Part shown: piece by piece, positions 1 to 64,000 of the stretch
How positions within the stretch are numbered: position 1 is the first letter of the stretch
Layout of the letters: the number at the start of each line of letters is the position of its first letter
Origin: Eucalyptus grandis
Taxonomy: Eukaryota; Streptophyta; Magnoliopsida; Myrtales; Myrtaceae
Direction: 5' to 3'
DNA: 64,000 nucleotides
Assembly: GCF_016545825.1 (NCBI RefSeq)
Contig: NC_052618.1
Coordinates: 6,439,398-6,503,397 of the forward strand
Notes under the pieces: model-generated
The model's database searches: none
The model's input: only the letters and a program-made list of their open reading frames with translations
What the model was told of the DNA's origin: nothing
Program-made: the position numbers and the translations under genes

Positions 1-735
1 CAGTCATAGCTGAGCTACTTCGAAAGTGCTCAATTATATGTCAAACTATAGTAGGTTAAGGAAGAGGAATGTGATAGCAACGTAAATAGCTGCCAAATTA
101 AACTAGCCATTAATAACTGAAATCGTTTTCAGATGATTGTAACATGAGAAAAAGATGGCTGACCATGAAACAATCCATCAATCATAGGATTATGACTGAC
201 ACGATGAAAATCATTATGCTGCTAAATGATGACGTCTTTCATCGAGTCTTCTTGAGACTAGCTAACTTAAGAAATCTGTCTACTCCTATCACTTGACCCG
301 CGGACAAGTATCGAGTTCCTTCCTTTAACGTTTTCAAGGATGTGGCTTATCTCAAGTCCACCAACGTAACATGCTGGGGTTGAATTTGGACTAGGAGTGG
401 GAAAGGCTAGATCATTGAAGTTTGGGTCTACTTTGGACAAAGAAATAATGTTCTAGTGAATCTTTAGGTTGATGGAGCTTCAACAATTGAGAATTAGAGA
501 ACTGATCGACTCTAAACTCACCTAGGATACTTGGCTCCAAGAATTTCCTTTTGACCGTACTTCCTCCAACTGAACCCATCGTCAGGTGTTGGGGCTCGGA
601 CCCGCTCTGTCCACTTCTGCATCGCCTTTCTGCAACACAATTGGTTTCCGTCACAAAATCATGCAACAATCATGTCCACATGCAAACATCAAGGGCAGAG
701 TCATGCATGCAACAACAGGGACAAAATATCAGATG
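1..735 (-). repeat. Segmental duplication, copy 1 (WRKY III exon 2 and its downstream intron)
   Basis: From about 1 to 600 the sequence matches 25391-26010 and 48513-48975 with many substitutions and indels. The shared part includes exon 2 of the WRKY gene and the DNA after its R-type donor. Copy 1 diverges from the others upstream of exon 2, where it alone keeps exon 1. Positions 1-521 should therefore be intron 2 of the WRKY gene. No acceptor followed by a WRKY zinc-finger exon is visible in it. Confidence 0.7.
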
Positions 736-1063
736 ATTAATTTATTCATTACCTCTTCCTAGGAGTATAACCATCATCAAGATTCCGGTCTGAGTCTCCT
801 CTGCTCATCTGGTTCCCACCGAGTGAAGGGGGCGACACAGACAACCGGCGCGGACACCCTCCAACCGGGGGCTCCGCATTGAGCATGGACAGCGCCTCAT
901 CATATGAGGTTAGGATCCCGCGAATGAGCATTTCTTGGGTTTGTTCGTGTGATGAAGAAGAAGATGATGAAACAGCTGAATGGAGTTGGCGTTGGAGTTG
1001 CTTGGTTAGCTCTCTGCCCTGTATTAGCTCATTCGGCAAGTTCATTTTTTCCCAATCTTCCAT
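522..1063 (-). CDS. Group III WRKY transcription factor, exons 1-2 (3' part outside window or lost)
   Basis: Exon 1 runs 1063-753 (ATG at 1063, 103 codons plus 2 nt). Its donor is AAGAG|GTAATG. The intron is 123 bp and ends TTGCAG. Exon 2 runs 629-522 (36 codons, phase 2 to 2). The joined reading gives a leucine-rich N-terminus with NELIQGRELTKQLQ, a basic PRKRKAMQKWTERVR stretch, then DDGFSWRKYGQKEILGAKYPR split just after by a GTGAGT donor. The intron after the Pro-Arg pair is the R-type intron of WRKY group III (AtWRKY30/41/46/53 relatives), and the N-terminal layout also fits. These proteins bind W-boxes in the nucleus and act in defence and senescence. The zinc-ligand exon (CYYRCT...HTC) is not found between 1 and 521, so it lies left of the window or is missing. 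The WRKYGQK heptad is intact. Confidence 0.85.
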
Positions 1064-1453
1064 ATTCCCGATGACTTCAAAATCTTAACGAGAACTTAAA
1101 AGATGACTTGGTTTTTGAGCTGTTTCTGTTACACAAAAGCCAGTTGTATCAGAGATCGAGACCTCGAGCAACAACAATGCCACAAGAGAGAAGACCAGGA
1201 AGCAGGTTCCAGAGAAGCGGTTAAAAAGCAAAAACTGGGGATGGGTTTCTCTAAAGTTTAGGACTCTGAGATTGGTGGGAGCTTAAATCAGAACCGGGTC
1301 GGTCTAAACAGATCTGAAAAAGGATTCGTAACACGAGAAAAAAGAGAGACAGAACTTTCGTGCCTTGAATGGGTTTAGAAGAAGGAAGATCCAAGAAGTA
1401 TCGGGAGTGATGTCACACCCGAATCTAACAAGAATGGAGAATGGTACAACCGT

Positions 1454-1464
1454 CCTTTTATATG
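1454..1464 (-). promoter_or_regulatory. TATA box of the group III WRKY gene
   Basis: On the minus strand this reads CATATAAAAGG, a strong plant TATA element about 390 bp upstream of the WRKY ATG at 1063. Transcription would start near 1420-1430 and give a 5' UTR of roughly 360 nt. No W-box core was seen between the ATG and the TATA box. Confidence 0.5.
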
Positions 1465-2074
1465 AAAGACGTAGCCTCAAATACAACAAATAACCCGTAT
1501 CAAAAAATATATATTTTCCTCTACACATATATAATAACAGAACGGGTTGATTATAATATCAACGTTTCTATCATCCATTAAAAAGGAATATGTTCAGCTT
1601 AGAATTCAGCCCATCCAACAAGTATCTACTTAGAAACAATGCAACTAGCTAAAGTCATACCCAAAATCCTTATACCAAAAGTTTCTCTAGTACTTTTGTC
1701 CAACCTGTCACTAACTGAGGAACTTGAAAGCATTTAAGACGAATGAGATGAGCTACCGCAGATTAGTGATTAGTGTATCTGTTTTGAGAAAATCGAGCAT
1801 CTACTATACTTACATACATAAGTATTACTAGAAACTCAAACTTCAATCCCAAGATATAATATACATATCAAAACAAATATAAGTTATTTTGTTTCAACAA
1901 AGCTTTATACAAATTATAATTACTCATTTAATCTACCACTATGATTCAAATATCAATGGTGAAGTCCATTGATCAATCTCATCAATTCACATGTCAATGG
2001 TTCATTTCATTGACCAATCTCAAATCACACATCAATAATCAATTTCATGCTCAACATCCAATTCAAGCCTTTGG
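1465..2074. other. AT-rich intergenic DNA
   Basis: Upstream flank of the WRKY III gene. It has no convincing reading frame. From about 1950 to 2060 there are loose direct repeats around the words TCAATGG and CCATTGA, which may be decayed units of the tandem array that follows. Confidence 0.4.
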
Positions 2075-2173
2075 AGGTGGCTCCCAAGAAACTTATATTA
2101 GCATGTAACACTTAATCTTTGACCAATGCATATCAAGAGTACATGGCTCTAGAGGTTGCTTCCAAGAGATTAG

Positions 2174-5100
2174 TGTCATGCCCCGAACCTCGAGCGCATG
2201 CCCATCCCTCTCCGGTCGATAAAATTTTGCGACTTCCCAGGACGAGTCGCCGACCCATTGTTTTTTTTTTTTAAGCACATGCGGAAGCGAAAATAAATCC
2301 CCTGACAATAATCATCTCGGGATAGAAAAGCAGGATATGAATTCACAAAACAAACAGACTTTTATATTCACATAATGTCAGGCACAAGGTCTATGACCAA
2401 AAGACTACAAAAGACTAGCCTCCCAAAAAGAGACGGCCCTAGCTGACCTACACTTCTCATCACTTCATCTTGGCTCCCGGTCCTCCACTCGACGACCCCT
2501 GAAAATATTGTCCCACAACGGGGTGAGATAAAATCTCAGCGAGTCTAAGCTCTAAACCCCAATTAGGAGGAAATACGCCAAGAAGAGTCCTAACCACGCA
2601 ATCATACAATTAGCATAGAGGACTTACCTCGCCTCAGTTCCATCCTGCAGGTCAGCACAGTTCATAAACATTATGTATAGAATCGATACATCCAGCAATT
2701 GAAACGCATCACTCAACTCAATAAATTACGGGGGTCTAGATTATAGGGCCAAATCGTTATGACACGTCCCATACCATGTCACACAATTTTGTCCCATAAT
2801 CCGACACATCAAACTCAACCATCATGCGTTCCAATTGTTGATTACACCCCTCAAGGGTACGGCCAACTCTATTGGCGGTCTTCTGGCATTGCCAAGCGTC
2901 GTCTCACCCTATTGAGCATGGTTACGTCTCTCTCAGAGACGACTTCCCCGAAGGGGCGTAGGTCCAGAATCTATTGTGACCCGAATACAACCTACTCACA
3001 AGTTCGGTGAATTCTAGCATAGCCAGGCTTCATCTCCCACCATGAGCACGGTGACGTCTCTCAATTAGACGGCTTCCCCGAAGGGGCGTAGGTCCAGAAT
3101 CTACTGCGACCCGAGTCCCAATAAATGGGTAACATCCGGCTTAACAGCCAGGAATGGTTTCTCTTAATCAACACACGACCACCCAATAAATGTGCATTGC
3201 ACTCAAATGCCTCCATTAAAATAGCGATCCTGGCCTATTTTTTTTGTATTAAAAACATCCCGAAAATAGTCGTGCGTGGGTACATGGTCAATTTGAACCA
3301 GAAGACTAATACCTATCTTTTTCAAACCCCACTATTTGATATAGTACTTAAAATCCATTTTCGATGTTAAAACCCGACACTCGGGATTTTCTGAATAAAT
3401 ATTGGAATTTCACAATTTTTGGAATTAAATAACAAAAATCCAATCAGCACTCAATTTGCATAATTTAACACTCAATTGCAGAATTTAACCGGATCATTGC
3501 AATTAGCACAAAATTCTGGTCACCGACTATCTCGACCTAAATTCGGAAAAATAATTAATAATTAATTAATTTCGAAAATTAATTGATTAATTCAATTTAA
3601 TTTCTAAAAATACTAACCTTGGCCAAAATTATTAAATTAAATACCAATACGGACCCAAAAATTTCCGAACCCTTCTAGATAAATAGTACAATTTATTTAG
3701 GCCTTAGCTAAACCATGCTAACCACCTAACATGCTCAATTAAATAATTACATTTCTAATTTAATCTAACTAACCACCTAATTCCTAATAAAATAAATCTA
3801 AACACCCCTTAAATGTCATTAGCCTACTAAGCAGAGTTTAGAGTATAAACTCACTGGTTAATTGCGGAAACCGGTTCACCGCAACAACGACTTGACGGCG
3901 GCCGAAATTGAAATTTTTGGTGGCGTCGACAAACTTGGGCTGGGCCTAAACTTAGCCCAACACAACTCAGCAAGGCTGAGTTTCGGTCTTGGGCTTTCTT
4001 CGCGGGCCCAAAATGGGCTGAACTTCAAATGGGCTAAAACCAACTGAACTTGGGCCTGAGCTTGGGCTTCAAAATCTGCTGGAGATGGGCTTAAAATCAC
4101 TGTGCTGAAGATGGGCTAGTGGATGAATTCGTGGGCTGATGATGCGGGCTGGATACGCGCCCAACTGCTGACCAAAATTCGCTGGCTTCGTGGACAATGG
4201 TGCTGCCTTGCTTGGACTTCGCTGGCGCATGAGGAAAGCTGCTACTGGCGGTGAAGATGAAGACACGAGGCAGAAAGAGCTGGACGTTGGCCGCGTGGAG
4301 AGGGGATCGCACGATGAAGCTGCTGGATCAAATTTCGATGGACTCCTCTGTTCGTGCAAAGAAGTGGAGATTGGCGGTCATCACACCTGCTGTAGTTGAC
4401 CCCGATGGACTGAAGACACGAGGAGGGGATGCGGATCTTCGGTGCAGCTGCTTCGGACGTGTGGCCGCTTGAAGATCGTCGGTAGACGTGGCAACGGCAG
4501 CAGCTGCTCAGTCAGCCAAGGAATTCGGTGGAGGCGTTGGACGACTCTCGGCGAAGCAGATTCGGTCTTCGGTGGGAAGTTGGCGGGTCAACAATCAAAG
4601 CCAGTTTGGAGAAGCTTTGACCGAAGAAGCTGAAGACGCAAGGCTGAGGGGAGGAAATATGGTGATGGCATTAGATGATGGTGTATGTTGGATGATGATG
4701 ATGGTGGTGGGAAGACAAAACTCAGTGGAAATGGGCGAGAGGAGAGAGATCGTGGGGCTGTGGTTTTCGGTGGTTGTGAAATGAAGAAGAAAATGAAAAC
4801 AAAAACAGGAACCGGAGGAGATGAAGTCGGCGAGAAAATGGGGGGCAGCTGGACGGCGTGTTGGAGAAGTCACGGTGGGGTCAAAAATCAAGACTTAGCC
4901 ATTCAATTTAATGCTTGTCCCCCCAATACTTTCTAATAAGAATATCCCACAAATAAGCCAATTTAAATGTCAAAATTTCAGCCTCTTGATTAATTTGGCT
5001 TCAATTTCCTCTCCGATTATCCAATTCGAAGTCCGATTTTGGTGAAGAAAAATCCTACATAATTTTCTGTGAATCCCTGACACTCAAAGGCTTGGCTCGG

Positions 5101-5794
5101 AAGTCAAAACTTGCTTAAATTCGGCCCGTATGAATTTCCGTTTATTTTCCGCGACGTCCGAATCGGTTTTCCGCAAAAATCTCGGAATCTCTGAAAATTT
5201 TTCGAAGAGTAAGTCGACGTTTCTAAAATAGCTTGTGACACATCAGAACTTTCAATTTCTGAAATCGGGTTCAAATTTGCGGTTATTTTCAATCCGGCGC
5301 GCTTTTAGCGTGACCTAGTCTACCGGGTAACTTTTAGGAATTTTTGGTGCAATTGACTTGTGATCGATTTATCTCGAGTCACAAAGTACATCTTCGACAC
5401 ATTAGCGACTTTCGATTGTCATGAAAATCTCAAGGTATCAATTACAGACACCGGGTACCAAATAGATAGAAAAATCGGTCTAGTGCTAATCGACGAGTAT
5501 TTTGCAATCAGGTGGAATCACCCACGCTCTGATCACACATCTCAGTCAAGTCAACCTATCTCCAGTCTCTGATCGATTTCGACAGTGTCGTAATGACCCT
5601 TGCAGATCAACACGGTCGAGCAATCAATTCCTGGTTGAATTCTCAAGTCTATTGCATTTAGATTCCTTAATTGCTTTCCCAGATAATCTAGTTATCTCAT
5701 GAGTGATCAGCTCAGAGAATAGCACTATCGACGCGTCGATGAAAGGCCCGATTTATTTAATCGAAAACAAATTCTTAAAATTCAGGATGTCACA
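2174..5794 (+). mobile_element. Solo LTR A of a ~3-kb LTR family, TSD ATTAG
   Basis: It starts TGTCATGCCCCGAACCTCGA and ends CAGGATGTCACA. It is flanked on both sides by ATTAG (2169-2173 and 5795-5799), so this is an intact 5-bp target duplication around a single LTR. Two relatives with the same ends lie at 28654 and 59055. At 3621 bp it is longer than those (about 3.0 kb), and the extra length is in its GC-richer middle (about 3860-4900). No gag-pol sequence is present. The scattered frames in 3860-4900 are GC-driven and not recognisable proteins. The TGTCACACCCC start resembles plant Ty3/gypsy chromovirus LTRs, but this placement is only a guess. Confidence 0.85.
2885..3125 (+). repeat. ~133-bp tandem pair inside solo LTR A
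   Basis: Two diverged units share GACGTCTCTC and the stretch CCCCGAAGGGGCGTAGGTCC. They sit in the part of the LTR where the other two family members carry quite different minisatellites. Confidence 0.6.
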
Positions 5795-6050
5795 ATTAGC
5801 ATCACCATGTAGCACTTATCCCTTGACTAACGCATATCAAGAGTATAAGATGCTAGAGGCAGCTCCTACAAGACTTGCGTCGCTGTGTGGCACTTAATCT
5901 TTGACCAACACATGTCAATTGTACAATCCCTAAATGTGGCTCTCACGAGACTCATGTCACTATGTAGTACTTGGCTCTTAACTACAAGATCCTAGAGGTG
6001 GCTCTCACGAGACTCGTGTCATTGTGTAGCACTTAATTCTTGATCAATCC

Positions 6051-6857
6051 ATATCACAATTGGTTTTGCAAACCAAAACATATAGCATTCCCCAAATCAA
6101 TTCTTCCCACAAAACCAATTTAGAATATGTATTGCAAATTGTTTTCTCATTACCAAATAAATAGTCTTTTGCAACTCAGCTCAATCGCTAGAAATACTCT
6201 TTGTAAAGTATTTCTTGAATTACTTTGGAACCCATTTGATAAGCCAGATTGGTGCAATATGTATACATACATATATATTTATTTATATTCACACAATTTC
6301 ATAATACCTTTCATAAGACGTTTCTAAAACCATTCACATATAACTTGTCATTCCGCGAAGCCAATTAAACCATCTAGGGGTTTGGCTAATATATTATTAA
6401 GCTTAAACTTAATTCGAGCTCTTCCAAACCCATATTAACTCGTGACTTAAGGTTTAGGTTCTTAACATGCAAATAATTTTTTAGTTTGGATTCGTTGCTA
6501 ATATATTTTTGGTGGCTTGATTAGAAACCTAAGTAAAGTAAACGGGAACCAGAGATTAAATGAGTTCAGGAACTTAATTACCCTAGATTTCTCCAACGCC
6601 ATTTCGATAAATTTTCTCTTTTATTTAAAAAAAAATGTTTTGCAAGCAGATTGCATTGATTTTAAATTGCTCCTAACATGCGAGTTGATCACATGGGTGC
6701 GCAAACCACCAATTCACCACATGTTAGGCTATATGAATGATGTGCTAAATTTGAAGATTAAGTAGGATTAGCATTGTAATCTGAACGAAAATAACTGCCG
6801 CGAGAAATGTACCTAGAAATAGGAAATGGTTATTTGCTTGAAGGGCAAGCTACACGA
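6051..6857. other. Intergenic DNA with an old LARD-LTR fragment
   Basis: No gene is seen. From about 6520 to 6765 the sequence is a diverged copy of part of the LTR that begins at 6858. Both contain a short AGCAGATTGCATTGATTT / AGCAGTTTGAATTGATTT stretch followed by a GATCA..GGGTGCGCAA motif. The younger element landed next to, or in, an older relative. The 5-bp target copy CACGA occupies 6853-6857. Confidence 0.5.
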
Positions 6858-9327
6858 TGTCGCGACCTACCCTCGGGGAGAGGGAACAAGTTTAGGAGTA
6901 TTGCCCAAAGGACGGGCCTAAGGCCCATGATTGGGCGCGGGCTCTCCCAAGCCCATACCCCGCGTGACGCCTGGGATATTTTTCATTAATTTTGCACAAA
7001 GGAGTCGCCACTAGCCTATTGGGGTCGGCTAGAAACCAGTGAGGCATAGAGCGTACCACTTCCTACGCAAACTGAGAGAATCTAGGTTCGGGGACTTGAT
7101 TACACTAATTAACTAATTAGTGCCCTTTCGGTACCTAATCTTGTTCATTTTAACAAAATGATTTTCGGCAGCAGTTTGAATTGATTTGATACTTATCCAT
7201 TAACATATGAGGTGATCATGCGGGTGCGCAATCATTAAAGTAATAATCATAACTATCAAGATCCTAATTGCCATAAAATTAAACACATGCAATCAAACAT
7301 AATTAGATATGCAAATAAAACATGCAACATAATCAATATACGAGCACATAAAGGTCTAATTACGCTAAAATGGCAATACATGGCAAGTCCTAATCAAACC
7401 CCATCATTTTTGGATTTTCGAAATTTTTAATTTTTAATTTTTTTTAAAAAAAATTTTAAAATTTTTTAAAACCTTTTATTTTTTAATTTTTAGTTTTTAA
7501 TTTTTTAAAGAAAATATTTTAAAATTTTTAAATTAATTTTTGATTTAAAAAGGTGAACCGGAATGCGGATCGGGTCCGGTCTCCGACCGGACCTCGGGTT
7601 TAGTCCAAATGGGGGCTAGCCGAACCGGCCCGACTAGCCTTGGTCGGGCCTTTCTTCAATTTGGATTGGGCCCAACCAAAGGGCCCACTCTGGTCCAATC
7701 TCTTTTATTTTAAAAATGAAGCCCACAACTCCTTAAGTTCCTAAGCCCACTAGTCCATAAGTCCCTAAAAGCCCAAAAGCCCAAAACCAACCCAAATAGC
7801 TTAGAAACCCTACCCGGTTCGCGACCCGTGTCCGACCTGTTTCTTTTGGTCGAAACCTTAGGGTTTCTTGGCGACGTTGGCGGCATTGGAGGTGAAGGTG
7901 ATTTGGACGGCAAATGTGCCAGCTAGACAACGAGCGGTGGAGTCATCACGGCGGTGATCGGTGAGACACCGCTAGGAGCGACAAATACGTGGTGAGGGCC
8001 GGTGCGAGGCTTGCTCGACAGTGGCTGGCGAGGCAGCTCGGACGGCATCGGGTTGAGGGCGGTGATGGGTGAGTGGCGACACCGGCTGCAGCGGGGGCTT
8101 CGAACGGCAACTAGAGCGGGAAGGCGGCGGCAGCCGGCCTGGTGGTGCAGCGGAGTTCGATCTACTCCAAAATCTAGTTTTTCTCCGGCTGGTTCGGCGT
8201 TGGGAGCAGCGGCGGCGGGTACTATTGGTTCGCGAGCAGAGTGCGGCAGGTCGTCGCAGGCTGTAACAGGCGCAGGAGCGACGGCCTTTGGCGTTAAGGC
8301 GGGCGTGTCGGTGGCAAAGGTGATTCGGATGACAACAGCGGAAGTACGACGGGCGGCGGCGTTGGCACGGTGGTGATCGGCGGAGACGCCGCTAGAGCGG
8401 CAACGCGTGGCGAGGGCCGGTGCGGGGCTCGCTCGGCGGTGGCTGGCGAGGCAGTTCGGACGGCGTAGGGTTGAGGGCGGTGATGGGTGAGTGACGGCAT
8501 CGGTTGTAGCGGGAGTTCGAACGGCAACTAGAGCGGGACAGCGGCGGCAATCGTCCTAGTGGTGCGGTGGAGTTCAATCTACTCCCAAATCTGGTTTGTC
8601 TCCCTGGTTCGGCATCGGGAGCAAGTGGCGGCGGGTACTGTTGGTTCGCAAGCAAGGCGTGGCAGGTCGTCGCGGGTGGAGGCGTGAGGTCGTTGCGGCT
8701 GTAACAGGCGCAGGAGCGACGGCTTCTGGCGTTAAGGCGGGGTGTGTCAGTGGCGCGAGTGCGACGACGCGACGAAGAGGCGAGTGCGGTCGTCGGGCAT
8801 TGGGCGCATTCAGAGGGCTGCACGAGGAGGCGTCGCTCAGAGAGGGGGCTGCTGAGTCAAGCGGCGGCGAGGTCGGCGTCGGTCGAGCGCCGCCACCGCC
8901 GACAATGCCGCCGCTTGACCTCGAACTCTCTCTCTCTCTCCCTCTCTCTCTCTCGAGTTCTCGTGCTCGCCCGTGTTTTTCTTTTTTTCCCGTTCAAACT
9001 CTGTCTCTCTCTCTCTCTCTGTCGAGCTCTCCCTGTGTTCCCTTCTCCTTTTTGACTTTTCGGACCCTGCTGTCTCCATCTTATTGATAAGACGCTGCTA
9101 TTGCTAGGGTTTCACCGAAAATGGAGGAGGGAGAAAGCGGCATGGGCTGGGCCAAGGCGAAATCCGGCTTGGCCCCTTCCATGTCTTCTTTTTTTCTATT
9201 TTTTGTTGTTTTTTTTTTGTTTTCTTTTTTGTTTGTTTGTTTTGTTTTCGTTTTTTTAAACGACTAATTCCTAATTCTGTAGACAATTAAATCCTAAATG
9301 AAAAATGGGAAAATTTAGGTGTTAACA
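6858..9327 (+). repeat. 5' LTR of the LARD element
   Basis: 2470 bp. It has an AT-rich first third, then a GC-rich part (about 7560-8900) with an internal direct duplication of ~420 bp (units near 7984 and 8405), then a CT-rich run (8925-9025). The long GC-rich frames in it, on both strands, are composition effects and not genes. It differs from the 3' LTR by many small indels and by a short patch at 9079-9095. Confidence 0.9.
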
Positions 9328-9469
9328 GCTACCCCTCTTTGAATGGGAGCTCGAAGAGGTTCATTTCAAAGACAAAAAAACACCTAAATTATTTTGACGA
9401 TAGACCCAGGTGCATAGGCACGTATTAGGTTGATGGAAAGAACTCATAACTATGAAAGAGCGTCTTATC

Positions 9470-9850
9470 AATAAGAGGAAGAAAGACTCCGGGCTACAAA
9501 GTTCTCTAGGCTACAAAAGCTCTCCGGGTTATAAAGCACACCATGTCATAGGAAGAAGGACTCCGGGCTACAAAGCTTTCCGGGCTACAAAAGCTCTCCG
9601 GGCTACAAAGCTCACCGTGTCATAGGAAGAAGGACTCTGGGCTACAAAGCTCACCGTGTCATAAGAAGAAGGACTTCGGGCTACAAAGCTCTCCGGGCTA
9701 CAAAAGCTCTCCGGGCCACAAAGGTCACCGTGTCATAGGAAGAAGGACTCCGAGCTACAAAGCTCTCCGGGCTACAAAGCTCACTGTGTCATAGGAAGAA
9801 GGACTCTAGGCTACAAAGCTCTCCGGGCTACAAAGTTCACTGTGTCATAG
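9470..9850 (+). repeat. Minisatellite in LARD interior, ~30-70-bp compound unit
   Basis: Repeats of AGGACTCCGGGCTACAAAGC, CTCTCCGGGCTACAAA and CACCGTGTCATAGGAAGA. The number of CTCTCCGGGCTACAAA modules varies from unit to unit. The end of each unit (GTGTCATAGGAAG) is the ancestor-like form of the 48-bp units that follow. Confidence 0.8.
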
Positions 9851-10380
9851 GAAGGGGGTTGAAGGACTCCGGGCTACGGAAAGCCCACCGGGTCATAAGA
9901 AGGGGGTTGAAGGACTCTAGGCTACGGAAAGCCCACCGGGTCATAAGAAGGGGGTTAAAGGACTCCGGCTACGGAAAGCCCACCGGGTCATAAGAAGGGG
10001 ATTGAAGGACTCCGGGTTACGGAAAGCCCCCGGGTCATAAGAAGGGGGTTGAAGGAATCCAGGCTACGGAAAGCCCACCGGGTCATAAGAAGGGGATTGA
10101 AGGACTCCGGGCTACGGAAAGCCCACCGGGTCATAAGAAGGGGGTTGAAGGACTTTAGGCTACGAAAAGCCCATCGGGTCATAAGAAGGGGATTGAAGGA
10201 CTCCGGGCTACGGAAAGCCCACTAGGTCATAAGAAGGGGATTGAAGGACTCCGGGCTACGGAAAGCCCACCGGGTCATAAGAAGGGGATTGAAGGACTCC
10301 GGGCTACGGAAAGCCCACCGGGTCATAAGAACGGGGTTGAAGGACTCCGGGCTACAGAAAGCCCACCGGGTCATAAAAAG
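9850..10380 (+). repeat. 48-bp minisatellite in LARD interior, about 11 units
   Basis: The unit reads roughly AAGAAGGGGATTGAAGGACT then CCGGGCTACGGAAAGCCCACCGGGTCAT. Most units are 48 bp, so the minus strand stays open and would code a 16-residue repeat of the form MTRWAFRSPESFNPLL. Some units carry indels that break the frame. No start context or domain supports a protein, so this is recorded as a repeat. Confidence 0.8.
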
Positions 10381-10690
10381 ATGACATGGTTTAAGGTTGA
10401 CCATGAACCTTTGGAGATGGCATGGTTTAAGGTTGACCATGAACCTTGTGGTTTAAGGATAGCCACCAACCCCGTGGTTTAAGGATAAACCCATCAACCT
10501 TGTGGTTTAAGGATAGATCCATGAACCGTGTGGTTTAAGGATAAACCCATGAACCGTGTTGTTTAAGGATAGACCCACAAATCGTGTGGTTTAGGAAAAG
10601 CCACCAACTCTGTGGTTTAAAGATAGACCCACGAACCTTTGGAGATGGCATGTTTTAAGGCTGACCATGAACCCTTGATTTTTAAGGAGG
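10380..10690 (+). repeat. ~30-bp minisatellite (GTGGTTTAAGGATAGACCCA units)
   Basis: Seven or eight imperfect units carry GTGGTTTAAGGATA and CCATGAACC. They are bracketed by two longer units with TTTGGAGATGGCATGGTTTA. This is the third repeat type in a row inside the LARD interior. Confidence 0.7.
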
Positions 10691-13600
10691 CACCCGCTAA
10701 CCCTTTTAAAAACTGCATGGCTTCACTAAGGAATCCTGTCAAACTCAACTTGAGTGAATGTCATTAGAGACGTCACCAAAAGACGCATTGGCAATATTGT
10801 AGCATTAATTGAACAAGCTAATCAAGCTAAGTCCGACTGTTTTGGAAAAAACATTTGATTTCAATCAGCATCATGAGGTGCAAAATTGTCATCTTGCTTG
10901 TGGATATATCATTAATCATCAAATTCTCTAGGAGTCAAGTTCTTATCAAGACGATCACGACTTGTGAACAAGGCTCATTAAGCATGCCAAACTAGAGCTT
11001 CTTAGTCAGAAAGGGCTTCTCACGCACTTTTGATAAAATGGCTGCTTGATCCCATCCATTCATGTGGGAGATAATCAAGGTTGCGAGGGTATCTCACATA
11101 CCCTAGATCAAAGGCTTTCAGAAACATTCGCGATGAGCACAATATGATCGATCAAAAAGGTCTTTTGAAAAGACCGCAATATAGGCTCGTTTAGGGCTTA
11201 AACAAATGAATTATTGCTTTGAGGCCAGTAAAGGAACACTTGTTGCTATCTTCGTCGGGTTTACAAGTCGAGAATTTGAAAGATAAGACAAGATAGGATT
11301 ACTTCCACTTCTTCAAGCAATAGCTTCTTCGTGGCATTCTCATTTTCACTTAAACCATCCCAATCAGAAGAGACTTCGGAAGAGGGTTGTAATGTTGGCT
11401 CGGGAAAGGCTTGAAAGGCTTAAAATTCTCAAGGGGGTTTTTAAGAGTCAGTGATCATCATAGCATCATGACCGGGTCACTCGACCTTTCGAAGGCATTT
11501 GGCTTTTGAAGCGCTTCACATCTCGAAAGTTTCTTGACTAATCATTTCTACATGAGAGCTTTGCTCCTTTCTCTAATTTCCTTCGCCCTTTGCGATGATG
11601 ATTTTTTCTTTTTTCACCGGCACTTGGATTTTGATAATTTTTCTTTCGCATAAGATATAACCCTTTAGCTCTTTTTCATCGACGGACATTGGCCTTGCTT
11701 TTACCAGGCACACTGTTTTTTCATGCCCCCTAGTTTGTTAAACGTTTTGCTTTTTGAACTTTTGTAGCTCTTATGACTTTCGAGATGCTTTTCACATTTC
11801 CTTGTGATTGTCAATTATATTTGGTCAATTCTTATGCCTTGCCCCAGTGAAGGGAGATGATCATCGCTCGGGATTCAGAAATGAATAATCATGCCCAAAT
11901 TGGTTATAGCAATGGGTATCAGTGTTTAGGTAGAGAAGGAAATGCTCTTCTTCACCTTGGGATGAGTCAAGCTCCGATGAGAATTCCTTTGAAGCTACCA
12001 CAAGAAGATTGATGTAAGTGAAAGTAATAGAATCTTTCTCAACCTTTCATTTTACAACACGACCGTAACCTCCTATGTTGCCCCAATGTAGGGTCGTTCT
12101 CGATAAGGGTACTTTGAAGGATCATCTTTTTTTTTCCAGCCCAAAGGGGTAACAAGAGATCAGTGCAATGATTGGGATTGATGAAGGCAACGCCTTTATC
12201 ATTTCTATCTTTGCGCTCAATGCGAATAAATCATTCGTCCTAAGAGAAGGTCTCTTTTCACTCAACTCTCAAAAGTGTTTGAATAATGCTCAACTCTCAA
12301 AAGTGTTTAAAGGACGTGTTTGGAAATGAGCTTGCCTTTCTTCATCCTAAGCACTTCTTGTTTGGCATGGTTAACATTTCCATTTCACTCTGCCGAGATC
12401 ATTCGAGTATATCAATCTCCATAGGAAATTTTGATTCAAAATGAATAATCCACAAGACAAGAAAACAATTTTGAGATAGAAAGGATGCTCAAAAGGTTTG
12501 TTATTTTTTTCTTTTCTCAATTATCATTCATTTTTTTTCTTGTCTTTAGAAAAGCCCAAAAGTTCTCTTTGTAATGGAAATTCTCTTTCTTTCTTTTTTT
12601 TTACTTAAAAAAAAAAAAGACTGAGAAGAAGGGTATTTACTTGCAACATGGCGACCCGATAATCCTGTAAAGAATGTAGAAGAATATGTTAGTGCAAAGA
12701 TCCTTAGGGATTAAAATGTTGGAAACGATACATTATTAACCTTCACTCGCTTTCATCCTTTTGGTGCTAACATCTCTTGGATTCACCTTCATGGGTATTT
12801 GGTAACTCAACAATACCCTTCCCCTGCATTCGCCTTTAAGTGTTTGATGTTTTCTTGATTCCTTGGTAGAAGGCACTGCTTCTGCGGTCAAGTGTAACCC
12901 TTTTTTTTTTATCACCCTGTAAGAAAGGGAGATGAAATGAGTTATCTCTATTCTTAGTTAGGTTCAACTAAGGAACGATACATCCTTCTTGATGAATCTG
13001 ACAATGTTGTTCTAGCACATTTCATTGGTGGGGAGATGAGAGATTTTTTTTTCTAAATCAAACGTTGCTCTGCCACTCTTTATTTGACAATCCTTTGTTA
13101 TGTTCGAACCTATCCTGTATCAAAGAAAATGACATGTCATTTTTTTTATGTTGAAGAGAAATCAAGTTTAGGAATGAGATACATCCTTTTCAAAGTCAAG
13201 CAATCAACATCCCAATGTATCTCTCATGGAGGAAGGGATAATATTGCCCATCTGTTTCATCATTTGAATATTTCTTTGTTTAAGATGAACATGACTCAAT
13301 AGTGCTCCATCACATTTGTTGGAACGTTACAAAACTTGGTACTCTTGATGTCTCCTTGACAATGAAAAGAAAATCAAGTTAGAAACGGTATCAGAAATGA
13401 ATAATTGCAATCAATACAGTTTACTCTTCCTTCGAATTCGCCCTTTTAGATATTTGGCAACTCCTTTCATTCGTCTCAGCATACAAAGTGAACGAGATCG
13501 ATGGGCTATTTTGGCACCTAAGGCATCTCCAAATAAAGAAACTACTCTGAACGGAATTCCATTACATTTCGCCTCTATTGAAAGATTGGCGCCAATGAAG

Positions 13601-15295
13601 CATCGACGCAATCTTGCTCCTTGAGTTCCATGAGCCCAAAAAAATGACTACGTGAAGAGAGGGCATTAAACAAATTTTTCTTGAGATTCATTTTGGAAGG
13701 TAAATGTATAGGTTCACTTAAAACACTTCTGAATTTTTTCTGCTTTGTTTTGTTTTGTTTTTTGTTTTTTGTCCTTTTTTTTTAAAAAAAATGATGATTT
13801 TCATGAAATTGAATTCCATCATAAAAAATGTGAGCCGCGCGATTTACAAAAGCAACAATAGGATTCGCAATCAAAACTCAAAATGGAAAACATGTTTCTT
13901 AACAAGAATAAGAACATTGATAAAATACAAGAAACTCTTGTATAGATAAGAGTAAAAATTAACTCTTGTCCTAATGTCAAGGAGCACCACGCAAAACCTG
14001 CAAAAAGATGACAATGTTAGTATGTGAATGGGAAAAAATGATATCTCAATGGGATCGCTTCTTACAATAAAATCGAGACGACGGTACATGTCCCATAATC
14101 ATTATTACGAGGTTTTAGTATTTCGCCAGGATTTTATTATAAGAAAAGGCATCATTAAAATAATCATTCCATGGCCATCAATCGAATGTCCACCTTTATT
14201 TCAAAAAGTTTCATATGCAAAAGTGTCATTGATTTTTGAAAGATTGATTTGTAATTTTACTCCTAGAAAAATGAAGTGATTTCTATTTTGAGAAATTTGT
14301 ACACAAAATGATTTGCACTCTAGTCCCAAAATGAGAGAATGAGAGAATTTGATAAATAATAATAAAAAAATGCAATTTCAATTTTTGTGCCCCAATATAA
14401 AATCACAACTTGAATTTTTTTTCAAAATGATTTCGAGCCCATAACTTGAAATTTAAACAAAACCACGTGTTCAATAGGGCCAAATCAAAGTGTTTAGAAC
14501 TTGTCTTTAATGTTCACTATCAAAAGTGACTGCCAATTTTTTTTTTTTTTGTTAATCATAAGCCTACATCGCCGAGGGCATTTGATTGATTTCCGCAAAT
14601 TTCAAGATGAAAATGTAATACAAAGTGGGCAAATAAAAAGGAAAATGATACTTATAATGGGTGCCAACCTTTGTCTCTGTTTCTTTTTTTCTTTTTTCTT
14701 TTTTCAATTACATAGACATGCACATGGAATGTGGTTCGATTTCTACTCTATAGGGCTCAAAATGAAGCCATAGGATCATCGGATTGAACCAACAAGATCG
14801 TGGTTGGGTCGGGTTACCCATGACTCCGACTTCATCAAAGAACCAACCCATGTCGCATGCTCGCAGACCGGGGTGGGTACCTTCGACGTGAAGAAAGAAA
14901 TTTTGGGGTAGAGGTGGGCGACTCGTACTATGTGGTTGTAGTCGGAGTGGTATCCACCTCAACACCATCCTAAGTGATCCTATGCGGCCCGGGTTCAGCG
15001 GCAGGTTGTGTGTGTTAAAGTGTAGTGCAATGCCGGGGATGCAGGCATGACAATTTATAAGCAATCAACACTTCATATATGAAAAATAAACCATACATTC
15101 CTACATCTCCCCGCAAGACAAAGGTGAGCAAACACTTCCCCTTATACCTCCCATTCTGAAAAAAACATTTAACACCTACAATGTTAGGGGCCTACCTGGA
15201 ATCCTCGCTGCCAAACAAAAATAATTTTGAACAAGATTAATTTTGGCTTAAGTCCTTTAAGGTTTAAAACCAAGTCCCCGGCGGAGTTGCCAAGC
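10691..15295. other. Non-coding interior of the LARD element
   Basis: 4.6 kb of AT-rich DNA with poly-T and poly-A runs. No frame with a recognisable domain was found on either strand. The three modest frames at 13084-13302, 13397-13624 and 14028-14279 (plus strand) have no motif I know. The last ~500 bp (14780-15295) are GC-richer and lead to the LTR junction. Confidence 0.6.
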
Positions 15296-17811
15296 TGTCG
15301 CGACCTACCCTCGGGGAGAGGGAACAAGTTTAGGAGTATTGCCCAAAGGACGGGCCTAAGGCCCATGATTGGGCGCGGGCTCTCCCAAGCCCATACCCCG
15401 CGTGACGCTGTGATATTTTTCATTAATTTTGCACAAAAGGAGTCGCCACTAGCCTATTGGGGTCGGCTAGAAACCAAGTGAGGCATAGGAGCGTACCTCA
15501 CTTCCTACGCAACCAGAGAATCTAGGTTCGGGGACTTGATTACACTAATTAACTAATTAGTGCCCTTTCGGTACCTAATCTTGTTCATTTTAACAAAATG
15601 ATTTTCGGCAGGCAGTTTGAATTGATTTGATACTTATCCATTAACATATGAGGTGATCATGCGGGTGCGCAATCATTAAAGTAATAATCATAACTATCAA
15701 GATTCTAATTGTCATAAAATTAAACACATGCAATCAAACATAATTAGATTTGCAAATAAAACATGCAACATAATCAATATACGAGCACATAAAGGTCTAA
15801 TTATGCTAAATTGGCAATACATGGCAAATCCAAATCAAACCCCATCATTTTTGGATTTTCGAAATTTTTAATTTTTAATTTTTTTAATTTTTTATAAAGA
15901 AAAATAACTATTTTCTAATTTTTAAATTTTTTTAAATTTTTTTAAATTTTTTTAATTTTTAGTTTTAATTTTTTAAAGAAAATATTTTAAAATTTTTAAA
16001 TTAATTTTTGATTTAAAAAGGTGAACCGGGTCGGGTTCGGTTCGACCCGACCCGGCCAACGCGGATCGGGTTCGGTCCAAATGGGGCCGGCCGAACCGCC
16101 CGACTAGCCTTGGTCGCCTTTCTTCGGTTCGGATTGGGCCCAACCAACGGGCCCACTCTGTCCAATCTCTTTTATTTTAAAAATGAAGCCCATAACTCCT
16201 TAAGTTCCTAAGCCCACTAGTCCATAAGTCCCTAAAAGCCCAAAAGCCCAAAACCAACCCAAATAGCTTAGAAACCCTACCCGGTTCGCGACCCGTGTTC
16301 GATCCGTTTCTTTTGGCCGAAACCCTAGGGTTTCTTGGCAGCGTTGGCAGCGGCGGCGAAGGTGATTTGGACGGCAACAGCGGTAGTACGACAGGCGGCG
16401 GCGTCGACATGGCGGTGACTGGCGGAGACGCCGTTAGGAGCGGCAAAGACGTGGCGAGGGCCGGTGCGGGCTCGCTGGGGTGGCTGGCGAGGCAGCTCGA
16501 ACGACGCGGGTTGAGGGCGGTGATGGGTGAGTGACGGCACCGCTGCATCGTGGGGTTCGAATGGCAACTAGAGCGGGACGGCGGCGGCAGGCACTGGTGG
16601 TGGTGCGGAGTTCGATCTACTCCCAAATCTGGTTTGTCTCCGGCTGGTTCGACATCGGGAGCAGCGGCGGCGGGTACTGTTGGTTTGCGAGCAGAGCGTG
16701 GTAGGTCGTCGCGAGCGGAGGCATCAGGTCGTTGCGGCTGTAACAGGCGCGGAGCGACGGCCTTTGGCGTTAAGGCGGGCGTGTCGGTGGCGAAGGTGAT
16801 TCGAACGGCAACAACATGACAAGACGACGGACGGCGGCGTCGGCACGGCGGTGATCGCAGAGACGCCGCTAGGAGCGACAGCGTGTGGCGAGGGCTGGTG
16901 CGGGGCTCGCTCGGCGATGGCTGGCGAGGTAGCTCGGACGGCGTCGGGTTGAGGGCGGTGATGGGTGAGTGACGGCACTGGCTGCAGTGGGGGTTCGAAC
17001 AAAGAACTAAAGCATGACGGCGGCGGCAGCCAGCCTAGCGGTGCAGCGGAGTTCGATCTACTCCCAAATCTGGTTTGTCTCCGGCTGGTTCGGCGTCGGG
17101 AGCAGCGACGGCGGGTACTGTTGGTTCGCGAGCAGAGCGCGGCAGGTCGTCGCGGGCGGAGGCGTCAGGTCGTCGCGGCTGTAATAGGCACAGGAGCGAC
17201 GGTCTCTGGTGTTAAGGTGGGGCGTGTCGGTGGCGCGAGTGCGACGACGCGACGAAGAGGCGAGTGCGATCGTCGGGCATTGGGCGCATTCGAAGGGCTG
17301 CACGAGGAGGCGTCGCTCAGAGAGGGGGCTACCGAGTCAAGCGGTGGTGAGGTCGGCGTCGGTCGAGCGCCGCTCCCGCCGGCAGCGCGTTGGCGGCAAT
17401 GCCGCTGCTTCACCTCGAACTCTCTCTCTCTCTCCTCCCTTCTCTCTCTCTCGAGTTCTCCGTTCTCGGTCTATGTTTTTCATTTTTCCCCCTTCAAACT
17501 CTGTCTCTCTCTCTCTCTGCCGAGCTCTCCCTGTGTTCCCTTCTCCTTTTTGACTTTTCGGTCCCTCCTGTCTCCATCCCCCTCCCCTATGCTATTGCTA
17601 GGGTTTCACCGAAAATGGAGGAGGGAGAAAGCGGCATGGGCCGGGCCAAGGCGAAATCCGGCCCGGCCCCTTCCATGTCTTATTTTTTCTATTTTTTGTT
17701 GTTGTTTTTTTTTCTTTGTTTGTTTTGTTTTCATTTTTTTTAAACGACTAATTCCTAATTTTGTAGACAATTAAATCCTAAATGAAAAATGGGAAAATTT
17801 AGGTGTCAACA
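15296..17811 (+). repeat. 3' LTR of the LARD element
   Basis: 2516 bp, the same start and end words as the 5' LTR and the same internal ~430-bp duplication (units near 16447 and 16880). That duplication therefore predates this insertion. A 269-codon frame (16965-17774) lies wholly in the GC- and CT-rich LTR and has no protein features. Confidence 0.9.
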
Positions 17812-17816
17812 CACGA

Positions 17817-18400
17817 GCATCGTCGACAGTCATGGAGCAAGTTGCTAAAGGATAAGGATGTCTAGGGGAAAGAAACACGTGAAGATTGCAAAGAGCAATG
17901 CCCAAGAAGGAACAACCGATTAAGGAATATCGACTCACTATAAATACCATAGTTTCTCCACTGAGAAGGCCCCCGCACGAAAAACACAACAATTGTCTTT
18001 ATTTTATTTTTACTTTATCACATCTTAGTTGTAGCTTTCAAGATTCCTATTGATGATTAGATTCTGACGTGTATCTCCGTTCGATTCAACATTGTCGATT
18101 AAATTCCAATCTTGTTCCACAAAGTTCAATGTCGTTGATTATATTCCAACGTTGTGCTTATATACAGAAGTATTGTTGTTGATTTGGTTCCGCCTTTACA
18201 CCTAAAACAATCCGTGACATTGATTAAATTCCATCATAGTTTGAATCCTGAACATAGGTTGTCTAACCATGTGTGCTCATATTACGTCATTGATTAAATT
18301 CTAGCGTAATTTGTGTTCAGTTGCTTATTGTCTTTGAGTCATTTGGGCATAAGTTGTTAAGGCTGTATATTCAAGTTGAGAATAAAACTCCATTTTGCAT
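17817..18400 (+). other. Possible LTR fragment forming the LARD insertion target
   Basis: From about 17940 there is CTATAAATACC, a TATA-like box. It is followed by degenerate direct repeats of the words GATTAAATTCCA and CATTG (about 18040-18320). This looks like the U3-R part of an older LTR, so the LARD may be nested in another element. No partner LTR was found. Confidence 0.3.
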
Positions 18401-19600
18401 TTGACAATTTCTGTCCAAACTCAACATAGAACCTGAGTCTCTCATAATAAAACCAAAATGCAGTGTTTGGTGAAAGGTTATTCACAAGAATTAGAACTGG
18501 TGAAACAGCTCTTGAACGAATATCAGAAGAAAAATACCAATCTTTTCCAAAGTAAACCAATCTTCCAACTCGTCACTCCTTATAAGTAAATTTCCAGCCA
18601 TTACAAAATGGCAGGCTTGGCCAAATTATTTCTCACCACGAGCTCAGACCAACTTGTTAAATTAAAACTCAGAATCATCAATTTAAACTTATCCATCACC
18701 GGTTCAATGCAATATATGAGTTAAGCTATATGATAAATGCTCCTAAAAAGTAAAAAATATATGCAATTTAACTAATATATTTTTTTGTATAAGGACTGGG
18801 GTCGATCCCTAATTTTTATACGTAATAAATAACTAATTGGGTTGTCAAAATTTATATATTAACATAATCAAAGAGTAGTAAATGCTCCATCCAAACTTTT
18901 ATGCAACAAAACTTATACTATATTTAATCCATATTGCTTTTGAAACATGAGTTTACAAACTCGAAAAATTAAAAAAAAAAAAAAAAAAAAAACATCACTT
19001 ACCTGGGAATACTTACAACCAAATAACAAAGATTACTTGGACCATTGAAGTCGTAATCCTATCAAATAAACGAAAAGTAGCGTTAAAGTTAAGTAAAACG
19101 CTACCTTAACTATGAATAAGCTAAACTAAACTTACTCGCTAATAAAATGACTTCTATGCACTAATAAGACTATTGTCCAAAGCAAATATTCAAAACTGTC
19201 TTTGATGCGGAGTTTGAGCGTGAAATTTTACAAATGCTCACTACGGGTGGAACAAAAACCTCAAGGACAGCCGATCATAGCAAAAAACTGCTAACGCATA
19301 GAACAACCACTAGTAATACAAATGACCACTCGCACGACAAACTTTCTTGCCCCATAAGCCTTTTCATCGAACTCGGTTTCAAGAGAGTTTATAGTCAAAA
19401 GAAAGACCTTTCGAATTACTAGAAGACCCATAACTTGGCTGACCCAAATTTATTCAGCAATCGAAAAAATTCCACCCGAAAGCTGTTGGTCAAGTATGGT
19501 TCATCACACACGTATTTTCGAAATTTCATTTTGGACAATCATAAAGTCCAAATCGACTTTTGTAAAATTTTACAACTTTACAATACTCTAAACTATCAAA
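18401..19600. other. AT-rich intergenic DNA
   Basis: No recognisable gene. It contains a run of about 22 A at 18970-18991 and the phrase GGGGTCGATCCC near 18789. Two short frames (19234-19422 and 19435-19632, plus strand) lack any motif. Confidence 0.4.
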
Positions 19601-22119
19601 ACTCCATGATTTGTCAGTTTAACAACTTTTAAATTTAACCTAGCAGCTTAGAAATCACAATAATCTGAAATTCGGGCTGGTCTTCAAAAAATCCGTTCGA
19701 TTAGATGAATAAAAGACTTACCGAAAGTTATGAATCGAAGAAAATCCGATTGGGTGAACTCTCCGAGGCATCTATGCATGAACTTTTCCTTTCTCTTTCC
19801 TTTTGCATCTCCCTTCTTTCTTCTTTCTTTCTTTCATTCTTTTCCCTTTTTTCCTTCGTGCGTGCACAGAACTTTTATTTGAGCAGAGGGCGTCCCTTCT
19901 CTCCTTTGTTGACTGGTCAACTTTCTTTTTCTTTTGACTTGTTGACCAGTCAAATAGTCAGACGCTCAAATATTACAAGTGAAGCTTCGGGGAAGGGGGC
20001 AGATAGGAGGAGAAAGTGACCGTGGGTGGTCATATTTATGGGAAGTCCATCCTTCCGATTTTAAATGAAGGGAAAAATGAAAGAGAGAAAGAGGAAGTTT
20101 GACTGAGAATTGGAAAAGCCGAATAGGATTTTCTCAGTCAAGACCGGTCCTTGATCGGATCACTATTCCCAGTTCAACACACCTAGCAAGGACAGTCCAA
20201 TGGCTGACTGTTCCTCTTCTTCAAGATTGATTCACAAGTCGATGCAATAAATCATAATTTCAAGAGAGCGGATCATATTTAATTGCTTGATATGATAATC
20301 CGATGCACTCATTTATAAATTGGGTTTGTTAATTATTCTTAGGGGATCTAACATTATATTGTTCTTAGATATGGAGGGTTCTTGCGAGGATGATAGTGAT
20401 GATATGTGAAATTGTATAAAAGCAGTCAAAAATTGGACCTATTGGCGATGAAAGATGAGAGAGAGAGGGGGGGAGATGGTGATGACCAAGAAGCTTCAAA
20501 CCTTGTTCCGCGTTGTTGCTAACCCTTTGCCCCCACCTTCCAAGCAAAGCTAGAATTTCACCCATCCATAAAATAATCAAACAGGAAAGCTAGACATATT
20601 AATATACAAATGCTTGTGAATATATACAATTTTGAAAAGCAGTCAAAGATAGGAGCTACAACAAACGGTTACCCTATATTTAACCAACTATCTCAGAAAT
20701 GACAAGAATCTGAAATTAAGTAATTTCAAAAATCTCTTCGAGTAGATGAACAAAGGCTATAAGCACTTATCGGGCGTTACGAATTGAAATAGATCCAACT
20801 TGGAGAGCTCTCTGAAAAGTGTATGCGTGAACTTTCCTTTCTCTTTCCTTTTCGCTCTTGCTTCTTTCTTCTTTCTTTCTTTTATTCTTTTCTTTTTCTT
20901 CTTCCTGCGTGCACTGTGCTTTCATTTGAGCCGTGGGCGTCCCTTCTATCGTTTGTTGACCTGGTCAACCTTTCTTGTCTTTTCTTTTTGCCCTTTTGAC
21001 TTGTTCACCAGTCAAATGCTCAAATGCTCAAATAATACAAGTGAGACCCCAAGGAAGGGGGCGGGGGGAGGAGATAGTGGCCGTGGGTGGTCATATTTTT
21101 GGGAAGTCTGTCCTTTCGATTTTAAATGAAGGCAAAAGGAGAAAGAGAGAGGAAGTTAGACTGAGAAATGAAAAGGCCGAGAAGGATTTTCTCAGTAGAT
21201 CGGCCTTTGGTCATAACCATAAGAATCAAGGTGAGCACGGTTAGGGTGGACAAACTCCATCTTGGAACTGGGAATCACCGAGTGAATTCATGGAATCGGT
21301 CCCATCAAGCTTCACACATTCAAAACAACATTTTCCAACAATCTAAAGTACAGCAAAAAAAAAAAAAAAAAAATCCCTATTCTTAATTGCAAGATCAATA
21401 GAAATATTGAGCTCATATTGTAAATTGAGAGTCAAGTCCATGAATAAGAGATAGACAAATGACTTAGATAAGGTGAGAGTGAGACGATACGACATTCAAT
21501 CAATAGGTGATGAGTTTCGAATAAGGGATTTTAGGGTTTTCATCTTTCTTAAAAATTGTCATAAATTTTTCTTAAAATTATACATATATATATAATATTA
21601 CTGTTCTGGTCCGAGTAGGCAGTTTTGTGCCTAGAACCGTGAACTGACCGGTACCCATTGGTTCGCCCGATTTGATCTGATCCAGGGCTATTCCCAATTT
21701 CTTTGCACACCCCTACATAAGATTATCATTCCCACTTTAACACAACTAGCAGGGACAGTCCAATGGCTGATCGTATCTCTTCTTCAAGAGTTGCACCAAA
21801 ATAGTGGATCCCATATTAGTCTCTTTTCTAACATCCTTTTGAAAGCATAGAAATTTTCGGGCTTACAAGATTGATTCACAAGTGGTTGCAATAAATCGTA
21901 AGTTCGAGTGAGTGGACCATATTTAATAGCTTAATATGATAATTTGATGTGCTATTTTATGAATTGGCTTTGTGAATTACTCCTAGCGGATCTAATATTA
22001 TATTATTCTTAGATATGGAGGATTATTGCGAGGATGATGGTGATGGTGATGGTGTGTGAAAAGGTAGATACAATTTTGAAAAGCAGTCAAAGATTGGGGC
22101 TATTGCCGATGGAAGATGG

Positions 22120-22164
<45 letters not shown>

Positions 22165-22310
22165 TGATGACCAAGAAGCTTCAAACCTTGTTCCTCGTCG
22201 TTACTGCCCCACTGCTCCCAACTTCCAAGCAAAGCTAGAATTTCTCGCATCCATTCATAAAATAATCAAACAGGAAAGCTAGACAAATTAATATATGAAT
22301 GCTTGAGATA
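19600..22310 (+). repeat. Diverged tandem duplication, ~1.0 and ~1.6 kb
   Basis: Copy 1 (about 19630-20620) and copy 2 (about 20680-22300) share blocks in the same order: AGAAATSACAAKAATCTGAAA, a CT-rich run followed by GGGCGTCCCTTCT, TTGACC/GGTCAA words, GACAGTCCAATGGCTGA, AATATGATAAT, then GATGGTGATGACCAAGAAGC with CTTCCAAGCAAAGCTAGAAT. Copy 2 has ~400 bp of extra AT-rich DNA (21330-21720). Conservation of the last block in both copies hints at an old exon or promoter, but no protein is recognised on either strand. Confidence 0.6.
22124..22160 (+). repeat. (GA)n microsatellite
   Basis: An uninterrupted run of GA dinucleotides. The matching place in the other duplicate (about 20458-20475) has only a short GAGAGAGAGGGGGGG run. 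Confidence 0.9.
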
Positions 22311-22587
22311 GAATGGGAAAGCATTAAAGAAATGGGGAAGACATCATATTGACGCTGGCTTGGAACCTTTGCTTATTTTGACAGTGACAGATCGTTTCTT
22401 AAACGAATGATCAAACGACGTGGCATTTGTTTTGGGCACATGTGGGTCCCCAAAAATTAATGGGAAAAGAAAGTTTCATTTCAAACCATTACTTGGATTT
22501 TAATAAATCTCATTTTGTCCACCTAAAAGGGTTCTTGTTTGGAACTTGAATCTCAATTTTATTATGCAGACCGGAAACGGCGGTGAT

Positions 22588-23265
22588 ATAAAAAATAGAA
22601 TAATTACAATTTTTTTAAACCTATCATATTTTATTAATACATTTATAAATATTTTAATTGTGTTAATTAAATCCAAAATATTTTTACATTTTATCAATTG
22701 AGTTTATCTAATCAATTTTGACTTCAAATCTTTGACGTAAACATAAACTAACGTGGAGCTCGAATACTTTTTAATAATGTATTTTTTGATTTTATAATTA
22801 TTTTTAAAATTTTATTTTCATTTTCCTTTTCTCATTTCTTCTCTTCTCGTTCTTTTATTTTTTTAAATTTTTTTTTTATTGTGGCTAGCATAGGTTGCGG
22901 CACCCTTGTCCAGATTTAAGTGAGGCCATCGCAGCCATGAGCAAGCCTTGTTGCCTTCGTCCATCGACAAGGGCCCGATGACCCTCGTTAGTCACAATAA
23001 TAAAAATAACAAAGAATGAAAAGATAAGAAAATAAAAAAAATTTAAAAAAATCGAGAAAAATAAAATATTATTAAAAATTGTCCGTGTTAGGGTTGGCCA
23101 TGCCATATAGAATGATCGGTGTCCAAATAAGTGATTTCTGGTCAAAATTTGTTGGATGAACTTAATTAGCCATAGGTGAAAAAAATTTAAGCCTGAATTG
23201 GCACAATTAAAAGATTAATGATTGAATTGGCATAAATTTAGGACTTTTTTGGTAATTTTTCTATA
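22588..23265. mobile_element. Diverged long-TIR MULE-like element (family of 34133 and 56316)
   Basis: The left arm reads ATTACAATTTTTTTAAACCTATC and later ATCAATTGAGTTTATCTAAT. The right arm carries AATTGGCACAATTAAAAG and TTTAGGACTTTTTTGGTAAT, its inverted counterpart. Between them are poly-T, a short GC-richer core (22885-23000), poly-A, and AATATTATTAAAAATTGTCC. This is the architecture of the two better preserved elements. The ends and target duplication are too decayed to fix exactly. Confidence 0.55.
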
Positions 23266-25314
23266 TTAATCATGCACAAGGATAAGAGATCATCGTATAA
23301 AATAGAAACCAAGTTATTTGACATGGAATGATAAAGTAGAATGCAAATGATTTCTTGAGAGAGACTATGACGTTCGAAAATTCCTACCTTATTAATATGT
23401 AGGAATTTAGTTGCGATCGATGTCACGCATTATGAATTTTATATGGTTGATTAATAAGACTGTTACATTTGGAAAGTTTTGTCAAATGTTTTGACGAGTT
23501 CAAAAACTAATTATTAACTTATGTTTGGAAAGTTTTGCTAAACGTTTTGACAAGTTCAAAATATTTTTTGGATTTACATAATATTTAGAATAGATACTGG
23601 TTTTCATAATTATGTGCTGATATCCTTGAATTCTTAGCATTTCAAAAGATGTTATTTTTGGAAAGTTATTCTTTTAGCTATTTCTTCTTCCAACAAGTCT
23701 ACTTTGAACCTTGCATTCCTTTCTTTCCTCCATTAGCAAGTGAGACTTTGGAGTTAGCTTTGTTGATGTTATGCTTATTTCATCTATATTAACATCTACT
23801 TCATTAATGCAAGGCAACCTCTTTACTTGGCAAGATGAGATGAAACTCTCCTAAATATGTCTTCTCTTAGTTTATGAGATTGTGTCACATGCCTAAGCTA
23901 TTCATTTAGGGGCCACATGAACCCTTTTGATTGGAACAACAAGCCTCTCTACTCTTAGACCTCATGATTTACCTTAGGTTTATTAAGTAACTCCATCAAA
24001 TTCACTCTTAACTGCTTCCCCTACCGAAGGGTAAGTCTTCAACTTCAAGAGAGAGAGAGAGAATTCCCAAGTGAATGCCTCACTTCACTATTTCACCTAT
24101 CACTCTTCATATTCCTTTCAACTTTCGCTTTCAAATTCAAGAGTAAAAGCAAAGGATTCCACGCGCGTTTCATTAAAGTCTTGAGTTTATTTCCGGGTTT
24201 GAACGAGGTAAACGGATTAATTTTCTTCTATTCTTCATAAATGGATTTGTTGTTTTCAAGACAAAAATCATTGATTTGGTTGTCTTACTTTGAAAGAAAA
24301 TTCAAGCTTCTATTTTCAAAGTAAGTGAAAACTCTAGGTGCTAAGCTAGGCTGTTCTAATGAGTACCTGGCTTGATTGCTTGATGAGTGTTTAATTATAG
24401 TGAGTTTTATGAACATATGTAAGAAAATTGGTGATAGCATATCTGATTCTTCACTCGTGTGAATCTTGATGATGATTTGTTGAGTTTGCATTGATTTTTT
24501 TTTAATAAGAAGCATGAGTAAAGTCTTTGGTGATTGGTAGTATTTTGGCAAAGAGAGTTTTTTTTTTTTTTTTTAAGTTATTGAATATGGCAGTATCGAT
24601 TACCACTTACTGAATATGACAGTTACCAATTACCGATTATAGTAGCTTACAAAAGATGGCAGTCTGACACGATTATGGCAGGTACCGATTATTGATTATG
24701 GCATGTACCAAAGATGATAATATGATTACTAGTTATGGTAGGTTACCGAGTATAGTAGTTACTGAAAGCTATAGATAATTAAAATATATATAAAAAAAAC
24801 TATTTTCTTTTCTCATATTTTCTATTTTATGGATATTTTAGTCCTTCATGTTTTTAGCATCATTATTTGATGAATACATGTCTATTATATTTGAGAAAAG
24901 TATGCATATTGAATATGTTTATTTGATGATGGTTAAGTACAATGATGCTATGCATAAATGTTGATATGGAATATGTTTGGTAAAGTGAAATGATGCAGTG
25001 CATTGAATATTGATATTGATAATCTTTATGTGCATTAATATTGCATAATAACATTAAAAATTGAAAAAAAAAAATGTCGTCATCCACGTGAGGGCAACGA
25101 TGATGCCTTGGATGTTTTGGGAAGTGTTTCAAGATGCCTTGGGATTTAAGATATCTCACATTAAAAAAAAGAGAGATTATGCATGAGTATGGCTGGATGC
25201 CTTGTGGGTGGATGTTGCAGGATACTTTGGAGTTGAGATGTCCTATGTGTCGAGATGCCCCAGGTGTGTTGGAGATGAAGTAAATAAGATGATTTATGTT
25301 CATGATTATACATG
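23266..25314. other. AT-rich intergenic DNA with small repeats
   Basis: About 23475-23575 holds two ~56-bp direct copies containing TTTGGAAAGTTTTG and GTTTTGACRAGTTC. About 24575-24760 is a loose minisatellite of GATTAYGGCAGTTACCGATT-like words. About 25120-25265 has short repeats of GAGATGCC and TTGGGATTTAAGATATC. A 146-codon minus frame (24863-25303) has no motif and runs across these repeats, so I do not call it a gene. Confidence 0.4.
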
Positions 25315-26885
25315 TAATCCCTGAAGATGAAGTTAGGGAAAATTATCAATGAAAGCTAGACATAGAGGCCAAAGGAAACATAATAAAACTTTTGTTCACT
25401 CATAGCCGAGCTACTTCCAAAGTGCTCAATTATATGTCAAACTTTACTAGGCTAAGGAAGAGAAAATGTGATAGCAACGTATAAAGCTGCCAAACTGAGC
25501 TAACCGTTAATACTGAAATCGTTTTTAGTCGATTAAGATATAAGAAAAAGATGGTTGACCATGAAATAGCCCATCAAGCGTAGGATGATGATTGACACGA
25601 TGAAAATGAATATGCTGCTAAATGATGATATCTTTCATCAAGTCTTCTTGAGACTAACTAACTTTCTATATGAGGAAAAATGGAAGAAATTTGTCTATTC
25701 CTGTCACATGACCGGGGACAAGTATTGAGTTCCTTCCATTTAACGTTTTCGAGGATGTGGCTTATCTCAAGTCTACCAATCTAACATGCTGGGGATGAAT
25801 TTGGACTAGGGGTGAGAACGGCAAGATCATTGAAGGGGGTTTGCTTTGAACAAAGGAATAATGTTCTAGTGAATCTCTGGCGTGATGGAGCTTCGAGACT
25901 TGAGAATTAGAGAACTGATCGTCTCTGAACTCACCTTGGATGCTTGGCTCCAAGAATTTCCTTCTGATCGTACTTCCTCCAACTGAACCCATCGTTAGGT
26001 GGCAATTTGAATTTCGGGCCTGGGAAAACTTGGACCTTAAAGAATAGTTGTTCATCCGACTTTCTGCAGTGAAAAGGTTCCTGCAGTTGGAATCTACGAA
26101 ATCCTTGGAGCAAAGAACATCATAAAACTTGTTAACCCTAAAATAATTGCGGTCAGACGAAAAAGAAAAGAAAACGCAAAGAAAACTGAATCATTCCGAG
26201 TCTTATTGCTTAATCACGTACGTAACTTCGGGAAATACTTTAACTCGAGCGGTGGTGGCTGAAGAATTTCGACCACCGAGGAGGATGAGATATATCACCG
26301 GAACAAAAGAGAAACCAATTTACTTGCCATGGATTGAGGAAGTAGAATGTGAATGGTTTCTTGAGAGTGAGACAATTATGCAAGGCTAATAAATGCATAG
26401 ATCGTATACTATATTTGAACCATATTTTTCTCCAATCATACCTTTTATTGGTAGAGTTTTTTTTTTTTTAATTGGTGGGTCACGGGGTCTGAATATCACT
26501 GACAGTTAATATCTGTAACCACCAATAAGAGGCATAATTGGAGGACATTTTCTCTAAGAGATGGAAAACACATGACCCTATTTCCTCCAATCTGATTATG
26601 AGGTGAAAAACTAGACTCTTTTGTAACTAAAATCCAACTGAAGGACCTTTTCTGGTAAGTGATGAACTAGGGACAAAGGCCCAGAATTCAACTGGAAGAC
26701 TTAAATCTTGCTGTCTACCATATAGGTTAACTACATCCATGCGTTATAGAACATAATTTAATCATTTGAATTCTTCTTTTAGATAGACTTTTGTTAGAAT
26801 TAGTAGTTGTAATTGAATCATACTTTTGTCCATCCCGGAGCTAGCTTATGAATTGATGAATTGCAGACGTGGACATCCCTATCCT
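25315..26885 (-). repeat. Segmental duplication, copy 2
   Basis: Matches 48430-50108 over its full length and copy 1 (1-600) in part. The shared block holds one WRKY III exon, its R-type donor and ~0.8 kb of upstream DNA with GGTAGAGTTTTTTTTTTT and ATCACTGACWGTTAATRTCT. It lacks the 193-bp and poly-A insertions seen in copy 3. Confidence 0.75.
25935..26063 (-). pseudogene. WRKY group III exon 2, orphan copy with WRKYDQK
   Basis: The acceptor CTGCAG precedes 26063 and the R-type donor CCAAG|GTGAGTT follows 25935. The exon is 129 bp (43 codons, phase 2 to 2) and stays open. It reads NDGFSWRKYDQKEILGAKHPR, so the heptad glycine has become aspartate. The residues before it (KSDEQLFFKVQ) do not match the basic stretch of copy 1. 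No exon 1 lies upstream and no zinc-ligand exon lies downstream, so it is almost certainly not a working gene. WRKYGQK glycine changes weaken W-box binding in known proteins. Confidence 0.75.
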
Positions 26886-27289
26886 CATCGCCCATTCAAC
26901 ACTTTGCACATTTATTCCACAACACCAAAGCTTCACCAAGATAGATCCCCATCCCATATAACACGATCTCCCATTAACTCAGCACTTATCACAGATTTGC
27001 CACTGTCTACCTGGGACCAGCCATCAATCGCCACCTCCATCACCAACCTTTTAACGCTCATACGTTCGTGGCATGACTAAACAAGCAGATGAAGAGCCAT
27101 GCTAAGCAAACCTGTGGAGATGTATGTAACGGTTAACATTTTGGCCATGGATTTTGTGCCTCCACCTCGTCAACGACTGCTACCGAATGCAACCGGATGA
27201 CATGGTCACACAAAAATAAAAGTGAACAAAAGGAATGTGGTCAGATTTAGTCTCCTTGGAAAGGAAATCATGCTGAAATTGACCGAAAT

Positions 27290-27790
27290 TAGAGCTTCAA
27301 GCGGAACTCTAAATGAAGTCATCGTTCTTCGAGTTCCTCAGCCATAAAACGGGGGCAAGCAGTGCTCCCTGTGGCTAGCGGACTGACAGTGAAGAGAGAT
27401 GATACAGCCACGATTGGTGCCTTGGCTACTTTGGTCGTTCAACTTTGCATTAAGAATATCTCTTTAGCAACCTCCCATTCCTCAACCTTGGTGGATCCAA
27501 CAGTCAAAACAACCTCGGATCAGAAACAATTGACTTTCCTCTAGTTGAACTAGTAAGTTTGCCAACGCATGCTGATCCAGAGTTTGAAACTTGACAAATC
27601 TTCCATTCTCATCATTGATTAGCAAGTTAGCACTGACTAAATTTTTGGACTTTCTGGTGGTCATTTTGAGTGTCTATCATACCATCCCTTATCTATCCGC
27701 CAATCAGACACTGTTTCTATCTCTTGATCACTCTTGCCAGATCAATGTGAAGTACAGATTTTTCATCCTCCTTCTTCCAGAATATACGTG
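27290..27790 (-). pseudogene. NLR relic (ARC2 to first LRR)
   Basis: Read on the minus strand, frame pieces match the NLR at 36.8-40.1 kb in order: KNLYFTLI, IRDGMIDTQNDHQKV, NLVSANLLINDENGRFVKFQ, ALANLLVQLEESQLFLIRG, then VEEWEVAKEIFLMQ and AKAPIVAVSSLF. The pieces switch frame at least three times and include stops. The longest open piece is 27664-27482. It is clearly a decayed relative of the neighbouring NLR, close to a WRKY III relic. Nothing of the NB domain was found upstream. Confidence 0.75.
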
Positions 27791-28653
27791 TTATTAATAT
27801 GCAGCAGACCAGATCCTGCTTAAACGATATTGTTCCAGTTGCTTTATGTTGTCTTCCCATTCTCGACGCAATTTTAATGAAACAAGAAAAGAAAAGAAAA
27901 AATCAAACTAAAACTGTACATTACGAGTATGACAAGTGCACGTCAAGCGAGCACAGAGAGTACAGAGATAAAAAGACATTCAACAAAACGACATTACTAG
28001 TGAAGCGTGACCCTATGGTCCCCCTGATTATCGACTTTCACAAAAACGAGGTCACCTTTGTGAACCCTGATTATTACCTTCTTAGTTTGTGCATCGACAT
28101 GGTGAATGATTTGATTTCTTTTGTTTTCTTTACCACATTGCCTGAGTGTAGATTCATCTGAGCTGCGTGCTCGAATTGTTTAGCACTTCAAGGTTTTTTC
28201 ATGAATTTATTCAAGATAATCCGAGTCAATTGGAAAAAAGTGATATTCTTGTACGTATTTAGCAATGGATTGGGTGGTGGTCTTCCATCTTGAGGACCAT
28301 CCCCAGTCTCAGAGGCTCTTGAACCGCTACTCCTCCTAATCATTGAAGTCATTAGCTTCAAAATCCGTAAGCCCAGACACGCTTCTGGGAGTTCAGTGAG
28401 TCATCGTATTCTTCCACTGTGGTCGCCAAAAGACGTGTAAGTTGTGATCGTCAGAAAATGGTTCTGATGATTAAAGTCTACTATAACTTGAATTCTCTAG
28501 ATTCAAATTACTAAAGTGAAACGCGTGGACAAATAATTGAAAACAGATAAGGAAATTGCAACTTACTTTTATTGAATTAGGTAGATATGGCTTAAATTCT
28601 TGGATGCATGCTTGTTCGACAATTATATTTGAACAATAAATTTCAGTGGAAAT
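27791..28653. other. Intergenic DNA, nothing recognised
   Basis: A 120-codon plus frame (27799-28161) shows no motif. The minus strand of 28240-28440 has an open stretch with RRSSGSRASETGDGPQDG, which looks coding-like in composition but is unknown to me. Positions 28649-28653 are the GAAAT target copy of the next element. Confidence 0.3.
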
Positions 28654-31628
28654 TGTCACACCCCGAACCTCGAGCGCCAACATCCCACCATGGTCATGCA
28701 AATGCGACATTCCCAAGTAGTGTCGCCGACCCCATTCATTTATTATTACGCAAGCGGAACATATTATAAAACCCCTGACAATGAAATACGGGATAGAAAA
28801 GCAGGAAGCAAAACCACAACATAACACTTTCATAATTCAACATAATTACAAACAGAGGTCTACGGCCAAAAGTCTACAAAAGACCGGCTCTTAAAAATGA
28901 ACTGTCCCACGACCTACAAATCGGACACGTTCTCCAATCCTTATGACTTCACATCTGCAACTCCTCAAGGCCAACCAAAGTTATCTGGCCGCTCCGTCCA
29001 CCAGGGACCTAAAATTTTAATCCCACAATCGGGATGAGACATTGTCTCAGCAAGTTCAACCCCCTAAACCCCTATTAGAAAGAAAATACGCCATAGATGG
29101 CCTAGCCACATCACACATAAGACTTACCTCACATTAGTCTTCATCTGTAGGTTAGCACATTTTATATAATTCAACCACGTGCAATTATGATAACCAAACA
29201 ACTATGACACAATCACATTATCAGAACAATTCAATCACTTGGATCGTCTCAGCGATCAATCGACTCGGCCGATTACATGTCATTCTAGCAAATCAATCAT
29301 TGCTTCCAATCATGACCCTATAAGAAGGTTTAACAACCAGTGGCAATCATGGCCCCACTCGGCACGACCTTATTAGGTGGTAGATCTCGGCCCGATGGGC
29401 ACGACCTCTAATAGGTGGTCAATCATGGCCCTATTAGGCACGACCTCTAATAGGTGGTCAATCACGGCCCCACTGGGTACAACCTTTAATAGGTGGTCAA
29501 TTACAGCCCCACTGGGCACAACCTTTAATAGATGGTCAATCACCCCCACTAGGCACAACCTTTAATAGGTGGCCAATCAGGGCCCCACTGGGCACAACCT
29601 TTAATAGGTGGCCAATCACGGCCCCACTGGGCACAACCTTTAATAGGTGGCCAATCACGGCCCCACCGGGCACAACTTTTAATAGGTGGTCAATCACGGT
29701 CGTTCTTCCATCAAATTTTGACACTTGGAATTTTATAAAAAGAATCCCTATTTATTGCAATCACACTCCATTTGCCACATCCATTTATCAAATTCAAATT
29801 CTAAATGCACAGCAGCGATCACCACGAAATTCTAAGAAAATAAGGTCCCAAAATAATTTTCGAAATTTATTAAATAATTAAATTTATTCCGAAAATTAAT
29901 TAAATAGTAATATCCATATTGAAATCTGACTACACAAGAGTGAACGGCACGAAATTATGAGAATTTAGGGTCTTGACAAAATTTTCGGAATTTAATAAAT
30001 AATTAAATTTATTCAGAAAATAATTAAATAATATTTTAATAATTTCGAATAATAATATATTATTAAATTATTTAATAATTTCGAGATATTTAAATAAATC
30101 AAAAGTAAATTAATTTATGTCAAATTAAGGCTTATTTTAAATAAACCTACTTACCCTTAATTAAGCACACTTTAAATTAAAACACCACCTTAATCTAATC
30201 TACTCTTAAATAACCTAAACTAACAACCTAATAATACTTAACATAAACTAAACCTCCCTAAGCATAATTAACCCTCTAAGTGAGGTTTAGTGAGCTAAAC
30301 TCACCGGATTAGCGAGTCGAGCGGACCAAAATCACGGGGACGCCGAGGGGATCGACTTTCCTCAAGGCAGGTTAAGCATCCGGGCTCAGGAAGACGGCCA
30401 AAACGAGCCAAACCTTCGCTGCAATACCCACTTGGCGAGCTGCTGGTTGAGGCCAAGAAGGGGCTGATCCGGTGCTGGTTCGGGCAGAGGAACGATGGAG
30501 GAGGATCGGCGGGCGGTAGCAACGGCTTGGACGAGCTCCCGGCGAGCTGGACAGTGGCTCACGGCTGCAGCTCGGCCAAGAGCAGCGATGGATGAACGAC
30601 GAGGGCTGCGGTTGGTGCGCGTGCATGCGGGCGAAGAGGGAGCGGAGTTGGCCGGTTGTGCGGGCGAGTGAGTGCAGACGAATGGCGCCGGTGACGGCGA
30701 CATGCGGCGATGTTGAGCGACCGAGTGAGCGGTGAAGGGGTGTGCGGCCTACTGGTTCCATTCAGAGCTTTCCCTCTCCTCTTTCTATCTCTTCCCAAGC
30801 TTGAAGATGATGTTGATAGGTGCCCTTTTTGAGATTAAATCTCCACCCTCCACTTGTCAAGCTCTCATCACTTGGCTCCAACCACCATGACATAAGGTGA
30901 CGTCATCTTCCACTAACTCCAATCTCTCATAACCTTAGTCCAATAGGTTCAATTTCATTTTTCGCGCTGGCATAAAATCTTGTACAACAACTTCTTCAAT
31001 TCCACTCGATTCTCTTCCAATTGAGTCCAATTAAAGTCCATAAATTAATTCAATGTTCCTAATAAGATTTGTGACACACCATGATTTCCAATTTCAGAAT
31101 TCGATCTCAATTTCACGGTTAATTTCACTTTGGCATGATACTAGCGTGTCTTAATCTACCGGGTAGCTTTTAGAAATTTTCATGCATTTGACATGTGGTT
31201 GATCAATTCAAGCCACAATGTACATCTTTGACACATCGGCGACTTTCGATTGTCGGGGTAATCTCAAGGTTTCAAATACGAACACAGGGTACCCAAACGA
31301 TAGAAAAGTCGGTCCAGTGCCAATCGACAAGAATTGTGCGATCTGGTGGAATCACCCATACTCGATCACATGCCTCTGTCGAGTCGACCTGTCTCTGGTC
31401 TCTAATTGATTTTTAACTATGCCGTAATGACCCTTGCAGATTAACTCGGTCGAAATGTTGTTTCCCGATCAAATTCTCGAGTTCAATGCATCGAGAATTT
31501 CTTAACGGCTTTACTCGATAGACTAGTTATCACATGAGTGATCAGTTCAGGGAAAAGAACTATATGTGTGCCAATGAAATGCCCGTCTCAATTTATTAAA
31601 AATAGAATTGGAATATTGAGATGTCACA
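28654..31628 (+). mobile_element. Solo LTR B, TSD GAAAT
   Basis: 2975 bp. It starts TGTCACACCCCGAACCTCGA and ends GAGATGTCACA. It is flanked by GAAAT at 28649-28653 and 31629-31633. It lies in the same orientation as solo LTRs A and C, with conserved first ~450 bp and last ~600 bp. The middle differs: an array of ~38-bp units and a GC-rich segment (30300-30780) whose frames on the minus strand have no protein features. Confidence 0.88.
29337..29705 (+). repeat. ~38-bp minisatellite inside solo LTR B, about 9 units
   Basis: Units read about CACGGCCCCACTGGGCACAA then CCTTTAATAGGTGGTCAAT. The right-hand units are the most alike. It occupies the LTR position where copy A has a ~133-bp pair and copy C a ~48-bp array. 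Confidence 0.85.
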
Positions 31629-31633
31629 GAAAT

Positions 31634-32565
31634 CTATGAAGCTTATAGAGAAAGTAAAAGGTTTATAAGATTTGATTGGAAAGCTTGCATAATTAAAAAC
31701 AAATATCGAACATAGAAAAACTAATCTACTTTGAATTTGAAATTCAAAATTAAAGAAAAATATTATATGAATAATCTTCTTCCAAAATCTAGTGGGACCT
31801 TGATGCTGTATGATTCTTGTTTGAAGTCTATTTTCTGTGTTGAATGTCTTGTCATGAGTATTTCCTCCTCAAGAATTTCTAAAGTTTTGAAGTCTATTTT
31901 CTGTGGGGTTCTAATCTACAATTGATCGTCGATGTGTGTTATGAACCCTAATTAAACTTTGTCCATTGGAAACTCACCACCAATGAGCTTTCTAAGCATT
32001 CCATCGATAGGTCTCATGGGTCAATTGCGTTGTCACGGCCTTTATGAGTGACGGGCTTGATTAGACATTCTATCAAGTGGGCCTGATGGATGAACTATAT
32101 TGTTATGGCATGACTTGGGCATTTGGCTTCTTTATACTTAGGCCTAGAATAGGGCATTGTGTCAATGCACTAATAAGTTGCTAGCTGGCTCTCCAAATTA
32201 ATGTGTTTTAATAGCTTAAGACCATTGATCTATAAATATAATGAAATCAACATACAATTGAAGATTTCTATCTAATGACCTATCGTAGGCTGTCGCCGTT
32301 TCGGCTTTTTTTTATAATGAATTTTGCAGATAACATAGAATTGGCCACAGGGCAAAACTAGGCACAGGCTTTTTGGGTGGTGGGTCGGGCCTCATTGTGT
32401 GTATGGGCTGGGTCAGGCCGATGGGTCTTAATGGGCGGGCCTAGGCTCCACAAATTATTCATTATTATGGGTTCAATCTTGGAAGTCGAATCCATTGTTT
32501 GGGGCCAATGTGACCTTATTCTCGATTCTGGGTCACCGTCCGGCCAACGCCAACCACACATATTA
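31634..32565. other. Intergenic DNA
   Basis: No gene seen. A short duplicated phrase GAAGTCTATTTTCTGTG occurs twice (about 31825 and 31890). The short frames around 32360-32620 overlap on both strands and have no motif. Confidence 0.35.
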
Positions 32566-33301
32566 GGAGAAAATTATCCCAAAAATCGTAAACATATTAC
32601 ATTTGTATTAATTCAGCTTTAAATATTTTTACATTTTGTCAATTGAGTTCATTCAACCAATTTTGCTAGAATTTGATGACATGTATGCTAGTTGTCCTAT
32701 GTGATATGGGTAGTGCTAACGTGGACAACCTTTAATAATATTTTAATATGATAGTGTTAACATGGACAACTTCTAATAATATTTTAATATTTTAATAATT
32801 TTCTCGAGTTTTTTTTTCTATTTTTTTTCCTTTATTCCTCCTTTTGTCACTGGTCGGCGACCGGCTACATGGTTAGATGGGCTGGCTTGTGGCCCAATTG
32901 GTTAGGGGTGAGCCTCGACAAGGGGAGTCCTTGCCTAGGCAAGGCTTGACGAGGGTCGGCCTCTTTGGGCGTCGACTCTTGTAGAGCCACACCTCGCCAT
33001 GGTAGGCAAGGCCAACCAACACTGGTAAAAGGAAGGAGAACGACAAAAAGAATAATAAAGTCATAAAATTTTAAAGTATTATTGAAAATTATCCAAGTTA
33101 GTACTAATTGTCCTATAGAGCACTGTTGACTATCCTACACGGTACATTCGGCATCCATGTCAGTAGTTTCAAGTCAAAATTGGCCGGATAAACTTAATTA
33201 GGAAAAAGTGAAAAATGTTTAGGACTTAATTAGCAAAATTGAAAGGTTTAAGACTGAATTGATAAAAATACAATATGTTTAGAACTTTGTGGACAATTAT
33301 G
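32566..33301. mobile_element. Diverged long-TIR MULE-like element
   Basis: The left arm AAAATTATCCCAAAAATCG..CATATTACATTTGTATTAATTC mirrors the right arm CTGAATTGATAAAAATACAA..GTTTAGAACTTTGTGGACAATTAT. The interior has ACGTGGACAACCTTTAATAATATT, poly-T, a GC-rich core with GGTCGGCGACCGGCTA, and AGTATTATTGAAAATTATCC. This is the plan shared with 34133 and 56316. Imperfect ACATATTAGG / ACATATAAGA flanks may be the decayed 10-bp target copies. Confidence 0.6.
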
Positions 33302-34132
33302 TCAACATATAAGAGGTGGTTGGGTCATTTCATTAGTAAATTATTATGGCCAACAAGAAAAATTTGGAACTCTATAAATTGGGCCGCTTCCTCTCACGTT
33401 TTTGTACAATTTCCCTGCTTCCGAATGCTCTAGCTTTCTAAAATCATTTCTGTATTCGCTGTGCAATACGTGGCACTTGTTCATTGAGTTCCATGACAAC
33501 AACATATATAAGCCGGCTTTGTCCCCATAACAAGTCAAATTCAAGGATGACGAGACACAATGACCCGACAATTGGGATAAATTGCAAAGGCAAATGCCGG
33601 AAGCTAGTCCTTGTCAGGAGGCTTCCCCATACAATACCTATACCCTCAGGAAAAACCCTAAGTAACTACGGCACCGGTTTCGCGGGGAAAGAATGTTCGG
33701 TGTTTGGAAGATATTCTGGCTCGAGATTGATGCAATGATGTCAAGAAAGCCATTTGCATGACATGCGGTGGCATATTAAAAGGTGAATCGTCAAGTGGGA
33801 TGGGTTACTTGAGGACGCACCGGCACCAATATGAGGAAGAGATTTCCAAAGTTGGAGGGTGCTCTTTAAGTACAGCGCTGTATATGGGATTTCCATTATT
33901 ATAACGAGGGAGGAAATTGCAGAGAGCTTACATATCTTGCTGCGGAGTAACCCTTTAGTTTCGATGAAGATCCCTTACTTTGTGCAATATGTGTAGACAA
34001 CTCTACAACCTCAATTCAGACGAGTTCCGAGGACAACAAATGCCAAAAACTACGAGTCACTATACAAAGAGAAAATGGTGGTCTTAGTACATCTAATGTC
34101 GATGGCTAACTTTCCAATGTCTTCAACTTTTG

Positions 34133-35310
34133 GGAAAATTACTAAAAAAGTCCTAAACCTATTACAATTGTGCCAATTTAGTTCTGAACTTATTTTTTTG
34201 ACCAATTGAGTCCTAAACCTTTTATAATTATTCTGATCAGTCTATCCAGCCAAAAATGGCCGGTCGGCGCTGATGTGGCGGCCGGCCGGACCGGCGACAT
34301 TTTTTTAATAATATTTTATTTTTAAAAATATTTTATTAATTTTTTAATCTTTTTTTCCTGTTTTTTTTCCCTCTCCCTCCTTCCTCCTCCTCTCCCCCGC
34401 TTCTTCCCTTGGCTCCGCAACCGGCTAGAGGGGAGGGCTGGTCGGCCGCCGGGCGAGGCGGCCGGCGGGCGAGCCCTCGCCATCGCCGGGTCTGGCGAGG
34501 CGAGCCCCGCCGATCCGGCGAGGGCTCGCCTCGTCCGGCGAGGGGCTCGCGTCGCCGCGTCGCAAGGCCCTCCTCGCCGGATCGGCGAGGGCTCGCCTCC
34601 TGCCCGACCGAGAGGCGAGCCCTTGCCGATCCGGCGAGGAGGGCCTTGCTGACGCAATCGCCGACTACCACGCCAAGATCGAGGCCGAGCTCTCCAAGAT
34701 TTGGGACGGCATCCTCGGCCTCCTCGACTCCCGCCTCATCCCCGCCGCCTCCGTCGGCGACTCCAAGGTCTTCTTCCTCTAGATCGGTTCCGGACCCTTG
34801 CGAGCCCCCCTCACCGGATGGGCGAGGGCTCGCCTCGCCGGCGACCGCGAGGCGAGCCCTCGCCGAATCCGGCGGGGGCTCGCCCTGCCGTCGCTAGGCC
34901 CGCGCCGGCGGGCGAGCGAGCCTCGCCGGATCACGCGGGGCTCGCCTCGCTAAACCCGGCGACGGCGAGGGCTCGCCCGCCGGCCGCCTCGGTCCGGGCG
35001 ATCGGCTAGCCCTCCCCTCCGCCGGTCGCCGGGAGCCTAGGAAGAAGGAGGAGATGAGGAGGAAGGAGGGAGAGGAAAAAAAAAAAGGAAAAAAAAGATA
35101 AAATTAATTAATAAAATATTTCAAAAATAAAATATTATTAAAAATATTGCCGGCGCCGGCCAGCTGCCACGTCGTCGCCACCGCCATTTCTGGCCGGATG
35201 GACTGATCGGGAATAATAGTTAAAGGTTTATGACTCGATTGGTCAAAAAAATAAGTTTATGACTAAATTGGCACAATTGCAATAGGTTTAGGACTTTTTG
35301 GTAATTTTCC
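34133..35310 (+). mobile_element. Pack-MULE-like element with long TIRs, 10-bp TSD TCAACTTTTG
   Basis: 1178 bp. It starts GGAAAATTACTAAAAAAGTC and ends with the inverse GGACTTTTTGGTAATTTTCC. The arms (~170 bp each) are inverted copies, including AGTCCTAAACC and GCCAATTTAG. It is flanked by TCAACTTTTG at 34123-34132 and 35311-35320. Target duplications of 8-11 bp with long TIRs are typical of Mutator-like elements. The core is very GC-rich, with repeated CGGCGAGGGCTCGCC words on both strands, plus a piece of a 14-3-3 gene. It has no transposase of its own. The long GC frames on both strands are composition effects. Confidence 0.85.
34651..34785 (+). pseudogene. 14-3-3 (GRF) protein gene fragment captured in the Pack-MULE
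   Basis: The plus-strand frame reads [20 protein letters not shown] followed by [21 protein letters not shown] and a TAG stop. This matches the segment of plant 14-3-3 proteins around the middle helices (family pattern DYR.KIE.ELS.IC.GIL.LLDS.LIP.A..GDSKVFYLKMKGDY). 14-3-3 proteins bind phosphoserine clients in the cytosol and nucleus. Only about 45 codons are present, out of about 250 in the family. The upstream part is replaced by GC-rich repeat and the stop falls where KMKGDY should follow. It is far too short to work as a 14-3-3 protein. Confidence 0.8.
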
Positions 35311-35643
35311 TCAACTTTTGATTCATGTACTAAGCCTTATGAATGATGCGTATTCTATTGTCATCAGTCATTGGGTCAATGATGAATGGAATTTTGTCGC
35401 CGGACTCTTACATTAAGAAGTAAATGTTCTCGCATGATTCCCGAAATGTAACTACTGAAATAATGAAAGCTGTCAATGATTATGCCATCTCCAATAAAAT
35501 TATCAGCATTATGCTAGATAATATTGACGTGAACACCTCCTTAATTTGGAGTCTCATCCAACTAGCTAAATATGATATAATTTGAAGTACTAAAAGTTGA
35601 AGAAGACAGGTGAGGGGATGGGTGTGCTGACGTTCTACTCCAT

Positions 35644-35835
35644 CGCTCATGGCGGAAGTGCTCATGGCGGAAGTGCTATCTCCTGCTTTTGACACAACAA
35701 ATGAGAGGCTTGTTGAAAGTTTTGCTCTTTTGTATTATTTTAGTATTTTGAAAAATAAACGTCCAACTTTATTGAATGGCATGGCGGAAGTGCTCATGCC
35801 CGCCATGCCATTCAATGCACGGCCCGGTACAATAA
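35644..35835 (+). repeat. CATGGCGGAAGTGCT repeats and a perfect 16-bp inverted repeat
   Basis: The word CATGGCGGAAGTGCT occurs twice back to back near 35647-35676 and again near 35780. From about 35775, TTGAATGGCATGGCGG is followed after 12 bases by its exact complement CCGCCATGCCATTCAA. The arms would form a strong hairpin in RNA or single-stranded DNA. Confidence 0.75.
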
Positions 35836-35839
35836 TGTG

Positions 35840-36799
35840 CCGGCCCAAGCGTGGAGCGGTGACCACTATTATAGATCACATACCGAAATTGCTAATAGTT
35901 TCAAAGTTATTTTTCTATGAAAACGTACTATATCCATGGATAGATATGAGAGGTAGTTGATGCACTTAAATTTATTGTTCTAATATAAAAATATTCCAGT
36001 CATAACGAAAGAGCATTTATCTTCGTTGCTTGATATACTAATGATTACTTATCCATATGAGAATCATCCACTTACACAGATAAATTAAGTAATTATGGCT
36101 CGAGAGATGCTAATGATTGACTACATGGGGAAATAACCAGTTACTTGTCCATCGATACTTATGTTTTTCATATAAAAGAGGTACTAGTTGCTTTTTTCTT
36201 ACAAAAAGTTACTAATCACATGTTTTATAGCCGATAAGGTAATGGATTGCCAATGGAAAAGATTCTTCTGTGGCTGTTGCTTATTTAGCAGCGTGGCGAG
36301 CTTCCCTGACTAAGAGACTCAACTCACTGTTCTAATGACAGTAAGTGAGGGACAATACCTAGTAAATGGGAAACTAGCTTCTAATCAATTCTGCTGGGAA
36401 AGCAGAATTAAAAGTTCCTTCGTGTCTGTGCCGGCATTCTAATATCCATGTTGATTGCTTTTAGCAAAATCAAACCCACGGGAACGAAATTCTTCAAGTG
36501 CAGATCTTCTATTCCACTATTTATCATTACTTCAACCGACCTGATGATGGCCATTCAAGCCCTGCCCAGTCATCCTTTATCTCACGGTCTTCTCTTTGAA
36601 CGGCAGAAAATGAACAGGGGCAAGAAGAAACTTATAGACCACAGAAAAGCCGGCAAGTAAAGCCTGCCATTAGGGAGGCATGAGTTGTCAAAGTTTAATT
36701 AGCGATATTTTCCATACAATAGTCGTCAAATAACTGAAGTTCCCACTGACTTGTCAGGCAATTCCAACAATAGGAATCGCACCCGCGCACACGCACGAG
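35840..36799. other. Intergenic DNA downstream of the NLR gene
   Basis: No gene seen on either strand. A 70-codon plus frame (36448-36660) has no motif. The NLR 3' UTR should lie in the right part of this stretch, because the stop codon of the NLR is at 36800. Confidence 0.4.
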
Positions 36800-39700
36800 T
36801 TAAGGGATGTCACATGTGTCAATTGGGACGAAAATACTGTCCAAGTGATCTGGCTTATGGCCGTGCCATTTCAAGTCCTCCCACCAACTCCTCTCCCCCC
36901 TGATTTTCTTCAAATGCTCACTGGAAACTTCATCAGTCGAAAGAGACTTGAGACTCGGGCAGTCATAAAAACTCAATCTTTCTAGCCTCGGTGCAATCCG
37001 TAGCCCACAGGATACATTGGAAAGTTTAGGTACGTAATGGAGAGACAACTTCTTCAAAATAGGGAGGAAATACGACGTCTCACAAACTTTGCCAGTAGAA
37101 GTTTGGCAGGTAATTAGGCTTTTGATGGCTGGGCAGTCCTCAACTGTGACCTCTTCCAAGTTGTTGAGATTATCAAGCATCTCGCTTGAGAAAATAACTA
37201 TCAACTCGGGCATTTACACAATGTCAACAGCTTGAGAGAAGATAAACATCCCTTCTGCATTGAGCCTTTCCAAATGTTTCTCAAGTTTCTCATGTAATAC
37301 ACATACAGAAACTCTAGCGATTCAAGACAAATGCTTTTGCAGTGAGATTCAGTTAAAGCCTCTTGATGAAGGGTATCAGATGCATCCACGAGCACCTCAA
37401 GCTCATTACACTCCCCCAGAACACACCACTTGAGTTGGTCCATGTTATCTATCCCTAGTTCAGACAGCTTCTTAAGATTAGCATGCCTTTCTAAGAAAAA
37501 AAGCATCTGATTGTTGCAGGATGTCCTTAATATCCGTGAAGACACCATCACCATTTGTGTACCTCAAGAATCGGTTGCACTGTTCCAGCTCGAATTCAAT
37601 ATCTGAAGGTAGCCGATTCATGATGCGGCTAGCATGATTACCAACACAAAGTCTGAATTGAGCTAAAGATGGATGCTCCATTGATTTCCTTAGCTGATTA
37701 AACTGCCTCAAAAGTTCCAATGTAGGAAAGGAGAATTTGAAAGTGCTTAACCTTTTCAAGTTGCAAACTTCAGATAAAACACCTTCAGCACATGTATCCC
37801 ACCATTCGGCATTGGCATCCACATCTAGATTCAGTTCTTCCAAGTGCAATAGAGAAGATATTACCCCATGAGGAATCACTGTTTTCGAGTCACTAAAAGG
37901 TTCAGTTCCAGAAATTGAGATTCCCAAACAAGTCAAATTAATTAAACATTCAATTTCCCTGGGAAGACTCTTAATCTTCGTCCCCTCAAGATCAAATACC
38001 TCCAGCCGCTTGAGCCCTGCAATTGCTGGCGATATCGATCTCAATAGGACACAATCATTCAAGAAGAGTCTTTTGAGGCCGACAAGTTGAGATATGGACT
38101 CCGGCAAGCACCGAATGCGGGTTCTAGACAGATTCAATACTTCTAGAGCAGGCATCTGATTGAAAAATGAAGAAGAAAGCTTTCTTAGCTTGTAATTTCT
38201 TTGCAGATATAACGACGAAAGTGAAGGGCACCTTGGTTCCTTCGGTAGCTCAGAAATTGCGGTATGCATCAAACAAATCTCTTTTGCACTCTCCCATTCC
38301 TCAACCTCTGGTGGCTCTATCAAATCCAAGCCACCTCGCATCAGAAACACACGATTTTCCTCGAGCTGAAATATTAAGTTCACTAATATATCCTGATCCT
38401 GGTCTTGAAACTTCACAAATTGCCGATTCTCATCAACTTGGAGCAGGCTAGCATTGACAAGATCTTTTAGGACTTTTTGGCCTTCATCATGGGCGTCTAC
38501 GATACCATCTCTGACCCATAGGCCTATGGCAGACTCAGATGCAATCTCATGGTAATTGTTACAAAGAGCAAGATTTTTCAAGCATCTTCTAGTTTTATCA
38601 TCTTCTAGTTGGTCAATGCAGAATCTTAATACATTAACCATAAGAGTTTCTATACCTACTTCATGACTCGTAGGTCGAACATTCAGTCTTTCAAGCACAT
38701 GTTTCCAGATTAAAATGTCATCAACATTTTGCAGTGCCCTTGCCACTAGAATAACAGCACGTGAATATGGCCTGCACATCCTAACTATTTCTCTAGCTAT
38801 GGCTTTTTAGAATAATAAACAACTTCACCCACATTCTGACGAAATAATTCGTACAGCAACAGATCATCCAAGCATATTTTCTTATCCACTTCGATTTCAT
38901 CGCACAATTGTCCTGATCTAGTCACAAAGACTATCTTGCTACCAACTGGTGGTGTTGCTTCAGGAATCCTCAATGTCTCTAGCTTCATGTGTTGGTTAAC
39001 GCCAACAAGAATGAGCAAAAACTTGAGGCCTTCCAATGCATTCACCACCGAATGTGGCATATCAACTGCATTGGCTTCAGTTAAATCACAAGATATTTGT
39101 CCAGCAATCTCCTTTTGCACCTTTTCCATGTGGCAGTTCAGAGGAACAGTAACACAGATGACTCTATCAAATAAATTTCTCAAAATTGCTGATTCCTTCA
39201 AAGCTTCAATGACAATAGCTTTTGCAACCTCATTTCTGCCATATATTCCAATTTTTTCAATGTTAGATTTTTTTATGGACTTAATGAGATGGTCGACTAT
39301 AGAGTCATATTTAATTGCACCCCATCCTTCTGATGGTCTGCCTTCTCGTTTTCCACTGCCACCTAACATATCAATTAAGGCATTGGCATCATCCAAAGTA
39401 GCATGTGAAGAACTTTCCTTTTTCATCTTTGGTATGTGTATAATATCATTATATTCTGGACTAGCTTCTATCCTCGCCTTTTTATCCCCAACTTCATATT
39501 CCGGACCTGAGCAATATGAATCAACTTCATATTCTTGTTCTGAGGAATATGAATGAACTTCGTCAGAAGCAGTGTCTTCATTTACTTCCACGGAAAAGGG
39601 TTCAACCTCTGGCTCTGCAGTGTTCCGCATTTGCAAAACTGCACTTTCCGATGTTTCTCTCCTATGATATTCTCGACTTGCTCGAATCTTCATCTTCTCA

Positions 39701-40055
39701 TCAGTGTCTTCAGATTCTGATTCTGAGCAATGTGAACCAACTTCCAATTCTGAGTAATGTGAACCAACTTCCCACTCTGAGTGTGATGAATAAGAATGAA
39801 CTTTTCCCAAAGTAGCATGAGGATCAGCGCCCTTTTTCATTATCCAGGGAAACAGTTCAGTCTCTGTATCTTGAGTGCTTTGCATTGGCACAAAATCACT
39901 TTCTGCTCTTTGCTTTTGCATGGCTACTAGTTTTTCCGCTTCACTTGACACGGTCGCATTTTCTTCTTCTTTCAGATCACTCAGCAGAGATCCATCGTTC
40001 GTGACATAGCCTGCCTTTGTGTGAAGCAAATCAATCCCAAACAACGGCTTGAGTT
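36800..40055 (-). CDS. NB-LRR (CNL/At4g27190-like) resistance-type gene with three one-base frameshifts
   Basis: The exon starts after the acceptor CTATACAG at 40056 (phase 1). Order: a copy of the acidic repeat segment (ELKPLFGIDLLHTK..AESDFVPMQSTQD); a Ser/Glu/Tyr-rich stretch with EVGSHYSELEVGSHCSESE-type internal repeats; an NB-ARC domain; then about ten LRRs and a C-terminal LRR with CPxLKSL motifs, ending at a stop at 36800. The P-loop reads IGIYGRNEVAKAIVIEAL where GxxGxGKT is expected. Kinase-2 reads LKFLLILVGVNQ and lacks the two Asp. RNBS-B GSKIVFVTRS is good. The MHD position reads VKFQDQDQD. So the nucleotide switch looks disabled. The frame shifts near 38804-38808 (A5 on the coding strand), 37496-37502 (T7) and 37208-37210 (CCC), joining pieces 40055-38797, 38779-37478, 37554-37201 and 37213-36800. 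If these are assembly errors the gene is intact. NLRs sense pathogen effectors in the cytoplasm or nucleus. Confidence 0.85.
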
Positions 40056-40633
40056 CTGTATAGAAACAAATCCATGAGAAAAAGGCACAATCATTATCAT
40101 AATCTACCCCGCGATATATAAACGTTTCTTTCCACAATTTGTCAAACACATTCCATGATAATGCAGCTACACTGATCTAAGTGGACAAGTTGAAAACAGA
40201 AAGACAAAATCAGTGCCTTTCTTTACTATAAACAAAATCACCTGGTCTCCTATTTATTGACTTTGGATCAGTTCAGAGAGAAAGAGGCCGTTTTAGCCCA
40301 AAATAAATCCCAATACACAAGAAGTGCTCCTTTGGAAACAGCAGCACTTCTAGACTTTATGCTATCTATAATAGTTATTTGATGCATATATAATTGCAAT
40401 ATTATTGATAGAAGCATCGAGATGGCAATCTCGCAAGCACAGAAAAGCTCTCGTCTCTTTACTGCTCTTTAGCTTAGCAATATGCTATTGTCTAAACAAA
40501 AAGTACTGAAAACTCATCTTTTAGGACAAAGCAAGGTTGAAATTGAATGGGCTTAAGGTTATATTAGTGCCATGTTGCAAATCTTCTCCCAAATTATTTA
40601 AAATGTAACAAATCTTTAAAGAATCAATGCTAC

Positions 40634-40863
40634 CTTGCTGATTTTCAGCAGCATGAGAACAGGGAAATAGTTCAGTCTCTGTATCTCGAGTGCTTTGCGT
40701 TGGCACAAAATCACTTTCTGCTCTTTGCTTCTGCATGGCTACTAGTTTTCTGCTTCACTTGACACCGTTGCATTTTCTTCTTCTTTCAGAAGACTCAGCA
40801 ATGATCCTTTGCTTGTGACATATCCTGGCTCTGTGTGAAGCCATTCATAGAACGGCTTGAGTT
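40634..40863 (-). CDS. Acidic repeat exon R1 (one-base frameshift)
   Basis: 230 bp between CTATACAG and CAAG|GTAGC. It codes a segment like ELKPFYEWLHTEPGYVTSKG then AESDFVPTQSTRDTETELF and HAAENQQ. The expected length is 231 (phase 1 to 1). One A is missing in the AAAAC run around 40745-40750, which brings in a TAG. No known domain is recognised; the segment is rich in Ser, Thr, Glu and Asp. Confidence 0.6.
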
Positions 40864-41435
40864 CTGTATAGAAAAAAAATTCATGAGGCAAAAGCACAAT
40901 CATTATTCATAATCTGCCCCAGGATATAAAAACTTTTTTTCCGCAATTTGTCAAACACATTTCATGATAATACAGCTACACTTATCTAAGTGGACAACTT
41001 GAAAACAGAAAGCCAAAGTCAGTTCCTTTCTTCACCAAAAACGAAATCACTTGGTCAACCCATTCATTAACTATGGATCAGTTCAGAGAGAGAGCCCATT
41101 TTAGCCCAAAGTAAATCCCAATACACAAGTGCTTCTTTGGAAGTAGCAGCACTTCTAGACTTTATGCTATCTACAATAGTAATTTGATGCATACATGAAT
41201 GCAATTTTATTGACAGAAGCATCAGGATAGCGATCTCACAAGCACAGAAAACTCTCATTCCTTTAGTCACCTTTGGCTAAGCAATATGCTATTCTAAACA
41301 AAGAGTACTAGAAAACTCATCTTTTAGGACAAACCAAGATTGAAATTGAATGGGCCAAGGTTATATCAGTGTCATGTTGCAAATCTTCTCCCAAATCATT
41401 TAAAATGTTATGAATCTTTGAAGAATAAAAGCTAC

Positions 41436-41695
41436 CTTTCTGATCTTCATAAAAGCTGCCTTTCTGATCTTCAGCAGCATGTGAAGAGGTAAACGGTTCA
41501 GTCTTTGCATCTCGAGTGCTTTGCATTGGCAAAAATCACTTTCTGCTCTATGCTTTTGCATGGCTACTAGTTTTTCTTTTTCACTTGACATTGTCGCATT
41601 TTCTTCTTTTTTCGGAATTCTCTGCAATGATCCTTTGGTCGTGACATAGCCTGCCTTAGTGTGAAGCCAATCCATCCCAAAGAACGGCTTGTGCT
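41436..41695 (-). CDS. Acidic repeat exon R2 (one-base frameshift)
   Basis: 260 bp with good acceptor and GTAGC donor. It reads WLHTKAGYVTTKGSLQRIPK, then breaks inside AESDF where GATTTTTGCC replaces GATTTTGTGCC near 41531. Near the donor it has a 24-bp duplication that would repeat GSFYEDQK. Without the break the exon would be 261 bp and keep phase. Confidence 0.6.
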
Positions 41696-42279
41696 CTGTA
41701 TAGAAAAATATTCATGAGGCAAAGGCACAATCAATATTCATAATCTGGCCCGGGATATAAAAAAAAACTTTTCTTTCTGCAATTTGTCAAACACATTTCA
41801 TGATAATACAGCTACACTTATCTGAGTGGACAACTTGAAAACAGAAAGCCAAAGTCACTTCCTTTCTTCACCCTGAACGAAATCACTTGATCACCCCATT
41901 TATTGACTTTGGATCAGTTCAGAGACAAAGAGCCCATTTTAGCCCAAAATAAATCCCAATACACAAGAAATGCTTCTTTGGAAACAGCAGCACTTCTAGA
42001 CTTTTTGCTATCTATGATAGTAATTTGATGCATATATAAATGCAATTTTATTGACAGAAGCATTGAGAGGGCAATCTCGCAAGCACAGAAAAACTCTCAT
42101 TCCTTTAGTCACCTTCGGCTAATCAATATGCTATTGTCTAAACAAAGAGTACTAGAAAACTCATCTTTTAGGACAAACCAAGATTGAAATTGAATGGGCC
42201 AAGGTTATATCAGTGTCATGTTGCAAATCTTCTCCCAAATCATTTAAAATGTAATGAATCTCTGAAGAATAAAAGTTAC

Positions 42280-42539
42280 CTTTCTGATCTTCATAAAAGC
42301 TGCCTTTCTGATCTTCAGCAGCATGTGAAGAGGTAAATGGTTCAGTCTTTGCATCTCGAGTGCTTTGCATTGGCACAAAATCACTTTCTGCTCTATGCTT
42401 TTGCATGGCTACTAGTTTTTCCTCTTCACTTGACATTGTTGCATTTTCTTCTTTTTTGGAATTCTCTGCAGTGATCCTTTGGTCGTGACATAGCCTGCCT
42501 TAGTGTGAAGCCAATCCATCCCAAAGAACGGCTTGTGCT
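42280..42539 (-). CDS. Acidic repeat exon R3 (one-base frameshift)
   Basis: 260 bp, closest to R2 and with the same 24-bp duplication. A base is missing in the A-run at 42451-42458 (CCAAAAAAG against CCGAAAAAAG in R2). The later part reads well: EEEKLVAMQKHRAESDFVPM then QSTRDAKTEPFTSSHAAEDQK. The donor is AAAG|GTAAC. Confidence 0.6.
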
Positions 42540-43121
42540 CTGTATAGAAAAATATTCATGAGGCAAAGGCACAATCATTATTCATAATCTGCCCCGGGAT
42601 ATAAAAAACTTTTCTTTCTGCAATTTGTCGAACAAATTTCATGATAATACATCTATACTTATCTGAGTGGACAACTTGAAAACAGAAAGCCAAAGTCAGT
42701 TCCTTTCTTCACCGTGAACGAAATCACTTGATCACCCCATTTATCGACTTTGGATCAGTTCAGAGACAAAGAGCCCATTTTAGCCCAAAATAAATCCCGA
42801 TACACAAGAAATGCTTCTTTGGAAATAGCAGCACTTCTAGACTTTTTGCTATCTACGATAGTAATTTGATGCATATATAAATGCAATTTTATTGACAGAA
42901 GCATTGAGATGGCAATCTCGCAAGCACAGAAAAACTCTCATTCCTTTAGTCACCTTCCGCTAAGCAATATGCTATTGTCTAAACAAAGAGTACTAGAAAA
43001 CTCATCTTTTAGGACAAACCGAGATTGAAATTGAATGGGCTAAGGTTATATCAGTGTCATGTTGCAAATCTTCACCCCAAATCATTTAACATGTAATGAT
43101 TATTTGAAGAATAAAAGCCAC

Positions 43122-43430
43122 CTTTCTGGTCTTCAGCAGCATAAGAAGAGGAAGATAGTTCAGTCTTTGTATCTCGAGTGCTTTGCATCGGCACAAAATC
43201 ACTTTCAGCAACTTGAGAGAAGGTAAATAGTTCAGTCTTTGTATCTCGAGTGCTTTGCATTGGCACAAAATCACTTTCTGCTCTTTGCTTCTGCTTGGCT
43301 ACTAGTTTTTCCGCTTCACTTGACACAGTCGCATTTTCTTGTTCTGTCAGATCACTCGGCAGAGATCCTTCATTCATGACATTGCCTGTCTTTGTGTGAA
43401 GCAAATCAATTCCAAATAACTGCTTGAGTT
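43122..43430 (-). CDS. Acidic repeat exon R4 (intact)
   Basis: 309 bp, exactly 103 codons, phase 1 to 1, acceptor CTGTACAG, donor AAAG|GTGGC. It codes LLHTKTGNVMNEGSLPSDLT, SSEAEKLVAKQKQRAESDFV and a 24-residue internal duplication (AESDFVPMQSTRDTKTEL twice), ending YAAEDQK. It is the only one of the four separate repeat exons with no frameshift. The function is unknown. Confidence 0.65.
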
Positions 43431-44010
43431 CTGTACAGAAACAAATTCATGAGGCAAAGGCACAATCATTATCATAATCTACCCTGAGATATATAAACTT
43501 CTCTTTCTGCAATTTGTCAAAACAAATTCCATGATAATGCAGCTACACTGATCTAAGGGGACAACTTGAAAACAGCAAGCCAAAGTCAGTTGCTTTCTTG
43601 ACTATAAACAAAATCACTTGGTCACCCCATTTATCGACTTTGGATCAGTTCAGAGAGAATGAGCCCGTTTAAGCCCAAAATAAATCCCGATGCACAAGAA
43701 GTGCTTCCTTGGAAATAGCAGCACTTATAGACTTAATGCCATCTACAATAGTAATATGATGCATATATAAATGCAATATTATCGACAGAAGCATCGAGAT
43801 AGCGATCTCGGAAGCACAGAAAAACTCTCATCTCTTTTGTCACCTCCAGCTTAGCAATATGCTATTGTCTAAACAAAGATTACTAGAAAACTCATCTTTT
43901 AGGACAGACCAAGGTTGAATTTCAATGGATAAGGTTATATCAGTGTCATATTGCAAATCTTCTCCCCAAATCATTTAACATGTAACTATTCTTTGAGGAA
44001 TGAAAGCTAC

Positions 44011-44107
44011 CTTTCTGATCTTCAGCAGCATGAGAACAGGGGCCCAAACCCAAACTAAGGGATGTATCAACTGAACTAGCGACAGGCTGATCAGAGATCG
44101 ATTTATC
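44011..44107 (-). CDS. Small exon with LSLGLG motif upstream of the repeat exons
   Basis: 97 bp: acceptor TACTGCTTCAG, then DKSISDQPVASSVDTSLSLG and LGPCSHAAEDQK, donor AAAG|GTAGC. It enters in phase 0 and leaves in phase 1, so it joins in frame to the repeat exons, whose ends (HAAEDQK) it shares. LSLGLG fits the LxLxL form of an EAR repression motif; that role is only suggested. The nearest upstream phase-0 donor on this strand is the WRKY exon end at 45194. Confidence 0.6.
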
Positions 44108-45193
44108 CTGAAGCAGTAGGCAATTACAACAATGTTAGTACATTCAACATGTAAATGATATTGATAGTGTTGAAATAATATCTCAAGTCCATGCAGACCG
44201 TGCTCAACATCAGATTGATCTGCCTGGAGGTCTTGCCCGTCATTCACCCAGCCAGAAGGTGGACTTGTTGCCCATAGCCCACCTGGCCAGGCAATTGGGA
44301 CATGCTCAGTGATTTTTATTTTTATTTTTTGGGGGCATAGCCCAGCAGGATTTATTCCTAAATTTCCTATGTTTTTGAGTTGTATTTTCATCTGATGAGA
44401 AGATTAAGCCGCCAGAAACATCTCAATAAAATTTCCTGTTATTTCTCTATGTTACTCAAAATGAATAGATAAGTCTTAAGTGCTAGTTTGTGAGTTTAAG
44501 TGTGCAAAAACAGGGGTTAGCAAACACTTGAGAGGTGGAGTGATTGTAATCTCCATTGTATCGCTTGATTATTGTTAAATTTTTCTGTCACTCTCCACAT
44601 AGATTATTGATCGGTCAAACTAACAATGTAATCTCTTGTTTGGTTTATTTTCATTGTTTATCTCATATCTATTTGCATATTTTTCAGCAAATAAATATCA
44701 TAGAGCCAGAGTTCCAAATTGGATAAAATAGTTTTAAAAAGATATGCAGATTTCTAGTGACTTGAGATTTGATTTGGCAGTGGCCGAGGATGAGTCACCT
44801 GCAACTTTGAGAGAGAAGAAATTTTTTCAAAAAAAAAAATAAATAAATAAATAGGCCATAGCATCTGATTGTTGAATTTAGCAAATAAGATGTTGATTGA
44901 GGTGGTAGAAAAGATCCGCGCAACAGCTTTATGATAAAGCTGGAGACAAAAAGTAATGAGTTTTAGCAAGTGCTCCATGACAATCTTTAACACCTATTTA
45001 AAAAATAAATAGTACAAAAGTAGGATAGAATGAAGTTTTGTGATTGAACCACCTCGTCACAAAGCTTCATAATTATATTTATTTAAGTATGCATGTCCAA
45101 ATAACTATAACTTGTACCCTATTAGAGGAAAACATGGGCCAGAAAGCAATAATGACGTGTGCCTCATAATTATTTTCGACTACACGAATTTAC
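44108..45193 (-). other. Intron or spacer between WRKY exons and the LSLGLG exon
   Basis: 1086 bp between the GTAAAT donor after 45194 and the TGCTTCAG acceptor before 44107. It contains an AAATAAATAAATAAATAG run (about 44838-44852) and no WRKY-like sequence. The C-terminal WRKY exon that a group I gene should have here is absent. A 138-codon minus frame (43975-44391) runs through the 44011 exon in a wrong frame and is not real. Confidence 0.45.
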
Positions 45194-46919
45194 TGGTTCT
45201 CTTACCGTTCTGCTCCCAGGAGCTAAAATCCCTCCATTCTCACCCTCTTGCTTCCTGACAATTAAGGAATGAAATGAATCAGGGACCATGGAGCAGATCA
45301 AAACCATCCAATTGTAATATAAACAAACTTCAATTTTGCACACAAGCAAACAGAACTCCATCCAGCTAGCAACTTACCATCTCTTGGGATCTGGTTCATT
45401 GCCGATGACCGAAGGGGAAGAGTTTTCTGGGGTTGCAGAGTCTACTTGCGAGGAGCCATGCGCAGAAAAAGCAGGGTCATTGATTTTGGGGCGGCGGGAT
45501 TGTAGACCGGGACTGCAAGAGATGGCACGGAGGAGGCGGAGGACGCCAAGGATCTCCGGATGGCCAGAGGCTTAGCGTGGTTATGGGTTCCCTTGTAGAC
45601 AATCTCGGTAATCTGGCCATCCAGAGATCTCTCAACCTTCTTCTTGGTAGGGCATTCAGGATGAGTGCACTTGTAATAGTGCCAGGGGTTTTCGCTCCCC
45701 TTCACCTGCTTCTGGCCGTATTTCCTCCAATTGTAGCCATCGTCAGATTTCCTCTGCTCTCGCATGGACTGAGCCTGAGACTGAAAATTATCGTAATCGG
45801 ATCGGTTATTGGCGTTGGTCTGGAATGGATTGAGTTCGGATTTCACAGCGCTCTCGTCAGAAGGACGGGAATCATCTCGTTTGATGGAGCGATAATCGTG
45901 AGGCAAAGGGAAGAGGGATGAGCATATAAAGAAAGTGTAGACATACCTGCTGCTTGGCGTTGGTCTGGAAAGTGAAGGTAGAGTAATTTGCGTCTTCCCT
46001 TTTAGGGATCTGCTGGTAACTGTCGGGGGACTTGCTGCGGGGGGAGAGAGAGAGAGGAGGAGATACCTTGGAGTCCAAGAAATCGGCAGGGCTGAGACCA
46101 GGCGGCATGGTGGGGAAAGCAGAGGGGCTCAAGGGGAGGGCGCTAAGCAGCAGGGAGGGCACGGAGGAGGCGGAGGACGCCGAGGATCTCCGGGTGGCCT
46201 GAGGCTTAGGGTGGTTATGGCATCCCTTGTAGACCATCTCGGTAATCTGGCCATCCAGAGATCTCTCAACCTTCTTCTTGGTAGGGCAGTGAGGATGAGT
46301 GCACTTGTAATAGCTGCTGGGGTTTTTGCTCCCCTTCGCCTGCTTCTGGCCGTATTTCCTCCAGTTGTAGCCATCGTCAGTCTGCTCTCGCATGGACTGA
46401 GCCTGAGACTGAAAATTATCGTAATCGGATCGGTTATTGGCGTTGGTCTGGAATGGATTGAGTTCGGATTTCACAGCGCTCTCGTCAGAAGGACGGGAAT
46501 CATCTCGTTTGATGAAGCGATAATCGTGAGGCAAAGGGAAGAGGGATGAGCATATAAAGAGAGTGTAGACATACCTGCTGCTTGGCGTTGGTCTGCAAAG
46601 TGAAGGTAGAGCCATTTGCGTCTTCCCCTTTAGGGATCTGCTGGTAACTGTCGGAGGACTTGCTGCGGGGGGGGAGAGAGAGAGGAGGAGATACCTTGGA
46701 GTCCAAGAAATCGGCAGGGCTGAGACCAGGCGGCATGGTGGGGATAGCAGAGGGGCTCAAGGGGAGGGCGCTAAGCGGCAGGGAGGGCGGGGAGATGGAC
46801 TTGAACTTGGGAACGCCGGACCCACGGAGAGGGTCGTCCTCCAGTGCGGAGGCGAGGAGGGATGACAAGGAGCTCGCTCGAGGGTCCAAGCTCCCCGTGC
46901 TGGCCGATGGTGAGGCCAT
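45194..46919 (-). CDS. WRKY33-like group I gene with duplicated N-terminal WRKY exon and no C-terminal WRKY domain
   Basis: ATG at 46919. Exons: 46919-46575 (115 codons; Ser/Pro-rich, [20 protein letters not shown], the SP-cluster typical of WRKY33), 46480-45947 (178 codons), 45852-45378, 45254-45194. Introns are 94, 94 and 123 bp. Exon 2 holds [20 protein letters not shown] with C-x4-C and HNH zinc ligands. It then runs without break into a second copy of exon-1 sequence. Exon 3 holds a second domain ([15 protein letters not shown], again C-x4-C and HNH). A one-base loss at CCCCAAAA (45484-45491) shifts its end; the other frame then gives NEPDPKRW, continued across the splice by KQEGENGG, then [12 protein letters not shown]33 relatives bind W-boxes mainly through the C-terminal domain, which is missing. 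The acceptor of the 94-bp introns (GACGAG|AGC) is my choice, made on phase. Role inferred: a defence regulator derivative. Confidence 0.8.
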
Positions 46920-47196
46920 CGCTTCCGCAGAAAGAAGAAAACAGGAGGGAAAACGAAAGTGGTGAGGGAGGGGAGGGGAGAGCAAAGGCCTCCTCGGATG
47001 GCTCCGGTTATGTTCTTATCTCCAACACACACAGAGAGAGGGAGGTGGTGAGGGAGGGGGAGGGGAGAGCAAAGGGTAGGGAGGAAGAAGAGGCAATGGT
47101 CGCGTGTCGCGCAAGGCTCTTTTCTTATGCTCTGGGCATTCCACTGGCCGTGTACGCGGAGGCATCTTCTTCGAAGCTTGGCTGGTCAAAACCTGT
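46920..47196 (-). promoter_or_regulatory. 5' leader and proximal promoter of the WRKY33-like gene
   Basis: On the minus strand this is CT-rich (CCTCCCTCACCACC, CTCTCTCTGTGTGTG), as in many plant leaders. A W-box TTGACC lies at 47184-47189, just inside the MITE border. WRKY33 genes are commonly controlled through W-boxes by themselves and other WRKYs. No clear TATA box was found. Confidence 0.4.
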
Positions 47197-47908
47197 GGCT
47201 ACGTTTGGTCGTCCTGATTTTTAATTGGGATAGACTTTGGATAAAATATGATATAAAATCTTAAGATTTTTTTATATTCTGTTCATTGTTTGGTGAATCA
47301 TAATATTAAAATCGGATATGTTTTAATCATATCATGTACATTTTTTTTTTTATATATAAGCTGTATATCATTATAAATGAACTTAAATGTTCATAAACGG
47401 AAATGGTGAAAATCTCTCGTAACACTATTCCTTAATTTATTTTTATTTTATTTTTCCTCTTTTTTATTTTTTCCCCTTTCATCATTATTTAATAAAATTT
47501 TATCAAATAGTAAACTGTACTAACATACCTAAAATACAAAAATACCTAAAATATATAATAAATATAAATATTTTATAGATTGAATGTTTATTATAAGATA
47601 GAATTAAAATTGAATATATAAATTAAAATAGGATTAATTAAAAATGATTTTTTTATTTTTAATTTCTTAAATTATAATTCAAATATTATTTATATTGAAA
47701 TATATTTCAATTTTATTAATTTAATAAGTTTGTTATTCGAGAGAAATAGCTTTCCTAGTATGGACATTAGAAATCCTATCCACATTTATCCCACCTCCCC
47801 CTATATCTCCTTTATATCCGACTTTATCTTGTCCTGAGCGAGCACCAAACATAGGATAAGATAAATCATATCCTATCCTGAATTTTATCCTGACTACCAA
47901 ACGCAGCC
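47197..47908. mobile_element. MITE with GGCTRCGTTTGGT terminal inverted repeats
   Basis: 712 bp. The left end is GGCTACGTTTGGTCGTCCTG and the right end, inverted, GGCTGCGTTTGGTAGTCAGG. The sub-terminal words GATAGGATATG and GATAAAATATGATATAAAAT also mirror each other. The interior is over 75% AT by eye and has no frame. The superfamily is uncertain (PIF/Tourist-like or hAT-like). No clear target duplication is seen; instead the flanks GGTCAAAACC and GGTTTTGACT are inverse to each other. Confidence 0.7.
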
Positions 47909-48429
47909 TATGGGTTTTGACTGAATGGCGGCTGAACCTATGGGCTCTCTCTCTCTCTCTCTAGTTTATATTGCAAAATTCTGATTACCATATGATGCGA
48001 TGGCGCCCCTTCGATATCCCTGTGCTCCCTCTTCCAATCTGCTAGATCGAGAAAAGAATCATCAAGACTTGATTTCTCTCCAAGCAAAAGCACACACAAC
48101 CACCATGTAAATCGGCAGGAAAATGATGGAGAATGCATATCAAGGATGTGCGCTTCCCCTTTTTGAAAAGGTATAGCAATTAGAGGTGAGTGTTCCAGGT
48201 TCCATTACTCAATTTGTATCTTCATTGCTCAAGGCATGACATTGAGTTGTGTTATATCCATAGATTTATCGAAATAACAAGCATTTCTAAGAAGTATTAT
48301 TGATCCTAGTATTCCCTGCTTACCTTTGTATCTACTCATCGCATCGTCAACTCCACGAATTTACGGGAGTCGTCATCGGATCTTTGCACGCGCTTTCTAG
48401 CCAAGCAACCTTGGACATTTCAATGAGTG
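47909..48429. other. Intergenic DNA upstream of the MITE
   Basis: It contains a (CT)n run at 47945-47963 and a W-box TTGACT at 47917-47922. A 66-codon minus frame (47938-48138) has no motif. Confidence 0.35.
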
Positions 48430-48906
48430 CGCCTATAGTTCCTGAATATGAAGAGTGGGAAATATATTAATGACAGCTAGATATAAAGGACAAAGAAACA
48501 TAATGAAACTTGTGTGCACTCATAGCCGAGGTAATCCCAAAGTGCTCAATTATATGTCAAACTTTAGTAGGCTAAGGAAGAGAAAAGTGATAGCAACGTA
48601 AGAAGCTGCCAAACTAAACTAACTGTTAATAATTGAGGAAAAATGGAAGAGATCTATCTGTTCCAATCACATAACCGGGGACAAGGGGACAAGTATCGAG
48701 TTTTTTCCTTTTAACGTTTTCAAGGATGTGGCTCATCTCAAGTCCACCAATGCAACATGCTGAGGATGAATTTGGACTAGGAGTGAGAAAGGCAAGAACA
48801 TTGAACGGGGGTTTACTTTGAACAAAGGAATAATGTTCTAGTGAATCTTTGGGATGATGGAGCTTCAAGACTTGAGAATTAGAGAACTGATCGTCTCTAA
48901 ACTCAC

Positions 48907-49034
48907 CTTGGATACTTGGCTCCAAGAATTTCCTTCTGATCTACTTCCTCCAACTGAACCCATCATCAGGTGGCAATTCGAATTTGGGGGCTGGGATGAC
49001 TCAGACCTTATATAATAGTTGTTCATCCGACTTT
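48907..49034 (-). pseudogene. WRKY group III exon 2, third copy, broken
   Basis: The acceptor CTATAG before 49034 and the R-type donor CCAAG|GTGAGTT after 48907 are kept. The frame has a TGA after DEQLLYKV. The heptad is broken by a one-base loss (AAGTAGATCAGAAGG where AAGTACGGTCAGAAGG is expected), giving WRK and a stop. No exon 1 or zinc-ligand exon is present. This is a dead copy. Confidence 0.8.
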
Positions 49035-49281
49035 CTATAGTAAAAAGGTTCCTGCAGTAGTAATCTACGAAATTCCTGGAGCAAAGAACATCATCTAACT
49101 TGTTAACCCCATAACAATTGCTGTCAGTCGAAAAAGAAAAGAAAAAGCAAAGAAAATTTTTTTCCAGACTTATTGCTTAATCACATACGTACCTTCCGGA
49201 AATACTTTAACTCAAGTGGTGGTGGCTGAAGAATTTCGACCACAGAGGAGGATAAGATATATCACCGGAACAAAAGAGAAA

Positions 49282-49474
49282 TTGGTCCAGCCTAAGGACC
49301 TTAAACAAAGGCCGTGGTTATCGGAGCCCCCGTTCCACATGAATAAAACGGAAGGGTTAACTGCGGGGGAATTTGTAACCAAATTTGGAAACACCCCCAG
49401 CCTGATCCTAGCTCTGCTGCATTGGCCTCTCGATGATTGCCAGCCCAGTATCTTAGAAATGAAGGCAGCTGGTT
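49282..49474 (+). other. 193-bp insertion flanked by 12-bp direct repeats
   Basis: ACAAAAGAGAAA stands on both sides (49270-49281 and 49475-49486), whereas copy 2 has a single ACAAAAGAGAAA there. The insert has no poly-A tail and no clear inverted ends. It keeps an open plus frame (PKDLKQRPWLSEPPFHMNKT.. HWPLDDCQPSILEMKAAGY) and looks like part of an exon from elsewhere. The source gene is not recognised. Confidence 0.65.
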
Positions 49475-49918
49475 ACAAAAGAGAAATCAAGTTACTTACC
49501 ATGGATTAAGGGAGTAGAATGTGAATGGTTTCTTGAGAGCGAGACGATTATGCAAGAGTAATAAATACGTAGATGGTAGAATAAATTTTGACTATATTTC
49601 TCTTCAATCATATCTTTTATCGGTAGAGTTTTTTTTTTTTTTGTCACTTTTTAATTTGTGGGTTACGGGGTGTGAATATCACTGACTGTTAATGTCTGTT
49701 ACCACCAATAAGAGGCATGATTGAAGGACATTTTCTCTGAGAGATGGAAAAACACAAGGTCCTATTTCTTCCAATCTGATTATGAGGTGAAAAACTAAAG
49801 TCTTTTCTAACTAAAAATCCAACTGAAGGACCTTGTGATGAACTAGGGATAAAGGCCCAACATTCAATTGGAGGACTTAAATCTTGCTGACTACCATATG
49901 GGTTAACTACCTTCATGC

Positions 49919-49944
49919 TACCGACCAAAAAAAAAAAAAAAAAA
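49919..49944 (+). mobile_element. Tiny poly-A retroposition insert (TACCGACC + A run), 14-bp TSD
   Basis: AACTACCTTCATGC is present at 49905-49918 and again at 49945-49958. Between them is TACCGACC followed by about 18 A. Copy 2 has only the single target (AACTACATCCATGC near 26730). This is the footprint of LINE-driven retroposition with nearly complete 5' truncation. Confidence 0.75.
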
Positions 49945-50108
49945 AACTACCTTCATGCTTTATAGAACATAATATAATGATTTGAATTCTTATTTTTGAT
50001 AGACTAGTGGTAGCATTAGCAGATCTAATTGAGTCATACTTTTGTCCATTCCTAATTGGAGCTAGATTTTGAATTGATGGATTACAGACGTGGACATCCC
50101 CATACTCA

Positions 50109-50819
50109 GGTGATAACCATATTTGTTATTCACCAATTAAAGATCCAACTAGAGGAATTTTTTTCGACATGGTCCTAATTAATTAATTAATTTTAAAAAT
50201 TCAAGGGCATGAACACAAAGGCTTAGCTACTCGGATGCCCATATAATATCATGTAAGCCTCATGACAGACTAACTTTAGGCCTTTGGCCTATGTAGGTGG
50301 TCCTGCCAAAAACTATTCACACGTAGTTAGTGATATTTCAATAAGTGACCTTCAATTTCTGAGTTGAAAATCCCCAGTGCCCAAACCCAACTTTGTCTAT
50401 CCTCAGTCAATTCATTTTGTTGAAATTATTCTATTTAAATTTTGGTGATTTTGTAAAAGGTCATTGACACTAGTAAAAGTCACGGTGCGTAGTTGTGTGA
50501 TAAATTGATAGTTCATCAATGAAGCGACAAGACAAATGGCATGATGCAGGGTTTGGTGGTGTTGGGTAGGTCCAAGAGATTTTCTTTGGCTGCACAATTT
50601 AAAATAAAAATACAAATAAAAGAAATTGTAAGATTTTGTGTTTATCTTTTCAAATTATTGCCCATCTATATAAGTTAATTCTTCAGTCAATTATTGAAAC
50701 ATTTCCGATAATCCAATTGCACGCACGTCTTTAAACCAGCATAAATTTCAAGAAAATAGTGTGAGAACGATCAAGCTTTGAGGAATTATGAATTCTTATG
50801 TAATAAACATATCAACAGA
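50109..50819. other. AT-rich intergenic DNA
   Basis: No gene seen. It includes TTAATTAATTAATTAATTTT near 50168. Confidence 0.4.
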
Positions 50820-51200
50820 TTAGTAAGACGAAGATGAGAATAAACTTTTTACCTGTCTTGGTAATTTCAAGTGATTTGGAAAGAAAGTAATCTGCGAGAA
50901 TCCAGCTCCACAAGGGCTGCCTTTATTTTCATTGCCATAGCCGAGACCTTTTTCGCTTTCTCCTCCTCCTCCGGCCGAATGGATCCCAGTGAATTCATCG
51001 ACAATTTCCAGAAAGTCGCCACTACCGCCGTCGATGGTTGTCGTCCGAGCTCGAGCAGATTTCTTGAATTTGGCGCTCTGGTCTGATTTCGATAACCCCA
51101 ACCTTCGTTCCTCGAGCGTTCTCTGGCTGGTGTTGATGGTCTTATCAAGATTGATCTTGTCTTGTTCTGGCAATTCCAGCCTCCGTTCTGTGCGGGGCCC
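50820..51200 (-). other. Unrecognised coding-like stretch
   Basis: GC-richer than its surroundings and open in two minus frames (51173-50820, 117 codons from MPEQDKINLDKTINTSQRTL; 51148-50867, 93 codons with SLGSIRPEEEEKAKKVSAMA) and one plus frame. The first frame has a charged N-terminus and TTIDGGSGDFLEIVDEF. The second ends in a helical Lys/Ala/Leu-rich part. No family is recognised and the correct frame is unclear. It may be a gene fragment. Confidence 0.3.
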
Positions 51201-52757
51201 GCTCGTTGCTCAATTTCCCTCGATCAACGCGTCGATTTGCCTCTCTTTTCTACGTATTTGTGTGTGTTGATTCCCCAAAACTTGTTGAGAAGATGAGCCT
51301 CAGAGAGCATATACCTCACAGGAATGGTAGATGAGGCTGATAGCTCTTGAACCAGACAAGGATGGTTGACTTCGGTCCCTAACGCGTTAAATGAATAATC
51401 AAATATGATCAACCTCCTATTATTCAATAATTATGAAAAGTACAACAAACACGAATATATAGACACGACTTCCAAAAAGTTCCCTCACTTTATGTCGAAA
51501 TAACATTAGTTTGCAAATAATATCTTTAAATACAAATAACACTTGAAAATTCAGAATTGTAATAAATACGGCCTTGCAGTGCAACTACTTCCGCTAAGGT
51601 GTGAGTCGGCTGAGTCGGTCCTTACACGACATAGACGTGGATGTAACGGCTTCCGGCTTATTGTGGGGACCGATACCATTAAATGTACCGCTAACTTTTG
51701 CCTCACTCGGTCTTGTTGCGTGAACAGGATGAGCTCGAGTGATGTAATTCATCCTCAAGCTTATTATTGGCCTTTTTTAATGGTCAAACGGCCGATATGC
51801 TCACATGGTTAGATCTGCTCACTAGCATGGTAATTACATCCAAATACTATGACTAAATTGCTCATAATTCATAATCTGCATTGGTAGGGCTTATAACCAG
51901 TCTTCATAACTCATAATCTTCATTCTGATGGGAGATCTGGCTTTCCTGTGAAAATTGGCATAGAGATGCTATGGAAGTAAACAAATGAATATGATTTTAA
52001 AAACCCATAGATTATAATTAGGTGAAGCAATGCATGGCTCATTCTTCTCTCTTCTCCGTTTCAACATAATAGCAACTCTTTTCCTTGTCCAAAATCATGC
52101 ATGTGTGAAAAATCCAAGGGAATCAAGGAACTGCAAGAGATGTTGGAATTGAATGCTTAAACAGAGGAACTAGAGACAGAAGCAGAATTATATGATGGAA
52201 AGCTTGCTCGTCCTAATTCCATGATTGCTCCTCCGCTCCATCGACTCTGGTTTGCTTCTGATGTTCCCCATGATCATAACCCAAAGAAGGAAGAAGCAAA
52301 CAACACACGCGCTAACTACGAATCACCAGACGCCATAATAAGTTGGCAAAGAACAAGTTTTTGTAAAAGAGAGAGAGCAGTGACCACCATTTCTCACCAA
52401 AATAGATCGGTTTTGTTAGAGATAGAAGGGTGTTGGAAAAGAGTAGGTACCTGCATTCAGTAGATGTGAGCCCAACTCACATGCACCCTTTGATTGAGAC
52501 CCACCTCATCCGACAGAACCTTTGAATTGGCCATACATACATTGGGCTTATCTAAGAATTTTTCATTAGAAGAGAAGATATTGCCCGACACGTCGAGGCA
52601 TAGTCCTAAAACTCACCAATTTACATTCACATGCTAAGGTGCATGAGGGAATCTATGTAATTGTAGAGGTGCCATTTGGTCTTACAAGTCAACGTCAATG
52701 GATCGCCCACTGATCGCTCGAGTAGCATCAAACGTGTGCCATGTTTCTTATTGAAAA
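51201..52757. other. Intergenic DNA
   Basis: Nothing recognised. Short frames at 51543-51812 and 52221-52463 (plus) and 51224-51427 (minus) have no motif. Confidence 0.35.
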
Positions 52758-53819
52758 TGTTAGCACTAACACCTAGAAAGGGGTGAATGGGTGTTTTAAA
52801 AACAAACATTGACAAATAAATGTGGAATAAATTAAGTTGCAAATAAAGTCTGAAAAGGATCAGTGTCTGATTAAACGAGCTATCAGACTTCTAGTGCAGA
52901 ATTCAAAATTAGATAAGAGATGGACTAGATTTTTGCGAAACTTAAAATGTTGCAGCAAATAAAGTTGAAAAGAGTTAAGGGAAAAGAGAATTGCACACGA
53001 GATTTATAGTGATTTAGCTTAGATCAAGCTTACGTCCACTCTCTCACGCTGTCAATCTTCTAGCTGAAATTTACTAAGGTATTAACAGATAAGTAGAATA
53101 TTTCAAATGCAAACACTCATTGGAAGATTTCTTTTTCCCACACAAAGTCACTCTTCTTGTGATTTTCTCTCTTGAATACAATTTGTAAGAGCTGTCGTTG
53201 AAGAACAAGAGGTTGGAAATGCTTCAAATTTTGGAATTTCAATTTTCACGCACACTATCAAATAGATTGAATGAGCTCCTTAAATACTCCTTTACGCCTT
53301 ACTGGCTGTTGGCATTCTCCAGAGGAAGTTCTTCCAATCAATCCGTTGGACAGAATCAATTAAGGAAATCTTATAGCCGTTTGAAGATTGAGATGAAAAT
53401 CCGTTGATTCTAGTTGCCCATACAATAAGAATATAAGTTTCCATAAGTAGATGCTTTCCAAAAAAGAACTTGTCTTCAAGATTGATTTTATCAATTCATG
53501 ATTGATTCCATCAATATATTTATAAAAGGTAAGTGAGATTCTTTGCCAGAAAGCCAGATATTAAAGAATAAATCTCTGTAACATTCATACCAAATCCTTA
53601 TTGTAAGATCAATAATTCTGAATTTGATTATATTTTTGTTCTGGACGTGATTCCACCTGGATTGTGTCAGAGTGGGAAAGACTTTTGGAATGAATAGATT
53701 TTGACAAGAGTCTACGAAATGACTTTAGAAGTCTACTATTCTTCAGAATAAGAACAAGAACAAAAACAAGAACAAGAAAATTTTGTCAACTTCAAAACTT
53801 GGTAGAAGTTTTCTCAACA
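52758..53819 (+). mobile_element. SIRE/Copia-like LTR remnant
   Basis: It starts TGTTAGCACTAACACCTAGA followed by GGGGTGAATGGGTGTTTTAAAA, and later has TTACGTCCACTCTCTCACGC. I know these words from LTRs of SIRE/Maximus-type Copia elements. A TTTTCTCAACA end fits a TG..CA LTR. The 5-bp flanks (GAAAA and CTTAC) do not match, so the copy is recombined or its right border is elsewhere. No internal coding region was found. Confidence 0.45.
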
Positions 53820-54731
53820 CTTACATGTAATTCTCATATTGCCAATTTCGATCTCAACAGATTCAAGTACACAAGATGTTCCTTCACTCTACTAATCTTA
53901 TATATGTTGCCTATTGGACTGTATTTTTATCTTTTATTTCCTTTCTTTTTTCCCTTATGTTGCCTAAGCCTGTTCTTGAAAAGATCCAATCTCTATTGCC
54001 AAATTTTTCCTCTGCTCTGTGATTAAACGGTGGTGTGATGACAAAAGATGCAACTTTTGTAGCTTAAATAGCTGCCATCTTTTGCCATCTTAAAATTTTT
54101 AATGGTCTAAATAAGTCTTCTTCTGAATACATTGTTATTATTTTGACTTGCCTTATGTTTTTATTATAGTAACATAATAATCATGTTGTAGTTCTGGTAC
54201 TGAGCTTTCTCAAAAAAAAAAAAAAAACCATAGGTTGAAACATTTGGGTTGGATTCGCTTAGACGGTAATTGAGCCAAATGCAAAAGTTTTAAGGTTTTT
54301 TTTTTTTGTTGAGACATTTCTGTTGATGTCTTTATATCATTGCAAAATTAATGTCCTTCTCTTGTTTCGGTGCATTCACTTGGCAAATAAAAAAACTAAG
54401 CCTTTTATTTTTCCCATTTTTTTGAGTAAGTATCATTACCATCTTCTTATGACTAACTCAATTTCGTACTCACAGGCAATATATATTTCCTTCTCTCGTT
54501 GTTTGGATGCTTTTTCAAATTAATTTTGTTCTGGTGATAGTCATGGTTGAAGCAGCGGCAAGTAGCTTCTACAATAGTAGTTGAAGCATACAAGGATAGG
54601 CATAGCATTTTTTGCCATAAAAAATTGACTATGCTAACAATTTTAAGTTCAATTTGGAGAAATAGAACAAAAAAGCAAAAAAAAATTTATTCAAGAAGGG
54701 ATGATGAAGAGGTGGAATAAACAAAAATAAG
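53820..54731. other. AT-rich intergenic DNA
   Basis: Nothing recognised. It has a run of 15 A near 54212-54226 and poly-T near 54298. It lies just upstream of the NLR pseudogene. Confidence 0.4.
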
Positions 54732-57700
54732 ATGAGGAGCGCAACTAAAGAATATGAAGGTTGGACTTGCAAGGTTAAGGCGATTGAACAAGAAGCACTC
54801 AAATTGAAAAGCAAGCACAATAAGAGATCAGCCATGCTTGGAGATTCTCTTAGTTTTGGTCATGTGCAAATTTCGGCAAGCATGTGGTCAAGAAGCGTGA
54901 AGAATTACAAGCCCTACTATAAGAGGCAGATATTGATAACGGAGTGGCCTGTGGGAGTCATAGATGCCTTCTAAGAGTGAGGAATGGTGGTTCTGGAGAG
55001 AAAAATTTCAAAAGAATCGAAGTATAGGGAATGGTGGGAATTGGAAAAACTATAGTCTTGCATAAGTTGAATAGAAATAAAAGGGTTGTGAAAATGTTTG
55101 ATATTTTAATTTGGATATGGTTATTGAACGCCTAGACTGTTGAGAAAGTGCAACATGCAATCACACAACGTCTGAAGCTAAAAGTGGAGGGTGGAGTCAA
55201 CGCAGTTGAGACTACTCAATCTTGTATCGAGCAAAGTGAGAGGCATGTGATACTTGCTTCTCCTTGATAATTTTTGGGATTCCTATGATCTATAGGAGAT
55301 AGATATTTCTAACAATACAAGAACAAAAAGGTGATATCTACTAGTAGATTTTGTGATTTGTGCTATGAGTCAAACGACAATGAGCTTGTAAATATGAAGC
55401 ATTTTCCCCATATGGATGCATATATAAAATGTTTGAAAAAGTTGGTCTAAGTATGAACAATCCAAATATTTATACTTATAGCACGACCATGGTTAGAGAG
55501 TGTGTTACTTTGCATGATCAATAAATTGGTGAGAACTTTTAGGAAGAATGACATTATTCACCCTCAGGGAGATCAATTGAAGAGGTTGCGGAGATGACCC
55601 ACTATCAACATCCAAGGCATTGATGAAGTGCCTGAGTTTTTGAACTATGATGATTTAGATAGGGAGGATAAAAAGGTTTGCTTTCTGTAAGGAGCATTGT
55701 TTATCGAAGAGTGTGACATCTTTGTTGATTATTTAGTGGAATGTTGAAAGTATAAGGATTTCTCCACAGTTTGATGAGTTTTGTGATGTAGACGACAAAG
55801 AACACAACATATTGCATGATCTAACCACGTGCCTTTGGTAGAGAAAAGAGAAATGAAGAAACATGTTTGAATGAACAATGTACTTTGTAATAGGGCCAAT
55901 ATAATTTCATCATAAGATATCATAAGTTTTTGGCAAGAGATTGCGAGGGGCCAATGAAGACCGAAAGGAAAAGGTATGGGCATTTGCAAGTCGAATTTCT
56001 TTTACGGATAATGTCTTTTCCAATCTACTGATAAATCAAATTGCAGAAACTTTTCAATTTTACTCCTACAAAGAAATTGTGTTTAGATTGTGACCCTTCA
56101 TAGCTTCTTCTTGTCTATGCAAAGACTCCGAGTCTTAAACTTTCATGGTATCACAAATGCATCCCTTTCACCTTATTTTCTTGCTTGACTGGACTTAGGG
56201 CATTCTACTTGAATTCTTGCACGCGTTTAATAGAACTCCCTTTAAGCTTGGAGGCAATGGTGCATCTAGAGGTGCTAGACATCTGACGCTCCAAAATCAT
56301 CTATATACCTATTCAGGGAAAAGTGCCAAAAAAGTCCTAAACCTTTTGCCTTTGTGCCAATTTAGTCCTAAACCTTTTTTTGGTGCCGATTCAGTCCTAA
56401 ACCTTTTTAAGTTGTGCCAATTCAGTCATTTCCGGCCAATTTTCACCGGATTTTGCTGGCGGGCCTTGGCCGGGCTGACGTGGCATGATCGGCACCGACG
56501 TGGACAACTTTTAATAATTTTGTAATTTTTAAATATTTTTAAATACTTTTAATATTTTTTTATTTTTTTCTTTTTTCTTTTTCCTCCGGCCGGTCGCCGA
56601 GGTCCAGCGACCGGCCAGAAGCGACCGCCGGCGAGGGCGAGGCCGACCTCGCCGGATCTGGCGAGGTCGAGTCTCGCCGGCCATGGGCGGGGCCGGCAGG
56701 GCGAGCTTCGCCCATGGCCGCCTCGCCGGATCGGGCCATGGGCGAGGCTCGACCTCGCCTCGATCCGGCGGGCGGCGGGGTGAGCCTCGCCCATGGCCTG
56801 ATCTCGGCGGCGGCCATGGGCGAGGCTCGCCCTCGCCGGATCTCGGCGAGGTCGAGCCTCGGGCCATGGGCGAGGCTCGCCTCGCCGGATCCGCGAGGCC
56901 GGCGAGGGTGAGCCTCGCCCATGGCCCGATCTCGGCGGGCGGCCATGGGCGAGGCTCGCCCTCGCCGGATCTGGCGAGGTCAAGCCTCGCCGGCCCTCGC
57001 CCATGGCCCGATCTCGGCGAGGTCGGGCGAGGCCGGCGAGGCTCGACCTCGCCGAGATCCGGCGAGGCGAGCCTCGCCCATCGCCCATGGCGGCGAGGCT
57101 CGACCTCGCCGAGATCCGGCGAGGTCGGCCTCGCCCTCGCCGGCGATCGCCTCTGGCCGGTCGCCGGACCCCGGCGACCGGCTGGAGGAAAAAGACAAAA
57201 CTAAAAAAAATAAAAAATAAAAAAATAAAAAAATAAAAAAAATAAAAAAATATTTAAAAAAAATAAAAAAATATTTAAAAAAAAAAATATTAAAATATTA
57301 TTAAAAGTTGTCCACGTCAGCGCCGATCAGGCCACGTCAGCCGGCCGGCGTCTAGTCAGCAAAATCCGGTCAAAATTGCCGGAAAGGACTAAATTAGCAC
57401 GACTTAAAAAGGTTTAGGACTGAATTGGCATCGAAAAAAGGTTTAGGACTAAATTGACACAAAGGCAAAAGGTTTAGGACTTTTTTCGCACTTTTCCCTA
57501 CCTATTCAAATTGGATGTTATTAATGCAACTGAAATGTTTATGCATGTCATTGTCAGTTTTTGACGCTGGAAACCCAATCTCCAAAGGTGATTTCAAGCA
57601 TTTCTTTATTAAAGAACTCTAGATTGAAACACTCGGTGGTCTAATTAGGTCGCGAGGCCCATCATGAAGGAGGTTTCTATCTTGAAAATGTTGAGTTCGT

Positions 57701-57990
57701 TGATATTTTCCTTTCCTAAGATGGAGTATCTTGAAATCTTAGTTAGACAAGCCATATGTGGAAGGAACAATTGACATTCAAAATAAATAAAGAATACGTT
57801 CTTTAGGTGAATTGCAAATACTAACTGAAAATTGGAATGTGAAGCACTGGTCCTTCCATAGACACCTATATCTAACAAAGATTTCAAGGCACTCTACCTT
57901 AGAATAGGAAAATGTTCCTTTGCAATGGTCCTTGCAACGTGATTAGATCACCGAGTGTTTAGGTCTACATTAATGATGAATTTTTCCAAT
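54732..57990 (+). pseudogene. CC-NB-LRR pseudogene, cut by a MULE
   Basis: Pieces appear in the right order but in changing frames with stops. CC region: MRSATKEYEGWTCKVKAIEQ (54732-54974). P-loop: GMVGIGKTIVLHKLN (55028 on), canonical. RNBS-A-like: FDILIWIWL, then TVEKVQHAITQRLKLKVEGG. Kinase-2: LLLLDNFWD (55254 on). RNBS-B/C: VISTSRFCDLCYESNDNELV. ARC2: GIDEVPEFLNYDDLDREDKK, then ALFIEECDIFVDYLVEC. LRR: LRAFYLNSCTRLIELPLSLE, then MVHLEVLDI. The LRR resumes after the inserted element with ISKGDFKHFFIKEL (about 57575-57610) and fades near 58000. Unlike the minus-strand NLR it once had a normal P-loop. It is non-functional, with about ten stops and shifts. It belongs to the RPS2/At4g27190-like CNL type. 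Confidence 0.85.
56316..57498. mobile_element. Long-TIR MULE element, 10-bp TSD TACCTATTCA
   Basis: 1183 bp. It starts GGGAAAAGTGCCAAAAAAGT and ends with its inverse ACTTTTTTCGCACTTTTCCC. It is flanked by TACCTATTCA at 56306-56315 and 57499-57508. The arms of ~230 bp are inverted copies (AGTCCTAAACCTTT, CCAATTTAG, GACGTGGACAACTTTTAATA). Between poly-T and poly-A lies a GC-rich core (56585-57190) made of CTCGCCGGATC, GGCGAGG and GCCCATGGC words on both strands. No transposase or captured gene was recognised, and the long GC frames are composition effects. It sits inside an LRR coding stretch. Confidence 0.88.
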
Positions 57991-59054
57991 AATAAGTGGC
58001 TTGAAATCATTGACTTTCAATGCCAATTCAATTTAATTATAAAAGCCACATATTACTTTCTGTCGGAATTTCTCGTTGTTGGCAATTAGGTGATTTTTTT
58101 TTTCCGAATTGGCATTTAAGTGATCTAGCGAAAACTTTTGATATTAAAATGAGTGTCATATATAACTTTTAGCACTCTTGGTGTGTCCTTCTGCCCAAGA
58201 AGTTGCATGGCACTATTCTATAGGTGACTTTGCAGTAAATGCATTACTTGAGTTGGCTAATTTTAGATGACATAAAGTTGACGTTAAGTTCCAAAACCTC
58301 AAGCACTGTTGATATTCTTTGTTCATTTAGAATTTGTTTGGTAACATGGGTGATGATCTTCTCGAACAAGTACCAAAAACTAAGATGTGTTCACCACAAA
58401 TTTCAAAAAACAAGCCACAGCATCCAATGGAACTCATGAAAGAACTTAAGATGCATTCGTTTTGCAAAAAAATGAATGATTCACAAGATATTTTTCCCAA
58501 AATGATTATTTGTATCGCTTTAAAAAAATGAACAAAATTTTCATCGTTCACAAAAAGATCTATATATAAATTATTATTGGAAAATATTTTTTGATAGGTT
58601 TTTATTCTTAACAATGCAAACAATCACTTTTAGGAAAATCTTTTTTAAATCATTCTTTTTCACAAAATTAACAAAGTCTAAATGTAAATTTTATAACATA
58701 CACATACCTCAATTACATCAATGGAGGAAGCTAAAGAAAAAGAGATCACACTACTAATCCCCGTACTTTTTCAATTTGTTTAATCTCCTTAATAGAAATT
58801 TTTCTTTTGGTGTTTGGCAATTTTAGTCTCTAAATTAAATGTTGTTTGTTCAAATTGAAAATTCTATATAAAAAAAAAAATTAAATGCAAACAGTGATGT
58901 AGTAATTTAGTCACCATTAAATAGTGATATCGTGTAGACGTGGCATCCTAAGTGGCTTCTAAATTTTATCTAAGAAATATAACATAGAACATATGTCTCT
59001 AGATGAAAGACGTTTATACTTAAAAAAAAAGAAGGAAAAAGAGGCATCCTAAAC
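57991..59054. other. AT-rich intergenic DNA
   Basis: About 58085-58195 carries one end (CTTTTAGCACTCTTGGTGTG) resembling the right end of the MITE at 62754. The frames at 58239-58623 overlap on both strands without motifs. Positions 59050-59054 are the TAAAC target copy of the next element. Confidence 0.35.
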
Positions 59055-62000
59055 TGTCACGCCCCGAACCTCAAGCGCGCGCACATCTTTCTACGGTCGA
59101 TAGAAATGCGACTTCCCAGGACACGTCGCCGACCCATTCAATTTTATTATGCATGCGGAAGCGAAACAATTCCCTGACAACATTTAACTTGGGATAGAAA
59201 AGCAGGCAATCAATCACAACCAAACAAGCTTTCTTATAAACACATAGGTTTATATACAACACTGGAATGTTTACAAAATAGAGCGGCTCAACAAAAAGGG
59301 AACTGTCCTATGACCAACTTGTTAGACACGTTCGCCGATTCTTCAGCCTCCGCCTTCCGAACTCCAGGACTTTCGGTCCTCCATGACCGTCATCTAGGGA
59401 CCTGAAATATTATCCCACAACCGAGATGAGACTACATCTCAGCGAGTCCTACCCTCTAAAACTTGATTAGGAAGAAAATAAGCCCCAGGGCGCTCTAGCC
59501 ACACAAAGAGGACAGAGGACTTACCTCGACTCAGTCCTTTCCTACACGTCAGTACAATTCAATTCTCAATCACATTTGATCATTCACAATGATTCAATTC
59601 AATCACATTATCTATCTTTCCATAACGTCTATCAAACCAGTCATTAATAAGACAAATGCTTTCCAAAGCTGTAGCTGATAGATAATATAACAGCTCGCCA
59701 GAAGCTGCTGCAATATTCAATATAGTATACTATAACTCACCAGAAGCTATCGCAATATTCAATATAGTATACTATAGCTCACCAGAAGCTGCCGCAATAT
59801 TCAATATATATGTATATCATAACTGCTCGCAAAAGTTATCAATTCAACAATAACCCAATCCATTCCTCAATCAAATAAATCAATAGATTCAAACGGTCCT
59901 ACCAACCAATTACGATGCCAATAGCTAACACCGGTATTTTCAAGTTAAATACCAAAACTTCTCCAATTTCATTTAATTCCACATTTTTGGAATTATTAAC
60001 CACAATCATCATTTTCACTCAATTTCGCAATTACGCATACAATTGATACAATATGCTGCTGCGATCGGTGCGAAATTAAATCGAAACCATCCCGGCAAAA
60101 TTTTCGAAATTATTAAATAATTAAATTTAATTCCGAAAATTAAATAATTAAATATTATATTATAATAAATATAATTTAATAAAATAATATTTATAAAATT
60201 CGAAATAATTATTTAATTAAAATAATTAATTAGGGCTTAAACTTAGATTATACTAATTTAAACATACAATTAACCCTAATTAAACATCCATTAAACTAAT
60301 CATACAACTAATCTAATTTACATTAAAATAATTTAATCTAACCATATAAACCTAATTAGACTAATCTAAACACCCCTTAAACATGATTAACTTGCTAAGC
60401 GAGGTTTAGAGGATAAACTCACCGAATTAACATTCCGGCGAGTCCACGGCGAAGGCGATGCCAAGGCGGGCAATAAACCTCAGGGCGGCGACACCAACGG
60501 AGGTCGGGAAGGGCTAAAAAATGGGCCACAAAGACCTCACGGCTTTCTGGTTTTCTGTTTCTAATCTGGGCTGAACTGCAGAGAAGAAACCAACAACTTC
60601 AACGGCAAAAATGGGCCGATCGGAGCTCCGGCGAGTGGGTGGTTGGCAACCGGCGGCTCCCGGGGGTCTTGGGGATCTTGTAGGAGGTTGGGATGGGCAA
60701 AGGAAGGGTCGGAAAGGGGCGAAACAACAAGAAAACGCGAAACAGGCGGAACAGGGCGAGTCCAGGTGGTCCGGCGGGCCGTTCCTTCACGCCGTATTTC
60801 GGGAGGCTACAAGGCTCTTTTCTGGGCACCATCAAGTCCTTCTATACGGTTTGGATGTCACGGAGACAATGGTGGGTAGAGCGATGGCTGATTCGACCGG
60901 GAAGACTACTTTTTACTCGAATCTTTGACGAAAGGTCAGCTGAAGCAGAAACTGAAACGAGGGAAAACATGGGAGGAAAACGGGTCCGACGGGCATGCAA
61001 CGGTCTTGGGCGGTTGCTGCTCAATTTCTCTGGTTTTTGCTGAGCTTCTCACCTTCCTCAACAATGGAGAAAGCCAAGAAATGGGGAAGAAGAAGCTGCT
61101 GAAGAGTGGGGCTCCCTTGGTGGCTCTCTAGCTTGCAATACTTGTCAATCTCTCCCTTTCACTTGCCCCCACCATGACATCACATGCCATCAGCCACTCT
61201 CTCTCCTCGAGCTTCCTCCACAAGCTTGTTAATAGGTGCAAAATGTCCCTAGCCCCATGGCATACGAATTTTAGACATTTGTGCATCAAATTCAATCAAT
61301 TATCACTCAATTCCATCCAATTGAAGCTCAATTAAATCAACCCATGTGTCATCAACCTTCTTATGACTTTTCCCCATCAAGTGATCCAACTTGCATCCCA
61401 AAGATTCGATTAAAAACGGCCATCTGACAATCTCGAACAAAAACGGCCTTACTTTGCTTTTCTGCAAAAAAATTCGGTTTGTAGAAAAATCTTCTGGAGA
61501 TGAGTCGATATTCCTAAAATGAATTGTGACTTGACAGAACTTCCAATTTCTGTAATCGGGTTCAATTTCTCGGTTGATTTCAATCTGGCGCGACTTTAGC
61601 GCTACCTAATCTATCGGGTAGCTTGTAGGAATTTTATGTGCAATTGTCTTGTGGTTGATTATTTTCAAGCCACAAAGTGCATCTTCACACATTGACGACT
61701 ATCGATTGTCGTAGAAATCTCGAGATTTCAAATACAGACACAGGGTACCAAAACGATAGAGAATCGGTCTAGTGCCGATCAACAAGAATTGTGCAATTAG
61801 GTGAAATCACCCACACTGAATTACATGGTTCTTTTGAATCAACATATCTCCGGTCTTTAATCGGTCTGTGCCATAATGACCCTTGTAGATTAGCATGGTC
61901 AAGAAGTCGTTTCCTAATCGAATTCTCAAGTTTATTACGTTTAGATTCCTTAACGGCTTCACCTAATAGACTAGTTATCTCGTGAGCGGCCAACTCAGAG

Positions 62001-62076
62001 AAGAAAGCTATAGATGCGAAGATGAAATGCCCGACTTATTTAATTGAAACCAGAATTGGAAAATCGGGATGTCACA
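59055..62076 (+). mobile_element. Solo LTR C, TSD TAAAC
   Basis: 3022 bp. It starts TGTCACGCCCCGAACCTCAA and ends TCGGGATGTCACA. It is flanked by TAAAC at 59050-59054 and 62077-62081. Same family and orientation as A and B. A GC-richer middle (60420-61130) differs from A and B, and its overlapping frames on both strands have no domain. Confidence 0.88.
59665..59830 (+). repeat. ~48-bp minisatellite inside solo LTR C
   Basis: Three to four units of CTCACCAGAAGCTRYCGCAA then TATTCAATATAGTATACTATA. It lies at the same relative place as the unrelated arrays in copies A and B. Confidence 0.8.
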
Positions 62077-62128
62077 TAAACTCAACAAGCGCCGGGACCA
62101 CTTGTGAGGCTAGCTACCATAGTCTAGA

Positions 62129-62754
62129 GGACACTAGAAGTGCCAAAAGTTGCGGACGATGCTCATATTAGTGCCAAGAGTTTTTCCCAACTCACTTAAA
62201 TGCCAAATTAGAGAAAAAATGATTACTTTAATTGTTTCCAACAAAAATTTCAACCAAATTGATTACGTAACATTTATAATTAAAATTTTAATATAATTTG
62301 ACGCATTTTTCTTAAAAAAATCCAGTCTACATCGACGTCCAAAACAATGTCACACGATAATAACTTTTTAATTGAAATTTGCACTGAAATGATCATTTTT
62401 TAACAACAACTAGTACTGAAGTCATCATTTTTCAATAATGACTAGTACTTAAGTGATCATTTTAAACAATAATTGGCACTCAAACGATCCATATATACAA
62501 TTTTTGACATGCAAATAATGACTCATAACTTGTTTGCATGATGTTATTTAGAGGTTATATGCTGATTAAGTACGTCGACGAGCCACATAGGATTGAGAAA
62601 TTAATAAAATATGGCCACATCAACCCAAATTAGAGTTGGCGCTTAAATGATTGTTTTTTTAAAAAAATTGTAGTTACTGATCTGAAAAAAAAAAAAAAAA
62701 AACTTTTGGTACTAAAATGAGATCTATACACAACTTTTGACACTTTTAGTGTCC
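62129..62754. mobile_element. MITE-like element with ~24-bp terminal inverted repeats
   Basis: The left end GGACACTAGAAGTGCCAAAA and the right end, inverted, GGACACTAAAAGTGTCAAAA continue to GTTG on both sides. The interior is AT-rich and has repeated phrases around TGATCATTTTT and AACAATAATTGGCACT. No frame and no certain target duplication were found; the inverted ends may extend a few bases further out. Confidence 0.6.
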
Positions 62755-64000
62755 ATCTCCCTAACTTCCTATTCTAATTCTTGAAAACTGAGATATGCTT
62801 CATCTCTAAGAATTATTTGGGACCAGTCTAACAGATTTGTATCTATATCTATCTAGGATTACTAGTAATTGCAGAATCGATGTAAATTTTTTTCTACACA
62901 TCGTGTATCCATTACTATTACTAAATCAACGGTGATTGATGTATGATGTGTAAAATAAAGAGTTACACGTGCCATATACATAGGAGAGAGTTCTAGTCTC
63001 CTCTTAAAATCTTCAAAATACCCTTAAAAATTTTGTCATACTTTTCTCTCACACCATTGATTTGAATAAGATTGTAAATTATGGGACATAGAAATTGTCA
63101 ATTTATTGTCATCAATAAAGTAATTCTTTAATGTAAAAATTCAAAACAGGGGATTATTGATCTTCATGATTTTCACAATAAGAGGGATGAAAACATACAT
63201 TTATCCATAGCAATACCTTTGAAAATATTTGTTGCGGAAAACCAAATACATCTTATTTCTCTCCCTTAATCCATACTTTTCCTTAACATATCTTATCTTA
63301 TGGAGGATAAAATATAACGTCCGTCCTCTTGCTGAAGAAAAAATCATATCCTATTTATACATGCTATTAATAGGCGTTTTCCATCAAAACACCTTTTAAC
63401 TTCATAAGAGTCGCACTTTTTTGGAAGAACGGTAACTTCTCAATAGAATTGTACCTTTCATCCTTTTTATAAGATTTGCAACATTTCATAGCCAATACAT
63501 TTTAGCACTTAAATATTTGTTAAACCATTAAATAAATATCATGTGGGTCACGATAATTCTTACATTAATAATTTAGCGCTGAAACTGTTGTATCTTTGAA
63601 ATACGACGTGCAGCATGTGGATCTACATTAAAACCATGCTTGTTCGAAGAGATTGGGAGGGTAGATAAAGGTTCTAAAAACATAATTGTTTTTGGATGAA
63701 AGAGAGGGAAGGAAATGATTAGGAGGGATCAAGGGAGATGATGAGGGATTGATCAGGTTAATTCATGTGCATTCTAAAATCATATGAAGGGATTCGTAGG
63801 TATTTGAACAGATTTGTGCGCCACTCAATAAATTTATTCTTCTTCCTCACTTGTAAGACTAGTCTATATCTATTTATGGATACACAAAAGGCTATTCGTA
63901 TCACAATCGTTTTTCTCCTTTTTCCTCCCTTGCATCTTGACAACAATTTAACTCAATCCCTTAAAATCCTTTCTTTCTTCTCTCTCTTACAATTGTCTAA
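62755..64000. other. AT-rich intergenic DNA
   Basis: Near 62893-62952, CTACACATC and GATGTGTAAAA form a small inverted repeat around an AAATCAACGGTGATT core. No gene was recognised to the end of the window; a 62-codon minus frame (63758-63946) has no motif. Confidence 0.35.

Follow-up and report, generated by a model that had tools for sequence, protein, structure and literature searches.

Among the decoys of plant immunity, integrated WRKY domains are some of the best studied, but their acquisition and exchange are mostly inferred. Eucalypts, in which we followed one such case, are major forestry trees. RW8 of Theobroma cacao is described as WRKY(III)-NB-ARC-LRR in the available part of Rinerson et al. 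2015 (PMC4350883), and N-terminal WRKY domains in CNLs were reported by Kroj et al. 2016; an N-terminal WRKY-NLR layout is thus in itself not wholly new. RRS1/AtWRKY52 is likewise an NLR with an integrated WRKY domain, interpreted by a decoy model, but it is a TIR NLR with its WRKY at the C terminus, whereas the WRKY domains studied here lie before the NB-ARC. The Pfam scans of the window pieces and of the relatives scanned returned no TIR match, and the locus does not classify as RRS1-type. For Eucalyptus grandis, the accessible text of a 2016 survey (PMC4709456) counts zero WRKY-fused NLRs; as an annotated gene model, E. grandis P0124 (see below) contradicts that negative. The initial annotation of our locus had proposed a different arrangement, and here the answer divides: we did not find a group I N-terminal version in print, nor domain turnover or a splice donor built from WRKY coding bases, but in RW8 a group III WRKY already precedes NB-ARC and LRR.

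The window, a 64,000-nucleotide stretch of E. grandis, carries on its minus strand, head to tail, the WRKY exons, the LSLGLG exon, a series of four repeat exons (R4-R1) and the exon with NB-ARC and LRR from 40055, as first annotated; every exon and exon remnant below is on that strand. Once spliced, the WRKY exons equal the NCBI E. grandis protein P0001 at 381/381 residues. Exon 1 (46575..46919, P0001 residues 1-115) holds the ATG start and the leader of WRKY copy A and ends at donor CAG/GTATGT. Exon 2 (45947..46408), placed by Pfam and splice sites, encodes WRKY domain A (~46378-46211; E 5.4e-24) followed by the in-frame copy B leader, and exon 3 (45378..45780) encodes WRKY domain B (~45744-45577; E 5.1e-25) and an inter-domain region, with donor ATG/GTAAGT. 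Exon 4 (45206..45254) ends at donor ACG/GTAAGAGA within the WRKY33 TVREP codons, an exon end shared with P0002 and P0003. The donor originally chosen for the last WRKY exon, CCA/GTAAAT, is rejected since both of these models exit at ACG/GTAAGAG (last base 45206), the likelier site. Upstream of the ATG, we observed one W-box per strand in 1.5 kb, by our own estimate about the chance number, and W-boxes were discarded as evidence.

Both WRKY domains are of the N-terminal type (WRKY33-like, group I) with an intact WRKYGQK core, and the pair arose by a 628-bp tandem duplication. A Pfam scan found no C-terminal-type WRKY domain in the window, where the coding homology stops short of such a domain, and the N-type plus C-type pair of a WRKY33-type group I protein is not present. 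As sequenced, the frame from ATG 46919 hits a stop at residue 381 (45444-45442, exon 3) because of a one-base length change within 45495-45475; past this break, an alternative frame remains open over 606 codons and four junctions. The proposed N-terminal group I WRKY portion holds insofar as two N-type domains precede the NB-ARC, but it has neither a C-type domain nor a continuous open frame.

The splice phases fit as annotated: the LSLGLG exon (44011..44107; 96.9% to P0003 residues 147-178) is entered in phase 0 and left in phase 1, which the repeat and NB exons accept. Repeat exon R4 (43122..43430) has an open frame, as does the repeat copy within the NB exon. R3 (42280..42539) and R1 (40634..40863) meet a stop ahead of the donor, and R2 (41436..41695) is frame-shifted ahead of it; a close relative of R1 is used in P0003 and P0122. 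The long exon (36803..40055, stop 36802-36800) encodes a repeat copy, an acidic linker, NB-ARC (Pfam E 1.2e-11) and LRR (LRR_8 E 4.8e-15, LRR_RPS2 E 1.9e-09). It contains three frame breaks (38814-38796, 37507-37486 and 37218-37202), each a one-base length change at or beside a short run. Its P-loop reads GRNEVAKA and departs from the canonical GxxxxGK[T/S]; this stretch was located in 12 of 14 Myrtaceae relatives, all with Lys then Ala. Rx_N gave no Pfam match in the window pieces, P0122, P0124, P0125, P0129, P0131, P0133 or P0134. Neither canonical CNL feature, an Rx_N N terminus by Pfam or that P-loop, is present in the window. ARAGORN and Rfam (gathering threshold) gave no matches within the window, and an AlphaFold2 model of P0133 from 14 sequences had a mean pLDDT of 38 with no residue at 70 or above.

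In the window copy as sequenced, the stop precedes the NLR, and WRKY, NB-ARC and LRR do not come together in a single product. Against a fusion in this copy stand the stop at residue 381 and the three further breaks in the NLR exon; the copy is probably broken and, as sequenced, probably yields no full-length product. Support for the WRKY-NLR fusion put forward initially comes from related gene models, whereas the frame of this copy is interrupted ahead of the junction and also within the NLR. In P0003, a second E. grandis model representing a close paralog or allele of the window locus, a WRKY33-like exon is spliced to the LSLGLG exon, then to one repeat exon and to the NB exon; the model terminates ahead of the NB-ARC. 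A group III WRKY precedes the same NLR in P0124 (E. grandis), P0125 (Rhodamnia) and P0131 (Syzygium), each of which combines WRKY, NB-ARC and LRR within a single annotated protein. By Pfam, the order is WRKY, NB-ARC, LRR in P0124 and P0125, which also have the group III zinc pattern; P0131 has WRKY before NB-ARC and a short LRR (LRR_8). The core motif reads WRKYDQK in P0124 and WRKDGQN in P0125, and P0131 keeps WRKYGQK in both domains. At the level of gene models, there is therefore a Myrtaceae NLR family with an N-terminal WRKY, and the relatives point to gain and loss of WRKY parts at the front end of such receptors. P0003 and the group III relatives argue against WRKY and NLR being mere chance neighbours. 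A single gene model of the kind that the initial annotation suggested seeking in related genomes exists with a group III WRKY, but none joins a WRKY33-like domain to NB-ARC (0 of 9 Myrtaceae proteins among 76 matches, in a search that scored just the 7978 candidates with most shared words).

Remnants of such a group III front lie upstream of the WRKY33-like exons. An older first exon (50853..51203) encodes a VQ-like leader, 91% identical to P0124 residues 2-118, with ACG where P0124 has its Met. It gave no match to VQ (PF05678), V-D replacing V-Q; a VQ-like leader occurs in 5 of 14 Myrtaceae relatives, and the Pfam VQ match exceeds the cut-off in just one of the five, P0125. The older linker and first half of a group III WRKY (48906..49228) match P0124 residues 118-175 (44%, gapped) and 177-188, with a stop inside the WRKY, and a zinc-finger exon remnant (48357..48437) is 70% identical to residues 191-217. 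The group III remnant carries stops, and an RW8-type order of group III WRKY before NB-ARC-LRR is not present in the window. With VQ-like and WRKY-III remnants upstream, the WRKY33-like piece therefore looks like a replacement.

We favor, at a probability of about 0.5, a Myrtaceae NLR locus whose front end is a WRKY integration site, in which the old front decayed, a WRKY33-like piece was inserted, and WRKY-NLR splicing yields a decoy. What is demonstrated are the exons with their phases, the gene models of relatives, and the remnants; we infer that transcription crosses the WRKY-NLR junction, that one front replaced another, and that the protein serves as a decoy. The original front, a VQ-like exon and a group III WRKY, would have decayed, and between its remnant and the NLR there would now lie a WRKY33-like gene that is truncated, carries its own start and has its first WRKY domain doubled. 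Truncation would have removed the C-terminal WRKY domain and left WRKY33 coding bases (codons T-V-R-E) reading as a splice donor, from which in-phase splicing could reach the LSLGLG exon and, beyond it, NB-ARC/LRR. The product of an intact copy would be WRKY(N-type)-acidic linker-NB-ARC-LRR, expressed from the promoter of the WRKY gene. Its WRKY part may act as an integrated decoy, baiting effectors that act on WRKY factors, and the altered NB-ARC may point to a sensor role, with signalling by a partner NLR. Of 117 WRKY33-like matches examined, 112 conserve the Arg that precedes x-Y-Y-K-C (the other five are without the searched motif), whereas copy A has Ser and copy B has Trp at this place; we count this loss as a putative bait-like change in favor of the decoy, together with the altered cores of P0124 and P0125. 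The unchanged WRKYGQK of the window domains and of P0131 counts against it. More tentatively, this NLR lineage may have swapped one N-terminal integrated domain for another, from VQ-like plus group III WRKY to the doubled group I N-type of a truncated WRKY33-like gene with its T-V-R-E donor, and the VQ-like and WRKY parts that share one receptor in sister genes could form a built-in latch. The VQ motif and the WRKY domain are known binding partners when they are separate proteins.

A somewhat unlikely account is that two adjacent genes lie here: one short and WRKY-only, with its end near 45083 or 45442, the other an NLR whose start falls near 44600 or within the repeat exons. The E. globulus annotation does separate P0002 (WRKY only) from P0121 (NLR only), and in E. 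grandis P0001 is WRKY only. An alternative last exon (45083..45118; GTSYSYLDMHT, then a stop) matches the C terminus of P0002, and an alternative first exon (44565..44600; MWRVTEKFNNNQ) matches P0121 residues 1-12. The P0121 start equals ATG 44600, in a region where the initial annotation had found no start codon with good context, but this first exon would need a GC donor in the window, a point against two genes. In P0122, P0126, P0127 and P0128, the start methionines fall within the repeat or linker. In addition, P0003 crosses the gap, and WRKY and NLR share single models at related loci.

That both halves are pseudogenes and joined transcripts mere noise is unlikely. Decay is consistent with the interrupted frames of the WRKY exon, of the NB/LRR exon (three breaks) and of R1-R3, with the dead VQ-like and WRKY-III front, and with exons diverging more than introns in 6 of 9 repeat-exon pairs involving R1, R2 or R3. 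However, the R4 versus NB-exon pair has a less divergent exon (8%) than intron (12%), and the NLR pieces between breaks are each 98.4-100% identical to intact P0121 of E. globulus. This identity, and the one-base breaks at short runs, make consensus error possible in an assembly that we take to be long-read based. In the one WRKY copy pair available, 26 nonsynonymous and 3 synonymous changes separate A from B, versus 2 changes per 166 bases in the intron, a difference that we also count in favor of the integration-site reading. Set against synonymous sites alone, the excess of nonsynonymous changes falls short of significance (p 0.11); against the intron it gives p 0.003, which is unexpected under plain decay. 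Retention of the WRKY part for itself, as a dominant-negative or altered transcription factor with the NLR as bystander, would fit the intact WRKYGQK cores and the WRKY-only products of two species (P0001, P0002), but is very improbable given the Arg lost from both domains, the absent C-terminal WRKY domain, and P0003 and the group III fusions, which it leaves unexplained.

On the favored integration-site reading, a dead former domain, a newer domain and a plausible splice donor occur together in one short locus, making the steps readable and testable. AtWRKY19 (RW3) resembles the window in that a group I WRKY precedes the NB-ARC, and P0125 shares its WRKY19-type zinc finger PF24906. According to the available part of PMC4350883, RW3 further comprises PAH, a kinase domain and a WRKY of the C type; none was found in the window, where Pfam scans gave no PAH match and the RW3 combination of N-type WRKY, C-type WRKY and PAH is absent. 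Strawberry VQ13 (R protein-VQ) likewise combines a VQ motif with NB-ARC and LRR, but is listed without a WRKY in the accessible portion of PMC6427031, whereas VQ-like and WRKY occur together in P0124 and P0125. Melaleuca quinquenervia has WRKY-bearing Myrtaceae NLRs (five genes, two haplotypes, in the part of PMC10720953 available), compared here by WRKY presence alone. Among WRKY proteins of Punica, Castanea, Reevesia and Dionaea, whose LRRs are the closest non-Myrtaceae ones compared (285-401 bits versus at most 162 for others), sampling is biased because the query itself contained WRKY; fork order is poorly supported, domain orders differ, and only Dionaea has an NB-ARC match. That protein, P0142, annotated kinase-WRKY-NB-ARC-LRR, has a WRKY33-like N-type domain before the NB-ARC (77% to copy B) and an LRR 37% identical to Corymbia P0123, but begins with a kinase and keeps its P-loop (GRGGIGKTS). 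RW8 shares with the window layout a WRKY preceding NB-ARC and LRR; in the available description this is a group III WRKY, as in P0124 and P0125, which add a VQ-like leader, whereas the window carries two group I N-type domains.

The WRKY part of the window comprises four minus-strand exons (46919-46575, 46408-45947, 45780-45378 and 45254-45206), whose first 381 spliced residues match the NCBI E. grandis 'WRKY24-like' protein P0001 at 381/381 positions, which makes E. grandis the most likely source of the window. Both encoded WRKY domains, copies A and B, have a group I zinc pattern and a sequence of the WRKY33 N-terminal type, and they originated by a 628-bp tandem duplication; we looked for a C-terminal WRKY domain and found none. 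Homology to WRKY33 ends in exon 4 at the T-V-R-E-P codons, where 80 of 117 WRKY33-like matches have TVREPR. On the 3' side follow the LSLGLG exon, repeat units spaced 803-891 bp apart, and a long exon with an acidic linker, NB-ARC and LRR (the NB exon).

The initial annotation had proposed that these exons form one NLR gene with WRKY at its N-terminal side, and the evidence divides. In favor, P0003 (E. grandis LOC104454830, isoform X3) joins a WRKY33-like exon, GSRT, DKSISD..LSLGLG, a repeat exon and the NB exon in that order, and the window frame past its first break stays open for 606 codons over four junctions (503 without repeat exon R4). Decayed repeat exons can be skipped because repeat exons begin and finish in phase 1. 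P0003 and P0122 (EUGRSUZ_G00259) have an unbroken stretch of 155 residues in common and, on that basis, are taken as one locus or its alleles, near to the window sequence yet different from it. Immediately after these residues P0003 diverges in frame from P0122; its total length is 376 residues, and a Pfam scan matched WRKY as its sole domain. Against a fused gene, however, the frame from the WRKY ATG stops at residue 381, the NLR has three frame breaks, and the E. globulus annotation gives the WRKY and NLR parts as two genes.

Each NLR break changes the length by a single base, at or next to a homopolymer run of 3 to 7 bases; runs of at least four account for 6.7% of the NLR exon and runs of at least three for 16.9%. 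The single-base frame breaks within 36803-40055 and at 45495-45475 interrupt exons that are otherwise near-intact and all lie at or next to short runs, so they are possibly long-read consensus errors of the assembly.

Pieces of the window NLR are slightly nearer E. globulus P0121 (98.4-100% identity) than E. grandis P0122 (97.1-99.3%). An LRR-part tree of 18 rows grouped the window with both (support 99/98), inside an 11-row Myrtaceae group that includes the window (99/100). The NB-ARC P-loop reads GRNEVAKA, with Ala where the canonical P-loop has Thr or Ser. The stretch was located in 12 of 14 Myrtaceae relatives, as GRNEVAKA, GRNEVGKA, GKNEVGKA or GKNESGKA, all with this Ala.

These relatives came from an NLR-only query, in which the 7990 candidates with most words in common were scored and 18 proteins returned, 14 of them from Myrtaceae. 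Three of the 18 carried a WRKY label: E. grandis P0124, Rhodamnia P0125 and Syzygium P0131. In all three the WRKY zinc pattern is that of group III, as defined in the available text of PMC9229891, and P0124 and P0125 run WRKY, NB-ARC, LRR. P0131 has two such domains, the first of which may be an adjoining gene fused by annotation. The WRKYGQK core is altered in P0124 and P0125 but not in P0131; similar alterations are described for several NLR-WRKY fusions in the available parts of Sarris et al. (2016, PMC4759884). A VQ-like leader occurs in five of the 14 relatives (V-Q in P0125, P0129, P0133 and P0134, V-D in P0124), and a Pfam scan of all five at E 0.01 matched VQ in P0125 only. The P0125 model combines VQ, a group III WRKY whose core reads WRKDGQN, WRKY19-type zinc fingers (four stretches), NB-ARC and LRR.

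The joined WRKY plus NLR query returned 76 proteins, nine from Myrtaceae. WRKY and NB-ARC labels coincided in eight (P0124, P0125, P0142, P0169, P0197, P0198, P0201 and P0202); in no case was the WRKY domain of a Myrtaceae protein WRKY33-like. Among the proteins of this search, which was biased towards WRKY, were annotated ones from Reevesia, Punica, Castanea and Dionaea (P0139-P0142) with WRKY and LRRs akin to the window NLR family in varying order, plus a kinase in the Punica and Dionaea proteins and a TPR part in the Castanea protein; these are either recurrent fusions or merged gene models.

Remnants of another front end lie upstream of the WRKY exons: a VQ-like exon remnant at 51203-50853 (91% to P0124, with ACG at the P0124 Met position) and a broken linker with group III WRKY pieces at 49228-48906 and 48437-48357. 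The WRKY33-like piece sits between these remnants and the NLR. On the simplest reading of this arrangement, the front of an older VQ-WRKY(III)-NLR gene would have been lost and replaced by a WRKY33-like gene in truncated form.

Elsewhere, the minus strand at 25397-27726 has a third copy of the older front, itself broken, which comprises the linker and half of a group III WRKY and is 78% identical to P0124 across 60 residues. After it comes an LRR fragment whose DNA is 73% identical to 38265-38551. Bases 1-588 match 25397-26001 at 84%, and parts match 48517-48972 at 86-87%. Other repeats include a G+C-rich 2.5-kb element in two copies (6858-9327 and 15296-17811, 87% identity) with internal repeats of ~440 bp; an inverted repeat at 34133-35310 resembling a fold-back element (arms ~510 bp, 82% alike), part of which recurs at 56316-56439; and a dispersed ~600 bp repeat in three copies 75-76% alike (5167-5794, 31046-31632 and 61458-62080).

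Copies A and B differ by 26 nonsynonymous and three synonymous changes, and by two in 166 intron bases. Fisher tests of nonsynonymous changes gave p 0.11 against synonymous, 0.003 against intron and 0.002 against both combined. This excess hints at diversifying selection without proving it; base make-up may give the exons a higher mutation rate than the intron. Both copies lack the Arg before x-Y-Y-K-C, which is kept in 112 of 117 WRKY33-like matches, the remaining five being without the motif searched for.

Published systems offer several parallels. The available text of Rinerson et al. (2015, PMC4350883) lists eight R protein-WRKY groups, including a cacao WRKY(III)-NB ARC-LRR; CNLs can carry WRKY at the N- or C-terminus (Kroj et al., 2016); and five NLR genes with WRKY appear in the available text on the Melaleuca genome (PMC10720953). 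Likewise in available text, R protein-VQ is named in strawberry (PMC6427031), and VQ is listed as integrated for nine species, a list without E. grandis (Sarris et al., 2016, PMC4759884), and for wheat and rice (Haynaldia paper, PMC8832786). According to the portion available, Christie et al. (2016, PMC4709456) detected no WRKY-fused NLR in E. grandis. Searches in the text of open-licence papers turned up no description of VQ and WRKY in a single NLR, nor of any Myrtaceae NLR with a group I WRKY. The proposed mechanism draws an analogy to RRS1: the WRKY part would act as bait, the altered NB-ARC would make the receptor a sensor, and a partner NLR would do the signalling.
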